From: a virus
Virus record (IMG/VR): IMGVR_UViG_3300025030_001854
Location: 62,001-126,000 of that record
Direction: 5' to 3' (one strand)
Length of the DNA: 64,000 bases
Shown: piece after piece, positions 1 to 64,000 of the stretch
Numbering within the stretch: the stretch's first letter is position 1
How the letters are laid out: every line of letters starts with the position of its first letter
Made by a program: the position numbers and the translations under genes
The notes under the pieces: model-generated
Told to the model about the DNA's origin: nothing
What the model saw: only the letters and a program-made list of their open reading frames with translations
Database searches by the model: none

Positions 1-8
1 TAACTAGA

Positions 9-479
9 CTACTTAGTTGCGGTGGTTGAGGCGGGTTCATTGGATATTCCATTGTTAACTTTATTTAAAAGTCCTTCGCACGTTCCCTTTAGCTTGTCCC
101 TCAAAGCTCCACCAAGGAAAAAGTGGTCAATTAGAAATACGACCGCTATCCAGTAAAGCGTGTTTTTGTTTTCGTTAACGAAACTTTTAAGACCGTCTGT
201 TATTGAGTTCATAATGTTATTATTTGTTGTTTTGTTTTCTAAAATAGGTCTATCTAATTTGGCTTCTTGTTTAGCTTCTGAATAAGCAGCAGCTAATTCT
301 TTGTACATATCATTTCTCTCTGACTCGTTATTCCATGACCAAGATGTATCAGTTCCATTCTTAAAAAAGATTCTTATTGAATATGGCTTATCACACTGGA
401 CATTGTTATTGATGACCGTCATTCTTGAAATTTCATATAAATCTATCGACACCCAAGAATTTGAAAATATTCTATTCAT
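9..479 (-). CDS. hypothetical protein with one membrane segment
   Basis: I do not recognise this protein (156 aa from the chosen start). A hydrophobic stretch near residues 107-126 (WIAVVFLIDHFF) looks like one transmembrane helix. It is preceded by a charged, Asn-rich region and followed by a short Thr/Ala tail. An upstream in-frame ATG at 509 would add 10 residues. I prefer 479 because its ATG overlaps the TGA of the preceding gene in a 4-base ATGA junction, the commonest junction in this block. It ends in TAG, which shows that TAG is a stop in this genome. It is the last gene of the minus-strand early block seen here. Confidence 0.6.
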   Translation of the reverse strand: MNRIFSNSWVSIDLYEISRMTVINNNVQCDKPYSIRIFFKNGTDTSWSWNNESERNDMYKELAAAYSEAKQEAKLDRPILENKTTNNNIMNSITDGLKSFVNENKNTLYWIAVVFLIDHFFLGGALRDKLKGTCEGLLNKVNNGISNEPASTTATK

Positions 480-634
480 AATTTTTTTCGTTTCATAAAT
501 CTTCCGCATATCTCACATCTAGGTGGCCAGCCGCCCAATCCATGAACATAACACTCTTCATCTGGCTCTAATGCCTGAATAGAACAAGAACAAGTATGAG
601 GTTCTTTACAAATATGTTTTTTAATTTTTTTCAT
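476..634 (-). CDS. small cysteine-rich (zinc-ribbon-like) protein, 52 aa
   Basis: A short reading frame begins MKKIKKHICKEPHTCSCS and ends RCEICGRFMKRKKL. The paired Cys clusters (HxC, CSC, then CxxC) suggest a small zinc-binding protein. It fits exactly between its neighbours: its ATG directly abuts the stop of the 85-aa gene upstream, and its TGA overlaps the next ATG as ATGA. Function is unknown. The tight packing and cysteine pattern are the reasons for calling it real. Confidence 0.6.
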   Translation of the reverse strand: MKKIKKHICKEPHTCSCSIQALEPDEECYVHGLGGWPPRCEICGRFMKRKKL

Positions 635-892
635 TTAATTTAAATAATGATTTCTTCCAAAAGAAACAAATACATCTAAAGAATCACCATTATATTGATT
701 TGCCGATTTTCCTAAATTAAATTCGTCGGGGTATGACACTCCATTGATTGTTACGGCTGGACAATATAAATTAAATAACCCACTTTCATATCCATTAATA
801 ATATAACATGGACGAGAAAATTTACCGTCCTTTCTATATTTGAAAGGATAAGGTCCATCAAAATTATTTTTAAATACTTGTCTTGGATTCAT
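635..892 (-). CDS. hypothetical protein, 85 aa
   Basis: This is a short soluble protein rich in aromatic residues and Asn/Gly. No recognised motif or membrane segment is visible. It overlaps the end of the 115-aa gene upstream by 23 bases and is followed directly by the 52-aa cysteine-rich gene, so it is probably co-transcribed from the promoter at 1449-1477. Function is unknown. Confidence 0.6.
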   Translation of the reverse strand: MNPRQVFKNNFDGPYPFKYRKDGKFSRPCYIINGYESGLFNLYCPAVTINGVSYPDEFNLGKSANQYNGDSLDVFVSFGRNHYLN

Positions 893-1217
893 ATTTTCTC
901 TTTAATCGTTGAAGTTCTGCCCGTTCTTTTATTTCTATTTTCTTGGCAGCTAATTGATTATGTTTTTCTAGCTGGTTAGCAACGAGATTTCTCACCCTTT
1001 CGTCGGGAACGATATTGACTGATAATAATATTGCTTCCCGTATCATTTGATTAGGATGGGTTGGAACTGTATGGAAAATATAATCTTTTGCTAATTTTTC
1101 ATATTCTTCATCTGTATAAAAGTCAATCTTCGTATCTGGAATATCTGTTACAGTCCTTGGATAGGAGCTTATTAAAGCATATTTAGCATTTTCCCATGGC
1201 GTTGTTTTCTTTTTCAT
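870..1217 (-). CDS. hypothetical protein, 115 aa
   Basis: The C-terminal half (from about residue 75) is Lys/Glu/Arg/Gln-rich and likely helical or coiled-coil (EKHNQLAAKKIEIKERAELQ). The N-terminal half is mixed. I recognise no family. It sits second in the short operon that starts with the zinc-ribbon membrane protein at 1436. Confidence 0.6.
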   Translation of the reverse strand: MKKKTTPWENAKYALISSYPRTVTDIPDTKIDFYTDEEYEKLAKDYIFHTVPTHPNQMIREAILLSVNIVPDERVRNLVANQLEKHNQLAAKKIEIKERAELQRLKRKYESKTSI

Positions 1218-1229
1218 AATTAAAATTTT

Positions 1230-1436
1230 TTATTTACAATCTCCATTAGTACAAATTGGACGGCCCGAAGACGTATAAGACAACGGGTATTTACATTTAG
1301 GACACTTACCGATGGCCAAATAAATTTTCCTTTTTAGATAAAATCTTTTGTAAATAACCCACGGAACATCTTTAACACCAATATATAGAGATACAAAAAA
1401 CAATATCAAAGCTATATAAAAAATTGACTCATTCAT
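1230..1436 (-). CDS. small membrane protein with C-terminal zinc ribbon
   Basis: The 68-aa protein has an N-terminal hydrophobic helix (about residues 5-20, IFYIALILFFVSLYIGV), then a basic segment, then a CPKC...CTNGDC zinc ribbon at the C-terminus. This predicts a membrane-anchored protein with a cytoplasmic metal-binding knob. It is the first gene of a minus-strand operon: a TTGACG/TATTCT promoter lies only a few bases upstream, which predicts a very short leader. Function is unknown. Confidence 0.65.
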   Translation of the reverse strand: MNESIFYIALILFFVSLYIGVKDVPWVIYKRFYLKRKIYLAIGKCPKCKYPLSYTSSGRPICTNGDCK

Positions 1437-1448
1437 AAATCTTTATCC

Positions 1449-1477
1449 AGAATACAAGGTAGTTGAGAAATCGTCAA
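1449..1477 (-). promoter_or_regulatory. sigma70-type promoter for the 1436-9 operon
   Basis: On the minus strand TTGACG (1472-1477) is separated by exactly 17 bases from TATTCT (1449-1454). Predicted initiation near 1442 leaves only about six bases before the ATG at 1436. The -35 lies just past the U-tract of the terminator of the upstream TROVE gene, a sensible place for a new transcription unit. Confidence 0.6.
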
Positions 1478-1514
1478 GGAAAAAGAAAAGGGCTAGAGAG
1501 ATTATCTCTAGCCC
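1478..1514 (-). terminator. rho-independent terminator of the TROVE gene
   Basis: A perfect 10-bp stem (GGGCTAGAGA / TCTCTAGCCC, 1490-1514) with a 5-base loop is followed on the minus strand by a T-rich run (TTTTCTTTTTCC). It lies 21 bases past the TROVE stop codon. The stem, loop and U-tract are all canonical. Confidence 0.85.
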
Positions 1515-1535
1515 GTGATTTAAAACTATTTAAAG

Positions 1536-2942
1536 TTATTCTTGGTTTAACTTTTCTAGTTCGATAATGTAATCCAAAACGGCCTCAGAAAAACCGTCAA
1601 TATGGTTCCAAGCCCCATATCCGACACCATTTTGATAAGCGGCAACATTGATAATATACCCATTACTTCCTTTACGAGGATTTATTACCCTGTCATGAGA
1701 TTGTTCGTCTGTAAAAACAATCAAACGTTCGTATGGAATATTAGATACGTCACCTATGGCTTTCCCTAAATAAGTTCCAGAATGAGTCTGACTATTCTTA
1801 ATGGCGTCCCTCAAGGCAAATCCTCTACGAGAAGGAACTTGCACGGTTGCATTAGAGAAAGTAAAGACCTCTACATCTTTAAACATTTCTCTAGCAAGAA
1901 TAGCTAGTCCACTTGCCCCGTCGTCCCTTGTAGACTCGGACTTAGCACTCATAGGAGCATTCATAGAACCCGAAACGTCAATAAGAAGAACAGTTTTACC
2001 TGGAATCTTAGAGCCCTTGTCCTCTATAGAACGAAACATTGCCGCCTCAAGCTCTGGCTCAAGGTTTGGTGCGTATTTCGCAGCAGTAATAAAACGATAA
2101 GGAAGAACCCTATCTGTCTTCATACTTGCCAACGCACTTCGAACTAAGTCTTCGGAAACACCTGTTTCCTTAAAGTTACGAAGATTTCTCAAAAGAGCCA
2201 ATCCTCCCAACTTATTTTCGGCCAAAAGACGCTCCCAAGCTTCTTTCTTATTCTCTCCTTGAGAAGCAGAAAGTGAAACCTCCCACGTATCAGGTGTAGC
2301 CAACTTAGCTTCCACAAACTCGTGTTTCTTTTTACTGTGTTCCTTATTTGAATACCAACAGGTAGAACAAAAACCACCAATTAACTTCTTCCAAAGCTTT
2401 TCTTGGTCTTTATCCTTGGGTTTGGCATGACAAAGAAATAGAACGTCTCTCAAAGAGATAGCTGCCTCACGATTATATTTCGCGAGTTGATACTCATTAA
2501 ATTTTGTAAAAGCTGCCGCTAGACCCTTTTTAACTTGAGCAGACAAGGGTTGCTTTCCACCCTTCCAATAAATTGACAAAAATTCAGACAATTCATCTGG
2601 ACGTTGAATAATACTAGCCAATACATCACCGACATATTGGCGATGAGTCTTTAACGGAGCCATAGCTCGGGCAATTAAAAGGGGAACGTGACGAAGCTTT
2701 CCCTTTGTTCTTACTTCTTTAGCTAATTCAGCAACCTTGTTAGGTTTAACCTTCTCAACTAAGGAGCAAATTCTCTTCGCAATCTCTTCTCCTGACTCAT
2801 AGAATGAATCTTCCCACAACATTGTTGACAAGACAGACCGACGCAAAGACAACTCTGCCGAGGTTCTTGACGCAGGAGCGCCCTCATGGGTAACTAACGG
2901 GGTAACGGAAACGGTTGATACTGGAGCCTTATTTAACTTCAT
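1536..2942 (-). CDS. rsr: Ro60/TROVE-domain RNA-binding protein (Rsr-like)
   Basis: This 468-aa protein has the layout of bacterial Ro60 orthologues. An all-helical HEAT-like TROVE ring fills about the first 300 residues (RHVPLLIARAMA, YVGDVLASIIQRPDEL). A von Willebrand factor A domain follows, with an intact MIDAS motif D322-V-S-G-S. In known systems Ro60 binds Y RNAs and misfolded RNAs and, in bacteria, can tether PNPase for RNA decay or rRNA maturation. It is a single-gene unit with a strong promoter (3032-3060) and a terminator (1478-1514), so it is expressed independently of its neighbours. I found no convincing Y RNA beside it. Family assignment is firm; the role in this phage is inference. 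Confidence 0.93.
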   Translation of the reverse strand: MKLNKAPVSTVSVTPLVTHEGAPASRTSAELSLRRSVLSTMLWEDSFYESGEEIAKRICSLVEKVKPNKVAELAKEVRTKGKLRHVPLLIARAMAPLKTHRQYVGDVLASIIQRPDELSEFLSIYWKGGKQPLSAQVKKGLAAAFTKFNEYQLAKYNREAAISLRDVLFLCHAKPKDKDQEKLWKKLIGGFCSTCWYSNKEHSKKKHEFVEAKLATPDTWEVSLSASQGENKKEAWERLLAENKLGGLALLRNLRNFKETGVSEDLVRSALASMKTDRVLPYRFITAAKYAPNLEPELEAAMFRSIEDKGSKIPGKTVLLIDVSGSMNAPMSAKSESTRDDGASGLAILAREMFKDVEVFTFSNATVQVPSRRGFALRDAIKNSQTHSGTYLGKAIGDVSNIPYERLIVFTDEQSHDRVINPRKGSNGYIINVAAYQNGVGYGAWNHIDGFSEAVLDYIIELEKLNQE

Positions 2943-2973
2943 ATTTTTACTTTCTAATGAGAAATTTTATATT

Positions 2974-2987
2974 GACATTCCAATGTC
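2974..2987. repeat. perfect 14-bp inverted repeat in the TROVE 5' leader
   Basis: GACATTCCAATGTC is a perfect palindrome of two 6-base arms around CC. It lies between the predicted TROVE transcription start (about 3025) and the ATG at 2942. It could be an operator or a small RNA hairpin in the roughly 80-base leader. Its regulator is unknown. Confidence 0.4.
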
Positions 2988-3031
2988 AGATACAAATACT
3001 ACATTTAGGGGGATTATCCACCCATGAATCT

Positions 3032-3060
3032 ATTCTAGGGAACAGTTGTTGATTTGTCAA
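3032..3060 (-). promoter_or_regulatory. strong sigma70-type promoter for the TROVE gene
   Basis: On the minus strand a perfect TTGACA (3055-3060) is followed by exactly 17 bases and then TAGAAT (3032-3037), 5 of 6 to consensus. The start of transcription should fall near 3025, giving an unusually long leader (about 83 bases) for this genome. It lies just downstream of the 100-aa gene that ends at 3067. Confidence 0.8.
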
Positions 3061-3066
3061 ATCTTT

Positions 3067-3369
3067 TTAGAACTCTTCTTGATTTTTAACTACCTGCAAA
3101 TGTCCGCTTGTAGTAGAAGAAATCCACCTAGACAAAAGTTCCATTAAAAATTGATAATCTTGATTTATCATATTTTTGTCTTTAGGGGCCGTTTGCATTC
3201 CTATATATTGCCCCTTTTTCTCGTGACTATTTAAAACAACACGAACAAATGACGAAACATTATATCGTTCACAAATTTTAAATAAATTATTAACCGCCTC
3301 ATGTATTTCAGCATCCCTATCCGTTAATTGATTAACGTCAACTTCTATACCTGATTCTGTATTTTTCAT
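3067..3369 (-). CDS. hypothetical protein, 100 aa
   Basis: This is a soluble, mostly helical-looking protein with no motif I recognise. Its ATG overlaps the TGA of the phosphoesterase gene upstream (ATGA), so the two are translationally coupled and share a transcript. Function is unknown. Confidence 0.6.
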   Translation of the reverse strand: MKNTESGIEVDVNQLTDRDAEIHEAVNNLFKICERYNVSSFVRVVLNSHEKKGQYIGMQTAPKDKNMINQDYQFLMELLSRWISSTTSGHLQVVKNQEEF

Positions 3370-4160
3370 ATTTTTTTAATTATTAAATTTCCATCTGTAA
3401 TCACAGCATAGTGTTGTAAAAATGTATCTAATGCTATGTTAACACCCGTATTAGGACGATAAACATTAGATAGACAATCAGCAGAACTTATTCTATTTAT
3501 TAAAATATCTCCAGAAATTATTTTGGGGAAATCTTTACTTGGAGTATGACCAAATATTTGAGATAAGCCGGGAATAGGTTTAAACTCTTCATTAGCGCCA
3601 AGCCATAATAGTCCCCCAATTAAACCTCTTGGTGGATGACATCGTTCGTCGCCATATTGAAGAAACCAATGATTTCCTTCTTCGTGTTTTATTTCTTGAA
3701 GACACTTTTCTGATTCTTTTAATAAAAAATCTTTAATGTTAGAAGTAGTTACGCCTTTATCTTTCCACAAAGGAGGAAGAAATGTTTCATGAAGACCAGC
3801 ATGGGAAAGAAACCACCCATCAACAAACCAAAAAAATCTCCATTTATCCCAATGTTCTTGCTTTAGAACAGAAGCAACAGCTACCGACTTTTTTGGATTC
3901 CAACCATAAAAATGAGTGTGATATGACCGAGAGCAATAAGAAATATCGTGGTTTCCAAAGAGAAAAAGAAATTTATTAGAATTTTCTAATTTACTTTTAA
4001 TAAAGTAGGCTGTTAAAAGAGCCTCATTGCTTCCATCATTGAAAGAATCAAACAAATCTCCCAAAAAAATACACTTATCAAAAGGTTCCTCCCTGTCGAT
4101 AATGGCTTGGGCTTTATCTATTCTGTTATGGATATCGCTAATTACGATAATTTTCGGCAT
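3366..4160 (-). CDS. calcineurin-like metallophosphoesterase
   Basis: This 264-aa protein shows the metallophosphoesterase signature in order: DIH at residues 9-11, GDLFD near 34-38, GNHD near 69-72, and a late GHTPS motif. These are the ligands for the two-metal site that hydrolyses phosphomonoesters or diesters. Phage members include lambda PP-like protein phosphatases and nucleotide phosphodiesterases; the substrate cannot be read from the sequence. A promoter is predicted directly upstream, and the gene is coupled to the 100-aa gene downstream. Confidence 0.88.
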   Translation of the reverse strand: MPKIIVISDIHNRIDKAQAIIDREEPFDKCIFLGDLFDSFNDGSNEALLTAYFIKSKLENSNKFLFLFGNHDISYCSRSYHTHFYGWNPKKSVAVASVLKQEHWDKWRFFWFVDGWFLSHAGLHETFLPPLWKDKGVTTSNIKDFLLKESEKCLQEIKHEEGNHWFLQYGDERCHPPRGLIGGLLWLGANEEFKPIPGLSQIFGHTPSKDFPKIISGDILINRISSADCLSNVYRPNTGVNIALDTFLQHYAVITDGNLIIKKI

Positions 4161-4165
4161 CTCTC

Positions 4166-4194
4166 ATTGTCTCATTTGATTGCTAGACGGTCAA
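4166..4194 (-). promoter_or_regulatory. candidate leaderless promoter for the phosphoesterase gene
   Basis: TTGACC (4189-4194), a 17-base spacer and GACAAT (4166-4171) lie on the minus strand, with only five bases between the -10 and the ATG at 4160. The -10 is weak (4 of 6), but the geometry matches the other leaderless-type promoters in this window. Confidence 0.45.
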
Positions 4195-4400
4195 CTAATT
4201 TCTATTTGTTCTTTCGTATATGGATATTCGTCTAATTCGGGAAATTTAACTATATAATACCAACCAGTTGGTTTGAAGTCTATATTTGGAAAGTTTTCCT
4301 TCATTCGGTGAGAGTTCTCAATACGCAAGATAATTCCCTCTTGATTTTTGGGAATTACTATTTTGCCAATTCTAATAGAATTTTTAGCTATAGCTTTCAT
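4191..4400 (-). CDS. hypothetical protein, 69 aa
   Basis: This is a short beta-rich protein (IGKIVIPKNQEGIILRI...GWYYIVKF), suggesting a small barrel such as an SH3-like fold. The start at 4400 is chosen over the in-frame ATG at 4409 because it forms an ATGA overlap with the stop of the gene upstream. Function is unknown. Confidence 0.6.
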   Translation of the reverse strand: MKAIAKNSIRIGKIVIPKNQEGIILRIENSHRMKENFPNIDFKPTGWYYIVKFPELDEYPYTKEQIEIS

Positions 4401-4891
4401 CGCCACCATTCTGGAATTTCCCGCTTAGTCCACTTCGCCAAATGACGTTTTGAAATACAATAATATCTTCTATAGTCATAAACAGCACTATCACTTAAAG
4501 GAATTTCTGATTTAAATGGACCAAAACATCTTGGCCAATCAGTTAATCCTCTATCTGGCAGTTCTGACAAAGGAATATTTGCTGAAATCCAATCTAAATA
4601 TCCTCTACATTTATGTTGATGGGTTTTAGAAAAACGATAAAAAAATTCATCGCACAAAGCATAAGCATGTTGTAACGTCCAATCAAAATTTTGTAAAGAA
4701 TCTCTGACCCAACAAGACATTGGATGATTAACGTGTCGGGATTTATGAACCCACGGCCAAGGATTAAACTTTCCTTCTGGGAAAGCAATGCCCATCATCT
4801 CAACAGATTCTAAGATAATCTTTCTTACGTGAGAATCGTTATTAAATCTAGCCGCTTGAACTGGATTTATGTCTAAAACAAAAAGATTCAT
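4397..4891 (-). CDS. conserved phage protein (HVRK family, possibly DNA-glycosylase-like)
   Basis: The 164-aa protein begins MNLFVLDINPVQAARFNND and continues SHVRKIILESVEMMG. This layout is familiar from conserved phage proteins, some annotated as pyrimidine-dimer DNA glycosylase-like. It is rich in Trp, His and Arg and has a WVHKSRHVNHP segment. I recognise the family only from its N-terminal pattern. The enzymatic role is unproven. It is in an operon with small orphan genes. Confidence 0.6.
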   Translation of the reverse strand: MNLFVLDINPVQAARFNNDSHVRKIILESVEMMGIAFPEGKFNPWPWVHKSRHVNHPMSCWVRDSLQNFDWTLQHAYALCDEFFYRFSKTHQHKCRGYLDWISANIPLSELPDRGLTDWPRCFGPFKSEIPLSDSAVYDYRRYYCISKRHLAKWTKREIPEWWR

Positions 4892-4892
4892 A

Positions 4893-5102
4893 TTATAATG
4901 AAGTCAATAACTCTATTTTACTACTAAAACAATCTTTTTGGGGAATGCTGTGCCAACGACCGCCCTCTTGAAATTTATAATGAATTTCTGATTCTCTAGG
5001 GGTAACTTCAATACTAATCATTATAGCTGGAAAATGTACAGGTTTATTATCAAACATAAACCATAATATTTCTCCGACTGCATATTTTGTTGTAATATTC
5101 AT
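4893..5102 (-). CDS. hypothetical protein, 69 aa
   Basis: A short, probably beta-rich protein (AVGEILWFMFDNKPVHFPAIM). The start at 5102 makes an ATGA overlap with the upstream 95-aa gene; an in-frame ATG at 5117 would lie deeper inside that gene. No family is recognised. Confidence 0.55.
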   Translation of the reverse strand: MNITTKYAVGEILWFMFDNKPVHFPAIMISIEVTPRESEIHYKFQEGGRWHSIPQKDCFSSKIELLTSL

Positions 5103-5386
5103 ATAGCTACATACCAATTAGATGGACTTTTATTTGTGCCTTGAAGGGCTATTCCAGCAAAAGCGCATAAAACGCCCCATTCAGCGCAAGTATATTTTAA
5201 GTTTTTAAAACGAGATTGTATTTTCTTCATCGTCACTATTCCTCGTGTTCGAAATAAATACAAGCTTAAAGCATTGAGAACTGGAGAATATTTGTTGGGT
5301 GCCTCTATTTTTTTACGATAAGCGTCTTCTTTGTCGGTATCAATAAAAACTGCTCCTTTTTTAACATTATAATAACAATATTGCAT
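5099..5386 (-). CDS. hypothetical protein, 95 aa
   Basis: The protein has a basic N-terminal half and a more hydrophobic, Cys/Ala-rich C-terminal part (CAEWGVLCAFAGIALQG). I do not recognise it. It lies between the HAD phosphatase gene (4-base gap) and the 69-aa gene (ATGA overlap) in a continuous minus-strand operon. Confidence 0.55.
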   Translation of the reverse strand: MQYCYYNVKKGAVFIDTDKEDAYRKKIEAPNKYSPVLNALSLYLFRTRGIVTMKKIQSRFKNLKYTCAEWGVLCAFAGIALQGTNKSPSNWYVAI

Positions 5387-5390
5387 AATA

Positions 5391-5750
5391 TTAATTAATT
5401 AACTCATCGGGAGAATTATCTATAATCCCAGTATCTTTAATAACTCTTAAAGCTTTATCGTCTACGAAATGGGTAAATGATGGTTTTTTATCGGGAGTAA
5501 TATCTAATTCTGGAAGATTGTTTTCTTTTAACCATTGCCTAATTAAATAGTATTGATGTTCTACCCCTTCTTTTGTATGCCAATCGCCGAGACTTACTCT
5601 TGCAGTCCAAATAGTTACTTTATAACCACTTGCAAGCCAAAATCGTAACTTATTCATCATCTTCTCTATTGGACGACCAACTAAAGAAATATCACCAGAA
5701 TATTCGGCTAAAGTGTTATCTAAATCTAACGCAATATGTATTTTTTTCAT
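5391..5750 (-). CDS. HAD-superfamily phosphatase-like protein
   Basis: This 119-aa protein starts with the HAD nucleophile motif LDLDNTLAEY (Asp at about residues 9 and 11). It also has a motif-II-like T-W-T-A-R segment and a C-terminal HFVDDKALR motif that supplies the last Asp pair. The length fits the minimal phage and bacterial 5'-nucleotidase/hydrolase branch with little or no cap. A role in nucleotide or sugar phosphate hydrolysis is likely; the substrate is unknown. Confidence 0.8.
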   Translation of the reverse strand: MKKIHIALDLDNTLAEYSGDISLVGRPIEKMMNKLRFWLASGYKVTIWTARVSLGDWHTKEGVEHQYYLIRQWLKENNLPELDITPDKKPSFTHFVDDKALRVIKDTGIIDNSPDELIN

Positions 5751-5753
5751 ATT

Positions 5754-5897
5754 TTATTGTAATTTTAATTCTTTTCCGCATCTAGAGCATCTATCGTTCC
5801 ATTTTTTACCCATCCATATCTGGTTATCTTTTCCAATAAAATGATATTCAGATAATAAAATGTGTCCAACCAAAAAACAAATTAATTTATTTAACAT
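5754..5897 (-). CDS. small DUF1660-like zinc-ribbon protein, 47 aa
   Basis: A short frame reads MLNKLICFLVGHILLSEYHF, then a Trp-rich linker, and ends with CSRCGKEL. The pattern of a hydrophobic start, a GH motif and a terminal CxRCG resembles the prophage DUF1660 proteins. It fills the gap between the HAD gene (three bases) and the 186-aa gene exactly. Function is unknown. Confidence 0.6.
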   Translation of the reverse strand: MLNKLICFLVGHILLSEYHFIGKDNQIWMGKKWNDRCSRCGKELKLQ

Positions 5898-5899
5898 AA

Positions 5900-6460
5900 T
5901 TATCCTAATGGGGTTAATTTTTTAGCTACGAACATAACTATTTTATAAATGAATTCCATAACAAAGACTATTCCCAACGCGGTTCCTCTTATACAAAAGG
6001 AATAAGGTCTATATAGATATTTATACCAAAAAGTTTTCGTCTGTTTAATATTTTTTATGACAGCCGAGTGCATATATTTAATAGAAGTTTGATATTCTTT
6101 ATTTGAATGTCTTTCTTCCTTTTCTACGGAGGCTTCACTAAATACACCCTTAATAATTAAAACATTAAATACAATAAAAAAATTATCTCCATTCTCGTCT
6201 TTATTAACTAAATATCCGCCAACATAAACATTTCCAGATAGCAAATCTTGGACCTCTGTCTTAATTAAACCAGTTCCAGTTTCATCTAAATAAAGCTTAT
6301 TATCTAGAAAAGAATATTTCGCTCCGGTTTCTGGAAGTCCGATAACTTGCCACTGAAAAAGTTTCCAATCAACATCATTAGCGAGCTTTCTTACTTCATC
6401 TGAAAACGGTAAGTATTTTAGTGCTTCTGGCCAATTTAAAAAGCTAAACGAGTTGTCCAT
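5900..6460 (-). CDS. hypothetical protein with C-terminal membrane helix, downstream of sigma factor
   Basis: This is a 186-aa protein with a soluble N-terminal region of about 150 residues and a hydrophobic C-terminal segment (about residues 159-178, GTALGIVFVMEFIYKIVMFV), giving a tail-anchored topology. Its start overlaps the sigma-factor gene by 17 bases, so the two are coupled. A membrane protein coupled to an ECF-type sigma factor is reminiscent of anti-sigma factors, but I see no anti-sigma motif, so this remains a guess from position. Confidence 0.55.
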   Translation of the reverse strand: MDNSFSFLNWPEALKYLPFSDEVRKLANDVDWKLFQWQVIGLPETGAKYSFLDNKLYLDETGTGLIKTEVQDLLSGNVYVGGYLVNKDENGDNFFIVFNVLIIKGVFSEASVEKEERHSNKEYQTSIKYMHSAVIKNIKQTKTFWYKYLYRPYSFCIRGTALGIVFVMEFIYKIVMFVAKKLTPLG

Positions 6461-7055
6461 AATTTTCTAATATTAATTTCTTTGCATTATTTCTAGCAAA
6501 ATGTAATCGACTCATAACTGTTCCAATGGGAATTTTAAGTTTTTCGCTTATTTCTCGATAAGATAATTCTTCTTCTAGGGCTAGTCTAATAATAGTAGAG
6601 TGTTCCGGTTTCAGTTTATTCAAAACAATATCTATAATTCCTCGGAGTTCTCTAAGGTCTTCTTTCTTAGAAAGAATCTTTTCTGCCGTTTCTTCTAAAA
6701 TAGCATCTGCCCCCAAAGAAATATATTCATAATCATTATTATGGTCTTCCTGTGAAAAATGAAGCGTTGAAACTTCATGATGTTGGATTTTATTTCGAGA
6801 TTTTATAAAGTTTAGGGCTTCATTTCTTATAATTACAAATAACCAAGTATTAAAAGAAGAGTCCTGACGAAAATTTTTAATTTTTCTCCAAACTTTCTCG
6901 GAGGCTATTTGGATAATATCATCAGCATCGGTAGATGGAATATTGTATTGGGAAAATAAACGTTGTTTAAAAAATGGAAGATGTATTGATAATAGTTTGG
7001 TAAACGATTCTTCACATCCATTTTGAGCTTTATTAATAAGTTCTTTTTCGTCCAT
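6444..7055 (-). CDS. ECF-like sigma-70 family RNA polymerase sigma factor
   Basis: The 203-aa protein has the two-domain ECF layout. Region 2 (about residues 20-90) includes DADDIIQIASEKVWRKI and FNTWLFVIIRNEALNFI. Region 4 (about 140-195) includes the helix-turn-helix LSYREISEKLKIPIGTVMSRL. No region 1 or 3 is visible. It should direct host RNA polymerase to particular promoters. It overlaps the deoxyribosyltransferase gene upstream by one base (TAATG), and that gene carries the likely promoter. Confidence 0.9.
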   Translation of the reverse strand: MDEKELINKAQNGCEESFTKLLSIHLPFFKQRLFSQYNIPSTDADDIIQIASEKVWRKIKNFRQDSSFNTWLFVIIRNEALNFIKSRNKIQHHEVSTLHFSQEDHNNDYEYISLGADAILEETAEKILSKKEDLRELRGIIDIVLNKLKPEHSTIIRLALEEELSYREISEKLKIPIGTVMSRLHFARNNAKKLILENYGQLV

Positions 7056-7612
7056 TATCTATAGTCCTTTCTCAAGAGCCTCCATCTAGTGCTATCACAC
7101 ACGATTTCTCCATTATCAATTTTTTGTAACATAATAAGAATATCCTCTGGAGAATCATAAATATACTTGTGAGGAAAAGTTCCAAATAACCAAATGGGGC
7201 AGCACTTTTTTCCTCCTTCCACAGATAAGAAAATTGGTTTCTTCATGTAATTCGCCGTAAAAATTTCTTCGGCAGAGCCCCATGAAGCGACATCGGGGGT
7301 AATATGAGCAAAAATAAAATCAGACCTATCAACCAAATTAAGGTCAAATATTCGTGTTTCTTTCATTGCTATAGAAAGCGTATCGAAATCTCCAGTTTCT
7401 CTTAGGTGGGAATTTTTTTTAATGGTTTCCTCTCCCTCTTTAATATCTTTTAAGAAAGGTTTATCGTATGGATTAAAAACAATAATCCCCATTGCTTGTA
7501 ATGCTGGGGTAACTCGCTTTCTCCATTGGGCTCCCATTGCTGGATTAGCCTCCATATTTCCAACTAGATATGTTCTAGTTCTCCATAGGAGATTCGGATT
7601 TTGTTTTATCAT
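7055..7612 (-). CDS. nucleoside 2-deoxyribosyltransferase-like protein
   Basis: The 185-aa protein carries the family's hallmarks: an N-terminal RTYLVGNME strand-loop, a central DRSDFIFAHI acid-containing strand, and GSAEEIFTANYMKKPIF near residues 113-129, corresponding to the catalytic Glu region. Members transfer or hydrolyse deoxyribose from nucleosides or nucleotides and occur in many large phages as nucleotide-pool enzymes. It is the first gene of the sigma-factor operon, behind a leaderless-type promoter. Confidence 0.72.
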   Translation of the reverse strand: MIKQNPNLLWRTRTYLVGNMEANPAMGAQWRKRVTPALQAMGIIVFNPYDKPFLKDIKEGEETIKKNSHLRETGDFDTLSIAMKETRIFDLNLVDRSDFIFAHITPDVASWGSAEEIFTANYMKKPIFLSVEGGKKCCPIWLFGTFPHKYIYDSPEDILIMLQKIDNGEIVCDSTRWRLLRKDYR

Positions 7613-7618
7613 TCATTA

Positions 7619-7647
7619 ATGATACTAATGATTTGTAGAAACGTCAA
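7619..7647 (-). promoter_or_regulatory. leaderless-type promoter for deoxyribosyltransferase-sigma operon
   Basis: TTGACG (7642-7647), exactly 17 bases, then TATCAT (7619-7624) lie on the minus strand. Six bases separate the -10 from the ATG at 7612, so the predicted start of transcription is the start codon itself. Confidence 0.7.
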
Positions 7648-7939
7648 GAGGTTTATCGTCCTGAATAAAAACATAATCTTTCCAAGCAGAATTATTTTGA
7701 TTTAAACAGGTAATAATTCGAGAAATAGTATCACAAGATTCTATTCCAAAAAAACTATCCTCAGTCAAATTTTCTCTCCAAATGAGCTTATTATAATAAT
7801 AAATAGATAATAAATCATTCTCTATTACAAGAAGAATCTTATCTATTTTAATTTCTGAACTGGAAATTTCTGCTTTTACAGCAATATTAAGAACTTTTGA
7901 AATATAATGAAGTTCTCTGACCAAACCTGTTGTTATCAT
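7625..7939 (-). CDS. hypothetical protein, 104 aa
   Basis: A soluble protein with alternating charged and hydrophobic segments and no recognised motif. It is coupled to the 62-aa gene upstream by an ATGA overlap. The promoter for the next operon overlaps its 3' end. Confidence 0.55.
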   Translation of the reverse strand: MITTGLVRELHYISKVLNIAVKAEISSSEIKIDKILLVIENDLLSIYYYNKLIWRENLTEDSFFGIESCDTISRIITCLNQNNSAWKDYVFIQDDKPLDVSTNH

Positions 7940-8124
7940 ACTAATAATTCTTTAAGAGCATTAAGAGATGTTAATATTTGACTTTCTCCAACAGTTTTTG
8001 TATCCTTGTGCAATTTGTGATATAATTGACACATTTCCCTATCTCTAGCCCTTTCCATAATAATAATCTGGTCTATTAGCTCTAAAGCTATTTTTAATTT
8101 AAGTTCAGGGGATAAATTTTCCAT
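7936..8124 (-). CDS. hypothetical helical protein, 62 aa
   Basis: The protein is short, Leu/Ile/Glu/Lys-rich and likely helical. I prefer the ATG at 8124 (MENLSPELKL) because it follows the 49-aa gene that stops at 8126; an in-frame ATG at 8139 would intrude into that gene. Function is unknown. Confidence 0.55.
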   Translation of the reverse strand: MENLSPELKLKIALELIDQIIIMERARDREMCQLYHKLHKDTKTVGESQILTSLNALKELLV

Positions 8125-8125
8125 A

Positions 8126-8275
8126 TTATTTAACAACAAATTTTGTGAGGGATTCTTTTTCGAGGCGTTTTTTATATTCTAAAGCATCTTTACGCCCTTG
8201 AGACGTTCGGGGGAATGCTCCGTATATGAAACGTTTTTTTTGAGATAATACTAGGTAACAAGTCTTTTTTTTCAT
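8126..8275 (-). CDS. small phage protein, 49 aa (YGAFPRTSQGRKDA motif)
   Basis: A complete frame begins MKKKTCYLVL, contains KRFIYGAFPRTSQGRKDALE and ends LTKFVVK. The segment K/R-F-x-Y-G-x-F-P-x-T-x-x-G-R-x-x-A is a pattern I associate with small conserved phage proteins of unknown function. It overlaps the end of the 109-aa gene in another frame for 86 bases and is followed by the 62-aa gene after one base. Two runs of eight A lie in the overlap. Confidence 0.55.
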   Translation of the reverse strand: MKKKTCYLVLSQKKRFIYGAFPRTSQGRKDALEYKKRLEKESLTKFVVK

Positions 8276-8519
8276 GATGAATAAGTTCTCTATATTTTTT
8301 TAAATAAACGTCCATCTCTAAATCTTCCCTATGGAGTTTTTTTAATAAAACAGACAATTGACTACGCAAAAAATCCGCGTCATCGTCTCTATATTCTTCA
8401 TCGGCTTGTGTTATTTCTAATATTTTTTTATTAATTTCCTTTTCTAAGAAATTAACGCTTTTTATTATTATTAGTGCTTCTATTAGAAGTTTTTCTTTAA
8501 GAGAAACTATATCTTCCAT
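8190..8519 (-). CDS. hypothetical coiled-coil protein, 109 aa
   Basis: The first 80 residues are strongly helical, with heptad-like Leu/Ile spacing (LKEKLLIEALIIIKSVNFLEK, then LSVLLKKLHREDLEMDVYLKK). The last 25 or so residues, encoded within the overlap with the 49-aa gene, look less protein-like, so the natural C-terminus may differ. Function is unknown. Confidence 0.5.
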   Translation of the reverse strand: MEDIVSLKEKLLIEALIIIKSVNFLEKEINKKILEITQADEEYRDDDADFLRSQLSVLLKKLHREDLEMDVYLKKYRELIHHEKKDLLPSIISKKTFHIRSIPPNVSRA

Positions 8520-8522
8520 AGA

Positions 8523-8537
8523 TTATTAGACTAATAA
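8523..8537. repeat. perfect 15-bp inverted repeat
   Basis: TTATTAGACTAATAA has perfect 7-base arms around one A. It lies between the 3' end of the tmRNA and the start of the 109-aa gene. It could be an operator or processing element; no T-run follows it, so it is not a clear terminator. Confidence 0.3.
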
Positions 8538-8559
8538 ACATAAAAAATATTTCAATTGA

Positions 8560-8942
8560 TGGACTCGGATGGAGTTGAACCATCGTCTTTAAAAAAATTC
8601 TCATTTGATGCTACAAGTTTATTTAATTATTAGTTCTTACTAAATACATAATTAACAAGAATCTTTAGTAATATTTAAATGATTTTTCCGTTCACATTTA
8701 AAACTGAACGTTTTTCCTCGCTGTTTCGACATATAAGATAGCGAGAATCTCTTAGATATCGGTATGACCATTAGTTAGGCCATAACAGTTTCGCGTTCAA
8801 GCGTGATAACACGCATAGAGGCGAGCTTTTTCACTAATTTGCTTTTGGCAGTTAATGTTTTGTCCGTTTATTTAAGTGGCCAACGAACGTCCACTACTTG
8901 CATCTAGTAACAATTTTATTAAATCGAAACCAGTACGAGCCC
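8560..8942 (-). ncRNA. ssrA: transfer-messenger RNA (tmRNA)
   Basis: This is a one-piece tmRNA gene of about 383 nt. The 5' end GGGCUCG pairs with CGAGUCC at the 3' end, including the G3-U pair recognised by alanyl-tRNA synthetase. It is followed by the conserved GGUUUCGA, and the T-arm is GAUGG-UUCAACU-CCAUC. The 3' CCA is not encoded (the flank reads A-UC). Pseudoknot PK1 is visible: AGUGG/CCACU, with the loop pairing GUUCGUU/AACGGAC. The stop codon of the tag lies in the loop of a 7-bp hairpin (UAUGGCC/GGUCAUA), as in helix 5 of bacterial tmRNAs. Further hairpins (CUCGCU/AGCGAG; GUUCA/UGAAC) follow. It should rescue stalled ribosomes and tag their products. Confidence 0.93.
8775..8849 (-). 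other. tmRNA proteolysis-tag reading frame (24 codons)
   Basis: The resume codon is GCC (Ala), about 12 bases after PK1, where the resume codon normally sits. The tag starts AKSKLVKKLA, passes SMRVITL and ends ERETVMA before UAA. It has 24 residues against about 10 in E. coli. Termination in the helix-5 loop supports this frame. A small hairpin (GCGUG-UUAU-CACGC) falls within the tag, which is unusual. The terminal VMA is a plausible protease-recognition end. Confidence 0.75.
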
Positions 8943-8960
8943 AAATCAAAGAACTATCCT

Positions 8961-8989
8961 ATAATACACCCGCTTTAACTATCTGTCAA
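8961..8989 (-). promoter_or_regulatory. strong promoter for tmRNA
   Basis: A perfect TTGACA (8984-8989), exactly 17 bases, then TATTAT (8961-8966) lie on the minus strand. The predicted start near 8954 leaves about 12 bases before the mature 5' end at 8942, consistent with 5' processing by host RNase P. It overlaps the end of the small gene at 8979. Confidence 0.8.
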
Positions 8990-9143
8990 TGATTTTAGAT
9001 GCGATGTATTTATCCCCCAATAATTCCCTGCTCTTTTTTGCGGCCTCATCAAAGCATTTATTAACAAGATAATGGGTAAAGGTCAGTTGACCATCCCAGG
9101 GGATTATCTTCATCATAAATGGGAATTCTAACTGTTTATACAT
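8979..9143 (-). CDS. hypothetical protein, 54 aa
   Basis: A short protein (MYKQLEFPFMM...) downstream of the ribonucleotide reductase. The ATG at 9143 lies just past the reductase stop (9148-9150); an in-frame ATG at 9170 would overlap the reductase. Function is unknown. Confidence 0.5.
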   Translation of the reverse strand: MYKQLEFPFMMKIIPWDGQLTFTHYLVNKCFDEAAKKSRELLGDKYIASKIIDR

Positions 9144-9147
9144 ATTA

Positions 9148-11751
9148 TTAATTACATTTACTATACCCACAATGAGAGCATGTTAGACATCCCTCTTTTC
9201 TTTCTAATTCATGTTCACAAGTAGGACAATTTTCCCCACTAACTTTAGTTCCATCTTTGATATATTTTTTAAGTGTTCTTGCTAAGACTTTACTAAAACA
9301 AACTATTGGACCTTTAGTTTTTTCTAATTGATGAACAACAAAAGAAATATCAGAACCATGTCTTAATCCAATACTAATCATTCTTGTAAGTCCATCGGCG
9401 ACATCATCACTATGGCCGTTAGTAAGTTCATACTCTTCTTCTTCGCTTATAAAAAGATATTTACCCCTTGTCTTTTTAACTATTTCTCCTGTTTTACATT
9501 CTTTAGGAATAAAGATGGATTTATCTTTTTCTTGATTAATTCCTGTAAATACTTCGTAAGGTTGTCGGTCTTCTCCAAAAAGACCAACTGCTACATAATA
9601 TTTTTTTCCATTTAAAACAAAATGATGTAATTCTCCAGGAAGTTTATTTGGACGTTTTGGAGCTGTTGTTATAGGGAGATTCACCTTTTTCTTTTCCGCC
9701 AATACATTCATCATTGTCCCAGCCCTATAAGTAGTAATACCCTTTAAGGTTTCACTAAGATAAGCGTTTAAATAAATATCCTTAAACTTTTCAAATGGAT
9801 AATCATTAGCTATATTAACTGTCTTTGAAATAGAACTATCTACCCATTTAGCAAAACCTTTCAAATCAGTTATATGTTCTTCTACAGTCAAAGAAGAAGC
9901 AGTTACGGCCCAATTAGCCTTCGGATTCCATAATTTTTTAGATATTAACCATCTGACTCCATAATCAATACATTCTACTTCTTTGGTTAATCCTCTATTT
10001 CTATCTATTTTATAAATAGTTCCCTTATGCTCCCCCTTTAAAATATTGTCTTCTCCCTCTTTAACCCATTTAAACATAGGGGTTTCTTTAAATTCTCCCT
10101 CCCAATATTTAGGACACAAAGGAAGAACATCGGTGGGACATTCGTCAACAATAACAGTTCGAATATATTCCGATAAAAACAAAGGCTCAATACCACCAGA
10201 TACAACATTAGCTAATACTCCTGTATTTCCTGTTGGTTGGCATGAAAATAGGGCTGAATTTCTAATTCCATGAACACCCATATCTTCTAAAACAGATAAA
10301 GGAATTCCAATATCTTTAAAAAACTTATGTCTAGAATGTTTAGATGGAGAACAACCATCAAACATACCTTTTTCATTAGCTAATTGAACAGAAGCCTTTA
10401 CAGCCATATTAGTAAAGGTTTTCATAATCTTATCTTTAAGAACTTCTGCTTCATTAGTCCCAAATCTAATATTCATCATATAAAGCATTGAACCCCAACC
10501 CATTACCCCTAAACCGATTCTCCTTCTTTTTTCAATAGACTCTTTATATTCTGGGAGGGGGGCTCCGGTTAATGAATTAACATTATCAAGAAAACGAACA
10601 GCCCACGGAACATACTTAGATAAAGCTTCAAAATCAAAAGATTGGTCGTCCTTTACAAACTGAGTTAAATTAATAGAAGCCAAATTACACACAGCACCAA
10701 AAGGAAGACATTGCTCCCCACACGGATTTGTGCTTGCTATATGAGCCTCTGGACCACCATAGTTCCAACAATGGGATTCATTAGCTCTATCTAAAAATAA
10801 AACTCCAGGGTCATTTCTTTCATAAGTGCTAGCCATTATTAAATTCCACAAATCCAAAATATTAATTGTTTTATAGACTTTAACGGGATATCCTTTGGAT
10901 TTCCATAGAGATATATTACCATCCCATTCTTCTTTATATTTAGGATGTTGAGTATCAGGGAAAACTAAGTCCCATTTATTTAATTCTTCTATTTTTGACT
11001 GTAACCCAACGGCAAGTGATGCTTCTTGAGATGTAAAATTTTGTTTGTCTATTTTTTTAAGTTCATTTTCAATAAATTTAATCTCAACAATTCTATCCAT
11101 AAACTCATTAGAACAATTAACAGATAAATTAAACTTATTTAAACGACCATCCTGCAATTTGGCAGTAATCCATTCCTCAATGTCAGGATGCCAACAATCC
11201 AAAATTCCCATCATGGCACCCTTTCTAATTTTAATTTTTCCTTCTTTATTTGCCTTTTTCTTGCCAGAACCAGCAGTTATTATATCAGAAGATGTATTAA
11301 ATAATTCTGCATATTTAACAGCGCCAGGAGTTTCAACTCCAATACCATAAATAAAAGAACCACGAGGACGAATAAAAGAAAAATTCATACCCCAACCACC
11401 TTCTGATTTAAGAGTCATCGCCTGAGATAATAATACTGAAAATATCCCTTCTAATGAATCTTGGTCATATTTCGGTTTTGGACCGACGAAACAATTCATC
11501 CAAGTAGTTCCCTTCCAATCAGTTCCAGCATTAGCTAAAATTCTTCCGCCAGGAACTATTTTAAAATTAGACAATAGTTCTAAAAACTTTTCTTCCCATT
11601 CCTCTTTTAAGTCATTTTTTTCAGCAGAAGCGACGGCTTTAGCAACTCTAGCTAAGGTATCGTTTATTGAATTATCAGAATGATGTTTGTAAGTGGTAAA
11701 CCAAACTTCGCGAGAAAAATCGTCAATGAATTGTGTCATAATTTTAGGCAT
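9148..11751 (-). CDS. nrdJ: adenosylcobalamin-dependent class II ribonucleotide reductase
   Basis: The 867-aa protein reduces ribonucleotides to deoxyribonucleotides. The active-site NPCGEQ motif follows ASTNPCGEQCLPFG near residue 340. It also has the specificity/finger-loop region SCQPTGNTGVLANVVSGGIEP and a C-terminal zinc ribbon (CPTCEHELERKEGCLTCSHCG) typical of the long B12-dependent class. No separate radical-generating small subunit (NrdB) or NrdG activase is nearby, as expected for class II. The first Met is at 11751; a second at 11739 is possible. It supplies dNTPs for phage replication and makes the phage dependent on host cobalamin. Confidence 0.93.
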   Translation of the reverse strand: MPKIMTQFIDDFSREVWFTTYKHHSDNSINDTLARVAKAVASAEKNDLKEEWEEKFLELLSNFKIVPGGRILANAGTDWKGTTWMNCFVGPKPKYDQDSLEGIFSVLLSQAMTLKSEGGWGMNFSFIRPRGSFIYGIGVETPGAVKYAELFNTSSDIITAGSGKKKANKEGKIKIRKGAMMGILDCWHPDIEEWITAKLQDGRLNKFNLSVNCSNEFMDRIVEIKFIENELKKIDKQNFTSQEASLAVGLQSKIEELNKWDLVFPDTQHPKYKEEWDGNISLWKSKGYPVKVYKTINILDLWNLIMASTYERNDPGVLFLDRANESHCWNYGGPEAHIASTNPCGEQCLPFGAVCNLASINLTQFVKDDQSFDFEALSKYVPWAVRFLDNVNSLTGAPLPEYKESIEKRRRIGLGVMGWGSMLYMMNIRFGTNEAEVLKDKIMKTFTNMAVKASVQLANEKGMFDGCSPSKHSRHKFFKDIGIPLSVLEDMGVHGIRNSALFSCQPTGNTGVLANVVSGGIEPLFLSEYIRTVIVDECPTDVLPLCPKYWEGEFKETPMFKWVKEGEDNILKGEHKGTIYKIDRNRGLTKEVECIDYGVRWLISKKLWNPKANWAVTASSLTVEEHITDLKGFAKWVDSSISKTVNIANDYPFEKFKDIYLNAYLSETLKGITTYRAGTMMNVLAEKKKVNLPITTAPKRPNKLPGELHHFVLNGKKYYVAVGLFGEDRQPYEVFTGINQEKDKSIFIPKECKTGEIVKKTRGKYLFISEEEEYELTNGHSDDVADGLTRMISIGLRHGSDISFVVHQLEKTKGPIVCFSKVLARTLKKYIKDGTKVSGENCPTCEHELERKEGCLTCSHCGYSKCN

Positions 11752-11789
11752 GATATATTACAGTAAAAAATTGCTATTTGAAAAAATAA

Positions 11790-12242
11790 TTAAGGAAAAA
11801 GATATAAGTCGGCAAAAGATATTTGGGCGACATTAGCTATTTTTAATATTGTCGGGAGGATATCGCTATCTTTATTGTTTTGCCAAAATCCTCTCCAATA
11901 TTGTAGGGCAACAGTTTCTCTATGAGCCCTTTTACATGGACATCCAACCCCAACCATATCTCTTGTTTGTACAAGAGTATCTAATGCTGTCTTTTGGGCC
12001 TCTGTAAAGAGTTCTCTTTGTGGTAAATACCAATCTGAGAAATCCCATAGATTATAAAATATAAGCATTCCTTCTGTCACCTTTTTGGGTTCTGGGAAAA
12101 TTGGTTGTAAAAGAGAATTAAGTTCGTTTATAGATAATGGAACTGGTTCGTCATTAACTTTAATCTCTTCAATTATTTGAGCTGGTTGAGTTTTAATTGG
12201 AGAAAGTTGATTTTTTATCCGTTGTCCGACAAACTCATTCAT
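11790..12242 (-). CDS. hypothetical protein, 150 aa, with CPCKR motif
   Basis: The N-terminal 45 residues are Pro/Gln/Ile-rich and probably disordered. The remainder holds a VGVGCPCKRAHRETV segment followed by a Trp-rich helix. Two closely spaced Cys could bind metal or be redox active, but I recognise no family. It overlaps the membrane protein gene upstream by 8 bases. Confidence 0.55.
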   Translation of the reverse strand: MNEFVGQRIKNQLSPIKTQPAQIIEEIKVNDEPVPLSINELNSLLQPIFPEPKKVTEGMLIFYNLWDFSDWYLPQRELFTEAQKTALDTLVQTRDMVGVGCPCKRAHRETVALQYWRGFWQNNKDSDILPTILKIANVAQISFADLYLFP

Positions 12243-12582
12243 ATAGTTTTTTGATTATCCATCTAAAAAGGAAATACCCTAGTATTGATAATAATATATT
12301 TAAACCTAAAGTATAAAATGGTAAAAAAACTAATGATAAAATATTAATCCATACCCCAAAACAAATTGGACAATTTAACATTCGTGTTGGGAAACTGGGA
12401 AACTTATATTCTAAGAAGTCTGGATAACTTAATGGAGTCATACCCTTTTTACAATCTTCCTCATAAGGAGCATATTTTAAAAACTTTAGTCTAAATAACT
12501 TCGCCCACTCTATAAAAGCATTAGTATCAAACCAAATATATAAAACAACTATAATAAAAGATATCCCATAAATTAATTCCAT
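12235..12582 (-). CDS. DUF1360-like small membrane protein
   Basis: This 115-aa protein has an N-terminal transmembrane helix (about residues 3-18) and one or two more near the C-terminus (residues 80-108, INILSLVFLPFYTLGLNILLSILGYFLF). The motif LNCPICFGVWI just before the second hydrophobic region is typical of DUF1360-type phage membrane proteins. It is the first gene of the minus-strand block after the divergent intergenic region. An AAAGGG Shine-Dalgarno-like sequence precedes the ATG. Confidence 0.7.
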   Translation of the reverse strand: MELIYGISFIIVVLYIWFDTNAFIEWAKLFRLKFLKYAPYEEDCKKGMTPLSYPDFLEYKFPSFPTRMLNCPICFGVWINILSLVFLPFYTLGLNILLSILGYFLFRWIIKKLYE

Positions 12583-12762
12583 ATTTTAATTTTCCCTTTC
12601 GCCATTATATTTCGATTCTTTAAAAAAAGAATAGGTGTTCGCCACCAAAATATAACACAGTAACAATATACACAAAGAAGCCATCCATAGTTAGACAACC
12701 AAAAGTTTTTCTTATTCTACCGAAATTTTCTTGAATATTTACAAATATTTGTGTATCTATTG
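12583..12762. other. divergent intergenic region, no gene seen
   Basis: I see no convincing protein or tRNA gene here. A TATAAT sits about 21 bases before the ATG of the gene at 12582 on the minus strand but lacks a good -35. The stretch probably holds the divergent promoters for the minus-strand block and for the RNA to the right. Confidence 0.4.
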
Positions 12763-12791
12763 TTGAAGAACAAAAACTAGCATAGTAAATA
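12763..12791 (+). promoter_or_regulatory. candidate promoter for the large RNA
   Basis: TTGAAG (12763-12768), a 17-base spacer and TAAATA (12786-12791) predict a start near 12798. The match is moderate (about 4 of 6 for each element). It is the best promoter directly upstream of the GC-rich structured region. Confidence 0.45.
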
Positions 12792-12797
12792 CCTCAC

Positions 12798-13279
12798 TAT
12801 ATATTTTAAAAAATATATTCTTTTAGCAGCTATGAACTATGTATGAACAAAAGGCGAAAATCCTTTTCAGCCCGCCGAGAAGACAACGGAAGGGTTTTCC
12901 CAAGTTGCCCTACCAAACTGGAGGGGAAAAGTAATAACTAGGCCGCAGTTGGCACCCGGCGGCGACAAAGCTGAAGCCAATCAGACGCAATAAGGGACAG
13001 GCACCATTCATTGATGGTAAAAAAAGAGGCTATCTTAATAAGATAGAAGTTGACAGGAATCCGCTAGACCTGAAAAGGTGAAATCGGAAGTATAAATGAG
13101 TTCTAGGCTCTCTCTCATCACCAATATTTATATTGGTAGCTTCTGGAAGCCGAAAGGCTATAAATCTCAATGCACTCTTCGCAAACTCCCGGCGAATTCA
13201 AAAAATATAACGGGACTTCAAGAATAGAGTCATTATTTTCCCTCTAGAGTTTTTTAATAAACTCTCTAGGGGGAAATTT
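12798..13279 (+). ncRNA. putative large structured noncoding RNA, family not identified
   Basis: This stretch between divergent genes has no long reading frame but is clearly more GC-rich than the genome around it and is packed with hairpins. Examples are AAAAGG/CCTTTT near 12853, TTTTCCC/GGGGAAAA near 12895-12930, ACCAT/ATGGT near 13003, CTATCTT/AAGATAG near 13030, TCCG/CGGA enclosing ACCT-GAAA-AGGT near 13059-13088, CCAATA/TATTGG near 13121 and AGCC-GAAA-GGCT near 13148. Two GNRA tetraloops suggest tertiary packing. I could not match it to RNase P, group I or II introns, 6S or SRP RNA. A large ornate phage-associated class such as GOLLD or ROOL is possible but unverified. The strand is inferred from the promoter and 3' hairpin. 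Confidence 0.6.
13237..13276 (+). terminator. strong 3' hairpin of the large RNA (possible terminator)
   Basis: A 16-bp stem with one 2-base bulge (arms TTTCCCTCTAGAGTTT and AAACTCTCTAGGGGGAAA) closes the structured region. Only three T follow, so it may act as a 3' stabiliser as well as, or instead of, an intrinsic terminator. Confidence 0.55.
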
Positions 13280-13365
13280 CACCCGGTATATTTGCTTAAG
13301 AATTCATCATTAAGAGTCTACAAAAGAATTACGTTTAAAACTTTAATAAGACCATTCGTGAATAT

Positions 13366-13394
13366 TTTACCCACTTCTACCGTCAAACTTTTAT
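13366..13394 (+). promoter_or_regulatory. weak candidate promoter for the dATP/dGTP hydrolase gene
   Basis: TTTACC (13366-13371), 17 bases, then TTTTAT (13389-13394). If used, transcription would begin close to the in-frame ATG at 13402, the fourth codon of the annotated gene. Both boxes are poor matches, so this is tentative. Confidence 0.25.
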
Positions 13395-13815
13395 GGAAAT
13401 TATGGAAAACGAAGTCATGGCTGATATTGTAAAACGTCCTATAATTAAAGATTCAGGACAACGGGAAGATTTCTCAACTGGTTCAAAAAGAGACACCCGA
13501 AACGGTAAAGGGAGATTCGATTTACTTCCTTTGTTCGCTGAGGAAGAATTGGCTAAACATTTTGAGGCTGGGGCCGTAAAGTATGGAGACAATAATTGGC
13601 TAAAGGGCCAACCTTTATCCAGGTATTTAGATTCAGCTCGTAGACATTTAAATAAAGCCGCTAGAGGCCAACGAGACGAACCTCATTTTACTGCTGCCGC
13701 TTGGAATATTATGTGTCTTATTGACACTATGAAAAGAATAGAACTTGGTCTTTTACCTGAAAGTTTAAATGACCTTTTACCAGTTTTACCAGAAGAAGTA
13801 GAAAAACTATTATGA
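13393..13815 (+). CDS. dATP/dGTP diphosphohydrolase-like protein
   Basis: The 140-aa protein contains the well-conserved run GRFDLLPLFAEEELAKHFE, then AGAVKYGDNNWLKG, PLSRYLDSARRHLNKA, and RDEPHFTAAAWNIMCLIDT. The Glu/His/Asp-bearing helices match the phage dATP/dGTP diphosphohydrolase N-terminal domain family, relatives of the MazG-like four-helix NTP pyrophosphatases. It probably trims the nucleotide pool. Starts at 13393, 13402 and 13417 are all ATG; the true one is uncertain. It overlaps the sigma-like gene by ATGA. Although related to MazZ of diaminopurine phages, no PurZ or DatZ is visible here. Confidence 0.8.
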   Translation: MEIMENEVMADIVKRPIIKDSGQREDFSTGSKRDTRNGKGRFDLLPLFAEEELAKHFEAGAVKYGDNNWLKGQPLSRYLDSARRHLNKAARGQRDEPHFTAAAWNIMCLIDTMKRIELGLLPESLNDLLPVLPEEVEKLL

Positions 13816-14435
13816 TTTCTCCTAATTTACTAATGATGGGTAAGTCTGATACTGAACTTATCCGATTAGTTAAAAATGACGCTGATAATGAAGCTATTTT
13901 AGAAGTATGCAGAAGATACGAGAATATTTTTTACAAAATCTGCCAAAGATATTCTTCGTCTCTTACCAAGGTCGGAATTGACGTTAACGATATTTTCGAT
14001 GAGAAGTATTATATTATTTTTTATTGTATCTGTTCATTCAAACCATCTAAAAAAACTAAACTCTCTACTTGGATAGGAAACTATGCCAGGTATCTTTGTC
14101 TTAATGCTATAAATTCTAAGAAATTTATTTTACCATCTTCCGATGAAGAAATTAAACAGAAAATCGAAGAGACTCAATGTAAGAACGTCTTTCTTAAAAA
14201 TGAAGACAAACAAGGAGAGTATTCTTTTATTTTAAATATTCTATCTCAACTCAAAGACCCTAGAATTTATAATGTATTTAATTTAAGATATTCTCATTTG
14301 CCAAACAAAATGATTTGGTCTAGAATAGCTTCATCGTTAGGTCTTTCTACTCAAACCGCTATCAACTTACATAATAAAGGATTGAGAATATTAAAAACTA
14401 AAATTAAAAGTAAAGATTTCTGTGATTTTATTTAA
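13812..14435 (+). CDS. second sigma-70 family factor
   Basis: The 207-aa protein has an ECF-type layout. The region 2-like part covers about residues 12-110 (DTELIRLVKNDADNEAI..., KLSTWIGNYARYLCLNAIN). A region 4-like helix-turn-helix at about 160-200 reads IWSRIASSLGLSTQTAINLHNKGL. The basic segment and Trp match region 2.4-type residues. It is divergent from the sigma factor at 6444. A phage-encoded factor of this size would redirect host polymerase. It is coupled to the preceding nucleotide hydrolase gene by ATGA. Confidence 0.75.
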   Translation: MISPNLLMMGKSDTELIRLVKNDADNEAILEVCRRYENIFYKICQRYSSSLTKVGIDVNDIFDEKYYIIFYCICSFKPSKKTKLSTWIGNYARYLCLNAINSKKFILPSSDEEIKQKIEETQCKNVFLKNEDKQGEYSFILNILSQLKDPRIYNVFNLRYSHLPNKMIWSRIASSLGLSTQTAINLHNKGLRILKTKIKSKDFCDFI

Positions 14436-14508
14436 AAACATTTGAATAATCTATCAATACTTTACATCATATAATTAGCCCAACAACGGGCAAACTACAA
14501 ATAAAACT

Positions 14509-14841
14509 ATGAAACAAACTACAAATGATACAAATGGTAATAGCGGCGGAAATAGCGGCGGTAACGCTTGGAATAGGAAAGAGCTTGGTGTATTCTGGAG
14601 TAAAGAAACCAAGAACACTGGGGAAAAATATCTAACAGGAATAATTAATTTAAAAGCTCTCGGGTTTGATAAAGATGTTCCTGTTGTCGTCTTTACCAAT
14701 AAGAACAAGCAAAAGGATAGTCATCCAGATTTAAGAGTCTATTTATCAGAAAAGCCTACTCCCACAGCCGCAGCGCAGCCAGTAGCTACCCCCTCAGTAA
14801 TTCCACAGACGCCTAAACCCTCAAACAAAGAGTTAATTTAA
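14509..14841 (+). CDS. small conserved-type protein with disordered ends
   Basis: The 110-aa protein has a low-complexity Asn/Gly/Ser N-terminus (NGNSGGNSGGN), a central fold of about 60 residues (RKELGVFWSKE ... EKYLTGIINLKAL ... VVVFTNKNKQ ... DLRVYLSE) and a Pro/Ala/Thr-rich tail. The central part resembles small DUF736-like proteins found in phages and plasmids, function unknown. A short GCCC/GGGC hairpin and a TATAAT lie in the 73-base leader, but I find no good -35. Confidence 0.55.
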   Translation: MKQTTNDTNGNSGGNSGGNAWNRKELGVFWSKETKNTGEKYLTGIINLKALGFDKDVPVVVFTNKNKQKDSHPDLRVYLSEKPTPTAAAQPVATPSVIPQTPKPSNKELI

Positions 14842-14850
14842 TCCTTTGTT

Positions 14851-14880
14851 TTGCCAATATAATAGTTTAAATATTATTAT
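14851..14880 (+). promoter_or_regulatory. candidate promoter for the glycan island
   Basis: TTGCCA (14851-14856), 18 bases, then TATTAT (14875-14880), each 5 of 6 to consensus. The predicted start near 14887 gives a leader of about eight bases before the ATG at 14895. It lies right after the stop of the preceding gene and is the only good promoter seen at the head of the sugar island. Confidence 0.55.
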
Positions 14881-14894
14881 GTTGGTTATATTTT

Positions 14895-16007
14895 ATGCGA
14901 AAATTAGCTTTACACCTACCTATTAATTCGGTTTCTTTTGGACAAGTATCTACATTGCTTTTAAGAACTATTTGGGAGAAGGAACAAAAAGGAGAATCTG
15001 ATATTAATTGGAATTTATTTCCGATTGATGTTATAGACCTTGGCTCTCAAACAGCATTACCACAAGAATTCGTTCAATGGTTACAACAGAAAATCGCTAA
15101 TTCAATGGAAACGTTTTCTAGAGATACTCCTATGTTTAAATTATGGCACTTAAACGGGAGCTTAGAATCTTTTTCTAGAAATCAAACGTTATTATCTTTT
15201 TACGAGTTGGATAATCCAACGAAAATAGAACTTAATATTGCAAGAAATAATAATAAATTATGTTTGTCTAGTCAGTATGCAGTTAACGTATTTAAGATAT
15301 ACGGCGTGGAGGCTAACTTTCTACCATTGGCATTTGATTCTTTTAATTTTAGGACTATCAATAAACAATTCCATACTGATGGAAGGATAGTATTTAATTT
15401 GTGTGGTAAACTCGAAAAACGAAAACATCATGCAAAAGTAATTCAAGCTTGGATTAAAAAATATGGTAACAATTCTAAATATGTTCTCCAATGCGCCGTA
15501 TATAATCCTTTCTTGGGGGAAAAGGGTAATAATGAGCTTCTTGGGCAAATATTAGGTGGAAATAAACCATTTAATGTAACATTTTATCCTCACATGAAAG
15601 AAAATCAAATCTATAATGAATTTCTTAATAGTGCTAATATCATTATTGGTATGTCTGGTGGTGAGGGTTGGGGGTTGCCTGAATTTCATTCTGTAGCTAT
15701 TGGTAAACATGCTATTTTATTAAATGCTCATGCTTATAAAACGTGGGCGACAAAAGATATGGTAACTATGGTTCAACCATCAGGAAAAATTTCCGCTGTA
15801 GATGGAATGTTTTTTAGACCAGGAGATGTTTGGAACCAGGGAAATATTTTTGATTGGAACGAAGAAGAATTTTTACAAGCTTGTGAAGAAGCGGTTATCA
15901 AATATCAAAAAAATCCAATAAACAAAGAAGGACTAACTTTACAAGAAAAATTCTCGAAAGATAAGTTTTTAGATTCTGTTATTTCTCTAACAGAGGCTCA
16001 ATCATGA
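14895..16007 (+). CDS. GT-B glycosyltransferase, GT4-like
   Basis: The 370-aa protein looks like a two-Rossmann-domain glycosyltransferase. The C-terminal half has a nucleotide-sugar-binding loop, NIIIGMSGGEGWGLPEFHSVAIGKH (written here as the region near residues 247-272), with the Gly-rich turn and acidic E-x7-E-like segment of GT4 enzymes. FNLCGKLEKRKHHAKVIQAW near residue 172 is the usual linker strand and basic helix. It likely transfers a sugar from a nucleotide donor. It is the first gene of the glycan island and coupled by ATGA to the methyltransferase. Confidence 0.8.
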   Translation: MRKLALHLPINSVSFGQVSTLLLRTIWEKEQKGESDINWNLFPIDVIDLGSQTALPQEFVQWLQQKIANSMETFSRDTPMFKLWHLNGSLESFSRNQTLLSFYELDNPTKIELNIARNNNKLCLSSQYAVNVFKIYGVEANFLPLAFDSFNFRTINKQFHTDGRIVFNLCGKLEKRKHHAKVIQAWIKKYGNNSKYVLQCAVYNPFLGEKGNNELLGQILGGNKPFNVTFYPHMKENQIYNEFLNSANIIIGMSGGEGWGLPEFHSVAIGKHAILLNAHAYKTWATKDMVTMVQPSGKISAVDGMFFRPGDVWNQGNIFDWNEEEFLQACEEAVIKYQKNPINKEGLTLQEKFSKDKFLDSVISLTEAQS

Positions 16008-16711
16008 ACCCCCCATTAATATCTTTAAGAAACTTTTCTAGTGACCAATATATTCTTGATAAAGTATTTTATCATAATTGTTATAGACTTCCACATTTTA
16101 ATAAAGAGTCTTCTACTCAAGATAAAGTTGTTGTAGATATCGGCGCTCATGCAGGATATTTTTCTGTTACGGCTTTATTTCTGGGATATAAAGTTTATGC
16201 TTTTGAGCCGGTCGTAGATAATTTATCAGTTTTATTAGAAAATACATCTAAGCATATAAACTCTTCTGTTTTTGTATTTCCAGTTGGGGTTTCTACTAAT
16301 AATTCTAATATTCAGTTATTAAATAAACCAGTTCTTAATAATTCGATGTTTGATTTTGCTTATTTGTCAGAAAATCTAACACAAACACATGTTCCTGAAG
16401 ATTCATATCCAATTTCAGTATTCTCATTAGCTTCATTGTTGAGAGTTTTTGTATCTAATCATATGATTGATTATTTAAAAATCAATCTAGGATATGGAGA
16501 AGCATTTGCATTAACTAATCATAAAGATTTTTCTATTGTTAGTAATATTTGTGGAGAATTTAGTTTAAGTGAGATTTCTTCTGAAGGACTTTCATCTTTT
16601 CTGAAAAGCGTCGGCTTCACAAATGTTTTAGTGGAGCCAATTAATGATGATTCTAGAGCTTTATTTTTTGCTTCTAAGGGAAAATTAGAAGACGCTTTTA
16701 TTACTTCATAA
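16004..16711 (+). CDS. FkbM-family SAM methyltransferase
   Basis: The 235-aa protein has the class I methyltransferase motif I VVVDIGAHAGYFSVTA near residue 45, followed by YKVYAFEPVVDNLSVLLENT, the acidic post-I loop typical of FkbM enzymes. DYLKINLGYGEAFALTN near residue 160 corresponds to the usual LKIDVEGAE motif in altered form. FkbM enzymes O-methylate sugars or other natural products. In this island it probably caps or decorates a glycan. Confidence 0.82.
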   Translation: MNPPLISLRNFSSDQYILDKVFYHNCYRLPHFNKESSTQDKVVVDIGAHAGYFSVTALFLGYKVYAFEPVVDNLSVLLENTSKHINSSVFVFPVGVSTNNSNIQLLNKPVLNNSMFDFAYLSENLTQTHVPEDSYPISVFSLASLLRVFVSNHMIDYLKINLGYGEAFALTNHKDFSIVSNICGEFSLSEISSEGLSSFLKSVGFTNVLVEPINDDSRALFFASKGKLEDAFITS

Positions 16712-16716
16712 TTTAT

Positions 16717-17046
16717 ATGGGACTATATTTATATCAAAATCCAAACACAAAAGAGATTATTGAAGTCGTTCAAAAAATGAATGACGAGCATACGTTTTTT
16801 AAAGATGGAATAAATTGGATAAGATTATTTACTTCTCCATGTCCAAAAATCGGAATTAATCCATTTTCTCAAGAAGACTGGAATAATCAAACTCGTAATA
16901 CCAGGGGAACTATCGGAGATTTATGGGATAAATCGGCTGAATTATCAGAAAAAAGAGCTAAAAAAAGCGGTGGTATAGACCCAATTAAACAAAAAACTGC
17001 CGAAGCTTACAGAAAGAAAACTGGTAAACCTCATCCACACGAATAA
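16717..17046 (+). CDS. conserved phage-type hypothetical protein, 109 aa
   Basis: The N-terminal 50 residues form a small beta domain (LYLYQNPNTKEIIEVVQKMND). The C-terminal half is basic and helical with GTIGDLWDKSAELSEKRAKK and ends HPHE. This layout is familiar from uncharacterised phage proteins. It is coupled to the SET gene by a TAATG overlap and may be a morphogenesis or regulatory factor; no function can be assigned. Confidence 0.6.
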   Translation: MGLYLYQNPNTKEIIEVVQKMNDEHTFFKDGINWIRLFTSPCPKIGINPFSQEDWNNQTRNTRGTIGDLWDKSAELSEKRAKKSGGIDPIKQKTAEAYRKKTGKPHPHE

Positions 17047-17885
17047 TGAAAACTCTACAGAATTGCGGAAAATTGATAGTTAAAGAATCCCCAATAGAAG
17101 GATTTGGGGTCTTTGCCACAGAAGACATTCAAAAAGGGACTATTCTTGAAGAAGTTCCTTTTGTTACCATTCCAAATTGGGCATCCTTTGGTAAAGCGTT
17201 ATATGATTTTTTATCAACATCTGAATGGATGGGTGATAAAGTAAAATATACAGAAAATTTAAGAAAAAACTTGGGTTTTAAAGACCCAGAAAAATACTAT
17301 TTTAAATGGTTTCCCCAGCATCAATTAGATAAGAGTCAAATTTCTTATACAGTTCTTCCTTTAGGATTTGGATGTATTTATAATAGTTCTAATACCCAGA
17401 ACAACGCGGGTTGGGTTATTAAAGATAGTCTTTTTATATTTAAAGCAGAAAAGGATATTCAAAAAGATGAAGAGGTAAAAACGTTTTATGGATATTTTTT
17501 AAGTGAAAATGGAACAATATTTAATTGCGATAATGTATTTAATATTGGATTAGATATCATTAACGGAACTCTTAAATTAAAAATGTTTAGATTTAGTTCT
17601 ATTGAAGTTTTTGAGGCAAGTCGGGTCCATCCAACATATATTCGTGGTCAAAAAATGTTAGCAGATTCTAAAGACGGACTTTCAATTAAAAAAATATCTT
17701 CGTCTAACTCTCCTACTGAAGACCAACAAGCAGTAGATGTTCCAGAAGTTGCTACACTACAGGATGTATATACAAGATTATCTGAATGTAAGAACCTTCC
17801 TAGAACTTTCTCTAGAATTCATATTGAATATACTAATAGAGAAGGAGAAATAGTTAAAGACGTTTTAGTATTTAAAAATTCTTGA
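17046..17885 (+). CDS. SET-domain protein (putative lysine methyltransferase)
   Basis: The first 170 or so residues follow the SET fold. ESPIEGFGVFATEDIQKGTILEE matches the opening strand-turn region. LPLGFGCIYNSSNTQNNAGW occupies the NHS-x-PN pseudoknot position (here NSS...NNA, so the His is lost). IFKAEKDIQKDEEVKTFYGYF matches the closing motif with its Tyr. The C-terminal 100 residues are distinct and end in a small domain. SET enzymes methylate protein lysines. Bacterial and phage members are scarce, and the target here is unknown. The HNH gene on the opposite strand overlaps its last 14 bases. Confidence 0.78.
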   Translation: MKTLQNCGKLIVKESPIEGFGVFATEDIQKGTILEEVPFVTIPNWASFGKALYDFLSTSEWMGDKVKYTENLRKNLGFKDPEKYYFKWFPQHQLDKSQISYTVLPLGFGCIYNSSNTQNNAGWVIKDSLFIFKAEKDIQKDEEVKTFYGYFLSENGTIFNCDNVFNIGLDIINGTLKLKMFRFSSIEVFEASRVHPTYIRGQKMLADSKDGLSIKKISSSNSPTEDQQAVDVPEVATLQDVYTRLSECKNLPRTFSRIHIEYTNREGEIVKDVLVFKNS

Positions 17886-18558
17886 TATCTTCGTGGTTTT
17901 TGTATTTGTATATTATTTCTATCCATTTAAAAAATTCTTTTTCATTCATATTCATTTTCATGGATTGTAAATCTTTGTGAATCCATTGTATATTATCTAA
18001 TTCATAACCCTTAGAGGAATCTATTCTATCTAAAGATGCAGTTTGGTTTTTGTAATTTTTATAATTAATTTCTAAATTTATCGGTTCTCCAGATAAAGCA
18101 CATTTTCCAAATTGTTTCTCAAACTGCTTCCAAGCATCTTTTATTGTTATATTGAAAGATAAATTTCGATGTTTCGCCCCACTTTTTACTCTCCAAAAAT
18201 AGCTTCCATTTATTTTCCCATATCTCGTTAATTTTAAACATCCACAACTTTTACATTCTCCATTTTTTAAATTTCTTAGTCTAACGATTTTAATGTTTCC
18301 ACAATCACAAAGACATTCCCATTTAGACATATTATCTACTGAATTTTTAACTCTTGATTTAATAATAAGTTTTCCGTATCGTAAACCTATATATTTTTTT
18401 AATGCTTCTTGAATATGCTCGTCACTGTTTCTAATTGGTATATTAAACTTTTTTAAATAATTTAATACCGTTGAATAACTTACTTTTAATTGAAAGGCAA
18501 TATTCTTGCTACTGAGTTTTTGATTAATATATAATTCGTATAATAAATTTTTATCCAT
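17872..18558 (-). CDS. free-standing HNH homing-type endonuclease
   Basis: The 228-aa protein has an N-terminal helix-turn-helix (KNIAFQLKVSYSTVLNYLKKF), a zinc ribbon (CLCDCGN ... CKSCGCL, about residues 85-113) and a C-terminal HNH-type nuclease core (CALSGEPINL ... ASLDRIDSSKGYELDNIQWIHKDL) with the D-R-I-D and N-I-Q-W-I-H motifs. It is the only minus-strand gene in a 36-kb plus-strand block, overlaps the SET gene's end by 14 bases, and has its own promoter. These are signs of a mobile intronless endonuclease that landed between co-directional genes. Confidence 0.88.
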   Translation of the reverse strand: MDKNLLYELYINQKLSSKNIAFQLKVSYSTVLNYLKKFNIPIRNSDEHIQEALKKYIGLRYGKLIIKSRVKNSVDNMSKWECLCDCGNIKIVRLRNLKNGECKSCGCLKLTRYGKINGSYFWRVKSGAKHRNLSFNITIKDAWKQFEKQFGKCALSGEPINLEINYKNYKNQTASLDRIDSSKGYELDNIQWIHKDLQSMKMNMNEKEFFKWIEIIYKYKNHEDIKNF

Positions 18559-18563
18559 ATATG

Positions 18564-18592
18564 TAAATAATTACACTAATTAATTCCATCAA
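18564..18592 (-). promoter_or_regulatory. candidate leaderless promoter for the HNH gene
   Basis: TTGATG (18587-18592), 17 bases and TATTTA (18564-18569) on the minus strand, with five bases between the -10 and the ATG at 18558. The spacing matches other leaderless-type promoters here. The boxes are moderate matches. Confidence 0.45.
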
Positions 18593-18615
18593 GTGAATAA
18601 ATATCATCAGATTTC

Positions 18616-18647
18616 CCTCAAACTACTATAATAGTTTGAGGTTTTTT
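18616..18647 (+). terminator. intrinsic terminator overlapping the next gene's ribosome-binding site
   Basis: A perfect 10-bp stem (CCTCAAACTA / TAGTTTGAGG) with a 6-base loop is followed by six T. It stops plus-strand transcription four bases before the ATG at 18651. The GAGG in its 3' arm (18638-18641) is the only Shine-Dalgarno-like sequence for that gene, so folding would also hide the ribosome-binding site. Confidence 0.85.
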
Positions 18648-18650
18648 GTT

Positions 18651-19382
18651 ATGAATTTTACTTTATTTTTAAATTCCAGAGGAAGAGTTGAGCAGCTTAA
18701 AAGATTTATTGAAGTGGTCGAAAATGTTACAATTAATTTAGCAGAAACAGAATTAATAATTACAGGCGATAATGATGACCAAGAAACCGTAGAATTTTTA
18801 AATTCTCTAAATTCTAGAAAAACTCTTATTTTTAATCCCATAATCGGAGATAGACCAAAAAGTTTATGCGGCTCATATAATAATATGGCAAATAGAGCTA
18901 GCGGGAAATATCTATTTGTAATGAACGATGATGCTGAAATATTGACTATGGGTTGGGATGAAATTGCATTAAAGAAAATTTCCGACTTTAAAAAAGAAAA
19001 AAATATTAAAGATGATATAATTTTTGGCGTTACTTCTGATACAAGTGTCGATAAGGCCCACACAAAAGAATACCCATCTTTTCCAATTATTAGTAAACAA
19101 GCAGTAAACGTTCTTGGATTTTTTATGCACGATAATTTTGTTGGTTTAGGTGGAGATAGTTCTATTTATCGCGTATATCAAGAGTCTCAACGATTAGTAG
19201 ATATGACCGCAATAGTAGTAGACCATATTTACCATAATACTATTTATAAAGTAATGGCTCCAGATAAAACTGCTGCTGAGATGAGAATGAATTCTGCCGT
19301 TAATCCAGTTGACCCATTTTCTTTTGATGTATCAGATGATGTTAAAAAACTACAAGATTTTATTAAAGCTACCAACAAATAA
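18651..19382 (+). CDS. GT-A (GT2-like) glycosyltransferase
   Basis: The 243-aa protein begins like a GT2 fold: MNFTLFLNSRGRVEQLKRFI, then ELIITGDNDDQETVEF. It has SLCGSYNNMANRASGKYLFV leading into MNDDAEIL, the likely metal-binding DxD-type site near residue 90. I chose the ATG at 18651; a TTG five codons upstream lies inside the terminator stem. It should use a nucleotide-sugar donor. Expression may be controlled by the terminator hairpin directly before it. Confidence 0.8.
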   Translation: MNFTLFLNSRGRVEQLKRFIEVVENVTINLAETELIITGDNDDQETVEFLNSLNSRKTLIFNPIIGDRPKSLCGSYNNMANRASGKYLFVMNDDAEILTMGWDEIALKKISDFKKEKNIKDDIIFGVTSDTSVDKAHTKEYPSFPIISKQAVNVLGFFMHDNFVGLGGDSSIYRVYQESQRLVDMTAIVVDHIYHNTIYKVMAPDKTAAEMRMNSAVNPVDPFSFDVSDDVKKLQDFIKATNK

Positions 19383-19384
19383 AT

Positions 19385-19843
19385 ATGACTGAACAATCAT
19401 TAAATTGCGACAGAAGATATACCCATACATTTGCTGATTTGGTCGATAGACTAAGTATATGTATTCTAAAAAGTATTTTTATTCCATCAAATAAGAAAGC
19501 TTATGATGCGGAAATTCAAGACATAATGCACGATATCGACTTGATTATCTCACAAAAAAATGTTACTCTTAATGCAGAATCGGTAAGAGCCATACAAATC
19601 CTAATGCTTTCCAACCGATTTATTTGGGAAAATGAGAGTAAATGTAGAGCTGGGGAAAATCAAGACTTTTCTTTATTAAAAATTACACACTCAATCAATG
19701 GAGTTCGAAATACTGCGAGAAATGTATTGTCTAAAGAGATGGGTGAAAGATTAGACTTAAAAGTTGATTGTCTCGCCGCAGAATTACAAACTGATTTCCA
19801 AAATTGGAACTTATTTAATAATGAATCAACCACGAATAGTTAA
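19385..19843 (+). CDS. hypothetical protein of glycan cluster, 152 aa
   Basis: The helical protein contains THTFADLVDRLSICILKSIF near residues 14-33. A T-F-x-D-L-V-D-R-L-S-I pattern occurs in uncharacterised proteins beside glycosyltransferases in surface-polysaccharide clusters, which fits the setting. No catalytic motif is apparent. It lies between a glycosyltransferase and an epimerase gene, overlapping the latter by 23 bases. Confidence 0.55.
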   Translation: MTEQSLNCDRRYTHTFADLVDRLSICILKSIFIPSNKKAYDAEIQDIMHDIDLIISQKNVTLNAESVRAIQILMLSNRFIWENESKCRAGENQDFSLLKITHSINGVRNTARNVLSKEMGERLDLKVDCLAAELQTDFQNWNLFNNESTTNS

Positions 19844-20348
19844 TTATGACTTTTATATTAAAGGGGTTTTTGGATTAGAATTTGATTCTTTCAAAGATGA
19901 GCGTGGTTATAATTTTGAAGGATTTAATCATAATTACTTAAAAAGGATACCTGCTTTAGATTTAGTATTTAAAGTTGATTCTTTTTCAAAATCCCGAAAA
20001 TGGACATTAAGAGGTTTCCATGGAGACAAACAAAATCATAAATTAGTTCAATGCCTTTCTGGAAGAATTCAATTAATACTATTAGATGCAAGACCTAATA
20101 GTTCGTCTTATGGAAAGACATTAGATATTGGGGTGATTTCTGGAGCTTTACCGAAAGCTTTTATTCTACCTCCTGGAGTATTAAATGCTCACTTATGTTT
20201 AAGCGAAGAATGTATATTTTTTTATAAACTAACTTATGGTTATGTTCCAATAGCAGAACAAATTCATGTTAAATGGAACTCTCCAAACTATAATATTTCA
20301 TGGATTGGTAACTCAAAAGATTTTATATTATCAGAAAGAGACAAATAA
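19821..20348 (+). CDS. RmlC-like sugar 3,5-epimerase / cupin
   Basis: The 175-aa protein has the RmlC core: WTLRGFHGDKQNHKLVQCL (the RG-x-H loop carrying the catalytic His), SGRIQLILLDARPNSSSYGK and LPKAFILPPGVLNAHLCLSE. These align with dTDP-4-dehydrorhamnose 3,5-epimerases, which deprotonate C3/C5 of 4-keto sugars. The start at 19821 (MNQPRIVNYD) is preferred to one 19 codons upstream. It sits directly before an SDR gene, suggesting they act in sequence on a nucleotide-linked keto sugar. Confidence 0.75.
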   Translation: MNQPRIVNYDFYIKGVFGLEFDSFKDERGYNFEGFNHNYLKRIPALDLVFKVDSFSKSRKWTLRGFHGDKQNHKLVQCLSGRIQLILLDARPNSSSYGKTLDIGVISGALPKAFILPPGVLNAHLCLSEECIFFYKLTYGYVPIAEQIHVKWNSPNYNISWIGNSKDFILSERDK

Positions 20349-21311
20349 ATGATTATTTTAATAACTGGCGGAGCTGGATATTTAGGAACTATCTTAATAG
20401 AAACACTATTAAATTATAGAAATATAGGATTAATAAGTTTTAAAAAAATAGTAGTTTACGACAATTTACTGTATAAACAAGATGGTATATTTCCATTATT
20501 GTCTGATTCTTCCGTAGAATTCGTATTGGGTGATGTTAGAGATTATACTAAACTTCAAGGATATATACAGGAAGCAGATTATATTATTCCTTTGGCGGCT
20601 ATAGTTGGAGCCCCTGCTTGTGATAATGACCCAAAACTTGCAGAAGAAATTAATTACAGACAACTCTATTATATTTCTCAAAATTGTCCTTATCACTCAA
20701 GAATCATTGTTCCAAATACTAATTCTGGATATGGGGCGACTAAAGATGGACAGCCCTGTTCCGAAAAAAGTCCTTTACGTCCATTATCGGTATATGGTGT
20801 TACTAAATGTAATGGAGAAAAAGCGGTTATGGAATCTGGACATGGATGTGCTTTTAGATTAGCTACTGTTTTTGGAACATCATATAGGTTTCGTAAAGAT
20901 TTATTAGTTAACGATTTTGTCTTAAAAGCGATGACTGATAAATATATTGTTTTATTTGAAAGTCATTTTAAAAGAAATTTTATTCACATAAGAGATGTGG
21001 CTCATGCTTTTATTCGGGCAATGATGAATTGGGATTTATTTAAAAATGAAGTTTTTAATCTTGGATTATCTTCTGCTAATTTGTCAAAATTAGAATTATG
21101 TGAAGCTATAAAAAAACACATTCCAGATTTTGTTATTAAACAAGATGATTTCGCTAAAGATAAAGATAAAAGAAACTATATCGTCTCCAATAAGAAGCTT
21201 GAAAATGCCGGATGGACTGCTCTTAATAGCTTAGATGATGGTATTCAAGAACTTATAAAAGCTTATCCAGTATTAATAAATTCTGGTCTTACAACATATA
21301 CGAATTTATAA
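20349..21311 (+). CDS. extended SDR NAD-dependent sugar epimerase/dehydratase
   Basis: The 320-aa protein has an N-terminal NAD-binding motif TGGAGYLGT (residues 6-14), a GDVRD loop, PLAAIVG, the catalytic YGVTK motif (Y-x3-K) near residue 155, and IHIRDVAHAFIRAM near 215, all typical of extended SDRs of the UDP-glucose 4-epimerase/dehydratase group. The exact substrate is unknown. Its position directly after the RmlC-like gene suggests a keto-sugar reductase or epimerase. Confidence 0.85.
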   Translation: MIILITGGAGYLGTILIETLLNYRNIGLISFKKIVVYDNLLYKQDGIFPLLSDSSVEFVLGDVRDYTKLQGYIQEADYIIPLAAIVGAPACDNDPKLAEEINYRQLYYISQNCPYHSRIIVPNTNSGYGATKDGQPCSEKSPLRPLSVYGVTKCNGEKAVMESGHGCAFRLATVFGTSYRFRKDLLVNDFVLKAMTDKYIVLFESHFKRNFIHIRDVAHAFIRAMMNWDLFKNEVFNLGLSSANLSKLELCEAIKKHIPDFVIKQDDFAKDKDKRNYIVSNKKLENAGWTALNSLDDGIQELIKAYPVLINSGLTTYTNL

Positions 21312-21314
21312 AAT

Positions 21315-21938
21315 ATGATAACAAATTTAACAAAACAAAACCTCATAGATTTTGAGGAAGACATTGCTCAATGTTTTAATCAGAAGATGATTAAAGCTCC
21401 CATTCATCTTTATTCAAATAACGAAGAAGAAATGATTAACGTTTTTCAAGAAATTCGTCCTCAAGATTGGGTTTTTTCTGCTTGGCGAAGTCATTATCAA
21501 TGTTTATTAAAAGGAGTTCCCCCAGAACAATTAAAACAAGCTATTCTTGATGGAAAATCTATTTCTTTATCCTTTCCATCTTATAAGATATTCTGTTCTG
21601 CTATAGTTGGGGGCTCGGTTCCCATTGCTGTCGGAACAGCCCTAGCTATTAAAAGACAAGGATTAGATGAAAAAGTTTATTGTTTTGTGGGAGATATGAC
21701 TTCTGAGACAGGTATTATGTGGGAGAGCTTAAAATATAGTATTTCTTACGATTTACCTATTGTGTTTATTGTGGAAGATAATGGACTTTCTGTATGCACT
21801 GATACAAGAAAAACTTGGAATATGGAAATCCTTACTTTTGAATATCAGCTTCCAAAGTCTTCTAAAAAATACATAAGATATTATAAATACAAAAACAAAT
21901 GGCCACATGCCGGTTCTGGGTCACGAATTCAATTTTAA
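21315..21938 (+). CDS. TPP-dependent enzyme, alpha (TPP-binding) subunit
   Basis: The 207-aa protein resembles the E1-alpha/transketolase N-terminal type. It has SIVGGSVPIAVGTALAIK-like sequence near 95-110 (here AIVGGSVPIAVGTALAIK) and the TPP motif GDMTSETG...VEDNG near 125-158, which binds thiamine diphosphate through Mg. It is shorter than typical E1-alpha (about 320-370 aa). Its presumed partner, the pyrimidine-binding subunit, is the gene at 22710, separated by one glycosyltransferase. Split TPP enzymes in sugar clusters can carry out decarboxylation or two-carbon transfer onto keto sugars; the reaction here is inferred. Confidence 0.75.
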   Translation: MITNLTKQNLIDFEEDIAQCFNQKMIKAPIHLYSNNEEEMINVFQEIRPQDWVFSAWRSHYQCLLKGVPPEQLKQAILDGKSISLSFPSYKIFCSAIVGGSVPIAVGTALAIKRQGLDEKVYCFVGDMTSETGIMWESLKYSISYDLPIVFIVEDNGLSVCTDTRKTWNMEILTFEYQLPKSSKKYIRYYKYKNKWPHAGSGSRIQF

Positions 21939-22708
21939 TGAAAACTTCATATATTTTAGCAACTAACAAAGACTTGGGATTTAGTCAAGATACAATTATT
22001 TCTATTTTATCGTTACCAAAACACGATATGGAACTAATAGTCTGTTGTCCACAATCGTCTATACATCCACAACACGAAGATTTTTTAAAACGATATAATA
22101 TAAAAATAATTATAGACAAAGAATGTTCTGGAAGCATTTTCGCATTTAATTACGCATATTCGTTTACTGATGGAGATTATATAGCTATGATGATAGAAGA
22201 TATAATCCTTCCTCCTAATTATTTAGATATGCAAGCTTGGATGGAATCGGATTTTATGAAACAAAAACGTTTCAAAATATCTAATACATTATGGGATGCT
22301 GGCCCTGGATTATTAATGTATGGACATCATGACCCAAACGCCATTGATGGAGACGAAAGATTTAGATGGCCAATTACTGCTCCACATTTATGTATTAATC
22401 CTGCTTATACTCCATATGCTGTAATTCCTCTTCCATTTTTTTTAAGAGAAACTGTTGAGAAAGAACTCCAAGGATATCTTTTTCATCCCAAAATTAAACA
22501 TCATTTTCCAGACCATTGGTTAGGATTTTTTATATCTAAACAAGAACCATTCGAACCATTTAAATGGAGATGCCCAACGGTTCAATATCAAGTAAATACT
22601 AAATACTCTTTTCCTTATGATTGGTCAACTAATAACTATGACATGAAAATTGTCGCCCAGCTAGCAGAAGACTTTATGGCAGGACAACAACTTTACGTCA
22701 ATCCTTAA
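21938..22708 (+). CDS. GT-A-like glycosyltransferase
   Basis: The 256-aa protein starts MKTSYILATNKDLG at an ATG that overlaps the stop of the previous gene (TAATG). IISILSLPKHDMELIVCCP, SGSIFAFNYAYSFTDGDYIA and MMIEDIILPPNYLDMQ outline a GT2-type nucleotide-diphospho-sugar domain with an acidic ED pair in the metal-site position. It interrupts the two subunits of the TPP enzyme, implying all three are co-expressed. Confidence 0.68.
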   Translation: MKTSYILATNKDLGFSQDTIISILSLPKHDMELIVCCPQSSIHPQHEDFLKRYNIKIIIDKECSGSIFAFNYAYSFTDGDYIAMMIEDIILPPNYLDMQAWMESDFMKQKRFKISNTLWDAGPGLLMYGHHDPNAIDGDERFRWPITAPHLCINPAYTPYAVIPLPFFLRETVEKELQGYLFHPKIKHHFPDHWLGFFISKQEPFEPFKWRCPTVQYQVNTKYSFPYDWSTNNYDMKIVAQLAEDFMAGQQLYVNP

Positions 22709-22709
22709 T

Positions 22710-23240
22710 ATGAGATATTTCAACGAATTAAAAAAATCAATGGAGTTTTTAGCCGATAACCCAAAAACCATATTTTTGGGGCAGGCTGTTATTTATGCTG
22801 GAACTGCGATAAGTAACACATTAAAAGATATTCCTGAATATAAACGAATAGAATTTCCGGTAAATGAAGAATTGCAAGCTGGTGTTTCTAATGGTTTAGC
22901 TTTAGCCGGACTTATTCCTGTTAGTATATTTCCAAGATGGAATTTCCTACTTCTTGCCACAAATCAAATAGTCAATCATCTTGATAAATTTCCTATTTTT
23001 TCTGGATATAAAACCAAGGTTATTATAAGAACAAGTATTGGCTCTGAAAGACCATTACATCCTCAGTATCAACATGTTGGAGATTTTTCAGATGCCTTTA
23101 GATTAATGTGTCCTAACATTGAGGTTATTCGATTAGATGAACCAGAACAGATATTTCTATCATATAAAAAGGCTCTAGAAAGAGAAGACGGAAAATCTAC
23201 TATTTTAGTAGAATATGGAGATTTTTATAATGAAAAATAA
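22710..23240 (+). CDS. TPP-dependent enzyme, beta (pyrimidine-binding) subunit
   Basis: The 176-aa protein matches the transketolase pyrimidine-binding domain or E1-beta N-terminal half. EFPVNEELQAGVSNGLALAG includes the catalytic Glu that activates TPP, and RTSIGSERPLHPQYQHVGDFSDAFRL lies near 110-135. The usual C-terminal domain of E1-beta is largely absent. It would form the active site together with the product of the gene at 21315. Confidence 0.75.
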   Translation: MRYFNELKKSMEFLADNPKTIFLGQAVIYAGTAISNTLKDIPEYKRIEFPVNEELQAGVSNGLALAGLIPVSIFPRWNFLLLATNQIVNHLDKFPIFSGYKTKVIIRTSIGSERPLHPQYQHVGDFSDAFRLMCPNIEVIRLDEPEQIFLSYKKALEREDGKSTILVEYGDFYNEK

Positions 23241-24180
23241 TGTCTTATTTGTAACCGAAAAATGGGCCGATGGTAATCCTAATTTTGGATTTACTCATAC
23301 AATGACTGATATTTTTAATACATTCAGTCAAACCCAAAGAAACTATAATTTTAACACCCTTCATATTGACGAAGCTGGAGTTGTTTTTGGAAAGCATGTA
23401 GATGATATCCTTCCTCGCTATTGCCTTAGTTGGGATATAAAAATAGTTATTGTTTCTCTTTTGGGGAACTCCCCAATGAATCCTTCTCTGGAATGCTTTC
23501 AAAAACTTAAACAATTAGGAATTTTTATTTGCTTCTTATGGTGCGATAGTAACCCAAATGATTTGGCTCTCATTAATTATTTAAGACCAATTACAGACAT
23601 TAATGTTTTCATGGATGCTTCTTATATTCCCGAAAGAAAATATGAAGAAAACGATTTAGTATTATGGACCCCGCTTGATTCAAATCTTTTTTATCCAGAT
23701 GATAAAACTAGAGAAGTCTCATTCGTAGGACGCCTTTATCCATACAGAGAGGCATCAATGTCTATGCTTTCAGAAGTTTATCCTAAAGCTATAGTGAAAA
23801 GTGGGCAAAGAGAACATCGTTTGTCTTTCGAGGAATACGCCCAAATCACTAGAGAATCGCAAATAATAGTAAATTTTTCATATCACCCACTTGGTTATCA
23901 CCAAGTAAAAGGAAGAGTATTTGAGGCCACAGCTAGTAATTGTTTACTATTAGAGTCAGATAATCCAGCAACCGAAAAATTATTCATTCCCAATAAAGAA
24001 TATGTTCCATTTATTTCCCCTAAAGATTTATTAGATAAAGTCAATTACTATTTAGAGAACGAGGAGGAAAGATTAAAGATAGCTCAATCGGGACATGAAG
24101 CTTATCAACAGCGTTTTAACATTACAATTTTTTGGAATAAAATAATGTCTCGCGCAGAATCATATTTAAACAATGACTAA
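23230..24180 (+). CDS. GT-B glycosyltransferase (CgeB/Glyco_trans_1_2 type), copy 1
   Basis: The 316-aa protein opens NVLFVTEKWADGNPNFGF. Its C-terminal half is typical of the group: VSFVGRLYPYREASMS, RLSFEEYAQITRESQIIVNFS, GRVFEATASNCLLLESDN, and a final PKDLLDKVNYYLENEEERLKI. These features predict a retaining-type glycosyltransferase. It is a tandem paralogue of the next gene (both start with KW-DGNP and share the SL-GNS--NPS segment). The start at 23230 is chosen over the ATG five codons earlier. Confidence 0.78.
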   Translation: MKNNVLFVTEKWADGNPNFGFTHTMTDIFNTFSQTQRNYNFNTLHIDEAGVVFGKHVDDILPRYCLSWDIKIVIVSLLGNSPMNPSLECFQKLKQLGIFICFLWCDSNPNDLALINYLRPITDINVFMDASYIPERKYEENDLVLWTPLDSNLFYPDDKTREVSFVGRLYPYREASMSMLSEVYPKAIVKSGQREHRLSFEEYAQITRESQIIVNFSYHPLGYHQVKGRVFEATASNCLLLESDNPATEKLFIPNKEYVPFISPKDLLDKVNYYLENEEERLKIAQSGHEAYQQRFNITIFWNKIMSRAESYLNND

Positions 24181-25135
24181 AGTTTTAATGTTAAGTGCTA
24201 AATGGTGCGACGGAAATCCTAGCTTAGGACTTTCAAATGATTTTCATAATGTATTTAATAGTTTTAGACAGAGTTTTTCAGAAATTCAATATGATATTTT
24301 ATTTTATGATGAATGCTTAATTACATATTCTTCTCATATAAATGATATACTATTGAACTATTGTGAAAAAAATAACGTCACCACCATAATTGTTTCGTTG
24401 ATGGGTAACAGTCATTTAAATCCGTCTATTGAGTTATTAGCTCAACTTAAAAATCTTGGATATAAAGTATGCATTATTTGGCCCGACACGGGTCCAACTT
24501 GGGGTATGCAAACGATGGCAGCTATTGGGGAAAAAGTTAGTCTTCATGTTTCTTGGGATAATCCTCGCTCTCAGTTTCATGATAATACACCTAGAGTTAG
24601 TAATTATTTAAATTTGTGGACTCCAGAAGACAATACTCTATTTAGATTTTTAGATTTTGACAAGAAAGATATTGATGTAAGTTTTCTTGGAAGCACAGAT
24701 AAATATCACGATAGATTATTTTTCTTGAATCATCTGAAAAAGTTTGCTAACATTTATATTAGCGGTGGACAGAGAGATAAACGTCTTTCTCCAGAACAAT
24801 ACGCTGATATTACACGAAGAAGCAAAATAGGAATTAATTTTGCTCTTAGCCAAACAGGGGTATTTTGGCAAGCAAAAGGCCGAATATTCGAATATACTAT
24901 GAGCGGAGCTTTATTATTAGATTTAGCCAATCCATCAACAAAAGATTTTTTTACTCCAGGTGAAGATTTTATAGAATTTGTGAATATTGAAGATTTAATT
25001 AACAAAATCTCCTATTATCTTAATAATAAAGATGATAGAGAAAAGATAGCTCTGCAAGGACATAAAACTTGTTTATCTAAATACTCTTCTTATAAATATT
25101 GGGAGGCGATATTAAAGACAATGAATTCTATATGA
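24173..25135 (+). CDS. GT-B glycosyltransferase (CgeB type), copy 2
   Basis: The 320-aa protein is clearly homologous to its upstream neighbour across its length: SAKWCDGNPSLGL, IIVSLMGNSHLNPSIE, RLSPEQYADITRRSKIGINFA, GRIFEYTMSGALLLDLANP. The two genes overlap by 8 bases. Duplication followed by divergence suggests consecutive transfer steps with different acceptors. The gene ends in an ATGA overlap with the following SDR. Confidence 0.78.
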   Translation: MTKVLMLSAKWCDGNPSLGLSNDFHNVFNSFRQSFSEIQYDILFYDECLITYSSHINDILLNYCEKNNVTTIIVSLMGNSHLNPSIELLAQLKNLGYKVCIIWPDTGPTWGMQTMAAIGEKVSLHVSWDNPRSQFHDNTPRVSNYLNLWTPEDNTLFRFLDFDKKDIDVSFLGSTDKYHDRLFFLNHLKKFANIYISGGQRDKRLSPEQYADITRRSKIGINFALSQTGVFWQAKGRIFEYTMSGALLLDLANPSTKDFFTPGEDFIEFVNIEDLINKISYYLNNKDDREKIALQGHKTCLSKYSSYKYWEAILKTMNSI

Positions 25136-26094
25136 AAATTTTAATTACGGGTATTAATGGAAGTGCAGGTAGTTATCTTGGAGAATTTTTGGTAAATACT
25201 ACTAATCATCAAATATTTGGAACTGTTAGGAATCATAATGGACTATCTAATATTCAAAATATCAAAGATAAAGTTTCAATTATTTATGTTGATTTAATGG
25301 ATTTTCCCTCTTTGTTAAAAACTCTAGACAAGTATCGTCCAGATGTTATTTTTCATATTGCTTCTATGGCCAACGTAAGGAATTCTTTTGATTCTCCTTG
25401 TGTTGTTGTTAATAATAATGTTAATATCACTCTTCATATATTAGAAGCCGTTAGACTTTTAAAAGATAAGGATAATTATAATCCAATTATTCAACTATGT
25501 AGCACTTCTGAAGTATACGGAAATCCTAGTAAAGAATTTATTCCTATTGACGAAAATTGTCCACTTCTTCCAATTAATCCATATGCATCATCTAAATTGA
25601 TGCAAGATAGTCTTGGTTACGTTTATTTTCTTAATTTTAAATTAAATGTAATCAGAACAAGAATGTTCTCTTATTTCAATCCTCGACGACCAGATTTATT
25701 TGCTACTCATTTTGCCAGACAAATTATAGATGTTTCCAATGGTAAAAAAGAAACGGTTGAGCACGGAAATCTTTCTTCGATACGAACAATTATCGACCCA
25801 ATGGAAGCTGCTGAATGTTATTGGTTAATAACCTGTAACGGGAAAATTGGAGAGGTTTATAACATTGGTGGAATAGAACCAATTTCTGTTGGTGGAGTTT
25901 TAGAAGCATTAATTAAAAAATCTGGTAAAAATATACCAACAAAGCAAATCTCTGGTTTAATGCGTCCATCTGATATAGATAGACAAATTCCAAATATCCA
26001 CAAATTTCAAGCAGCGACCGGATGGACCCCCAAAAAAACATTAAGTCAAAGTATTAATGATTTTTGGATAGATGTAAATAATCTATATCGTTAA
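25132..26094 (+). CDS. GDP-mannose 4,6-dehydratase-like SDR
   Basis: The 320-aa protein has an N-terminal TGINGSAGSYL nucleotide-binding motif, YVDLMDFPSL, the FHIASMANVRNSF segment, STSEVYGNP, and the catalytic PYASSKLMQD (Y-x3-K). The overall order matches GDP-mannose dehydratase or GDP-4-keto-rhamnose reductase (Gmd/Rmd) relatives. A fuller Gmd is encoded at 37575, so this copy is more likely an Rmd-type reductase or an epimerase. The start at 25132 gives an ATGA overlap with the previous gene. Confidence 0.8.
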   Translation: MKILITGINGSAGSYLGEFLVNTTNHQIFGTVRNHNGLSNIQNIKDKVSIIYVDLMDFPSLLKTLDKYRPDVIFHIASMANVRNSFDSPCVVVNNNVNITLHILEAVRLLKDKDNYNPIIQLCSTSEVYGNPSKEFIPIDENCPLLPINPYASSKLMQDSLGYVYFLNFKLNVIRTRMFSYFNPRRPDLFATHFARQIIDVSNGKKETVEHGNLSSIRTIIDPMEAAECYWLITCNGKIGEVYNIGGIEPISVGGVLEALIKKSGKNIPTKQISGLMRPSDIDRQIPNIHKFQAATGWTPKKTLSQSINDFWIDVNNLYR

Positions 26095-26099
26095 TTCCA

Positions 26100-27884
26100 A
26101 TGAAAAAAATTAAAGTTTATTTTAATGAGTTTAACATTCCAACAGATAACACTGTTTATTTTCCCTATTCGTCAGGATTGTTATTAGCATATTGTCTTCA
26201 GGACGAAGATGTTAGACTTAATTTTGATTTTCAAGAATTTTTGTTTCGAAGGGAACCATTATTAAATATTTTATCTAGATATGAAAATCCAGATATAGCT
26301 TGTTTTTCATCATCAATTTGGAATCATCAGTTAAACTTGGCGGTTGCGAAAGAAATTAAAAATAGATTTCCTAATTGTCTAATTATCTTTGGTGGACCAC
26401 AAGTTCCATTAAACAGTAATTTTTATATTGAAAATCCCTTTATAGATATAGGAATATTTGGGGAGGGAGAAATTATATTCCGAGATTTATTAATTAAATA
26501 TTTAAAAAGGGAGAATAATTTTCCCCATCATATTACATTAAAGAATGATGTTACAACTAAAGAAATAGATGTTTTTCCGTCACCATATTCATTAGGACTA
26601 TTTGACCAATTAATTAAAGATAATCAAGATATTAAATTTAAAGCAATAGTAGAAACAAATCGTTCGTGTCCATTCTCTTGTGATTTTTGTTTTTGGGGAC
26701 AATCAGACTTAAATAAGAAGATTGTCTTCCATTCTCTTGAATATACAAAGCAAGAAGCCTTATGGCTTGCAAAAAATCAAGTAGAATATATCTTCTGTGC
26801 AGACGCAAATTTTGGAATGTATAAAAGAGATATTGATGTAGCCCAACTATTTTCAGATATTAAATTAGAATATGGATATCCAGATAAGTTTCGCGTTTGT
26901 TATGGGAAAAATACAACAGAAAATATATTTAATACAGCTTTAATATTATCTAAAGCTAATTTAGCTAAAACAGTAACGCTAGCGAAACAATCTAACGATA
27001 AATCTGTATTAGCCAATATTCATCGTTCGAATATTAATACTAAAACATTTAAACAATTACAAATAAAATATACAGAAGCGGGAATCCCTACTTATACCGA
27101 ATTAATATTAGGTCTTCCAGGAGAAACATATTCTTCATTTTTGTCTGGACTAGAAGAAACCCTAGAATCTGTTATTAATAATCAGGTATTTATTTATCAT
27201 TGTCAAGTTCTTCCAAATACAGCGATGGCAGAAAAAGATTATATTTCAAAATATGGTTTAAAAACTGTTAAAATCCCACTAGCGGAAGTTCATGGTAGTG
27301 TTCGAGATAATTCTATCGTTCAAGAATTTGAGGAAATAGTTATTGGAACTAATTCAATGTCCCAAGAAGAATGGAAAAAGTGTGCCGTTATTTCTTGGTT
27401 AGCTCAATCTTTATATGGGCTTAAAGCTGCCGAAGAAATTATTAATTTTCTTATTAAAGAATATAAAATCAAATTTACAGATTATTTTGAATTTATCTCT
27501 AAATGCGATATGGATGAAGTAAAATTATTATGGAGAGTAGCAAACGACATTACAGATGGGGAAAGGAGATGTCAACATGATGCTAGATTTGGGTCAATAT
27601 ATTATGACCCAGAAGAATTTGTTTTTTTATTGTTATGCTTAAATCCTAATAAATTCTTTCAAAAATTATTTCAAATAACTGTGGGATTTTTGATGTCTAA
27701 AGGTATAGACATAAAAAGTAAGTTTGCGGAGTTATTGACAGTTTTTTCTGTTCAACAAGATAATCTCCCTTCTCCTTACGATTATAGTTCTACTAAAGAG
27801 TTTGCTACCAAAGTAGTCTTACATGGAAGAAAAAGTAACTCAACTAAAAAACAAAGAAATCCAATAGGATTTCAATTAATATGA
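26100..27884 (+). CDS. B12-binding-domain radical SAM enzyme 1
   Basis: The 594-aa protein has an N-terminal cobalamin-binding-like Rossmann domain (about residues 1-140, with CLIIFGGPQVPLNSNF and GIFGEGEIIFRDLL). A radical SAM core follows, whose CxxxCxxC cluster is C190-PFS-C194-DF-C197. A long C-terminal domain completes it. Such enzymes methylate or rearrange unactivated carbons using SAM and cobalamin. In this island the target may be a sugar or an acyl group. It is coupled to the GT2-like gene downstream by ATGA. Confidence 0.87.
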   Translation: MKKIKVYFNEFNIPTDNTVYFPYSSGLLLAYCLQDEDVRLNFDFQEFLFRREPLLNILSRYENPDIACFSSSIWNHQLNLAVAKEIKNRFPNCLIIFGGPQVPLNSNFYIENPFIDIGIFGEGEIIFRDLLIKYLKRENNFPHHITLKNDVTTKEIDVFPSPYSLGLFDQLIKDNQDIKFKAIVETNRSCPFSCDFCFWGQSDLNKKIVFHSLEYTKQEALWLAKNQVEYIFCADANFGMYKRDIDVAQLFSDIKLEYGYPDKFRVCYGKNTTENIFNTALILSKANLAKTVTLAKQSNDKSVLANIHRSNINTKTFKQLQIKYTEAGIPTYTELILGLPGETYSSFLSGLEETLESVINNQVFIYHCQVLPNTAMAEKDYISKYGLKTVKIPLAEVHGSVRDNSIVQEFEEIVIGTNSMSQEEWKKCAVISWLAQSLYGLKAAEEIINFLIKEYKIKFTDYFEFISKCDMDEVKLLWRVANDITDGERRCQHDARFGSIYYDPEEFVFLLLCLNPNKFFQKLFQITVGFLMSKGIDIKSKFAELLTVFSVQQDNLPSPYDYSSTKEFATKVVLHGRKSNSTKKQRNPIGFQLI

Positions 27885-28717
27885 AAAGTCCAGACGTATC
27901 TATTATTTTACCGTCTATTCGCCCAGAAAATCTGATTAAATTTTATGAATCAGCTCAAAATGCTTGTCAGAGATATTCTTTTGAAATTATAATTCCTGGT
28001 CCATATCTAATTCCAGAAGAATTAATGAAAAAAGGAAATGTTGTATTTATTCATACTTACGCTAATCCAACTATTTGTTTTCAAATGGCGGCTCTTTTAG
28101 CTAGGGGGGAATTTATTTATAATACAACAGATGATGGATTATTACAACCCAATGTTATTGATATTGCTGTTGACCTTCATAGAGAAGCATTGACATTCAA
28201 AGATATGATAAATATGAGGTATGATGAAGGAGTATTAGACCCGATAACTCTTTTACCTTTAAAAGAAAATCATGAACATTTCTCTCCATATTATTGGATT
28301 GCCCATTCTCATGCTGATTTAAGATTACCGGGAATTCCCGTTAATTATAAATTATGTATGCATTTCTTTATTAAGAAGAACTATTTTCTTTGGCTTGGTG
28401 GATTTGATTGTAATTATGAATATAGCAATCATGCTTTACACGATTTAGCTTTTAGAGTTCAATCAGATGGAGGACAAATTGTAAGTCTTCCTGTGGTTGC
28501 TTTTTATTGTTCTCATCTTCCTGGCCAGCAGGGCGACCATGGACCAGTAAATGATGCTCAATTAGGACCAGACATTACAAGATTTAATTCTATCTACGGA
28601 AACTCAACCCTAGATATAAAACAAAGAATTAATTTAAATTATGACGATTGGAAGAATTTTCCTAATATATGGGAAAGAAGATTTGATAAAAATAATTTGT
28701 TAGTTAATAAAATATGA
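27881..28717 (+). CDS. GT2-like glycosyltransferase, copy 1
   Basis: The 278-aa protein begins DVSIILPSIRPENLIKFYES, the standard GT2 opening. It has ALLARGEFIYNTTDDG, with the DDG metal site near residue 86, WLGGFDCNYEYSNHALHDL and a distinctive HLPGQQGDHGP loop. It is paralogous to the gene at 30800, with which it shares the opening and the GDH-P loop. It probably transfers a sugar to a growing glycan. It is flanked on both sides by radical SAM genes with 4-base overlaps. Confidence 0.8.
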   Translation: MKSPDVSIILPSIRPENLIKFYESAQNACQRYSFEIIIPGPYLIPEELMKKGNVVFIHTYANPTICFQMAALLARGEFIYNTTDDGLLQPNVIDIAVDLHREALTFKDMINMRYDEGVLDPITLLPLKENHEHFSPYYWIAHSHADLRLPGIPVNYKLCMHFFIKKNYFLWLGGFDCNYEYSNHALHDLAFRVQSDGGQIVSLPVVAFYCSHLPGQQGDHGPVNDAQLGPDITRFNSIYGNSTLDIKQRINLNYDDWKNFPNIWERRFDKNNLLVNKI

Positions 28718-30222
28718 AAAACGATTTAGATATCCTACTTATTCATCCGAATTCTGCTAAAAGAGTCTATCAAGACCTTAGTAATAATTTTTCAGCTATA
28801 GAACCCCCAATTTGGGCGTTAATGATTGCTTCTTATCTTATAAATAAAGGGTGGAATGTAGAAATACTCGACTGCGAAGCTTTAAGGTTAAATCCAAAAG
28901 AAGTATATACAATCGTTAAAAATAAATCTCCAAAAGTAATTGGTATGGTTGTTTATGGGCAACAGCCATCAGCCTCGACACAAAATATGACAGGGGCAAT
29001 CGACATTATGCATAAATTGGCTGATTTAGATATTACTCGTATCTATATTGGTCCGCACCCCTCTTCGTTACCGATAAGAACTATAGAAGACGACCCAGGA
29101 GCATTGGTTTGTCAGGGGGAAGGTCCAATTACATTGGATATATTATTAAAACAAAAAAATCACAAAGATATTAGCGATAGGAAAAAAGTTCCTGGATTGT
29201 GGTATTTTAATTATATTTCTGGAAAGATAGAGGGAAATTGCTCTGCTCCTTTATTACGAGACTTAGATAATGATATTCCGAATTTGCCTCTTGACCTTCT
29301 TCCTTTAGAACAGTATAGAACTTCTAATTGGCATAGTTGGACTAATGAAAATAAAACTCAACCATTTTTATCTTTATATACCAGTTTGGGATGTCCTTTT
29401 CAGTGTTCTTTTTGTATGATTAATTCTCCATTTAATAATGGGGATAATAAAAATAATACTTTCCGCACTTGGTCGCCCGCTCATACATTAAGGATTTTAA
29501 GGGGTTTTACTGATAAGGGGGTTACTAATGTTAAAATAGCTGATGAAATGTTTGTCTTAAAACCACCCCATTTTCTTGAAATTTGTAAGGGTGTTATTGA
29601 TAGCGGGATGAAATTTAATTTTTGGGCTTACGCAAGAATAGACACCGTAAGAGAACAATATTTAGATATTCTTAAAAAAGCTGGAGTAAATTGGCTAGCA
29701 CTAGGTATTGAATCTGGTAATATTAAAGTAAGGCAAGAAGTCATTAAGGGTAAATTTCAAGAATTAAATATTCATGATATTGTTTCTAAAATTCAAAATC
29801 ATGGAATTTGTTCTATGAATAATTTTATATTTGGGTTACCAACAGACACCATTGAAACAATGCAATCAACGTTAGATTTAGCTATGAACTTAAATGGCGA
29901 ATATGCTAATATGTATTGTGCTATGGGTTATCCTGGAAGTCAATTACACAGAGATTTTTCTCAACATAATCCATCTGTTTTACCAGAAAACAATGGCGTC
30001 GGATGGATAGGATATTCTCAACACGCTTACGAAACGTTTAATCTTCCGACAGAAGTATTAAAAAATCATGAAATTCTTAAATTTCGTGACGAAGCGGTAA
30101 TTAAATATTTTAGTAACCCATCTTATTTGGAAAAAATGACATTAAAATTTGGACCTAATTTTAAAACAGAAATACAAAACATGTTAAATATTAGATTAAA
30201 AAGAAAAATATTAGGAGACTAA
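28714..30222 (+). CDS. B12-binding-domain radical SAM enzyme 2
   Basis: The 502-aa protein has a B12-binding-like N-terminus (LLIHPNSAKRVYQDL ... IYIGPHPSSLPIRTIED ... VCQGEGPITLDILL). A radical SAM domain has the cluster C227-PFQ-C231-SF-C234, GVNWLALGIESGNIKVRQEV and NNFIFGLPTDTIETM. It belongs to the same broad class as the enzyme at 26100 but is not a close duplicate. Cobalamin use links it with the class II ribonucleotide reductase of this genome. Confidence 0.88.
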   Translation: MKNDLDILLIHPNSAKRVYQDLSNNFSAIEPPIWALMIASYLINKGWNVEILDCEALRLNPKEVYTIVKNKSPKVIGMVVYGQQPSASTQNMTGAIDIMHKLADLDITRIYIGPHPSSLPIRTIEDDPGALVCQGEGPITLDILLKQKNHKDISDRKKVPGLWYFNYISGKIEGNCSAPLLRDLDNDIPNLPLDLLPLEQYRTSNWHSWTNENKTQPFLSLYTSLGCPFQCSFCMINSPFNNGDNKNNTFRTWSPAHTLRILRGFTDKGVTNVKIADEMFVLKPPHFLEICKGVIDSGMKFNFWAYARIDTVREQYLDILKKAGVNWLALGIESGNIKVRQEVIKGKFQELNIHDIVSKIQNHGICSMNNFIFGLPTDTIETMQSTLDLAMNLNGEYANMYCAMGYPGSQLHRDFSQHNPSVLPENNGVGWIGYSQHAYETFNLPTEVLKNHEILKFRDEAVIKYFSNPSYLEKMTLKFGPNFKTEIQNMLNIRLKRKILGD

Positions 30223-30224
30223 TT

Positions 30225-30803
30225 ATGTCAGAACTTATCAAATTACATTTGGGGTGTTACCATCGGAAAATACATGGATATATTAACATAGATATCCGTC
30301 CAGAATGCTCTCCAGACCTAGTAGAAGACTGCTTCCTATTATCTTCGTTTAAAAATAATAGTGTTGATGTTATTTATACTTGTCATATGCTTGAACATTG
30401 CAAAAGAGACGAAGTTCTTCCAATATTAATCCGCTGGAATGAGATATTAAAACCAGGTGGTATTTTAAGGATTTCTGTCCCAGATTTTGAGGCTTTGTGT
30501 GAATATTATATTCAAACAAGAGATTTAGAAGCCATTACAAATTTAATGTTTGGTTCCCAAAAACATGCTTATGATTTTCATTATATTGGTTTTAATGAAA
30601 AGTATTTAACTAGTTTATTAAAAGGATTAGATTTCGTAAATATCCATCGTTATGATTGGAGGGAAACAGAACATTTTTATATTGATGATTACTCTCAATG
30701 TTATTTGCCAAGTATTGAATATAAATCTAGAAGACTAACTGATGAAATAAAAGGAAAACTAGTTAGTCTAAATATTGAAGCGGTAAAAGCTCTATCTATA
30801 TGA
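30225..30803 (+). CDS. class I SAM-dependent methyltransferase
   Basis: The 192-aa protein starts KLHLGCYHRKIHGYINIDI, the altered motif I of small methyltransferases found in glycan clusters. It has FKNNSVDVIYTCHMLEHCKRDE and EILKPGGILRISVPDFEAL, the methyltransf_11-type hallmarks. It may methylate a sugar or a radical SAM product. A good AGGAG ribosome-binding site precedes it, which is unusual in this island. Confidence 0.82.
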   Translation: MSELIKLHLGCYHRKIHGYINIDIRPECSPDLVEDCFLLSSFKNNSVDVIYTCHMLEHCKRDEVLPILIRWNEILKPGGILRISVPDFEALCEYYIQTRDLEAITNLMFGSQKHAYDFHYIGFNEKYLTSLLKGLDFVNIHRYDWRETEHFYIDDYSQCYLPSIEYKSRRLTDEIKGKLVSLNIEAVKALSI

Positions 30804-31579
30804 CAAAACCAGAAATTTCAATCTTAATGCCAGCTATTCGTCCGCAGAACTGGACAAAAGTATATGAATCTATTTTGTCTTCAACAAGGCGTTCTTTTGA
30901 ATTAGTTATTGTGGGACCACACCAATTACCAGAAAATCTTTTACAATATAAAAATATTAAATATGTTAGAGATTTCGGTTCTCCAGTAAGAGCATCTGCT
31001 ATAGGAAGTCTTTTGTGTGAAGGAACATTTATATATCCCACTCATGCAGATGATTGTTTTTTAATTCAAGATTCTTTGGATAATAATATTGATATCCTTT
31101 CTAAATATAACGATGAACATGTAGTTGTTTGTAAGTATTCAGAAAGCGAAAATTTATCCAGAGAAAATGATTATCAAAACGATGATTATTATAAAATTGT
31201 TAATGCTTATCCAGTAAATCCAATGGTAATTCCTAGTCATTGGTTAATTTTTAATTCTGTTATTTGGTATAGAACAACTTTTGATAGAATTGGGGGATTT
31301 GATTGTCATTTTGAAACCTGCCCAATGGCTCATGCAGATTTAGCTATAAGAAGTCAACACGTTGGTATTAAAGCTATTTTATCGTCTTTTCCATTATTAA
31401 AATGTGGCCATATGCCTGGAACCAGTGGCGACCATGCACCCATACATTTTACCCAAATATTGAAAGATGACCCAAAATTTAGATTAAAATATAGCGAACC
31501 ACTTGACGATTTAGTTAGTTGTATTGATAGATTAAATTGGAAAAAATATCCCAATGTTTGGAAAGAAAGATTTAATTAA
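30800..31579 (+). CDS. GT2-like glycosyltransferase, copy 2
   Basis: The 259-aa protein opens EISILMPAIRPQNWTKVYES and has LLCEGTFIYPTHADD (acidic site near residue 78), IGGFDCHFETCPMAHADLA and HMPGTSGDHAP. It is paralogous to the gene at 27881. The C-termini of both end in a short W-ERF motif. It is coupled by ATGA to the methyltransferase gene. Confidence 0.8.
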   Translation: MTKPEISILMPAIRPQNWTKVYESILSSTRRSFELVIVGPHQLPENLLQYKNIKYVRDFGSPVRASAIGSLLCEGTFIYPTHADDCFLIQDSLDNNIDILSKYNDEHVVVCKYSESENLSRENDYQNDDYYKIVNAYPVNPMVIPSHWLIFNSVIWYRTTFDRIGGFDCHFETCPMAHADLAIRSQHVGIKAILSSFPLLKCGHMPGTSGDHAPIHFTQILKDDPKFRLKYSEPLDDLVSCIDRLNWKKYPNVWKERFN

Positions 31580-31583
31580 AATT

Positions 31584-33941
31584 ATGGAAATCCTTATTTT
31601 AGCAGACTCTAGAGCTATGTGGCCGAGAGAATATAGTTGGCCTAATGTATTACAACAGATGCTTGGTAAAGGATATAATATCACGTCTTATATTAGCGGA
31701 ATAGATAAATGGCTTGCATCTATTAATATGATGGAAGAATTTCTTTTGGACAAATTCCCAGATAAAGTATTCGATATTATCATTATTCAAGCGGGATGGC
31801 ATGAGGGAGGACCATGCTTCTGGCCCGAAGAAACGTGGAAAGAGATTATAAATACCAAAACCAGAGAATTTAACCAATCTTCTCTTATTGATAAAATAGA
31901 AAATAATGGTAAATCTAAATTTTTATATAAAGACGAAAAAGAAGAAAAATCTGTTTTTAAAACATTTAGGTCAAGAGGAAGAAATGTTATTTTTATTAAT
32001 ATGCATTCTGTTCGGCCACCAAACGATTTAAATAAAGAGTATGGTCTTGGAATGACTCATCAATATAAACAACTAGAAGCTAATTTTAGATTTTCTCCTG
32101 TTGATTGCGATTCTTTTTCTTTACCACAAGACAATGAATGGATATCTAATTGTTGTTTACCTGATAGGTTGCATTATATGTTTCATGGAATTAATTATAT
32201 TGCTACTTATTTAGCCAGATATATTCAACGAGCACACAAAATATTACCCAACCTATTAGCAGATTCATCTAAACACAAATCTCTTTTTGAAGAATCCAAA
32301 AGAATAGGTTCATTTATTGCAAATAATACACAGGAACGAGATAAAGTAATTTTGTGCGATGATTTGACTTCCAATTTAATTGCTGCTTTTTGGGGATGTA
32401 TTCTTTATAATCGTATTCCATTGATTATACAACATCCTTCAGTTAAAGTTCATTCTTCAGAATTTCATAAAAAGTTACAAAGAATAAAAGAAATAGTAAA
32501 TCCATCATTTTGTTTTTGTTCGGAAAAATATTTTTCGTCGCTTAAGACATTTTTTAACGCGGCATTTACTATAAATAATCCTCACAATGATAGATATGAA
32601 TTAGATTTGATTGATTATTCTTCTGATGATGTCGCCTTTTTGCAATTATCATCAGGAACCACTGGTGACGTTAAAATATTAGAAGTAACACATAAGCAAG
32701 CAATAGAGAATGTCGAAGAATATGCTCTTATTTCTAACATCAATCAGTATAGTTCTATTGTTTCTTGGCTACCATTATATCACGATATGGGATTAATTAC
32801 TTCGGTTATTATTCCTGTTGTTATGGATTGTTCAGTTGCATATATAGATACATTTTTATGGCTTTCTCGCCCAGTGTTAATATTAGAAATGATTGAGAAA
32901 TATAAAGCTACTCATGTTTGGTGGCCGAATTTTGTTTTTTCGTTTTTGGCTAATCAAAAAGACGATATATCTAAAATAGATTTATCTTCTTTACAATTTT
33001 TAATTAGTTGTTCTGAGCTTTCATTCAATAAAGATATTAATAAATTTATTGAAAAATATAAAAATAATAAACTTAATTGTCAGATAGCTAATTGTTATGC
33101 CCTAGCGGAAAATGTATTTGCCGTCAGTCAATCTAATTCTCTATCTTCAATAACACTAGCTAATGGTTTTTCATTAACAAGTTGCGGTAGAGCTATGCAG
33201 GGGATTTCTGTTTTAATTTTAAATGATAACGAAGAAGATATTACTGGGGAACCAGTTGTTGGTAAAATTTATATTAAAAGTAATACTATTACAACTAAGA
33301 CTCTAAATAAATATGGATATTATGATACTGGAGATTTAGGATTAATATATAATGGAGAAATTTTTGTAGCTGGAAGAAATAAAGACAATTTTGTTTCTTT
33401 TGGAATTAATATTTATCCAGAATTAGTTGAAAAAAGTCTTGATGGTATCAAAGGAATTACCCCAGGAAGAATAGCTTGTATTGGAATCCAAGATAATGAA
33501 CTAGGAACATGTAGAACATTTATTATTGCTGAAACAAACGACTTATCTCTTGCTGACGTTATCTCTAAAGAAATATCTTTAACTGTTAAAAATTTATACG
33601 AAGTCTCCCCTACTGTATTTATAGAAAATCCATCGTTTTTAATCAAAACTTCCAGTGGTAAAATAAGCCGTTTTCGTTCTGGGGAAAAACTAATTAAAAA
33701 AATAGGAATATTAAATATCATTAATAAATTCTTGGCTGAAAAAAATAAACCGAGTATTAGAATAAGCGACAGATTATATACCTCTGGTTTATTGGATAGT
33801 TTGGAACTGTTTGAATTAATTCTATTCTTAGAAAAATCAGGGGTATCTTTAAATAAAGAATTATTAACCAAAGATAGTTTTCGTATTGATTTAGACAAAA
33901 TTGATAATATTGATGGAATTATAGCAGTATTACCAATATAA
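31584..33941 (+). CDS. SGNH-hydrolase / AMP-ligase / acyl-carrier fusion protein
   Basis: The 785-aa protein joins three modules. Residues 1-220 form an SGNH/GDSL-like hydrolase (ILILADSRAMWP..., FDIIIIQAGWHEGG, and a late RLHYMFHGINYIA block). Residues about 230-690 are an adenylate-forming ligase with LQLSSGTTGDVK near 350, WLPLYHDMGL, YYDTGDLG and the C-terminal SSGKISRFRSG. The end is a carrier domain whose SGLLDSLELFELILFLE contains the phosphopantetheine-attachment Ser739. It could activate an acyl or amino acid, load it on its own carrier arm and transfer it to or from a sugar. The start at 31584 is chosen over an ATG 10 codons upstream inside the preceding gene. Confidence 0.87.
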   Translation: MEILILADSRAMWPREYSWPNVLQQMLGKGYNITSYISGIDKWLASINMMEEFLLDKFPDKVFDIIIIQAGWHEGGPCFWPEETWKEIINTKTREFNQSSLIDKIENNGKSKFLYKDEKEEKSVFKTFRSRGRNVIFINMHSVRPPNDLNKEYGLGMTHQYKQLEANFRFSPVDCDSFSLPQDNEWISNCCLPDRLHYMFHGINYIATYLARYIQRAHKILPNLLADSSKHKSLFEESKRIGSFIANNTQERDKVILCDDLTSNLIAAFWGCILYNRIPLIIQHPSVKVHSSEFHKKLQRIKEIVNPSFCFCSEKYFSSLKTFFNAAFTINNPHNDRYELDLIDYSSDDVAFLQLSSGTTGDVKILEVTHKQAIENVEEYALISNINQYSSIVSWLPLYHDMGLITSVIIPVVMDCSVAYIDTFLWLSRPVLILEMIEKYKATHVWWPNFVFSFLANQKDDISKIDLSSLQFLISCSELSFNKDINKFIEKYKNNKLNCQIANCYALAENVFAVSQSNSLSSITLANGFSLTSCGRAMQGISVLILNDNEEDITGEPVVGKIYIKSNTITTKTLNKYGYYDTGDLGLIYNGEIFVAGRNKDNFVSFGINIYPELVEKSLDGIKGITPGRIACIGIQDNELGTCRTFIIAETNDLSLADVISKEISLTVKNLYEVSPTVFIENPSFLIKTSSGKISRFRSGEKLIKKIGILNIINKFLAEKNKPSIRISDRLYTSGLLDSLELFELILFLEKSGVSLNKELLTKDSFRIDLDKIDNIDGIIAVLPI

Positions 33942-33953
33942 AAGATATGAAGT

Positions 33954-34595
33954 ATGAATGTTTTGATTTTATCTGATTCTCGTGGAACTGTCCCACAAGG
34001 AAACTCATACATAAATAAATTAATACGTCTATTACCGAATTTTTCTTTTACTTATTTTAATATTGGTTCTCAATTTCATATTAATACCCTAAATAAACTA
34101 GAAGAGTTTGTTATTGATTTAAATAAGAAATTTGATATATTAATAATTCAAGTTGGAATACATGATAATGGAGTTTTGCCTTGGCCTAAAACGATATGGG
34201 AATATTATTTAAATACCAAATATAGAAGATTTGAAAAAGCTTTTTTGTATCAACGTCCACCGTTCATGAATACAAATTTGTTTTTTTATCAAAACGAACA
34301 AGAAGAAAAAGATTGTTTTAAAACGTTTAGGAAATATTGCAAAAAAATAGTTTTTTTAAGTCCTCATGGTATATATTTATCAGTTTTCGAAAATAAAGTG
34401 ATTCATTTTGGAGAGGACTATAGACAACTAAACCTAAATAATATTAATAGAATATCTAAACTGGCCGACGAAACAATTTTTCTGCCACAAGACGAAAAAT
34501 TTAAATTAAAATATACTATGGATGCAGGAATTCACTATAATGACGCTGGTCATAATTTTATCGTGAGAAAAATTAAAAAAGCATTAAAATCATGA
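33954..34595 (+). CDS. stand-alone SGNH-hydrolase-like protein
   Basis: The 213-aa protein is paralogous to the N-terminal module of the fusion gene before it. It shows NVLILSDSRGTVPQGNSY, FDILIIQVGIHDNGVLPW, an EEKDCFKTFRKYCKKIVFLSPH segment and a terminal GIHYNDAGHNFI block with the catalytic-type D-x-x-H arrangement. SGNH enzymes are esterases or O-acyltransferase domains. Its position suggests removal or transfer of an acyl group on the glycan. It is coupled by ATGA to the reductase gene. Confidence 0.75.
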   Translation: MNVLILSDSRGTVPQGNSYINKLIRLLPNFSFTYFNIGSQFHINTLNKLEEFVIDLNKKFDILIIQVGIHDNGVLPWPKTIWEYYLNTKYRRFEKAFLYQRPPFMNTNLFFYQNEQEEKDCFKTFRKYCKKIVFLSPHGIYLSVFENKVIHFGEDYRQLNLNNINRISKLADETIFLPQDEKFKLKYTMDAGIHYNDAGHNFIVRKIKKALKS

Positions 34596-35494
34596 AAAAA
34601 ATACTAATAACTGGAAAAACTGGAACAGTTGGTCAGAACTTAAACTTTGGAATAGGTTTTTCTTCTCACGAATATGATTTAAGAGATAAAGACCAATGCA
34701 ACCTCTTGTTTATGTCTCATCGCCCAGATGCGGTTGTTCATTGTGCTGCAAAGGTTGGGGGATTAAAATTTCATATCGAACAAAAATATAAGTTATTCTA
34801 CGATAATATTTTAATTAATACTAATGTTTTGGAAGCATGTAAAAACATGCATGTCCCAAGAGTATTATCGTTTTTATCTTCATGTATTTTTTCAGAAGAA
34901 ATAAATAGACCTTATAAAGAAGAAGATTTACATATTGGATTTCCGGCGCAAGTCCATTATCCTTATGGATTCGCGAAAAGAATGCTAGAAATACAAAGTC
35001 GTATTTGCTATGAAGAACATGGATTAATTTATAATTGTATTATTCCAACTAATATTTATGGCCCAAATGATGATTTTAATCTAGAAACCGGACATGTAAT
35101 AGGAGTATTAATATATAAAGCTCATCAAGCGAAATTAAATGATACCTCTTTTTCTGTTTGGGGTGATGGAGAACAAGAACGAGAATTTTTATATGTAGAT
35201 GACGTGGCAAAATTAACTGAATGGGCTTTAGAATATTATAACGATAAAGAACCATTAATCTTTTGTAATAATCAGACTATTAAAATAAAATATATTGCAA
35301 CTTTAATAGCTCGTGCGTTCGGAATAGAAAATAAATTAGAGTTTGATACCACTAAACCATCTGGACAGAAAATTAGACGTTTAAGCGGAAATAAGCTATT
35401 ATCATTAAATGACTTCCCATTTACGTCAATTGAAAATGGAATAGAAAAAACCATTGAATGGTATTTAAATAATTATCCTAATATCAGAAAATAA
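34592..35494 (+). CDS. GDP-fucose/GDP-colitose synthase-like SDR
   Basis: The 300-aa protein matches the GDP-L-fucose synthase family: TGKTGTVGQNL at the N-terminus, HCAAKVGGLKFHIEQKYKLFYDN, SFLSSCIF, the catalytic YPYGFAKRM (Y-x3-K), IPTNIYGPNDDFNLETGHVIG, and WGDGEQEREFLYVDDVA. These enzymes epimerise and reduce GDP-4-keto sugars with NADPH. Beside a ColD-like dehydratase it is better read as a ColC-like GDP-colitose synthase, though sequence alone cannot separate the two. Confidence 0.85.
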   Translation: MKKILITGKTGTVGQNLNFGIGFSSHEYDLRDKDQCNLLFMSHRPDAVVHCAAKVGGLKFHIEQKYKLFYDNILINTNVLEACKNMHVPRVLSFLSSCIFSEEINRPYKEEDLHIGFPAQVHYPYGFAKRMLEIQSRICYEEHGLIYNCIIPTNIYGPNDDFNLETGHVIGVLIYKAHQAKLNDTSFSVWGDGEQEREFLYVDDVAKLTEWALEYYNDKEPLIFCNNQTIKIKYIATLIARAFGIENKLEFDTTKPSGQKIRRLSGNKLLSLNDFPFTSIENGIEKTIEWYLNNYPNIRK

Positions 35495-35495
35495 T

Positions 35496-36674
35496 ATGAA
35501 TCAAATTAATCATCCATTAATGGCGGAAAATATTGACGAACAAGATATTCAATGTATTCAAGAATTTCTCTCTCAAAGACCTATACCGAAACTTACTAAT
35601 GGCCCAAAAGTATTAGAATTTGAAAAAGAATGGTCTAAGTGGCTTGGGGTGAAATACAGCTTATTTGTTAATTCTGGAAGTTCAGCAAATGAGTTAACAA
35701 TGTTAGCTATTAAATATCTTTATGGGGTTGGAGAGGTTATTGTTCCTCCGTTAACGTGGGTCAGCGATATTTCTGCGGTTATTCATGCGAATATGAAGCC
35801 CGTTTTTTGTGATATTAATTTTGGAAATCTTTCTTTTGACGAGCAAAAACTTTTTAAATTAATTACCCCTTCTACCAAAGCTATTTTCCTAACTCATGTT
35901 TTGGGTATAAACGGACTATCTCAACGGATTTTAGATATATGTAAAGAAAACGATATTTTATTAATAGAAGATGTATGTGAAAGTCATGGAACAACATTTA
36001 AGAATAAAAAATGTGGTTCTTTTGGATTTGCTAGTAATTTTAGTTTTTATTTTGCTCATCATATGTCCACCATTGAGGGAGGAATGGTTTGTACTAATAA
36101 TCGTAAATTCTATGAAGTATTAAGGTGTTTGCGTTCCCATGGGATGTTAAGGGAATCAACACATGAAGTATTTAAAAAACAAATACTAAAAGAAAATCCT
36201 ACTCTTAATCAAGACTTTGTATTCATTGCTCCATCTCATAATTTTAGAAGTACAGAAATTAATGCAGTATTAGGATTATCTCAACTTAAAAAATTAGACT
36301 CAAATAATAAACTAAGACAAGAAAACTTTAAATACTTTTATGATGGTTTAAGACCAGATTTATATCATAAAGAGTTAAATTTACAAGGACAATGTAATTA
36401 TGCTTTTATTGTTATCCTAAGAAATGGAAGTTTTAAATTAAGAGATAAGATAGAAAAAACATTAAATAAAAATGGTATAGAATTTAGAAGGGGACTTTCT
36501 GGCGGCGGGAGTCAATTAAAACAACCATATTTAAAATCTATCGTTAAAATAAACGAGGAAGATTTTCCCCGAATGGAATTTATCCATCATTTTTCATGGT
36601 ATATCGGAAATTATCCTTCTTTAACTAAAGAAAAAATAGACAATCTACTTAATATTCTCAATAATATTAAGTGA
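35496..36674 (+). CDS. ColD-like PLP-dependent sugar 3-dehydratase
   Basis: The 392-aa protein is a DegT/DnrJ/EryC1/StrS-fold PLP enzyme (NSGSSANELTMLA, PPLTWVSDISAV, LIEDVCESHGTTF). The Lys that normally forms the aldimine is replaced: FSFYFAHHMSTIEGG has His188 in that place. This His-for-Lys change is the hallmark of ColD (GDP-4-keto-6-deoxymannose 3-dehydratase) and RfbH-type enzymes, which remove the C3 hydroxyl rather than transaminate. With Gmd and a fucose-synthase-like reductase nearby, GDP-colitose or a similar 3,6-dideoxyhexose is the predicted product. Confidence 0.85.
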   Translation: MNQINHPLMAENIDEQDIQCIQEFLSQRPIPKLTNGPKVLEFEKEWSKWLGVKYSLFVNSGSSANELTMLAIKYLYGVGEVIVPPLTWVSDISAVIHANMKPVFCDINFGNLSFDEQKLFKLITPSTKAIFLTHVLGINGLSQRILDICKENDILLIEDVCESHGTTFKNKKCGSFGFASNFSFYFAHHMSTIEGGMVCTNNRKFYEVLRCLRSHGMLRESTHEVFKKQILKENPTLNQDFVFIAPSHNFRSTEINAVLGLSQLKKLDSNNKLRQENFKYFYDGLRPDLYHKELNLQGQCNYAFIVILRNGSFKLRDKIEKTLNKNGIEFRRGLSGGGSQLKQPYLKSIVKINEEDFPRMEFIHHFSWYIGNYPSLTKEKIDNLLNILNNIK

Positions 36675-36675
36675 T

Positions 36676-37422
36676 ATGAAACCGATTCTTGTTATTGGAG
36701 ATACTTGCTCAGATGTATTTTTTTATGGGACTTGCGAAAGGCTAGCTCCCGATTCACCAGTCCCAGTTTTAGATATAGTTAAGCAAGAAAAAACTTTAGG
36801 GATGGCTGGAAATGTCTATCGAAATATTATAGATTTAGATTTTCCTTGTGAGATAGTTACTAATAATAATTATCATGAGATTACTAAAACTAGATATGTG
36901 GATATTAAAACAAACCACATGTTTATAAGAATAGATTCCCAAGCAGAATACTCTCCTATAGACCGTCAAACTTTAGAAGCCCTTCCGTGGGACCATTGTT
37001 CGGCTGTAGTTATTTCTGATTATGATAAGGGATTCTTGAGTGAAAAAGACATTCAATATATTGCTGAACATCATCCTCTGACATTTTTAGATACTAAGAA
37101 GGTTCTTGGAGAGTGGGCTAATGATATTACTTTTATTAAGATTAATCGAAAAGAATATAGAGCTTCATTAAAATGTTTAACCCCAAGACTTCAATTAAAA
37201 ATTATTGAAACATTAGGAGCTGATGGATGTAAGTATTTAGAACAAATTTTTCCAGTTAAACTTGTTGAAATTAAAAATTTATCAGGAGCAGGAGATTCAT
37301 TCTTAGCTGGATTAGCTGTTAGTTTCGTAAAAACAGAGAATATGAATATTGCTATTCCATTCGCGAATAGTGTTGCTACGAAAGTAGTCCAAAAACTGGG
37401 AATTGGAACTATAAAAGGATAA
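36676..37422 (+). CDS. PfkB-family kinase, heptose-7-phosphate kinase-like
   Basis: The 248-aa protein resembles the kinase domain of HldE/HldA (D-glycero-beta-D-manno-heptose 7-phosphate kinase). It has ILVIGDTCSDVFFYGTCERLAPDSPVPV-type sequence at the N-terminus, GMAGNVYRNI, VVISDYDKGFLS and the catalytic LSGAGDSFLAGLAVSF near 205. It is shorter than the usual kinase (about 310 aa) and lacks the adenylyltransferase half of HldE. It would phosphorylate a heptose or related sugar as a first activation step. Confidence 0.78.
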   Translation: MKPILVIGDTCSDVFFYGTCERLAPDSPVPVLDIVKQEKTLGMAGNVYRNIIDLDFPCEIVTNNNYHEITKTRYVDIKTNHMFIRIDSQAEYSPIDRQTLEALPWDHCSAVVISDYDKGFLSEKDIQYIAEHHPLTFLDTKKVLGEWANDITFIKINRKEYRASLKCLTPRLQLKIIETLGADGCKYLEQIFPVKLVEIKNLSGAGDSFLAGLAVSFVKTENMNIAIPFANSVATKVVQKLGIGTIKG

Positions 37423-37425
37423 TAT

Positions 37426-37569
37426 ATGGATGGCTCAATATTTCGCGGATTCGAGGTTATTTATAAATTATTTGTAGTGCTATTGGTTGTTTTTGTTCCA
37501 TTAGGATTATGGAAAATGGTAGATATTATTATTTGGTTATTTAAACATTTATCAGTTAGTTTTCAATAA
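37426..37569 (+). CDS. small single-span membrane protein, 47 aa
   Basis: A short frame between the kinase and gmd genes encodes MDGSIFRGFEVIYK followed by a 17-residue hydrophobic stretch (LFVVLLVVFVPLGLW) and a second hydrophobic end. It fills the gap almost exactly. Function is unknown; it may anchor glycan enzymes. Confidence 0.55.
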   Translation: MDGSIFRGFEVIYKLFVVLLVVFVPLGLWKMVDIIIWLFKHLSVSFQ

Positions 37570-37574
37570 AATTT

Positions 37575-38807
37575 ATGGAAAAAACAGTTATTATTACGGG
37601 TGTAAGTGGTCAGGATGGGTCATATATGGCAGAATATTGTCTTAATTTGGGACATAGAGTAATTGGTATGGTTAGACGAACCTCTCAGATGAATGATAAA
37701 AATTACGGTCATTTATTAAATAATCCCTTATTTAAGGTGGAAAGGGGAGATTTAACAGACAGTTCTTCTCTTGATAACATAGTGTCAAAATATAGGCCAG
37801 ATTATTTTATTAATTTAGCGGCTCAATCTTTTGTAGCAGACAGTTGGACTATCCCAGAAGAGACATTTATGGTCGGGGCAGTTGGAGTCTTAAAATGTTT
37901 AGAAGCTATTAGAAAATATGCTCCTTTATGTCGTTTTTATAATGCTGGTTCCTCAGAAGAGTTTGGAGACGTTCTATTCTCCCCACAAGACGAAACTCAT
38001 CCCATGCGGCCAAGGTCGCCCTACGGGGCAGCTAAGTGTGCCGCTAGGCATCTGGTCAAAGTCTATAGAGAATCTTATGGTTTGTATGCTGTCCAAGGCT
38101 ATCTTTTTAATCACGAAAGCGAAAGAAGGGGTTCTCAATTCGTCACTCGAAAAATAACGCAAGGGGTTGCTCGTATTAAAAAAGCATTACTAAATAATGA
38201 ACCTTTTAAACCAATCGAACTTGGAAATGTTTATACTAAAAGGGATTGGTCACACGCTGAAGATTTCATGGATGGTGTCTGGAGAATGCTAAATCAAGAC
38301 AGATATAATATTGAACTTAATGACGAATTAAAATATGTAATTGGTGATAAAAAAACCGTATGGATATATTTAATTAAAAACCTTAAAGAATATGTTTTAG
38401 CTTCTGGAGAAACTCATACTATTGAAGAATTTGTTACTTTGGCTTTTAAACATGCGGGAATAGATGCTTTATGGGTAAATGGAACAACTGTCGAAGATTG
38501 TTTCAAAGGAATATCTTTTGACCCATTAAAAAGTAACTGCGGCATTCGTCAACCAAATGGGGTATATCCGTTTTTAGTTAATATTAGTAAAGAATTTTAT
38601 CGACCCAACGAAGTAGAACTTTTACTCGGAAATCCAAATAAAGCAAAATCCGAATTAGGATGGAAGCCAAAAATTTCATTTGACTCATTAGTAAAACGCA
38701 TGGTATCATGGGACTTATATGAAGCAGGACTCCAACCACAAAGAAATAATACAAAGCAAGAAAAAAGCTCCCAGGAAACTCAGCAATCAACAAAAATTAA
38801 GCAGTAA
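37575..38807 (+). CDS. gmd: GDP-mannose 4,6-dehydratase
   Basis: The 410-aa protein matches Gmd closely at the N-terminal half: IITGVSGQDGSYMAEY, GMVRRTSQ, GDLTDSSSLD, NLAAQSFVADSW, YNAGSSEEFGD, the catalytic SPYGAAKCAARH (Y-x3-K) and LFNHESERRGSQFVTRKI. The Gmd-specific KRDWSHAEDFMDGVW follows. It converts GDP-mannose to GDP-4-keto-6-deoxymannose, the substrate for fucose, rhamnose and colitose branches. It is longer than usual (about 350-370 aa) because of an insert near residues 250-320 and a Gln/Lys/Ser tail. Its end overlaps the next gene by 89 bases. Confidence 0.93.
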   Translation: MEKTVIITGVSGQDGSYMAEYCLNLGHRVIGMVRRTSQMNDKNYGHLLNNPLFKVERGDLTDSSSLDNIVSKYRPDYFINLAAQSFVADSWTIPEETFMVGAVGVLKCLEAIRKYAPLCRFYNAGSSEEFGDVLFSPQDETHPMRPRSPYGAAKCAARHLVKVYRESYGLYAVQGYLFNHESERRGSQFVTRKITQGVARIKKALLNNEPFKPIELGNVYTKRDWSHAEDFMDGVWRMLNQDRYNIELNDELKYVIGDKKTVWIYLIKNLKEYVLASGETHTIEEFVTLAFKHAGIDALWVNGTTVEDCFKGISFDPLKSNCGIRQPNGVYPFLVNISKEFYRPNEVELLLGNPNKAKSELGWKPKISFDSLVKRMVSWDLYEAGLQPQRNNTKQEKSSQETQQSTKIKQ

Positions 38808-39141
38808 ATTTTTAACGTGTGAATTCTTGCCCAAAACTCCCTCCTTTTGGGCGGGACAGATGAAGATTGTTAATGGTTTAATTAAAAAATATGGATTAGA
38901 ATTTCTATTTTGGTGTCCTAAACCTAACAATTATAAAATTACTTCTATGGTTTGGTTTCTCACAGAAGAAGGGAAACATTTTTTGTCAGACCAATTACTT
39001 GAATATAGTAAACAAAATACTAATCTATCTATTGACCCCATAAAGGTTGACCTAAAAGAAACTAAACTCGGCGAAGATATTATATTAGATAAAAAACCCA
39101 AAACTCTTAAAGAATTTTTAAATTATGGCAAAGAAAGATAA
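38719..39141 (+). CDS. hypothetical protein, 140 aa
   Basis: The basic N-terminal 35 residues overlap the disordered tail of gmd in another frame; the real start may be later. The core (LPKTPSFWAGQMKIVNGLIKKYGLEFLFW...MVWFLTEEGKHFLSDQL) looks globular. It overlaps the RecA-like gene by 17 bases, so it belongs to the replication-recombination block. No family is recognised. Confidence 0.55.
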   Translation: MKQDSNHKEIIQSKKKAPRKLSNQQKLSSKFLTCEFLPKTPSFWAGQMKIVNGLIKKYGLEFLFWCPKPNNYKITSMVWFLTEEGKHFLSDQLLEYSKQNTNLSIDPIKVDLKETKLGEDIILDKKPKTLKEFLNYGKER

Positions 39142-40342
39142 AATTGAACAACCAGTAGATACATCTCAATTATCCAAGAATTTCCTATCAGCTATGCTGA
39201 ATGGGTATAAAGATTCTCATTTTAATTTTGATTGTCAAAATCCAGTTATTATTAGTTCTGGTTCATTAAAATTAGATAACTATATTAAAGTAAAATCGGG
39301 TATGATATTAAGGATGGGTGGCCCAGCCGAAACAGGAAAGACCTCTCAATCTTTACTTTTTGCAGATAATTATATGAAGTCTTTGCCTAAAGCTAAGACT
39401 ATTTATATTAATGCCGAAGCTAAACTAAGCGAAGAACTAAGAAAAAGGACATCTTTAAAATTTGTTACTGACCCTAACGAATGGGAATATGGAACAGTTT
39501 TCGTTCTTAATTCTAACTGTTTAGATACAATTTGTGATGTTTTACATGGTCTTTATAAACAAACTCATGAAGCTGGAGAACATTTGGCTTGTGTTATCGA
39601 CAGTGTAGACATGTTAATGTTAGCATCATCTTTAGATAAAAAGATGTCTGAATCTAAAAAACCGGCAGGCATTAATTTCCTAACGAAAGAACTTCTTCGT
39701 CGTTTATCTCACATGATAACTAATTATAATGGTTTCATGATAATGATTACTCAATATAGTGCTACTTTTACCATGAGTATGTATGAGAAAGAAGCCCCAA
39801 ATATCATGGATGGTAATCAAACCCACGCTCTAAATCATCAAGCCTCATATGCTTTATACTATCGACCAAGAGCCGCTAGTCATTATATTTTAGAAACAGA
39901 AGGGGAAAGACCAGACCCAATTAAAAATCCTATTCTTGGTATTAATGTTAAAATTGAAATTAAAAAATCAGCTTCAGATAATACTGGATACACCATTGAA
40001 ATTCCTATTAAAAAGGGAAAAGTGGGTAATGCTATTTGGGTAGAAAAAGAACTTTTTGATTCATTATTTTTATTAGGACTAGTATCAAAGAAAGGGGCTT
40101 GGATTGAACTTTCTGATATTGTGACGAAGTGGATTGAAGAAGTTAATCTTCCCATTATTGCTGAAAATGAAGAAATTCAAAAACATAATGAAAAAGCTAA
40201 AGAAGCAGAAAAATTACCACTTAAACCATTAATTGAATATAAGTCTAAGCATCAAGGACTTGTTCAATTTTCTGAATATTTTGAGGCTAATCCTCCTACA
40301 TTAAATATTTTAATTAACAAAATTAAAACTCTTTACTCATGA
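39125..40342 (+). CDS. RecA/UvsX-like recombinase
   Basis: The 405-aa protein has a RecA-type ATPase core. Walker A is GGPAETGKTS near residue 64, Walker B is ACVIDSVDML near 158, and MIMITQYSATFTMS lies near the strand-4/L1 position. A C-terminal extension of about 130 residues includes a Glu/Lys-rich helix. It should form filaments on single-stranded DNA for recombination-dependent replication or repair. It leads the replication cluster and is coupled by ATGA to a nuclease gene. Confidence 0.85.
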   Translation: MAKKDKIEQPVDTSQLSKNFLSAMLNGYKDSHFNFDCQNPVIISSGSLKLDNYIKVKSGMILRMGGPAETGKTSQSLLFADNYMKSLPKAKTIYINAEAKLSEELRKRTSLKFVTDPNEWEYGTVFVLNSNCLDTICDVLHGLYKQTHEAGEHLACVIDSVDMLMLASSLDKKMSESKKPAGINFLTKELLRRLSHMITNYNGFMIMITQYSATFTMSMYEKEAPNIMDGNQTHALNHQASYALYYRPRAASHYILETEGERPDPIKNPILGINVKIEIKKSASDNTGYTIEIPIKKGKVGNAIWVEKELFDSLFLLGLVSKKGAWIELSDIVTKWIEEVNLPIIAENEEIQKHNEKAKEAEKLPLKPLIEYKSKHQGLVQFSEYFEANPPTLNILINKIKTLYS

Positions 40343-40752
40343 GGCTATTTAATATTAATGGAAAATTAGTTACCAAAAACGTTACCAGATATTTAATTAA
40401 ATGGGATAAAGCATGTAAATCTAAACTCCAATTTAAAGTTAAAAAATTTCTTAGACCTTTTTGGCGTCCATTTATTGTTTATGAAGAATTTCCGGTTTAT
40501 GGAACACTTTTAAAAGTCGATATATTAAACGCTTCATTAAAAGTGGCTATAGAAGTTCAAGGGCCACAACATAATGAGTTTCATTATTTCCATGATGGAA
40601 AACCAGAATTATTCTTAGATTCCGTTAAAAGAGACTGCAAAAAAATGGAATGGTTAGAAAGAAATGGTTTTCAATTAATAGAAATTATGTATAATGAAGT
40701 AGATACACTATCAAAAGAATGGTTTAGACAAAAATTTAATCTTATTCTCTAA
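40339..40752 (+). CDS. PD-(D/E)XK / Vsr-like nuclease
   Basis: The 137-aa protein contains VDILNASLKVAIEVQGPQHN near residues 59-78, the D-(x)n-E-x-Q arrangement of a PD-(D/E)XK catalytic core. It then has SVKRDCKKMEWLERNGFQLIEI, the conserved helix and strand seen in Vsr/DUF559-type nucleases. It is probably a small DNA endonuclease used in recombination or repair alongside the RecA-like protein. Confidence 0.72.
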   Translation: MRLFNINGKLVTKNVTRYLIKWDKACKSKLQFKVKKFLRPFWRPFIVYEEFPVYGTLLKVDILNASLKVAIEVQGPQHNEFHYFHDGKPELFLDSVKRDCKKMEWLERNGFQLIEIMYNEVDTLSKEWFRQKFNLIL

Positions 40753-40777
40753 ATAAAATATCTGTGTAAATACAATT

Positions 40778-41041
40778 ATGACAAATCGACAAGGCTCCAT
40801 GCCGAAACATGTATTAAATTTAATAAATGAACATGCTCTTGGTGGATTTGTTTTATATTATTTTAATAGCGAAAATGGACATCCAGAACATATTATGTTT
40901 TTTGAAAGTCCAGCCCACTGTTTAGCATTACAAAAATATATTGGAGATTGGAGTGAGGGTTTAAAACAAGCGTCTATTGAAGCTTCTAAACACTCAATCC
41001 AAGCATTAAGTGAGGGAGAAGAAGACGAAGAAGACGAATAA
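40778..41041 (+). CDS. hypothetical acidic-tailed protein, 87 aa
   Basis: The protein ends in a strongly acidic run (EGEEDEEDE), a feature common to single-stranded-DNA-binding and partner-recruiting phage proteins. The body (GGFVLYYFNSENGHPEHIMFFES) is unfamiliar. The promoter for dnaB starts immediately after its stop codon. Confidence 0.55.
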   Translation: MTNRQGSMPKHVLNLINEHALGGFVLYYFNSENGHPEHIMFFESPAHCLALQKYIGDWSEGLKQASIEASKHSIQALSEGEEDEEDE

Positions 41042-41043
41042 CC

Positions 41044-41075
41044 TTGACAATGAGGCAGTCTTATTCTAGTATAAT
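41044..41075 (+). promoter_or_regulatory. leaderless-type promoter for the dnaB-primase-nuclease operon
   Basis: TTGACA (41044-41049) is followed at 17 bases by TAGTAT (41067-41072), with an overlapping TATAAT at 41070-41075. Either places the transcription start at 41079-41082, on the ATG at 41081, so the dnaB message would have no leader. Confidence 0.7.
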
Positions 41076-41080
41076 CTACT

Positions 41081-42565
41081 ATGGCCCTTCATTCTCTTCA
41101 AATAGAAAAACACGTTTTAGGAGGTTTAATTCAGAATCCAAACATCATGATAGATGTTATCGGATTTATTTCAGAAAAAGATTTCGTAGCTGAACCTCAT
41201 GGAGTTATTTTTTCCTGCTTAAAACAGATTATCCTTGCTAGTGAAAATGTCGATAAAGTTCTTCTTGCCCAAAAAATAACAGGATTGGGAATCTCTTTCA
41301 AAGACAAAATTAATATCTTTGATTATATTGATGCTATATCATTCTCTAGTATTACTCCAAAAGCAACATTCAAAGCTTGTCAAGAATTATCCAAATTAAA
41401 AGCTCTTAGAGAATTAAGTCATACCTGTAATAAGATTCAACAACACTTAGAAAAATCATCTAATAATCCTCTAGAACAAACTATTGCCGAAGTTGATGCT
41501 TTATACGGAGATAAAGTATCTTCTTTTTCTATTGAAGACGAGCCAGATGATTTATTTTCTGATGTTTATGAAATGATTGAATCATTAGGGAATAATCCTA
41601 ACGAAGAAATAGGACTATTAACTCCATTTAATGATTTTAACCGAATGTATGGTGGCCTTAGAGGCGGAAATGTATATGCCGTGGCATCTAGAGCTGGGCA
41701 AGGAAAAACTACTTGGCTCAACCATTTAGCCTGTGAAACGGGCAGAATTAATAATGTTCCAGCCCTAATATTAGATACAGAAATGGTTTCTAAAGAAATT
41801 AAATTAAGAACAGCCGCAGCATTCTCTGGTGTCCCATTATGGTATCTAGAAACCGGAAATTGGAGAAAAAATGCAGATATGGTAGAAAAAGTAAGAAAAA
41901 TTCTTCCATCTCTAAAAAGTAAATATAAGACTTATCATTATCATGTTGGCAATAAGCATATAGATGAAGTAATGGCCATTATGAGAAGATGGTATTATAA
42001 AATCGTTGGTAGAGGTAACAAGGCTATTATTATTTACGATTATTTAAAACTCACAACGGAAAAGGTAGGACAAAATTGGGCTGAATATCAAGTGTTAGGA
42101 GAAAAGGTAGATAAATTAAAAAGAATAGCCCTAGAATTAGATTTACCCATTTTTTCCGCTATTCAAATTAATAGAACTGGAGAGAATTCTGGAAGAACAT
42201 CGGCAAATGTAGTTGATGATGCTTCTGCTATTGCCATTTCTGATAGATTAGCGTGGTTTGCTACATACTTAGCTATTTTGAGAAGAAAAACAGAAGATGA
42301 AATAGTATTAGATACTCTGGATAGCGGAACCCATAAACTCGTAGAAATTAAAGCTCGATATCAAGGAAGAGAGGCTGCTGGACATAGGGACTTAGTATTA
42401 CGAGAATTCCCAGATGGAAGCAGAAAATATGTAAGAAATTACCTTAATTTTGAGATAAGTAATTTTAATATTGAAGAACGAGGAACTGTCCACGATGCTA
42501 TTCAAAGACAAAATTCTCAATTTCTGGTAACGGATAGTGTTGGTATTAGAGAAGAAACATTATGA
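41081..42565 (+). CDS. dnaB: DnaB-type replicative helicase
   Basis: The 494-aa protein has the two-domain DnaB layout. The N-terminal helical domain (LQIEKHVLGGLIQNPNIMIDV) is followed by a RecA-fold ATPase with GGLRGGNVYAVASRAGQGKTTW (Walker A near residue 205), the LILDTEMVSKEI strand, IIIYDYLKL (Walker B) and PIFSAIQINRTG (motif with Gln sensor). It unwinds the fork and recruits the primase encoded next door (ATGA overlap). Confidence 0.93.
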   Translation: MALHSLQIEKHVLGGLIQNPNIMIDVIGFISEKDFVAEPHGVIFSCLKQIILASENVDKVLLAQKITGLGISFKDKINIFDYIDAISFSSITPKATFKACQELSKLKALRELSHTCNKIQQHLEKSSNNPLEQTIAEVDALYGDKVSSFSIEDEPDDLFSDVYEMIESLGNNPNEEIGLLTPFNDFNRMYGGLRGGNVYAVASRAGQGKTTWLNHLACETGRINNVPALILDTEMVSKEIKLRTAAAFSGVPLWYLETGNWRKNADMVEKVRKILPSLKSKYKTYHYHVGNKHIDEVMAIMRRWYYKIVGRGNKAIIIYDYLKLTTEKVGQNWAEYQVLGEKVDKLKRIALELDLPIFSAIQINRTGENSGRTSANVVDDASAIAISDRLAWFATYLAILRRKTEDEIVLDTLDSGTHKLVEIKARYQGREAAGHRDLVLREFPDGSRKYVRNYLNFEISNFNIEERGTVHDAIQRQNSQFLVTDSVGIREETL

Positions 42566-43461
42566 TTGAAAGTATTAAGGATGTTCTTCATAAAATTGGT
42601 TATTCTCAATTAATAGATAATGGTCAATATTTTCGCACAAAACCATTATATAGAGATTCAGATAACCCGACATCTCTATCTATAGATAAAACTACTGGTG
42701 ATTGGTATGATTTTGGGACAAATACTGGGGGAAAGCTTCTTCAGTTTATTCACCTTCATTCTACCGGCACTTCTATTTTGTCCGTAGATGATTTAAATAA
42801 AGTCCAATCTTTTCAACCAGTAGTTAGTCATCAAGTCGAAATTCAAGAACAAGAAATATTCTCTAAGGATTGTCTGGTTAGATTATTAAAAGATAATTCT
42901 TATTGGAATAATCGAGGAATAAGTAATGAGACTTTGGAAATTTTCAGTGGGGGAGTAGCAATAAAGGGCAAACTTATGAATAGGTATGTTTTTCCTATTT
43001 TTAATGAAAGACATGACCTAGTAGGATTTAGCGGCAGAGCCCTACAAAATTTTAATCCTAAATGGAAACTTCTAGGGAGTAAATCAAAATGGAGTTACCC
43101 TTTAATATTTAATAAACCAGAAATCATCAAAAATAAATATGTAATTTTAGTAGAGAGTATCGGGGATATGTTAGCTTTGTGGGAGGCTGAAATAAAAAAT
43201 GTTTTAGTGTTATTTGGTATAGATATTAGTTCTAGTATTGTTACCTCTCTTATTAAATTAGATGTTAATAAAATCGTTTTAGCGTTAAATAACGACAAAG
43301 ATAATAACTTTATAGGAAATATAGCTAGTGAAAACGGTAAAAAATTTCTTTCTAAGTTTTTTGATGAATCTCAAATTCTAATTTCATTACCTACTTTAAA
43401 AGATTTTGGAGATATGACTGTCGAAGAAATAAATTTATGGAAGACAAACCTACCCCTTTAA
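42562..43461 (+). CDS. dnaG: DnaG-type primase lacking the zinc-finger cysteines
   Basis: The 299-aa protein follows DnaG order but is short. The CHC2-like N-terminal region (YRDSDNPTSLSIDKTTGDWYDFG...GGKLLQFI) keeps the fold pattern without any Cys or metal ligands. The RNA polymerase/Toprim part is present: NRGISNETLEIFSGGVA, RYVFPIFNERHDLVGFSGR, VILVESIGDMLALWEA and ALNNDKDNN. The helicase-interaction domain seems absent. It should lay RNA primers. Template recognition must work without a zinc ribbon. Confidence 0.85.
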   Translation: MIESIKDVLHKIGYSQLIDNGQYFRTKPLYRDSDNPTSLSIDKTTGDWYDFGTNTGGKLLQFIHLHSTGTSILSVDDLNKVQSFQPVVSHQVEIQEQEIFSKDCLVRLLKDNSYWNNRGISNETLEIFSGGVAIKGKLMNRYVFPIFNERHDLVGFSGRALQNFNPKWKLLGSKSKWSYPLIFNKPEIIKNKYVILVESIGDMLALWEAEIKNVLVLFGIDISSSIVTSLIKLDVNKIVLALNNDKDNNFIGNIASENGKKFLSKFFDESQILISLPTLKDFGDMTVEEINLWKTNLPL

Positions 43462-44489
43462 TAGGATTATCCGCTTCTCGAACAAAACTTTTAGACCAAT
43501 GTTCTTGGCAATATTGGGCAAATTACCATATTCAACTACCTCAAATTCAAAATGAAGGAGCAAAAAAGGGTTCTATTTGTCATTCTGTTTTTGAGGTCTT
43601 GTTAAAAAAGAAACATAAAAAACATTATAAACAGATAATTAAAGAAAATTCTATTATTGGAAGTAAAGCTGTTTATCGAATGGTTCTTCACCATATAAGA
43701 AAATTAAAACTTTCTCTAACTAAAGAATTATTAGTTATGATAGACCAAATGATTATGGTCGGACTAAAAAATGATTTTTTTATTAAAAATGGGAAATTAG
43801 TAGCTCCAGAATTTGAATTTGATTTATCCAACGAATCACCTTGTTATAGAATTAAAGGATTTATGGATAAGCCAGTTATTGTCGGTAATGAAATAATTAT
43901 AGATGATTTTAAATCTTCTAAGAAAAAATTTGAAGGAGAAGACCAAGAATCTAATCTTCAAGCACTAATTTATAGTCTTGCAGCGAAAAAACTTTGGCCA
44001 CATCTATCGCCAAGAGTCAGATTTATTTTTCTACAGTATCCAGATAGTCCGATTATGGAATTAAAATTTACTGACAATGCTTTAAAAGGACTAGAGTTTT
44101 ATTTAGAAGAAATAGAAAAAAAGGTATTATTTTTTAATAAATATGATGCCATGAAAAATTTTGCCGCTCACATTGAACCCTCTCCAAATGAATTTAAAGG
44201 AAAGGTGGTTTGTGGCTATGCTAAAAAACCAGGACAATTAAAAAAAGATGGAACAAAAATGTGGCATTGTCCATATAAATTTCCATTTCAATATTATCGT
44301 GTAAAAATGAAAGACGGGAAAGAAAAGACGTTTTTTACCATAGAAGAAATTCCAAAAGATATAGCATTAGAAATTAAACTAGAACAATATGCTGGTTGTC
44401 CAGCCTTTTTCTCTCCAGCGTTAGACATAAATATTAAACCTCAACCCCCTGTTATAAAAAGAAATGTTTTGGACGATTTCAACTTTTAA
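43437..44489 (+). CDS. RecB/Cas4-like PD-(D/E)XK exonuclease
   Basis: The 350-aa protein shows the RecB-family nuclease motifs in order: LSASRTKLLDQCSWQYW at the N-terminus, KGSICHSVFE (G-x3-H), IKGFMDKPV (GxxD), IIIDDFKSSKKK (D-x-K) and SNLQALIYSLAAK (Q-x3-Y). Cysteines near both ends (C17 and a late Cys group) could hold an iron-sulfur cluster as in Cas4/AddB, but the spacing does not fit well. It overlaps the primase end by 25 bases. Confidence 0.82.
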   Translation: MEDKPTPLIGLSASRTKLLDQCSWQYWANYHIQLPQIQNEGAKKGSICHSVFEVLLKKKHKKHYKQIIKENSIIGSKAVYRMVLHHIRKLKLSLTKELLVMIDQMIMVGLKNDFFIKNGKLVAPEFEFDLSNESPCYRIKGFMDKPVIVGNEIIIDDFKSSKKKFEGEDQESNLQALIYSLAAKKLWPHLSPRVRFIFLQYPDSPIMELKFTDNALKGLEFYLEEIEKKVLFFNKYDAMKNFAAHIEPSPNEFKGKVVCGYAKKPGQLKKDGTKMWHCPYKFPFQYYRVKMKDGKEKTFFTIEEIPKDIALEIKLEQYAGCPAFFSPALDINIKPQPPVIKRNVLDDFNF

Positions 44490-44492
44490 CTC

Positions 44493-44521
44493 TTGACTTT
44501 TGGATAAGAAAAACTTAACAT
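44493..44521 (+). promoter_or_regulatory. leaderless-type promoter for the polymerase gene block
   Basis: TTGACT (44493-44498), 17 bases, then TAACAT (44516-44521). Six bases separate the -10 from the ATG at 44528, so transcription should begin on the start codon. It would drive the PHP, nuclease, DnaQ, YopX and polymerase genes. Confidence 0.6.
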
Positions 44522-44527
44522 ATACAT

Positions 44528-45307
44528 ATGTATTCTACATTGCCGTTGTTTAAAAGTCACTTTAGTTTGGGTAAAAGTATCCTAACTTTAGAAGCTCCGA
44601 CTTGTAAAGAATCTTATCCTGTTTCTATTTTTGACCTTCTCGTAGCTAATAAATTAAAAATTCTTCCATTGGTTGATGATAATATTAGTGGCTTACTACA
44701 AGCGAGTAAAAACGCCAAAGAAAATAAAATTAAACTAATGTTTGGTTTAAGACTCTTCTTTACCGAAGATTGTTTAAATCAAAATGAGGATTCGCTTAAA
44801 AAGCGGGCAAGATATATAATATTTGCTAAAAATCCAAATGGCTATAAAGACCTACTTCGTCTTTGGTCTTTTGCAGCGAAAGATGGATTTTATTATACTC
44901 CATGTTTAGATTTTAAACAATTGAAAAAATTATGGACAGATAATCTTTCTTTGGTGGTTCCATTTTATGATTCTTTTCTTTATTTAAATACTTTTTATTC
45001 GCACCAACACGTTCCAGATTTTTCTTTTACTTCTCCCGTTTTTCTCCAAGAAGATAATAATTTGCCTTTTGATTCGCTATTATTAAATAGAGTGATAGAC
45101 TTTACTACATCGAAGAAATTCCCAATCATGCCAGCTCAAAGTATCTATTATAAAAATGAAGATGATTTTTTGGCTTATATCACTTTTAGATGTATCCATA
45201 ATCGAGGCCATTCTTCCAAATCGACCGTAGAAAGACCTGAACTAGACCACATGGGAAGTAATACATTTAATTTTAAAAGATGGTTAAAAAATAATCAAAC
45301 CGCATGA
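44528..45307 (+). CDS. stand-alone, degenerate PHP domain of DNA polymerase III alpha
   Basis: The 259-aa protein aligns in order with the N-terminal PHP region of DnaE. It has LPLFKSHFSLGKS in place of the HLHTEYS opening, VSIFDLLVANKLKILPLVDDN in place of the ITDHG motif, and IKLMFGLRLFF for the GxE strand. A late SIYYKNEDDFLAYITFRCIHNRG block matches the usual end of the domain. Most metal-binding His/Asp residues are lost, so catalysis is unlikely. The polymerase proper is encoded separately at 46842. It presumably acts as a structural subunit of the polymerase. Confidence 0.75.
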   Translation: MYSTLPLFKSHFSLGKSILTLEAPTCKESYPVSIFDLLVANKLKILPLVDDNISGLLQASKNAKENKIKLMFGLRLFFTEDCLNQNEDSLKKRARYIIFAKNPNGYKDLLRLWSFAAKDGFYYTPCLDFKQLKKLWTDNLSLVVPFYDSFLYLNTFYSHQHVPDFSFTSPVFLQEDNNLPFDSLLLNRVIDFTTSKKFPIMPAQSIYYKNEDDFLAYITFRCIHNRGHSSKSTVERPELDHMGSNTFNFKRWLKNNQTA

Positions 45308-45810
45308 AAATATTCGACTTTAATGAACAATTACCTATTGGGAAAACAGGAGAATTAATCTTTTCTCAAATTTATAAGAATTTAAATATCAAATTATCAG
45401 AAGATAAACGGTGGGATTTTGAACTTGGTGATAAAATCAAAATTGAGTTAAAAACCGACACATATAATATGGAAGCTACTGAAAACTTTTTTATGGAATT
45501 ATATAGTGATTCAGATAAGGGAACTTTAGGCGGTCCATGGAGAGCCCTTTCTGATGGGGTTGAATATTTTGTTTATTTTTATATTTCCAATGGAACATTT
45601 TTTTGGTTTAAAACGCAAGAATTATGTAATGCCTTAGAAAATATTATTGCTCAATTTAATTTAAAATTAAAGGCTATCAGTAATAAGGGATGGACTACCC
45701 AAGGATATCTCATAAATAGAGATTTATTAAAAAATGTAATATGTCAATTAGATGTAGTTCCTTCGAATGAACCAAAAACAGACCCAGACGACTCCAACCC
45801 ACCCTTTTAA
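45304..45810 (+). CDS. PD-(D/E)XK-type nuclease-like protein
   Basis: The 168-aa protein has RWDFELGDKIKIELKTDTYNMEATENFFMELYS near residues 38-70, whose D...E-x-K arrangement suits a PD-(D/E)XK core. A conserved GGPWRALSDGVEYFVYFY and an FFWFKTQELCNALE block follow. I associate this layout with small phage resolvase or nuclease-like proteins. It is coupled by ATGA to the PHP gene. Activity is inferred. Confidence 0.65.
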   Translation: MKIFDFNEQLPIGKTGELIFSQIYKNLNIKLSEDKRWDFELGDKIKIELKTDTYNMEATENFFMELYSDSDKGTLGGPWRALSDGVEYFVYFYISNGTFFWFKTQELCNALENIIAQFNLKLKAISNKGWTTQGYLINRDLLKNVICQLDVVPSNEPKTDPDDSNPPF

Positions 45811-45811
45811 T

Positions 45812-46459
45812 ATGGAAGATAACCTATTACGATATGATAAAAAATCAGTATTTACTTTTATTGATTTAGAGACATTTAATTTATGTCTTAACTTTATATT
45901 TAATCGCCCTTGGCAAGTTGGGATTATTCAGGTTAAGGGAGATAAAATTATTGACTCCCAAGATATTAGAGTTAAATGGCCAGATTCCCCCCATTTATCT
46001 ATAGGCAGAGAGGCGGCAGTAATTACTAGATTCAATCCAGAAGAACATGAAAAATTAGCTATCTTGCCAGAAGAGGCTTTTAAAATATTTTGGCCAATGC
46101 TTGTAAATTCTGATTATATTATTATGCATAATGGTCTTAGGTTTGATTTATATTTATTAAAGGGATTCGCGGAAATGATGGGTGTCGATTGGAAATTCAT
46201 AATGAACAAGGTGATTGATACTAAATCTGTTGCTCAGGGAATTAAAATGAATATTCCTTATAGAAAAGCAGATGGAACTTTTTTGGAGTATCAATATAGA
46301 ATGGCAAATGCAGTTGTTAAGGGAATTAAAACTAATCTTACCGCTCTTGGAAAAGAATATGGAATAGAACATGATTACGAACAACTCCATCATGCGATTA
46401 ATGATTTGCTATTAAATTTAAAAGTCTGGGATAAGTTAAAATATCAATTGGATTTATGA
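45812..46459 (+). CDS. DnaQ-like 3'-5' exonuclease
   Basis: The 215-aa protein has the DEDD exonuclease motifs: FTFIDLETFNL (Exo I D-x-E), IIMHNGLRFDLYLL (Exo II) and LHHAINDLLLNL (Exo III with H-x4-D). It should proofread for the polymerase encoded two genes downstream. The start at 45812 follows the previous stop by one base; an earlier in-frame ATG would overlap that gene. Confidence 0.85.
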   Translation: MEDNLLRYDKKSVFTFIDLETFNLCLNFIFNRPWQVGIIQVKGDKIIDSQDIRVKWPDSPHLSIGREAAVITRFNPEEHEKLAILPEEAFKIFWPMLVNSDYIIMHNGLRFDLYLLKGFAEMMGVDWKFIMNKVIDTKSVAQGIKMNIPYRKADGTFLEYQYRMANAVVKGIKTNLTALGKEYGIEHDYEQLHHAINDLLLNLKVWDKLKYQLDL

Positions 46460-46851
46460 ATATTAAATTTAGAATATGGTCTTTTAATCTAAAAGGATGG
46501 ATAAACGATTTATTTCTTGAGAATTTAGGATTCATTTATTCTCAAACTTTAAATAGTTATCTTAAAAACTTACAGTTTAATAAATCTATTTGTATCCAGC
46601 AATTTACTGGCCTAGTAGATAAAAATGGAAAAGAAATTTACGAAGGAGATATTGTAACCACTCATCATTATGATGATTGGGATGATAATGAAGGATTCGA
46701 TGTTATCAACATGGTAAAATGGTGCCCAATTCACGTAGGATGGAGAGGATTTACAAAAGAAATAGAGAAAAAATCTTATGCTGGAAATAAATTATCCAAA
46801 CCGATAACTATCATTGGTAATATTTTCGAAAATCCACAATTATGCAAGTAA
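46456..46851 (+). CDS. YopX-family protein
   Basis: The 131-aa protein has the YopX signature: IKFRIWS at the N-terminus, QQFTGLVDKNGKEIYEGDIV near residues 49-68, a VKWCPIHVGW strand and the terminal ITIIGNIFENPQL. YopX proteins are common in phages; their role is not established. It sits inside the polymerase operon, overlapping both neighbours. Confidence 0.88.
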   Translation: MNIKFRIWSFNLKGWINDLFLENLGFIYSQTLNSYLKNLQFNKSICIQQFTGLVDKNGKEIYEGDIVTTHHYDDWDDNEGFDVINMVKWCPIHVGWRGFTKEIEKKSYAGNKLSKPITIIGNIFENPQLCK

Positions 46852-49415
46852 ATGAATTTATAAACGATTTTGAATCAATGGAGGTTCCCATTCTTGGGGT
46901 TCGACTTCCAGAATTCGCTATTGAAGAGAAATATTTAAAAGCAGTTGGTTTAAAATTAGGAACATCTAATTATGATTTTCTTCGAGCTTTATGTATTGAG
47001 GGGTTTAAGAAACTAAAAATATCTAAATCTAACCCAAATTATCAAATTTATGGAGATAGAGTTAAACACGAACTTGGAATTCTTTCCGAATTAGGATTTG
47101 TTGATTACCTATTATTAGTATGGGATGTCATTAATTATTGTAAAGAAAATGATATTCCGACTGGTTTGGGTCGAGGAAGCGCGGCAGGAAGTCTTGTCCT
47201 TTATCTTATTGGTGTCACTAAAATAGACCCTATTAAATACGGACTCTATTTTGAAAGATTCGTGTCTAAAATTAGAGCTAAAAAACAAATCTTTGACGGA
47301 ATTACCTATTTAGACGGTTCGTTAATGTGCGATGTGGATTTGGATATCTGCTACTATAATCGTCCAAAAGTATTAGCTTATTTGGATAAGAAATTTGCCG
47401 GAAAAACATCTAAGATTCTTACATTTAATACTTTATCAGCTAAATTGGTTATTAAAGAGGTCGGTAAGATTCTAGGTGGAGTTCCAGAAGAAGAAATGAC
47501 TCATGTTACAAGTATGATTCCTAAACAGCATGGAATCTTGGAGGATTTAGATGTTGCCTATGAAAAAGTGGGAGAATTTAAAGAATGGTGTGATACTCAT
47601 AGTCTTGTTTATTCTGTAGCTTTAAAATTAAAAGACCTTATTAAAAATAAGGGGGTTCATCCATCAGGAATTATGATTACTCATGGAAACCTACTAGATT
47701 CTTGCCCCACAGAACTTTCTTCAGAAAAGGAAATTGTTTCTTCCTATGACATGAACTGGGTGTCATTATTTTCTGTTAAGTTAGATGCTTTGGGTTTACG
47801 TGGAGTGTCGGTCGTAGATGATATATGTAAACAATTAGGAATTAAGGTCGAAGACATAGATTTAAATGACCCAATTATATATCAGAGCCTACAAAGTTTG
47901 AAATACCCACAAGGTCTATTCCAATTAGAGGCTGACCTATGCTTTAAAACAACCCAAAAAGTTAAACCAAAGAATATGCAAGAATTAAGTGCTATTCTTG
48001 CTGTCGCCCGTCCTGGTGCGATGCAATTTATTGACAAGCTCGCTCTGTATACAACAACTGGAACTATTGACAGTATTCATCCATTTTTTGAAGATATTTT
48101 AATAGAAACTGGTGGGGTTGCCCTATATCAGGAGCAGTTAATGAAAATGGCTAATAAAATTGGTTTCACCTTGGATGAAGCCGAAATTTTAAGGAGAATT
48201 GTAGGAAAAAAGAAAGTTGACGAAGTTAAAAAATGGAAAAGTAAAATTGAAGAAAAAGTAAAAGAGCAAGGACTTGATAAAGAAATAGGAGAAATCTTAT
48301 GGAAGATTTTGGAAGATTCGGCAAGTTATTCATTCAACAAGAGCCATAGTGTAAGTTATGCTGCATTGGCTGCTTTAACAGTCTACTTAAAATTCAAATA
48401 TCCAACAAATTTCTTCTTGTCTCTTCTTTCTATGAGTCAACATGAACCTGACCCCATAGGAGAAATAGCTAAAATCCATAAAGAAATGCAATATTTTAAT
48501 ATTAAATTGCTTTCTCCAAGCTTATCTTATTCCCAAATTAAATTTACTATTGAAGGAAAAGATATTCGTTTCGGTCTTTCTTCTATTAAGGGCATTGCCG
48601 AAAAAACAATTGAAAAACTTAATAATTTTAAACGAGAACATGCCAATAAATTTGAATTATTTGAATCTGCGAAAGAAGCCGGTCTAACAATCGGAGTCCT
48701 CTCCGCTCTTATTCAGGCTGGAACACTGTCTAAATTTGGCGATAAAAGAGCATATTTAGTCTATGAGGCTCAATTATGGAACCTTCTTAAACCGAAAGAA
48801 AAACAAAACGCTATTTCTTTAGCTTTAAAGTATGATTATAAATTAATTCCCATTGTTAAAGCGTTAAATCAGGTTCATAAAGATGAAAAAGGACGACCTT
48901 TAATCAAGGATTCAAGAATGGCAACTATAAAAAAGGGTTCAGAAAGATATAAAAATATTTTTGAACTAAATGATGTATGTGCTGATTTCGCTAACTGGTG
49001 GTATGAAAAACGATTATTGGGTTATGTTTCCGACAAGCACTTAATTGATATATTCTTATCCAAAAAAAGTTCATTATCCCCCATTAATGAAATATTAGAA
49101 TTGCCAGAGGATTCTTACGTTGATTTTATTGGTCATATTGATGAAAATCCTACGCTTGGAACTTCTAGGACAGCTAGAAAAAGCAAATATGCCAAATATC
49201 AAATCAGTGACGAAACAGGGACCGTTAAAGTCATGATTTTTAATGATTCTCTTGAAGAATGTAAAACTTTAAATGGAGTTCTTCCTAAACAAGAAGATAT
49301 CGTAATTGTAAGCGGAAGGAAAAAGGGGGATGATACTATTTTCGCCCGCTTAATTGCTGTTCAACAAAATGTAATTTATACAAAACTTTCAGAATTAAAA
49401 GACCCAACAGTTTAA
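46842..49415 (+). CDS. dnaE: DNA polymerase III alpha subunit (C-family), without PHP domain
   Basis: The 857-aa protein starts at what is normally the middle of DnaE. It has GLGRGSAAGSLVLYLIGVT (residues 108-126), the catalytic acids in CDVDLDI (D164/D166), the third Asp region SVKLDALGLRGVSVVDD, LARPGAM-type AVARPGAM, VALYQEQLMKMANKIG, and NKSHSVSYAALAALTVYLK. A C-terminal OB fold (YVDFIGHIDENPTLG ... GTVKVMIFNDSL) completes it. The roughly 280-aa PHP domain is a separate gene at 44528. It is the phage replicative polymerase. It converges with the minus-strand structural gene, overlapping by 4 bases. Confidence 0.92.
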   Translation: MQVNEFINDFESMEVPILGVRLPEFAIEEKYLKAVGLKLGTSNYDFLRALCIEGFKKLKISKSNPNYQIYGDRVKHELGILSELGFVDYLLLVWDVINYCKENDIPTGLGRGSAAGSLVLYLIGVTKIDPIKYGLYFERFVSKIRAKKQIFDGITYLDGSLMCDVDLDICYYNRPKVLAYLDKKFAGKTSKILTFNTLSAKLVIKEVGKILGGVPEEEMTHVTSMIPKQHGILEDLDVAYEKVGEFKEWCDTHSLVYSVALKLKDLIKNKGVHPSGIMITHGNLLDSCPTELSSEKEIVSSYDMNWVSLFSVKLDALGLRGVSVVDDICKQLGIKVEDIDLNDPIIYQSLQSLKYPQGLFQLEADLCFKTTQKVKPKNMQELSAILAVARPGAMQFIDKLALYTTTGTIDSIHPFFEDILIETGGVALYQEQLMKMANKIGFTLDEAEILRRIVGKKKVDEVKKWKSKIEEKVKEQGLDKEIGEILWKILEDSASYSFNKSHSVSYAALAALTVYLKFKYPTNFFLSLLSMSQHEPDPIGEIAKIHKEMQYFNIKLLSPSLSYSQIKFTIEGKDIRFGLSSIKGIAEKTIEKLNNFKREHANKFELFESAKEAGLTIGVLSALIQAGTLSKFGDKRAYLVYEAQLWNLLKPKEKQNAISLALKYDYKLIPIVKALNQVHKDEKGRPLIKDSRMATIKKGSERYKNIFELNDVCADFANWWYEKRLLGYVSDKHLIDIFLSKKSSLSPINEILELPEDSYVDFIGHIDENPTLGTSRTARKSKYAKYQISDETGTVKVMIFNDSLEECKTLNGVLPKQEDIVIVSGRKKGDDTIFARLIAVQQNVIYTKLSELKDPTV

Positions 49416-52400
49416 ATCAAATTTTTTGATACTAAACATATAGGTAATCCTTCTGTCGCGAAAGCACTATTTAATAAATCTTCTTGAAGGGTTACCCTTG
49501 TTCCTCTTCCTGAAGTTATACATTTTCCACTATTTATAATAGCATCAGTTGAAACAGAATCATACATCTGAAACTGATTAGATATTCCATATTGTTTAGA
49601 TATATCTGGATTTTTTAAACCATTAGGTAACGGTTGTCCCCTAGATGCGGAAAAAATCATAGCACTATTAGTAAAGGTTAATCCGTCGTCAGGGGGCATT
49701 ATTTCTATGGTTTCTCCAGGATTTAAAATCTCAATTGAACTAAATGCTGGCCATAAAAGTTTGTTGTAATTTTCTGGATATGTCATAAACATTCCACTAT
49801 ATTCTTGGTAATCTGTAATTCTAAGTCCTGGTTTTCTTTGTTTCATGATTGATGGCGCTTCTAATACTGGACGATTAGTAGTAGAAGTTGGTTCAATAAA
49901 AAATTTGGGGTTTAATCTTGATAAAACTGGGGACATATATACTGGGTCATATAGTGGTTTGAGTTCGTCTCCCGAAGAAATATTTTCTAATATAATTCCC
50001 TCGGTGAATATAGCTGTATCGGCTTGACCTAAATACCCCATTTCTCCAGAGACGACACAATAACCAGAAGGATTAATAATATGTAAATCTTCATATGGAA
50101 TAGCTTTATATTCTATAGAAACATTTTTAAAAGTAAATGAAATTCTTACTCCCTCTCTATATCCGCTAATATCCATTCCCTGTCGTCTTTGTCTACATCT
50201 TTTAGACCAATATTCTTCTACGGTATCTGAAGAATCATATATAAAATTATCAAAAGAGTCTATTCTTCCATAGCCTGTAAACCGACTTTCGTCGTCTGGT
50301 TGAGGATAAAGTTTACCTGTTCTAGAAAAAGTAACAAAAGTATGAGAACCCTTGAGTCCCTCAAAACCATTAGAATGTGGAATAACAAATTTTAATTCTA
50401 GTCCATTATTAGGAAAATTATGGATATTTAACCAATCACGTTCTCCTTTATGGAAATTAAGATGATAGTTTTCTCCATTTAGGGTTTTTCTTGCTTTAAG
50501 TGTTAATTTGCCCGAAGGAACTCCCTTTTTTGTTTCTGCCAAATGTCCATCTTCAATATATCCATCTCCACCCACCGTTGGATTGGAATAAACATTTATA
50601 TGTAATGGATAACCAGCCTTAATAACTGAAACAATAGAGTAATTAGCATATCTTCCACCTTCTTCTAATTTTAGTCCACTAATAATATACTGACTTTCTT
50701 TCGTAGGGTCGTCAGTGCAATTAGGATTATCAGCATACATCTGTGAAACTTTTCTATTATTTACATATAGGTCAGTAAATCCTTGCACACTATTAGGATA
50801 CATTAAACCGATTTCTACATCTCTATCAAACGGACCAATAGTTATACCTGAAGAATCATACCATTCGCCGATAGATGAGGTTTTATTAATAATTGGGAAT
50901 AAAGTTGATAAATCAAATTCTAAATACATTCCACTTCTAAAAGTAGTAATGAGATTCCCAGTATATCCTATTTTTGCATACTGAATAACAGAGCTGCTAG
51001 TAAACGGTAGAGGTAACGAACCAGTATATCCCAGTGGATTATATCTTAATGAAGAAGCCCAAATAACTGTCCCTGTTGGAGAACTATTAAATAATAAAAT
51101 TCCATCATCATCTTCTGGAGTTCTAAAACACTGATAATCATAACATGGATAATCATCACTTCTATCTCGACAATAAATACTATAAGTTTGAGCTGAAAAG
51201 CCCAACCAAGCATCACCAATTATTTCGCGAGAATGATATCCACCCTGCCCAGAGGCAGAATATAAACCATAATTTAATAACTCTTCTTGTCGTCCCCCAA
51301 TATATTCAAAAAATAATGGGTCTTTTCCTGTCTCTATATCAAATCGTTGGTCATTATTATCTGTAATTTGACAGGTCTGAGAGTAATAATCAGCAAATGT
51401 AGAATTAATCCCAGGAGTCATTCCCAACCTACCAGAATTAATATTAAAAATAGGAGGAGTATAAATTAATTCTACTTCATCAGTAAACGCATCGTAAGCA
51501 TGAAATAGTCCCAAAGATAATGGCCGCAAATCATATGTATAAATATAATGTTCTGAATCTAAACCTGTAAACCATTTATGAGTCCAAACATCATATCCTG
51601 TAAGATAATATCCGTTTTCAAAATAGGTATTTATATCTGCATCTAAATTAAAGGTAGTATTATTTTTTCCAGAAGGAACAAATCCTTTATAAAGTGGAGC
51701 CCATTGATTATTAACCAAATTAATTCCTAGTCGTTTTTGAAATGGTTGGTCAACTTTTTTATTATTAATATCTAGAGATGACCATCCGACATCATTTGTT
51801 TCGAATATTTTGGTCATGATAGGGGCATTATTTGGATATGCTAATCCCCCTAATCCATCTGGACGTTTTACTGGAATATATTTAATATTAGATGAGACTG
51901 TTCCATCAGAATTGATATGATATACCCCAAAAATTTCTTTTACCACTTCTTCTCTTACCTCTAAATTAAATTTTACTTTATAAGGAAATCCTCTAAGTTT
52001 TCCTACATATAAAGCATTAGCTCCTAATGCTTGTGGATATAAAAACTTACGATTTTCCGTATTAAATGGACCACTAGTAAATCTTGGAAGATAGTTGTCT
52101 GATGACTGAGTGGCCATGATTCTAGGAAATTCGTTTTCCATATCTTCTGGCAATGGAGAAAATGAAGACCATCCAGTATATTTAATATTACTTGTTTCTG
52201 GGAAGCTATTGTCCAAATAATAATATTCTCTTTGAATACCTGATTCGTCAAATGCTATTTTTTTCACCAATCCAACTGTTTGCCCATTAACTAAATATCC
52301 ACTAATAAATGTAATTGTCTTAACGTCGTCACCAATAATATCTTCTTGATAGCTATCAATAATATTATTTAATTCAATAATTTGTCCACCACCACTTAAT

Positions 52401-54163
52401 AAATAACCAGTATATTCAAAATGGGAATTTTTTAAAACTTTAGAAACCAAACTATATTTTCCCTCAAAGAAATCACCCATAGAAAAAAATTGTTTAGTTA
52501 TTTCGTCTCTATTGTTAAGTTCAGCAGAACCTATTTTGGTATAAAATTTAGCCCTTGCCCCATTTTCAGAATAACCATAAGTATTATTATCTTCTCCCGT
52601 CGCAATAGGAAAAGAAGAAACCGAATTACTTCTAGACGATTCTGAGGAATAGCTCGCCCCTTTGGATGAAGTTTGAGATGGAAATAAAACGATTTTTGCC
52701 CTACTTCCAAATGTTTGATTATCAAATGTTTGAAAAAAAGCTAAAGCAGGTAAAGAACTAAATTCACTGGGTTGCGGTGGACCAAAATACCAATATTGTT
52801 TACCAAAACTTTCATTCCAGGTTTGTAAATCGTCCCCAACCAAAGTTCCGTTATGAATAGGATTATGAGAATCAATAGTTAGCATTCTTTTGGATATATT
52901 TCCTGTATTACAAACCGGATTTGCCAAGAAATATTGATAGTCTTCTTTATTTAAACCCTCTTCAGAAACAAATAATGGAGAAAATTTCCATCCAGTAAAA
53001 TTAGAAGAAGCACAAGTAACACATTTAACTTCATCTGAGCACTTGATAACAGACCCAGTAAATCCTATGTGCATTGACTGGGCAACATTGGTGCAGTCCA
53101 TAGATGCTGGACTTTTAGCGTATTCTTGGTATAACCCTATTCTTCCAGGACTATCTGTTCTAACTGAAGACGAAGTAACCTTCACATTATTACCATTATT
53201 ATCTACTTCATAGGAATAAAGTGTTCTTCTATTATGATGCCAATCAGAAACCGGCATTCCAGATTTGTCGAAATGAATATAAGCATTTTTTACGTCAGAA
53301 TTAAAATCTCCAGAAGATGGCGGTCCATCGTTGAAAATCCTGTGAAATTTTATATTAGGCACTGGTCCGATATAAGATTTTGGGTCGCGACAAGGCACTG
53401 TTCTTAAATATGTAAAGGAAATTGGCTGACCATTAGCTCCTATAATATTAACATTATCTTCTACACAATCACTAACATCATCCCCAATAGCATCATAAAG
53501 TAATTCTCCAGATACATAATAATACTGATTTTCTATGTCTTTCAATATTTGGAGATTAGGTTGATGAAAAATTTTACTAGTATCATACCAATTATAATTT
53601 GATACTTCTGATTCTTTATTTCTATCTGACGTAGCAATATATGCAATAGTAGAAGAATAATCATTTGACAATAAAGATTCCACGGCACTAATAGAAAATG
53701 GATGAATTACTTCTCCTGTTCTTGTCGTTTCGAATGGACTATTCTCGAAAACAATACTTCCAATATTATTTAATACTTGTCCTATAACTTTAGATAATGT
53801 TGAAATTTTGACCCCACCAGCCCCAATCATACAGTAACCAAAAATAATAGCATGAGCAGCAATATTTAATAATTCTCTTTCATTTTCTGTATTATCTGGC
53901 AGATAGTTATTAATAATATATGCCATCGAACTTTCATAATTTTTATAAGTAGAGGTCTGAGAAAAACCCACCGTATTTTCAATATCAGAATCTTCTTGCA
54001 GATAATTATAAAAATCATCCCCGGCATCCTGTCCAAGATTAAAACCAGCCGCCATAGCCATGCACATCTTATTCCTAAACCCTTTTTTATTTAAAACGGC
54101 TAAACGAATATATACGGCAGATATACTTAAACCAAAAATTGTTCTTAGACCATTATCTTCCAT
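49412..54163 (-). CDS. giant structural-type protein, 1583 aa (paralogue B)
   Basis: This very large protein is rich in Tyr, Ser, Asn, Gly and Pro, with many short beta-prone segments (GYTGSLPLPF, SGMYLEFDLS) and scattered Cys. There is no signal peptide or catalytic motif. The opening 120 residues look helical (NKKGFRNKMCMAMAAGFNLG). It shares layout and local phrases with the next gene upstream (for example IHFDKSGMPV against VSFDSSGKPI), so the two appear paralogous. The likely role is a virion component such as a tail or surface-appendage protein; this is inferred from size, composition and genome position only. Confidence 0.65.
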   Translation of the reverse strand: MEDNGLRTIFGLSISAVYIRLAVLNKKGFRNKMCMAMAAGFNLGQDAGDDFYNYLQEDSDIENTVGFSQTSTYKNYESSMAYIINNYLPDNTENERELLNIAAHAIIFGYCMIGAGGVKISTLSKVIGQVLNNIGSIVFENSPFETTRTGEVIHPFSISAVESLLSNDYSSTIAYIATSDRNKESEVSNYNWYDTSKIFHQPNLQILKDIENQYYYVSGELLYDAIGDDVSDCVEDNVNIIGANGQPISFTYLRTVPCRDPKSYIGPVPNIKFHRIFNDGPPSSGDFNSDVKNAYIHFDKSGMPVSDWHHNRRTLYSYEVDNNGNNVKVTSSSVRTDSPGRIGLYQEYAKSPASMDCTNVAQSMHIGFTGSVIKCSDEVKCVTCASSNFTGWKFSPLFVSEEGLNKEDYQYFLANPVCNTGNISKRMLTIDSHNPIHNGTLVGDDLQTWNESFGKQYWYFGPPQPSEFSSLPALAFFQTFDNQTFGSRAKIVLFPSQTSSKGASYSSESSRSNSVSSFPIATGEDNNTYGYSENGARAKFYTKIGSAELNNRDEITKQFFSMGDFFEGKYSLVSKVLKNSHFEYTGYLLSGGGQIIELNNIIDSYQEDIIGDDVKTITFISGYLVNGQTVGLVKKIAFDESGIQREYYYLDNSFPETSNIKYTGWSSFSPLPEDMENEFPRIMATQSSDNYLPRFTSGPFNTENRKFLYPQALGANALYVGKLRGFPYKVKFNLEVREEVVKEIFGVYHINSDGTVSSNIKYIPVKRPDGLGGLAYPNNAPIMTKIFETNDVGWSSLDINNKKVDQPFQKRLGINLVNNQWAPLYKGFVPSGKNNTTFNLDADINTYFENGYYLTGYDVWTHKWFTGLDSEHYIYTYDLRPLSLGLFHAYDAFTDEVELIYTPPIFNINSGRLGMTPGINSTFADYYSQTCQITDNNDQRFDIETGKDPLFFEYIGGRQEELLNYGLYSASGQGGYHSREIIGDAWLGFSAQTYSIYCRDRSDDYPCYDYQCFRTPEDDDGILLFNSSPTGTVIWASSLRYNPLGYTGSLPLPFTSSSVIQYAKIGYTGNLITTFRSGMYLEFDLSTLFPIINKTSSIGEWYDSSGITIGPFDRDVEIGLMYPNSVQGFTDLYVNNRKVSQMYADNPNCTDDPTKESQYIISGLKLEEGGRYANYSIVSVIKAGYPLHINVYSNPTVGGDGYIEDGHLAETKKGVPSGKLTLKARKTLNGENYHLNFHKGERDWLNIHNFPNNGLELKFVIPHSNGFEGLKGSHTFVTFSRTGKLYPQPDDESRFTGYGRIDSFDNFIYDSSDTVEEYWSKRCRQRRQGMDISGYREGVRISFTFKNVSIEYKAIPYEDLHIINPSGYCVVSGEMGYLGQADTAIFTEGIILENISSGDELKPLYDPVYMSPVLSRLNPKFFIEPTSTTNRPVLEAPSIMKQRKPGLRITDYQEYSGMFMTYPENYNKLLWPAFSSIEILNPGETIEIMPPDDGLTFTNSAMIFSASRGQPLPNGLKNPDISKQYGISNQFQMYDSVSTDAIINSGKCITSGRGTRVTLQEDLLNSAFATEGLPICLVSKNLI

Positions 54164-54165
54164 TT

Positions 54166-57100
54166 TTATCCTTCTTCTCCTCTTATATTAAACTGACTAT
54201 ACAAATTTGAAGCATAATTCTGAGCATCATTAAAAGCCGTAATATTACCCACTAATACGCTACTCATATGTCCAGCCCCTAAGTGTAAAGTCGGAGTAAT
54301 AAAATTACAATGTTCAGAACCTCCATCTTGGCAGGGAGATATTCCAACTATATCGGTATTTGTCTCAGGGAAATAAGATGTCCCAACATTAAGCATTCCA
54401 CGAGTAATCCTAGCGTGAGGAGTATTAATTGGACTTCTAAATATAACATCACTATCTTTGCTAGATAGTTCATCTGTTATAATTAAACTTCCGTTACTTT
54501 TTTCATTAGCAATGGGAACAAGCCTTAATTTCTTTTTTTGTCGATTTGCGTTTTCTTCGACATAATTAAATAATTTTTGTGCTTTTCCTCCAGGGAAAAA
54601 TCCTTGCCCATATCTCATACTTAAACATGGGTCAAAACAATCTCCAGCCATCAATCTTGATGGAGGACAACTATACGCTGAAAAATCTGGGCTTCCGGCC
54701 AATTGAGAAGCGGTCATAACATAATCACACACTGTAGAATTAAATCCTGGATAATTTTCCTCACAGGAAAAAGAGATATCCCCATATGGTTTAGAAGTTC
54801 CCTCGGTTCCCCGTTTACCCCACCAAATATTTCTAATAGACGGTAAATCCATAAAACCAAGATTGCTTCGTTTAGCATTTATTTGATTGACTAATGAAAC
54901 ATGGTTAGCGGAAGACTCTTTTTTTACATATAATCCATATATTGATGGGGCATCAAACATCATATTAAATCTTCTTCCCCATGCCATTGAATAGAATCCT
55001 AAAGAAATTCCATTTCCATTTCTATCTCTATTATGACGTTTTACTTTCCACTGATAGGCATATGGGCCATACATCGGCCTTCTTTCCAAATATGTATTGT
55101 TTGGTTGTCCCAACCAAAAATATTGAATAGCAGAATTCATTGCTCTTAATCCAGGACAAATAAAAGTCTCATTTCTTACATTTTTCTTTTTTACTGGGTC
55201 ACATAATATATAAAATCTATCAAAAGCTTCAATATAATAAAGCATATTTCTACCAAATCCATTATTTGTATATCCACAATTCAATCCAGCTAAATCAGTG
55301 GGACGAATTAAAGCTTTCGCTTCTTCTAATAATCGTTCTGAGGCTTCCTCATTTTTTGGTGCTCCAGCCCCAATAAATTGAATATCTCTATCTTTTACAG
55401 TAGATATTTTTCCAAAACGTTTAATAGAGCCCAAATTATTGCCCCATTGCCAATGACCGATACCCTTATTTGGATAATTTAATTCTCCATAATTCGTAAC
55501 CGGAGGATATAATTCAGCAATAGTTGACAAACTAGATAATTTCATTCCTTTTCTAGTATCTTTTGTAGCAACAGCTTTTTGTTTTAATGTCCAATGTGTA
55601 ACTCGATAATTATTAAAATATACCATTGTTCTTATACCACGTTTTCCAATAGGCATACTATAGTTTTCGCATTCTGGCAAATGTTTATATCCATACAAGA
55701 GATTACCTTCTTGTTGGTTAAGAAGCTTGCTAAATGGAATAAGACTACCATAATCAAGAAGATGTCCCCACGATTCTCTTAATCCCCGTGTGTCTGTTAA
55801 AGTGGATGGTTTATAGCTTCTCGTTGCCCCAACATAACCAATACTTCCAACAAAACGATAAGCCGATACATCTCCCCATCCTGCATTTGGTGGTGGAATT
55901 TTTTGCTCAATCACACTCTCAGGAATTGCATGTGGGTCTTCTTGATATCCACAATAAGGACCAATAAAAGAATATACTTCTGGACTAATAGATATAATTT
56001 GCAATTCATCATTTTTATCAAATACTTCAAAGTCTACTCTAATGTCTCCATTAGCATTCGAGGCATTTTTAACAGAAACATCAAATCTCAACCAGTCTTC
56101 TATTATTAATTCAGAAGGATTGCTCATTCTTATGCCAAATCTTCCTGACGCTAAACAAAAATAATAATAATCACTATCTTCATCTTTTATAGTCCCTTGA
56201 ATAAAAGAATAATCATCTTCACTATTATTTTCTGGGGAATAAACTGGAGAGCAATCTAACGGATGAATAATGGTGCAAGTATTAGAATCTCCTTCTAAAG
56301 CACACCAATTTCCTCCCGTATTAGATGGTTCAGTCAATTCAAAATTACTACTTGATAGAAATTCGGGATATTTATCTTTTTTAACTCTATGCCATTTATA
56401 TTGTAATGGATATAGGTTGCGTTTATTTTTATTAAATATCTTTAATTTTTCGCACCAAAAGGCAATTTCTGGATATCTAGTGGTCATCTTATCTTCTGGA
56501 ATAGAATGATAATCTACCGCTGAACATCTTAAAGTTGGATGTTGTCCTATTTTACAATGAACTTTAGGTAATGGTTGCTGAGTGAAAATAGGAGTAAAAC
56601 AAGAAAAATTTTTATCTAATTGTCCTATTTCATTATAACCAATTGCTAACCAACCGCTTGGAGAATATTTTCTTCCTAAAGTATCTAAAATTAGTCCGCT
56701 AAGAACAGGTTCATACGAAGGAGTCGGAATCATTTTATTAAATCTAATATCATTAAAAAATCCAGGATAATAAAAAGTATTTTGGGAAAAGGATAAAGTC
56801 GCCAACGTGTCCATCAAACCTGAAATCGCGCCTCTACTTCCATAAGCCCCCTCAAAAAATCTTCTTTTTACATCTGGTAATTCTGAATTTGTCCCCCAAG
56901 AAAAAGGCATTCTCGACCACCCTGTATGCTCTAAATAATCTTTAGATTTATCAAATGAAAAATAAATATGATTTAGCGGGAATAAATCAATCGGATTTCC
57001 ATGAATGAAATTTTCCATGTATCTTGTCATCATCCGTTTTTCTCGTCCAGAAATAATTGATTGATAAAAAGATTCGTTTATACCATTATCGTCCCTGATA

Positions 57101-58908
57101 TAATATCCATATCTATCTTCTAAAACTTGCCACCAATCCAATCCTGCTCCCGATAAAATTTGAATATAATTTTGTCTAAATTGATTATAACTATTATTTG
57201 TAAATAATAAATCAGAAACTTTGCCACTAGTTACGACAAATTTAGTACTAGCTAACCCCTCTTGAACGATAATCTGAGGTTCATTTCCACTAAAAGAAGC
57301 TAATCCACTAGTAAAAATGTCCTGAAATTTTCGATAAAGTTGATTAATAGAAAATTCAAATCTAGGATATTGACTAATAATCCAAGAATATTCTGCCGAA
57401 CCAGTAATTCCAGAATAGTTTGCCCATAAGAAAAACCCTTTATTAAAAGCATACATATTGGAATACTTTTCTTCCATTTGCGCTGTTCTTAATAAGTTGT
57501 CATAAGCAGAAAAACTCCATTTTCCATTGGTATCTAAAGAATCAGGTTCAGTTGATTCTTTGTCGAACTCTAGGGGCTCTGTTTGTTGAGGTAATTCTGA
57601 AGCATTTTCTACTCCGCTCCATGGATAATCAAGAGCTAAAGTTTTACAACTATTAAGAAATCTTGTTCCATAAAAACCAAATTTTCTAATAGCTGCATAA
57701 TAAGGAATATCAAAATGCGTTGATGGGCAGGCATATATAGAAGCTCCGACAGTCCAAGGAAGAAAATCTACCGTATCTGGACATTGACGATTTTGCCAAT
57801 AAGATTTTTCATGAGATAATGTTGGTTGAAAAAGTAATGTTCCTTCACTTGGACTTCTATAAGTTATACCTTCTCTTATTTGGTTGAAGTTATTATAAAA
57901 TGGAATAGTAGAAGCATTATCTTCAAATGTAAAATGCCAATAATGCCAAGGGTCAGCCCCAGCAAAACTTACTTGGTCACCAATACTTCCATATAAAATA
58001 TCAGGAGCTTCAATTAACTGAACCCCATTGGTCCCTTTCCCGACGCTAGTATCTGTTTCCATTAAATTCGCTAAACAAAGAGCGTTATTTAATTTGTTTG
58101 TTTGAGAAGAATAAGAATATTGAGGAATAGGTTTTCCGCTACTATCAAAAGACACGTAATTATAATCTTCGTCACTAGTAGTAGAATATCTTCCGTTAAC
58201 TTTAATATCGAAATTATCTAATGAAGTTGGAATTGGATTCTGGTTATATGGAGTAGTTGCCCCAAGAGCATTAGTTGTTCCTTGAATTAATGAAAATTGA
58301 AATTCATCATAATAAACTTGAACCGCAACAGTACTTTGTGGACATACTTCTTTTGGACTGTATATCGGGGAAAAAGAATTTGCGCTTAATGTATTAGTAG
58401 ATAAAGTTACATCTGAAGCACTTTTAGAAACAATACCAAACATCTCATTATATTCTGTTACAGTTAACGGAGAACAAGAACCCATGTCTAATGCTTGAGT
58501 TGCATCTTGGTTAGCATTAAAAATATTAATGTTTTCTCCATACGGAGGAAGAAAGTATCCTCCTGGATAAAAAGCATTATAGAAATTAAATCCATCATAA
58601 AACGAATCTTTGTCATGCCCAAACCCATGGCATGAACCATAAAGAATAGCTTTATCATAATAATATAAAACGCCAGTCCTATCACTTACTGCTACTTCTG
58701 AAGAAGTAAATTTTCTAGCCACGCCAGATTTTCTATGAACTTTATTATCTAAATATGCTCCAAATGGTGGTTCAAAATTTTCGGTTGGATAAGAAGGACT
58801 TGAAAATTCAAACATCTTTCCCCTGATACCCCTATTATGAATTTTAAAATAAAATCCAGTTAAGATATCATTTTCAACTGTAACCCCAGGAAATTCTCCA
58901 ATTTTCAT
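54166..58908 (-). CDS. giant structural-type protein, 1580 aa (paralogue A)
   Basis: This protein is almost the same length as its downstream neighbour (two bases apart) and similar in composition: Tyr/Phe/Ser/Asn-rich and beta-prone, with regular Cys (for example CPDTVDF, CPSTHFD, CEENYPGF). The N-terminus, MKIGEFPGVTVENDILTGF, resembles a small beta-sandwich. No enzymatic motif is recognised. It is probably a virion structural protein and a candidate target for the glycan machinery, but neither point is shown by the sequence. Its upstream region is shared with the divergent promoter at 58919. Confidence 0.65.
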   Translation of the reverse strand: MKIGEFPGVTVENDILTGFYFKIHNRGIRGKMFEFSSPSYPTENFEPPFGAYLDNKVHRKSGVARKFTSSEVAVSDRTGVLYYYDKAILYGSCHGFGHDKDSFYDGFNFYNAFYPGGYFLPPYGENINIFNANQDATQALDMGSCSPLTVTEYNEMFGIVSKSASDVTLSTNTLSANSFSPIYSPKEVCPQSTVAVQVYYDEFQFSLIQGTTNALGATTPYNQNPIPTSLDNFDIKVNGRYSTTSDEDYNYVSFDSSGKPIPQYSYSSQTNKLNNALCLANLMETDTSVGKGTNGVQLIEAPDILYGSIGDQVSFAGADPWHYWHFTFEDNASTIPFYNNFNQIREGITYRSPSEGTLLFQPTLSHEKSYWQNRQCPDTVDFLPWTVGASIYACPSTHFDIPYYAAIRKFGFYGTRFLNSCKTLALDYPWSGVENASELPQQTEPLEFDKESTEPDSLDTNGKWSFSAYDNLLRTAQMEEKYSNMYAFNKGFFLWANYSGITGSAEYSWIISQYPRFEFSINQLYRKFQDIFTSGLASFSGNEPQIIVQEGLASTKFVVTSGKVSDLLFTNNSYNQFRQNYIQILSGAGLDWWQVLEDRYGYYIRDDNGINESFYQSIISGREKRMMTRYMENFIHGNPIDLFPLNHIYFSFDKSKDYLEHTGWSRMPFSWGTNSELPDVKRRFFEGAYGSRGAISGLMDTLATLSFSQNTFYYPGFFNDIRFNKMIPTPSYEPVLSGLILDTLGRKYSPSGWLAIGYNEIGQLDKNFSCFTPIFTQQPLPKVHCKIGQHPTLRCSAVDYHSIPEDKMTTRYPEIAFWCEKLKIFNKNKRNLYPLQYKWHRVKKDKYPEFLSSSNFELTEPSNTGGNWCALEGDSNTCTIIHPLDCSPVYSPENNSEDDYSFIQGTIKDEDSDYYYFCLASGRFGIRMSNPSELIIEDWLRFDVSVKNASNANGDIRVDFEVFDKNDELQIISISPEVYSFIGPYCGYQEDPHAIPESVIEQKIPPPNAGWGDVSAYRFVGSIGYVGATRSYKPSTLTDTRGLRESWGHLLDYGSLIPFSKLLNQQEGNLLYGYKHLPECENYSMPIGKRGIRTMVYFNNYRVTHWTLKQKAVATKDTRKGMKLSSLSTIAELYPPVTNYGELNYPNKGIGHWQWGNNLGSIKRFGKISTVKDRDIQFIGAGAPKNEEASERLLEEAKALIRPTDLAGLNCGYTNNGFGRNMLYYIEAFDRFYILCDPVKKKNVRNETFICPGLRAMNSAIQYFWLGQPNNTYLERRPMYGPYAYQWKVKRHNRDRNGNGISLGFYSMAWGRRFNMMFDAPSIYGLYVKKESSANHVSLVNQINAKRSNLGFMDLPSIRNIWWGKRGTEGTSKPYGDISFSCEENYPGFNSTVCDYVMTASQLAGSPDFSAYSCPPSRLMAGDCFDPCLSMRYGQGFFPGGKAQKLFNYVEENANRQKKKLRLVPIANEKSNGSLIITDELSSKDSDVIFRSPINTPHARITRGMLNVGTSYFPETNTDIVGISPCQDGGSEHCNFITPTLHLGAGHMSSVLVGNITAFNDAQNYASNLYSQFNIRGEEG

Positions 58909-58918
58909 GTAATTTTGT

Positions 58919-58947
58919 TTGACTTTTGCCTTATCTTATGATATTAT
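58919..58947 (+). promoter_or_regulatory. promoter for the plus-strand block at 59-61 kb
   Basis: TTGACT (58919-58924), exactly 17 bases, then TATTAT (58942-58947). The predicted start near 58954 gives a 15-base leader that carries AAGG nine bases before the ATG at 58970, so this one is leadered. It lies directly upstream of the divergent giant gene. Confidence 0.7.
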
Positions 58948-58969
58948 TAATTACACAAGGTTATACATT

Positions 58970-59515
58970 ATGTTTCATATATACCATCCGACTAAAACTA
59001 ATAAGGGGTTTGCCTGTTCATTCTGGTTTTCAATAAGAGAAAAGTGTGTTTTTGCTACTATTGTTAAACAAGCTGGATGGGACGAAAAAGCAGACAACGG
59101 TCTTTTTAAAGCAAGTTTAGAAGACCCAACAAAGCACGTTAATATTAAATTATCAGATATAGAAGTCGGACATATTTTAGAATGTCTAGATAAAAATCGC
59201 GATTTCAAAACATATCATGATAATGAACTGAAACCAAAACATATATCTTTTACTACATGGATGGGAGCCGCTCAAAAAGATGTCTCTGGAGCAGTTATTA
59301 AAGAAGCCTGCCAGCAAGGATTTTCTTTCTCTATCTCTGTAATTGACAAGGAAGACTCTACTAATAAAAATAGTTTCTATATAGGTTTAAATTTTGGAGA
59401 AGCAAGACTGTTAAGAGAGTTTCTATTGTTTGCCCTTCACCATTTCTTTGAAGAAAGAACATCTTTAGCTGCGAATAAAAACAATAATTCAAAGTCTAAA
59501 ACAATAGATATTTAA
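58970..59515 (+). CDS. putative ssDNA-binding (PC4/whirly-like) phage protein
   Basis: The 181-aa protein begins MFHIYHPTKTNKGFACSFWF, has TIVKQAGWDEKADNGLFKAS, an LSDIEVGHILECLDKNRDF helix and FYIGLNFGEARLLREFLLFAL. The alternation of a basic beta-sheet and long helices, and the GEARLLREFL segment, resemble phage proteins compared with PC4-type single-stranded-DNA binders. The comparison is from memory of the layout and is uncertain. The start at 58970 is supported by the promoter and AAGG. Confidence 0.5.
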   Translation: MFHIYHPTKTNKGFACSFWFSIREKCVFATIVKQAGWDEKADNGLFKASLEDPTKHVNIKLSDIEVGHILECLDKNRDFKTYHDNELKPKHISFTTWMGAAQKDVSGAVIKEACQQGFSFSISVIDKEDSTNKNSFYIGLNFGEARLLREFLLFALHHFFEERTSLAANKNNNSKSKTIDI

Positions 59516-59517
59516 TT

Positions 59518-61440
59518 ATGAGTCGCAAAAAAAAGGTTCTAATCCTAACGGACCACCCGTTAGCTAAAACAGGTTTTGGAAGAAATGCAAGAGCTTTATT
59601 GGAGTATTTATATTTAACCAATAAATATGAATTAGTTAATTTGGCTGTTGGCGCAGTTAATTCTCCAGATTTATCGCGCACCCCATGGAAAACTCTCCCA
59701 ACTGTTTTCCCGCCACAATTAGAAGAAATAAAAAAGCAAAATGACCCAAGGGCTTGGGAAAATATAGATAGAATGGCTGGATACGGAGCTTTCTCGGTAG
59801 ACGCTGCGGTTAAAAGCGAAAAACCAGATGTATTTATTGCTATTCAAGATATTTGGGGAATTGATTTCTGCGCCGAAAAAGCATGGTTTCCTAAAATTAC
59901 TGCCGCTTTATGGACGACGTTAGATTCTCGCCCTATTCTTCCAAAAGCTGTTGAAGTAGCTTCTAAAATTAAACATTTTTGGTCTTGGGCTGACTTCGCT
60001 ACGCAAGACCTTCACAAAATGGGACATAAACATGTCAAAACAATTCGTGGAGCGTTAGCTACGAAATTATTTTATAGATTATCTGAGGAAAATAGGAAAA
60101 GTCTTCGAAAACAACATAATATTAATGAAAATACTTGGGTTATTGGTTTTGTGTTTAGAAACCAATTAAGGAAATCGGTTCCTAACCTTTTACAGGGTTA
60201 TAAATTATTTATTGACAGAAACCCTCAAATTAAAACTAAACTCTTATTACATACGAACTGGACAGAGGGTTGGGATATTCCAAAACTTTTAGACGAAAAC
60301 GAAATTAAAAAAGAAAACGTTCTTACGACTTTTGTTTGTCGTTCTTGTAAAAAATACGAAATAAAATCTCCATTAGCAACAGAACAAGATTGTCCTCATT
60401 GTCGAACTGCTAAGTCACAAATAACTACTCATCCTTCATTTGGTATTTCTGAGCAAGAATTAAATGAAGTATATAATCTTATGGATGTTTACTGCCATCC
60501 ATTTACTAGTGGGGGACAAGAAATCCCTGTCCAAGAAGCAAAATTGGCTGAATTGATAACTTTGGTTACTAATTATAGTTGCGGAGAAGATTTGTGCGTA
60601 GAAGAATCTGGGTCTTTTCCATTAGAATGGTCGGAATATAGAGAACCAGGAACTCAATTTATTAAGGCTTCTACATATCCAGCTTCAATAGCCAAACAAT
60701 TAGAAAAAGTATTTAAATTAAAACCCCAAAATAAAAGAGAACTAGAAAAGAAATCTAGGCAATGGGCGATAGATAATTTCGCAACAGAGATAATTGGAAA
60801 ACAAATAGAAGAATTTATTGAATCAGCTCCATTTGCCGAAGATTCTTGTTTTATCGAAGATGTTCCTGCAAAAAATCCAGAGGCAGCCATCCCTGAGATT
60901 AAAGATGATGGGGATTGGCTAATTCATATGTATCACAACATATTAAAGATGCCTATTGGTAAAGACGACCCAGGTTTTTTACATTGGATAGCTCGCATAA
61001 AAGAAGGCGTCCCAAGGATAGAAATAGAAAAATTCTTTAGACATACAGCTACCGTTGAAAATCAAAAAAATCAAATTGCTCCCCTTACTTTTGATTGTCT
61101 TTTAAATAAAGAAGATAAAGGAAGAGTATTAGTTGTTATGCCCGAGAGTGCTGGAGATGTGTTTTTAACGACTTCTATTTTTAAATCTATTAAGGACCGT
61201 TACCCAGATTGGGCCTTATATGTTGCGACAAAGCCCCAATTTAAAGATATTTTAATTGCTAATCCGTTTGTGGATAAATGCCTTGATTATCATCCTATGA
61301 TGGAAAACTTAACTTGGCTTGAGGGAAACTCTTCTCATAATGGATATTTTAATGTCGCATATTTACCCCATGCTCTTACTCAAAGATATATCGCCTACTA
61401 TCATGGTGGAGAAGATAAACTTGATTTAAATTTAAAATAA
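59518..61440 (+). CDS. GT4-like glycosyltransferase fused to N-terminal half of a GT9 domain
   Basis: The 640-aa protein begins as a GT-B glycosyltransferase (KVLILTDHPLAKTGFGRNAR; VIGFVFRNQLRKSVPNLLQGY; a GT4-type C-lobe VYCHPFTSGGQEIPVQEAKLAEL near residue 325). A zinc-ribbon insert (CRSCKKYEI ... CPHCRTAKSQ) lies near residues 275-300. After a linker, residues about 535-630 read GRVLVVMPESAGDVFLTTSIFK and NPFVDKCLDYHP, the N-terminal Rossmann half of heptosyltransferase-type GT9. The matching C-terminal half is in the next gene. It may modify virion proteins or surface glycans. Confidence 0.8.
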   Translation: MSRKKKVLILTDHPLAKTGFGRNARALLEYLYLTNKYELVNLAVGAVNSPDLSRTPWKTLPTVFPPQLEEIKKQNDPRAWENIDRMAGYGAFSVDAAVKSEKPDVFIAIQDIWGIDFCAEKAWFPKITAALWTTLDSRPILPKAVEVASKIKHFWSWADFATQDLHKMGHKHVKTIRGALATKLFYRLSEENRKSLRKQHNINENTWVIGFVFRNQLRKSVPNLLQGYKLFIDRNPQIKTKLLLHTNWTEGWDIPKLLDENEIKKENVLTTFVCRSCKKYEIKSPLATEQDCPHCRTAKSQITTHPSFGISEQELNEVYNLMDVYCHPFTSGGQEIPVQEAKLAELITLVTNYSCGEDLCVEESGSFPLEWSEYREPGTQFIKASTYPASIAKQLEKVFKLKPQNKRELEKKSRQWAIDNFATEIIGKQIEEFIESAPFAEDSCFIEDVPAKNPEAAIPEIKDDGDWLIHMYHNILKMPIGKDDPGFLHWIARIKEGVPRIEIEKFFRHTATVENQKNQIAPLTFDCLLNKEDKGRVLVVMPESAGDVFLTTSIFKSIKDRYPDWALYVATKPQFKDILIANPFVDKCLDYHPMMENLTWLEGNSSHNGYFNVAYLPHALTQRYIAYYHGGEDKLDLNLK

Positions 61441-61449
61441 AGAAACCTT

Positions 61450-62655
61450 ATGCATCTTGTAGAAACATACGCTTTACAGTGTGGAGCTAAAATTCATAAA
61501 CCATTCATTTATGAAACGTTTTTTCCTATTCCGATAGAGAAATATATTACTTTTCAGGCTCAATCCCAGCAAAATATAGACGCTAAAAATTATTCTTATT
61601 GGCAAGATGTCATTGACATGATTTATCCTATCCTATTAAAGAATAATATTTCTATATTACAAGTTGGACTTCCTTATGAAGCTCCCTATGGAAGAGTAGT
61701 TGACCTTAGAGGGGCGACATCTATTAATCAATTAGCATATTTAATGAAGGGTTCTTTATTACATTTTGGTCCTGATAGTTTTGGTATTCATTTGGGCTCT
61801 CATTATGATATTCCGATTGTCGCATTATATAGTTCAACTCGTCCAGAAATAGCTGGCCCATATTTTAGTTCTAAAGATAAAACGATTTTATTTAAATGTT
61901 ATGAAAGAGTTGGAAATAAAAAGCCCTCTTATGCATTACAAGAGAATCCTAAATCAATTAATAAAATCTTACCTGAAGAAATAGCTAACGCAATATTAAA
62001 ATTATTAAATATTAATTTCGTTTTACCAATACAGACCGTTCATTTAGGGGATAGGTATTCTAATGTTCTTATCCGAGAGCTAATTCCTAATCATCCATCA
62101 AATATAGGAAATCCTGATTCTCCAGTAGAGGTTCGAATAGATAAATTTTTAGATGAGCAGCTTCTTGCTCATCATTTAAATTATCTTAAAAAGGCAATTT
62201 TAGTTACAGATAAGCCAATAAATTTAAACCTATTACGTTATTTTAAAGGAAATATTCCGACAATAGTATATAAGATTCCAGAATATGATGATATAGAATT
62301 CGTAAGAAACGTTATATCTATCGGAATTCCAATAGTTTTATCTTCTGAATTGCCAGATGACAAACTATTACCTAAAAAAATTAATTACTATGAATTTGGT
62401 CCAATTACCAGAACAGGGGTAATTAATGAAAAAATCAGACAAGAATTACTTCCTAAAATAGACAAATTATATTTTAAATCAAGTAAAATTGTTATTTCTC
62501 AAGGGCAAATTTTCTATTCCTTTTCAGCTTTAGATAATAATACACCTTCTCAAAATAATCAAGAATATCAAAAAGCTGTAGATTCCCCATTATTTTGGAG
62601 AGATTTAGATTTCTATACAATAGTAGAAAAACTTGACACTCCAATAACTACTTGA
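61450..62655 (+). CDS. C-terminal half of a GT9 glycosyltransferase plus extra domain
   Basis: In this 401-aa protein residues about 90-190 carry the GT9 donor-binding half: VVDLRGATSINQLAYLMKG, LLHFGPDSFGIHLGSHYDIPIVALYSST, RPEIAGPYF. It lacks the acceptor-binding N-terminal half, which is at the end of the upstream gene in a different frame, ten bases away. The last 200 residues are an unrecognised alpha/beta region (RIDKFLDEQLLAHHLNYLKKAILVT). The two proteins probably assemble into one GT-B active site; a recent frameshift is the alternative. Confidence 0.72.
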   Translation: MHLVETYALQCGAKIHKPFIYETFFPIPIEKYITFQAQSQQNIDAKNYSYWQDVIDMIYPILLKNNISILQVGLPYEAPYGRVVDLRGATSINQLAYLMKGSLLHFGPDSFGIHLGSHYDIPIVALYSSTRPEIAGPYFSSKDKTILFKCYERVGNKKPSYALQENPKSINKILPEEIANAILKLLNINFVLPIQTVHLGDRYSNVLIRELIPNHPSNIGNPDSPVEVRIDKFLDEQLLAHHLNYLKKAILVTDKPINLNLLRYFKGNIPTIVYKIPEYDDIEFVRNVISIGIPIVLSSELPDDKLLPKKINYYEFGPITRTGVINEKIRQELLPKIDKLYFKSSKIVISQGQIFYSFSALDNNTPSQNNQEYQKAVDSPLFWRDLDFYTIVEKLDTPITT

Positions 62656-62661
62656 TATCAT
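62633..62661 (+). promoter_or_regulatory. leaderless-type promoter for the 62668 gene
   Basis: TTGACA (62633-62638), exactly 17 bases, then TATCAT (62656-62661), followed by six bases and the ATG at 62668. The predicted start of transcription is the start codon. The -35 is inside the end of the previous gene. Confidence 0.75.
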
Positions 62662-62667
62662 AAGTCT

Positions 62668-63459
62668 ATGAATAATTCTCCAGATAATCAATTAACAAAC
62701 GCCCCCGTTTTAGACCCTCTTAAACCAGATAGAGTCATAGGCTGGATTCCTCCAGCCGTCATTTCAAGAAATGATGCTGGACTAATTATTGGGAATAACT
62801 ATATATTTAATCCTGATAATACTATTAATTGGAGGAAAATGATAAAACCAGAGTTTCTGGTTCCGAACAAACAAATTTTTGAAAAACGAAATAAACCAGT
62901 TCCACCGTCAATCGAAGGATTAGATGATAAAGAACTTCTAATCCTATTAGGCGGAATTAAAGAATTAGCTCAATGTCGAGGATTTACTTCTGTTAAATAT
63001 GTCGTTAGCAGCCCAACACCAGAATATGTTATTGCTGTTTGTTCCATTGATTGGATAGCAAATTATGAAACAGAAAATCGACCTATTACTTTTTCTGCTA
63101 TTGGAGATGCTCATCCAAGAAATACGACCAATTTTGGGCAGAATTTTCTTGGTCCTATAGCAGAAAATAGAGCTTTTGTCCGTTGTGTTAGAAATTTTCT
63201 TAAAATTAATATCGTATCTCAAGAAGAAATCGGTGGAACAGTCGCTTTTGAAGAAGACCCAGCATCGACTCTTTTAAAAGATACTATGGAAAAATATGGA
63301 ATTTCCTTCGCAAAAGTCAAAGAAAAACTTGTTGCTGAAAATGTAGAGGGAGCATCATTATTTCAATCTATTTATGATATTCCAAAATTTAAGCAATTAG
63401 AATTAATAGCTCGTATTAAAACTAAAGTTGCCGAAGCTCAAGCAGAAGAAAAAAAATAA
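62668..63459 (+). CDS. putative single-strand annealing / recombination protein
   Basis: The 263-aa protein has a central alpha/beta region: LGGIKELAQCRGFTSVKYVV, a VCSIDWIANYETENRPITFSAIGDA strand pair, then IAENRAFVRCVRNFLKINIVSQEEIGG. The A-E-N-R-A-x-x-R-x-x-R-x-F-L motif after a Gly-Asp-Ala loop resembles phage Rad52/Sak-like and related annealing proteins. The Glu/Lys-rich C-terminus is helical. Assignment is tentative. It has its own strong promoter and ends one base from the convergent minus-strand gene. Confidence 0.45.
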   Translation: MNNSPDNQLTNAPVLDPLKPDRVIGWIPPAVISRNDAGLIIGNNYIFNPDNTINWRKMIKPEFLVPNKQIFEKRNKPVPPSIEGLDDKELLILLGGIKELAQCRGFTSVKYVVSSPTPEYVIAVCSIDWIANYETENRPITFSAIGDAHPRNTTNFGQNFLGPIAENRAFVRCVRNFLKINIVSQEEIGGTVAFEEDPASTLLKDTMEKYGISFAKVKEKLVAENVEGASLFQSIYDIPKFKQLELIARIKTKVAEAQAEEKK

Positions 63460-63460
63460 T

Positions 63461-64000
63461 CTATCCGCGAACAATATTAGAATATGTAGGGTTGTAGGAA
63501 ATAGTTCCTACAGCCCTTGTTTTTGCTGTCGGAAACTGATTTGGAGTAGTAATAACTAAAGGAATACATTCATTAGTAGCACTTCGTTGTTTATTATCTA
63601 TATTAATATCTTCGTAATCTATTGCCGCCAATGTAATATATGGATAATTATAAAATAGATATCCCCCATTTGAAGAATAAACCGGAGTCACCCCTCCCCA
63701 TGTTCTCGAAAACACTTTCGTTAATATTTCGCTTTTGCTACTATTCGAAGAATTGATAGATAATGCAAATGCTTCATATTGATACTTCTGCAAAAAACAA
63801 CGATAATATCCATTAGAGCCCTCGTATGGTTCTATGGTTTTTTGTCTTAAAGCTAATATTCTATCGCTGTTTCCGGCAAAATATGGAAGAGTCGAACCCT
63901 CTGAGTGCCATGTTCCATATGTAATATTTGGGGAAAAAACTGCTTCGCGAGATAAAAAAATATCACTATTCGCTGGGGTTAATGCTTTTGGAAGTTTTTT
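63461..64000 (-). CDS. C-terminal part of a structural-type protein, continues beyond the window
   Basis: The minus-strand frame is open from the window edge to a stop at 63461-63463, giving 179 residues of a larger protein whose start lies beyond 64000. An internal TTG near 63793 is not the real start, because the frame continues upstream in normal coding sequence (ANSDIFLSREAVFSPNITYG, then YFAGNSDRILALRQKT). Tyr/Ser/Asn-rich beta-prone composition (GYLFYNYPYITLAAIDYED) resembles the giant proteins at 49-59 kb, so a virion role is likely. Confidence 0.65.
   Translation of the reverse strand, partial: KKLPKALTPANSDIFLSREAVFSPNITYGTWHSEGSTLPYFAGNSDRILALRQKTIEPYEGSNGYYRCFLQKYQYEAFALSINSSNSSKSEILTKVFSRTWGGVTPVYSSNGGYLFYNYPYITLAAIDYEDINIDNKQRSATNECIPLVITTPNQFPTAKTRAVGTISYNPTYSNIVRG

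What the first reader, a model, noticed from the sequence alone, without database searches (positions are those of the whole stretch)
12798..13279. Large unassigned structured RNA between divergent operons
About 480 nt without a protein gene but with raised GC, at least seven independent hairpins, two GNRA tetraloops and a strong 3' hairpin. It resembles no RNase P, tmRNA, 6S, intron or riboswitch I can recall. Large ornate RNAs of unknown function are known from phages. This could be a new class or a divergent member of one.
Basis: partly seen in the sequence, partly recalled or inferred. Interest (0 to 1): 0.8.

Follow-up and report, generated by a model that had tools for sequence, protein, structure and literature searches.

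The report
New structured RNA family in phages
Between two divergent gene blocks of a large uncultivated phage lies a real, about 430-base structured RNA that belongs to a previously undescribed family (28 phage contigs found here); its shape is conserved by evolution although its sequence is not, its function is unknown, and its tail is mirrored by a co-evolving copy in the DNA just downstream.

Summary
Window 12798-13279 encodes a structured RNA (about 12845-13277, + strand) with no Rfam match. I found the same RNA in 27 other IMG/VR contigs, mostly in the same gene neighbourhood. Covariation in the core is very strong: over 26 sequences, 26 of 29 pairs change on both sides and 93.9% of cells pair, against at most about 50% for slid controls. 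Outside the core are a 5' hairpin, an H-type pseudoknot and a helix (P14) found by a partner scan. It is not a leader: the downstream gene differs, is convergent in L237, L238, L242 and L243, and the RNA is reversed in L152. It is not tmRNA, RNase P, an intron, GOLLD, ROOL, OLE or raiA, and is not tied to TnpB, a reverse transcriptase or Ro60. Unexplained: the tail after the pseudoknot (t1) is copied 55-81 nt downstream, past a long hairpin, as t2, and the two co-evolve (0 of 20,000 permutations). Most likely an independent, trans-acting phage RNA; its mechanism is open.

The parts
12845..13277 (+). proposed ncRNA (about 430 nt), from 5' hairpin P1 to the end of the long 3' hairpin H
   Evidence: homologous element in 28 contigs; 5' and 3' ends inferred, not measured
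12849..12867 (+). P1 5' hairpin AAAAGG/CCUUUU
   Evidence: covaries: AAAUGG/CCAUUU, AAAAGUG/CACUUUU, AAAGAGGG/CCCUCUUU, AACU/AGUU
12875..12889 (+). P3 hairpin CCG/CGG
   Evidence: covaries: CUG/CAG, ACG/CGU, UGCCG/CGGCA, CGGA/UCUG
12892..12901 (+). P4, GGG-UUUU-CCC hairpin with conserved GUUUUC
   Evidence: conserved sequence in homologues; pairing less certain
12904..12991 (+). P5 (12904-12908 with 12987-12991) and inner P5a (12971-12973 with 12982-12984), with a window-specific insertion inside
   Evidence: GUUGC/GCAAU; GCUAU/AUAGC in L150 and GGCA/UGCC in L034; read by eye from the sequences, not formally tested
12998..13146 (+). core P6, P7, P9, P10, P11, P12 (covariance models R1-R3)
   Evidence: found by a model built from L036 alone, E 4.9e-13; covariation
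13003..13018 (+). P6 ACCAU/AUGGU
   Evidence: 5 of 5 pairs with double-sided change
13030..13046 (+). P7 hairpin
   Evidence: 6 of 6 pairs with double-sided change
13068..13079 (+). P9 ACCU-GAAA-AGGU (GNRA loop)
   Evidence: 4 of 4 pairs with double-sided change
13086..13144 (+). P10, long-range helix closing P11 (13096-13100 with 13114-13118) and P12 (13120-13126 with 13131-13137)
   Evidence: P10 100% of cells paired, 4 of 5 pairs with double-sided change; P11 85.5%, P12 78.9% paired
13148..13159 (+). P15 AGCC-GAAA-GGCU (GNRA loop)
   Evidence: hairpin at this place with different sequences in homologues
13169..13178 (+). X, 5' strand of helix P14
   Evidence: the one stretch of the RNA whose pairing with t1 clearly exceeds permutations (z -3.8; 1 of 20,000)
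13178..13215 (+). P13 H-type pseudoknot: S1 13178-13182/13192-13196, S2 13187-13191/13211-13215, A-rich third loop
   Evidence: such a pseudoknot in 11 of 11 sequences checked; 7-37% of shuffles of each would show one
13216..13235 (+). t1: CUUCAAGAA plus variable tail; 13226-13234 is the 3' strand of P14
13237..13277 (+). H: long hairpin, probable 3' end or terminator
   Evidence: fold; a long hairpin at this place in the complete homologues; no U-run in the window copy
13295..13312 (+). t2: DNA copy of t1 downstream of H (CTTAAGAATTCATCATTA), preceded by TATATTTGC
   Evidence: co-evolves with t1: score 492 vs permutation maximum 412, 0 of 20,000; no third copy in 4 genomes

Best explanation
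It is an independent non-coding RNA gene of a family of large phages. Shown: the RNA folds into a conserved shape (5' hairpins, a six-helix core, an H-type pseudoknot closed by helix P14), keeps that shape while its sequence changes, and does not belong to one neighbouring gene. Inferred: it is made as its own transcript, in most relatives from a sigma-70-like promoter (TTGAC, 16-18 nt, TA-rich hexamer) just 5' of P1, and ends at hairpin H. I think it most likely works in trans, as the RNA core of a complex with a phage or host protein (or with itself, as GOLLD and ROOL do), during takeover or replication, since it sits inside the nucleotide-metabolism and sigma-factor gene block. The co-evolving DNA copy t2 of the RNA tail t1 suggests that whatever recognises the tail in the RNA also recognises the adjacent DNA or read-through transcript, perhaps to control its own synthesis or to mark the site. 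The partner and the purpose are not known.
For: Covariation over 26 sequences: 26 of 29 pairs changed on both sides, 230 such cells vs 69.5 in shuffles, 93.9% paired vs at most about 50% when slid. In six sequences that took no part in building the model: 14 pairs with double-sided change vs 5.3 in shuffles. A model from one sequence (L036) found the window, L034, L035, L143, L150 and L152 at E 8.6e-18 to 2.2e-5, each in the expected intergenic region. P14 and the pseudoknot. Gene-independence: the downstream gene is a dATP/dGTP diphosphohydrolase, sigma factor, dNMP kinase or other, and is on the opposite strand in L237, L238, L242 and L243. Own-promoter motif in L034, L036, L143, L150, L193, L194, L226, L232 and others (read).
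Against: No transcript data. The window copy itself has no consensus promoter or intrinsic terminator on the + strand. The core alignment was fitted to the structure, and the sequences are related. The trans-acting role, the timing and any protein partner are inference from position. The t1/t2 copy has no demonstrated mechanism.
Confidence: 0.55

Rival explanations
1. Binding site for one protein in both forms: a phage protein binds t1 in the RNA and t2 in DNA or mRNA (mimicry, autoregulation), and the RNA is mainly a titrating or regulatory decoy for it.
For: Two short boxes (AAGAAA and a lineage-specific CAnA-type box) are what t1 and t2 share, with a variable middle.
Against: No candidate protein identified; spacing between t1 and t2 varies from 55 to 81 nt; it does not explain why the rest of the RNA is so elaborate.
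Confidence: 0.15
2. RNA-primed or R-loop replication origin: a ColE1 RNA II-like transcript whose structured body lets the 3' part hybridise with DNA near t2 and prime replication.
For: Size, own promoter, independence of the downstream gene, long hairpin followed by a conserved TTTGC stretch, position at a divergent point in the window. The likeness to ColE1 is from memory only.
Against: GC skew around the RNA follows gene direction, and two of four genomes show no turning point there. Most records with the same DNA polymerase show no detectable RNA (records may be fragments).
Confidence: 0.12
3. Guide-type RNA: tail t1 acts as a guide that directs a protein to t2 DNA (self-targeted repression or cutting).
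For: t1 and t2 are near-identical over 16-24 nt and co-evolve; t2 has no pairing partner inside the RNA, so it seems to copy t1 as sequence; a pseudoknot lies directly before t1.
Against: TnpB-like gene in 1 of 24 RNA-bearing records and reverse transcriptase in none; t1 and t2 often differ by 2-5 central bases or one indel; t1 is paired in P14; no other genomic match.
Confidence: 0.1
4. Cis-acting leader or riboswitch of the downstream operon: the RNA senses something and controls transcription past hairpin H.
For: In the window the RNA precedes and points at the dATP/dGTP diphosphohydrolase and sigma genes. A long hairpin lies at its 3' end.
Against: The next gene differs among relatives and is convergent in L237, L238, L242 and L243. 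The RNA lies on the other strand, pointing at the membrane gene, in L152. Several relatives have a promoter-like sequence between t2 and the next gene (L226, L229, L152; read).
Confidence: 0.08

Closest known systems
ROOL RNA (Rfam family; PMC12286853)
   Same: large, pseudoknotted RNA of phages and prophages; no function described; no protein partner known
   Different: no match to the Rfam model; different gene context (nucleotide metabolism and sigma factor rather than a tRNA island in the window)
GOLLD RNA (Rfam family; PMC12286853)
   Same: phage-encoded, large, ornate, unknown function
   Different: many GOLLD members exceed 800 nt; no model match; different architecture and context
ColE1 RNA II (replication primer)
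   Same: structured transcript of some 500 nt with its own promoter and a hairpin near the 3' end (from memory)
   Different: no origin activity shown here; GC skew gives no support
tmRNA (RF00023)
   Same: structured phage RNA with pseudoknots; this phage has one nearby at 8557-8942
   Different: not recognised as tmRNA by ARAGORN or Rfam
TnpB/Cas12-type guide RNA
   Same: a pseudoknot followed by a short tail that matches DNA
   Different: no effector gene associated

Membership tests
GOLLD / ROOL / OLE / raiA | match to the Rfam covariance model | tested here: not met
   no hit at gathering threshold or at E up to 10 for the window; none in homologues
GOLLD / ROOL | forms a homo-oligomeric RNA complex | not testable with these tools
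   needs cryo-EM or a native gel
GOLLD / ROOL | often located near tRNA islands | tested here: inconclusive
   only a tmRNA, no tRNA, in the window; tRNA genes lie within a few kb in L225 and L231 but not in others
tmRNA, RNase P, 6S, group I/II intron, known riboswitches | match to Rfam model | tested here: not met
   the only Rfam hit of the window is the tmRNA at 8557-8942
cis-regulatory leader or riboswitch | conserved position upstream of, and co-directional with, one class of gene | tested here: not met
   downstream gene varies and is convergent in L237, L238, L242 and L243; RNA strand reversed in L152
Ro60-bound Y RNA | linked Ro60 (TROVE) gene | tested here: not met
   TROVE gene in G000 only, in none of the other 24 records searched
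TnpB/Cas12-type guide RNA | associated TnpB-like effector | tested here: not met
   1 of 24 RNA-bearing records
retron or other RT-associated RNA | associated reverse transcriptase | tested here: not met
   0 of 24 records
ColE1 RNA II-type primer | transcript primes replication at the adjacent origin | not tested
   only an indirect sign was looked at, GC skew, which follows gene direction
independent structured ncRNA family (new) | conserved secondary structure with compensatory change, independent of the neighbouring gene | tested here: met
independent structured ncRNA family (new) | discrete transcript | not testable with these tools
   no transcriptome available

The most novel reading that the evidence does not exclude
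A phage RNA whose 3' tail is kept nearly identical in sequence to a DNA site just downstream so that the RNA, alone or with a protein, recognises its own locus by RNA-DNA pairing and controls replication or transcription there: a guide-like, self-addressed RNA not built on Cas, TnpB or a reverse transcriptase.
Probability: 0.1. Interest if true: 0.95.

Novelty: new variant of a known kind. Interest (0 to 1): 0.72.

Why it matters
Large structured phage RNAs are few (GOLLD, ROOL) and none has an established function. This adds an unrelated family with 28 members, a covariation-supported fold, a fixed gene neighbourhood and a testable oddity: a tail that co-evolves with a DNA copy beside it. It gives a ready covariance model and clear experiments.

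Tried and rejected
Rfam search at relaxed thresholds: nothing. BLAST of the window RNA and of three homologues in 50,697 named phage records: nothing credible. Degenerate pattern scans of GTDB genomes: nothing, though such patterns are narrow. Ro60/Y RNA idea (TROVE gene at 1539-2942): dropped, absent from relatives. Replication-origin idea from GC skew: weakened, skew follows gene direction. An early helix P2 (UCAGC/GCUGA) was replaced by nested P5/P5a, which fits more relatives. X:t2 as a switch competing with X:t1: pairing not above permutations (about 0.22), and no partner of t2 stands out in a window scan. TnpB and RT partners: not associated. The intergenic region of G007 (L144), same place but no model match and weak folding: not counted as a member. 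Records G017, G018 and G048 have no room for the RNA beside the membrane gene.

Full report
Setting. The window lies in a 136,838-base IMG/VR virus record. The finding sits between a leftward block (ribonucleotide reductase large subunit, two small proteins, one of them a short membrane-like protein at 12235-12582) and a rightward block (dATP/dGTP diphosphohydrolase-like protein, a sigma-factor-like protein, a 110 aa protein, a 370 aa protein). A tmRNA is encoded nearby at 8557-8942.

Checking the observation. There is no credible protein gene in the interval, GC is raised (0.40), and the + strand folds better than all shuffles (z -2.85), unlike the - strand. Folding alone is weak evidence, so I looked for relatives. 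The only Rfam hit of the whole window is the tmRNA; at E up to 10 the interval gives only chance matches.

Finding relatives. DNA polymerase relatives led to other phage contigs. BLAST of the RNA gave islands of 33-35 bases at 88-89% identity in three of them, at intergenic places next to a homologue of the membrane-like protein. Searching for that protein and reading the sequence beside it gave L143, L150 and, on the opposite strand, L152. A covariance model made from L036 alone (R1) found the window and the other five loci at E 8.6e-18 to 2.2e-5, each where expected. Model R2 then gave L193 and L194, and two degenerate DNA patterns gave 19 further contigs. In all, 28 contigs carry it; 26 full cores were aligned (L227 is near-identical to L194 and L240 is truncated). 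It was not found in named phages or in GTDB genomes with the patterns tried, and most of 48 records with a related DNA polymerase show no match, although many are fragments.

Structure. On 26 core sequences (25 distinct) 93.9% of cells form standard pairs, against 61% in shuffles and 37-50% in slid versions; 26 of 29 pairs have changes on both sides; no shuffle reaches the covariation score (0.815 vs 0.230). The alignment was fitted to the structure, so I also counted six sequences that took no part in building the model: 93.9% paired, 14 pairs with double-sided change vs 5.3 expected. Helix P12 is the weakest (79%). An H-type pseudoknot (P13) with an A-rich third loop is present in 11 of 11 sequences, where 7-37% of shuffles of each would show one; this test was designed after seeing the pattern.

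The tail. After the pseudoknot comes a conserved stretch ending in AAGAA (CUUCAAGAA in the window) and a variable part; together they are t1. A scan of t1 against windows along the RNA gives one clear partner, X, just before the pseudoknot (z -3.8; 1 of 20,000 permutations). This is helix P14. Then comes a long hairpin H, and 55-81 nt after t1 a copy, t2. Examples: L036 AAGAAACGGCATACAG / AAGAAACATCATACAG; L237 TCTAAGAAAAATGATTTGTATAAC / TCTAGAAAAATGTTATTGTATAAC; L242 TCTAAGGAAAATG / TCTAGGAAAATG. The match of t1 to its own downstream region (summed score 492) exceeds the maximum of 20,000 permutations (412). Kinship among the sequences inflates such a test; within clade A (window, L034, L036, L143, L150) the matched arrangement was the best of 120, or second with a longer window, and within clade B it was not significant. 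t2 has no clear partner inside the RNA, so it does not seem to be a competing strand; it copies t1 as sequence. There is no third copy in four genomes.

Context. The RNA sits in a block with dCMP deaminase, a winged-helix-like protein, a 140 aa protein, dNMP kinase, sigma factor, a 110 aa protein and a 340-370 aa protein (names rest on similarity to proteins of L226 and the window and are partly my reading). The gene after the RNA changes and is convergent in L237, L238, L242 and L243. This speaks strongly against a leader of one gene. Most relatives have TTGAC and a TA-rich hexamer 16-18 nt apart just before P1 (read); the window copy does not reach the scan's consensus and has no U-run after H, so its ends are uncertain.

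Mechanism. I favour an independent trans-acting RNA working in a complex, with the tail and its DNA copy recognised by the same factor. The fold, the independence from neighbours and the t1/t2 co-evolution are shown; transcription, partners and purpose are inferred. The rivals are a decoy for a shared protein, a replication primer, a guide-type RNA and a leader.

Known or new. By sequence and structure it matches no Rfam family. In kind it resembles GOLLD and ROOL, which are phage RNAs of unknown function, many GOLLD members exceeding 800 nt (PMC12286853). I therefore call it a new family of a known kind, filed as a new variant.

Noticed in passing
window 1539-2942 (-): A 468 aa protein with a TROVE domain (Ro60-like, Pfam E 1.3e-19), rare in phages as far as I know; absent from the 24 other related records searched.
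   Followed up: partly
window 8557-8942 (-): Phage-encoded tmRNA with an unusually long predicted tag (24 residues); relatives G006 and G009 also carry tmRNAs with 24-residue tags.
   Followed up: partly
window 17872-18558 (-): 228 aa protein whose C-terminal half looks like an HNH homing endonuclease by eye; no Pfam hit.
   Followed up: no
window 20349-38807 (+): Large sugar-nucleotide and surface-glycan cluster with two radical SAM/B12-binding proteins, epimerases, an aminotransferase and an AMP-binding protein.
   Followed up: no
L144 (G007:109800-111200): In a relative with the same flanking genes the intergenic region of about 560 bases holds a different sequence with hairpins, not matched by the model or Rfam; it may be another structured RNA or a very diverged copy.
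   Followed up: partly
window 13287-13300 and homologous places: Conserved TATWTTTGCTWAAG-like stretch just after hairpin H in clade A; TTTGCTTAAG occurs once in the window, so it is not a general phage promoter.
   Followed up: partly
G061 62371-62571: One RNA-bearing relative encodes a 497 aa TnpB/Cas12f-like reading frame.
   Followed up: no
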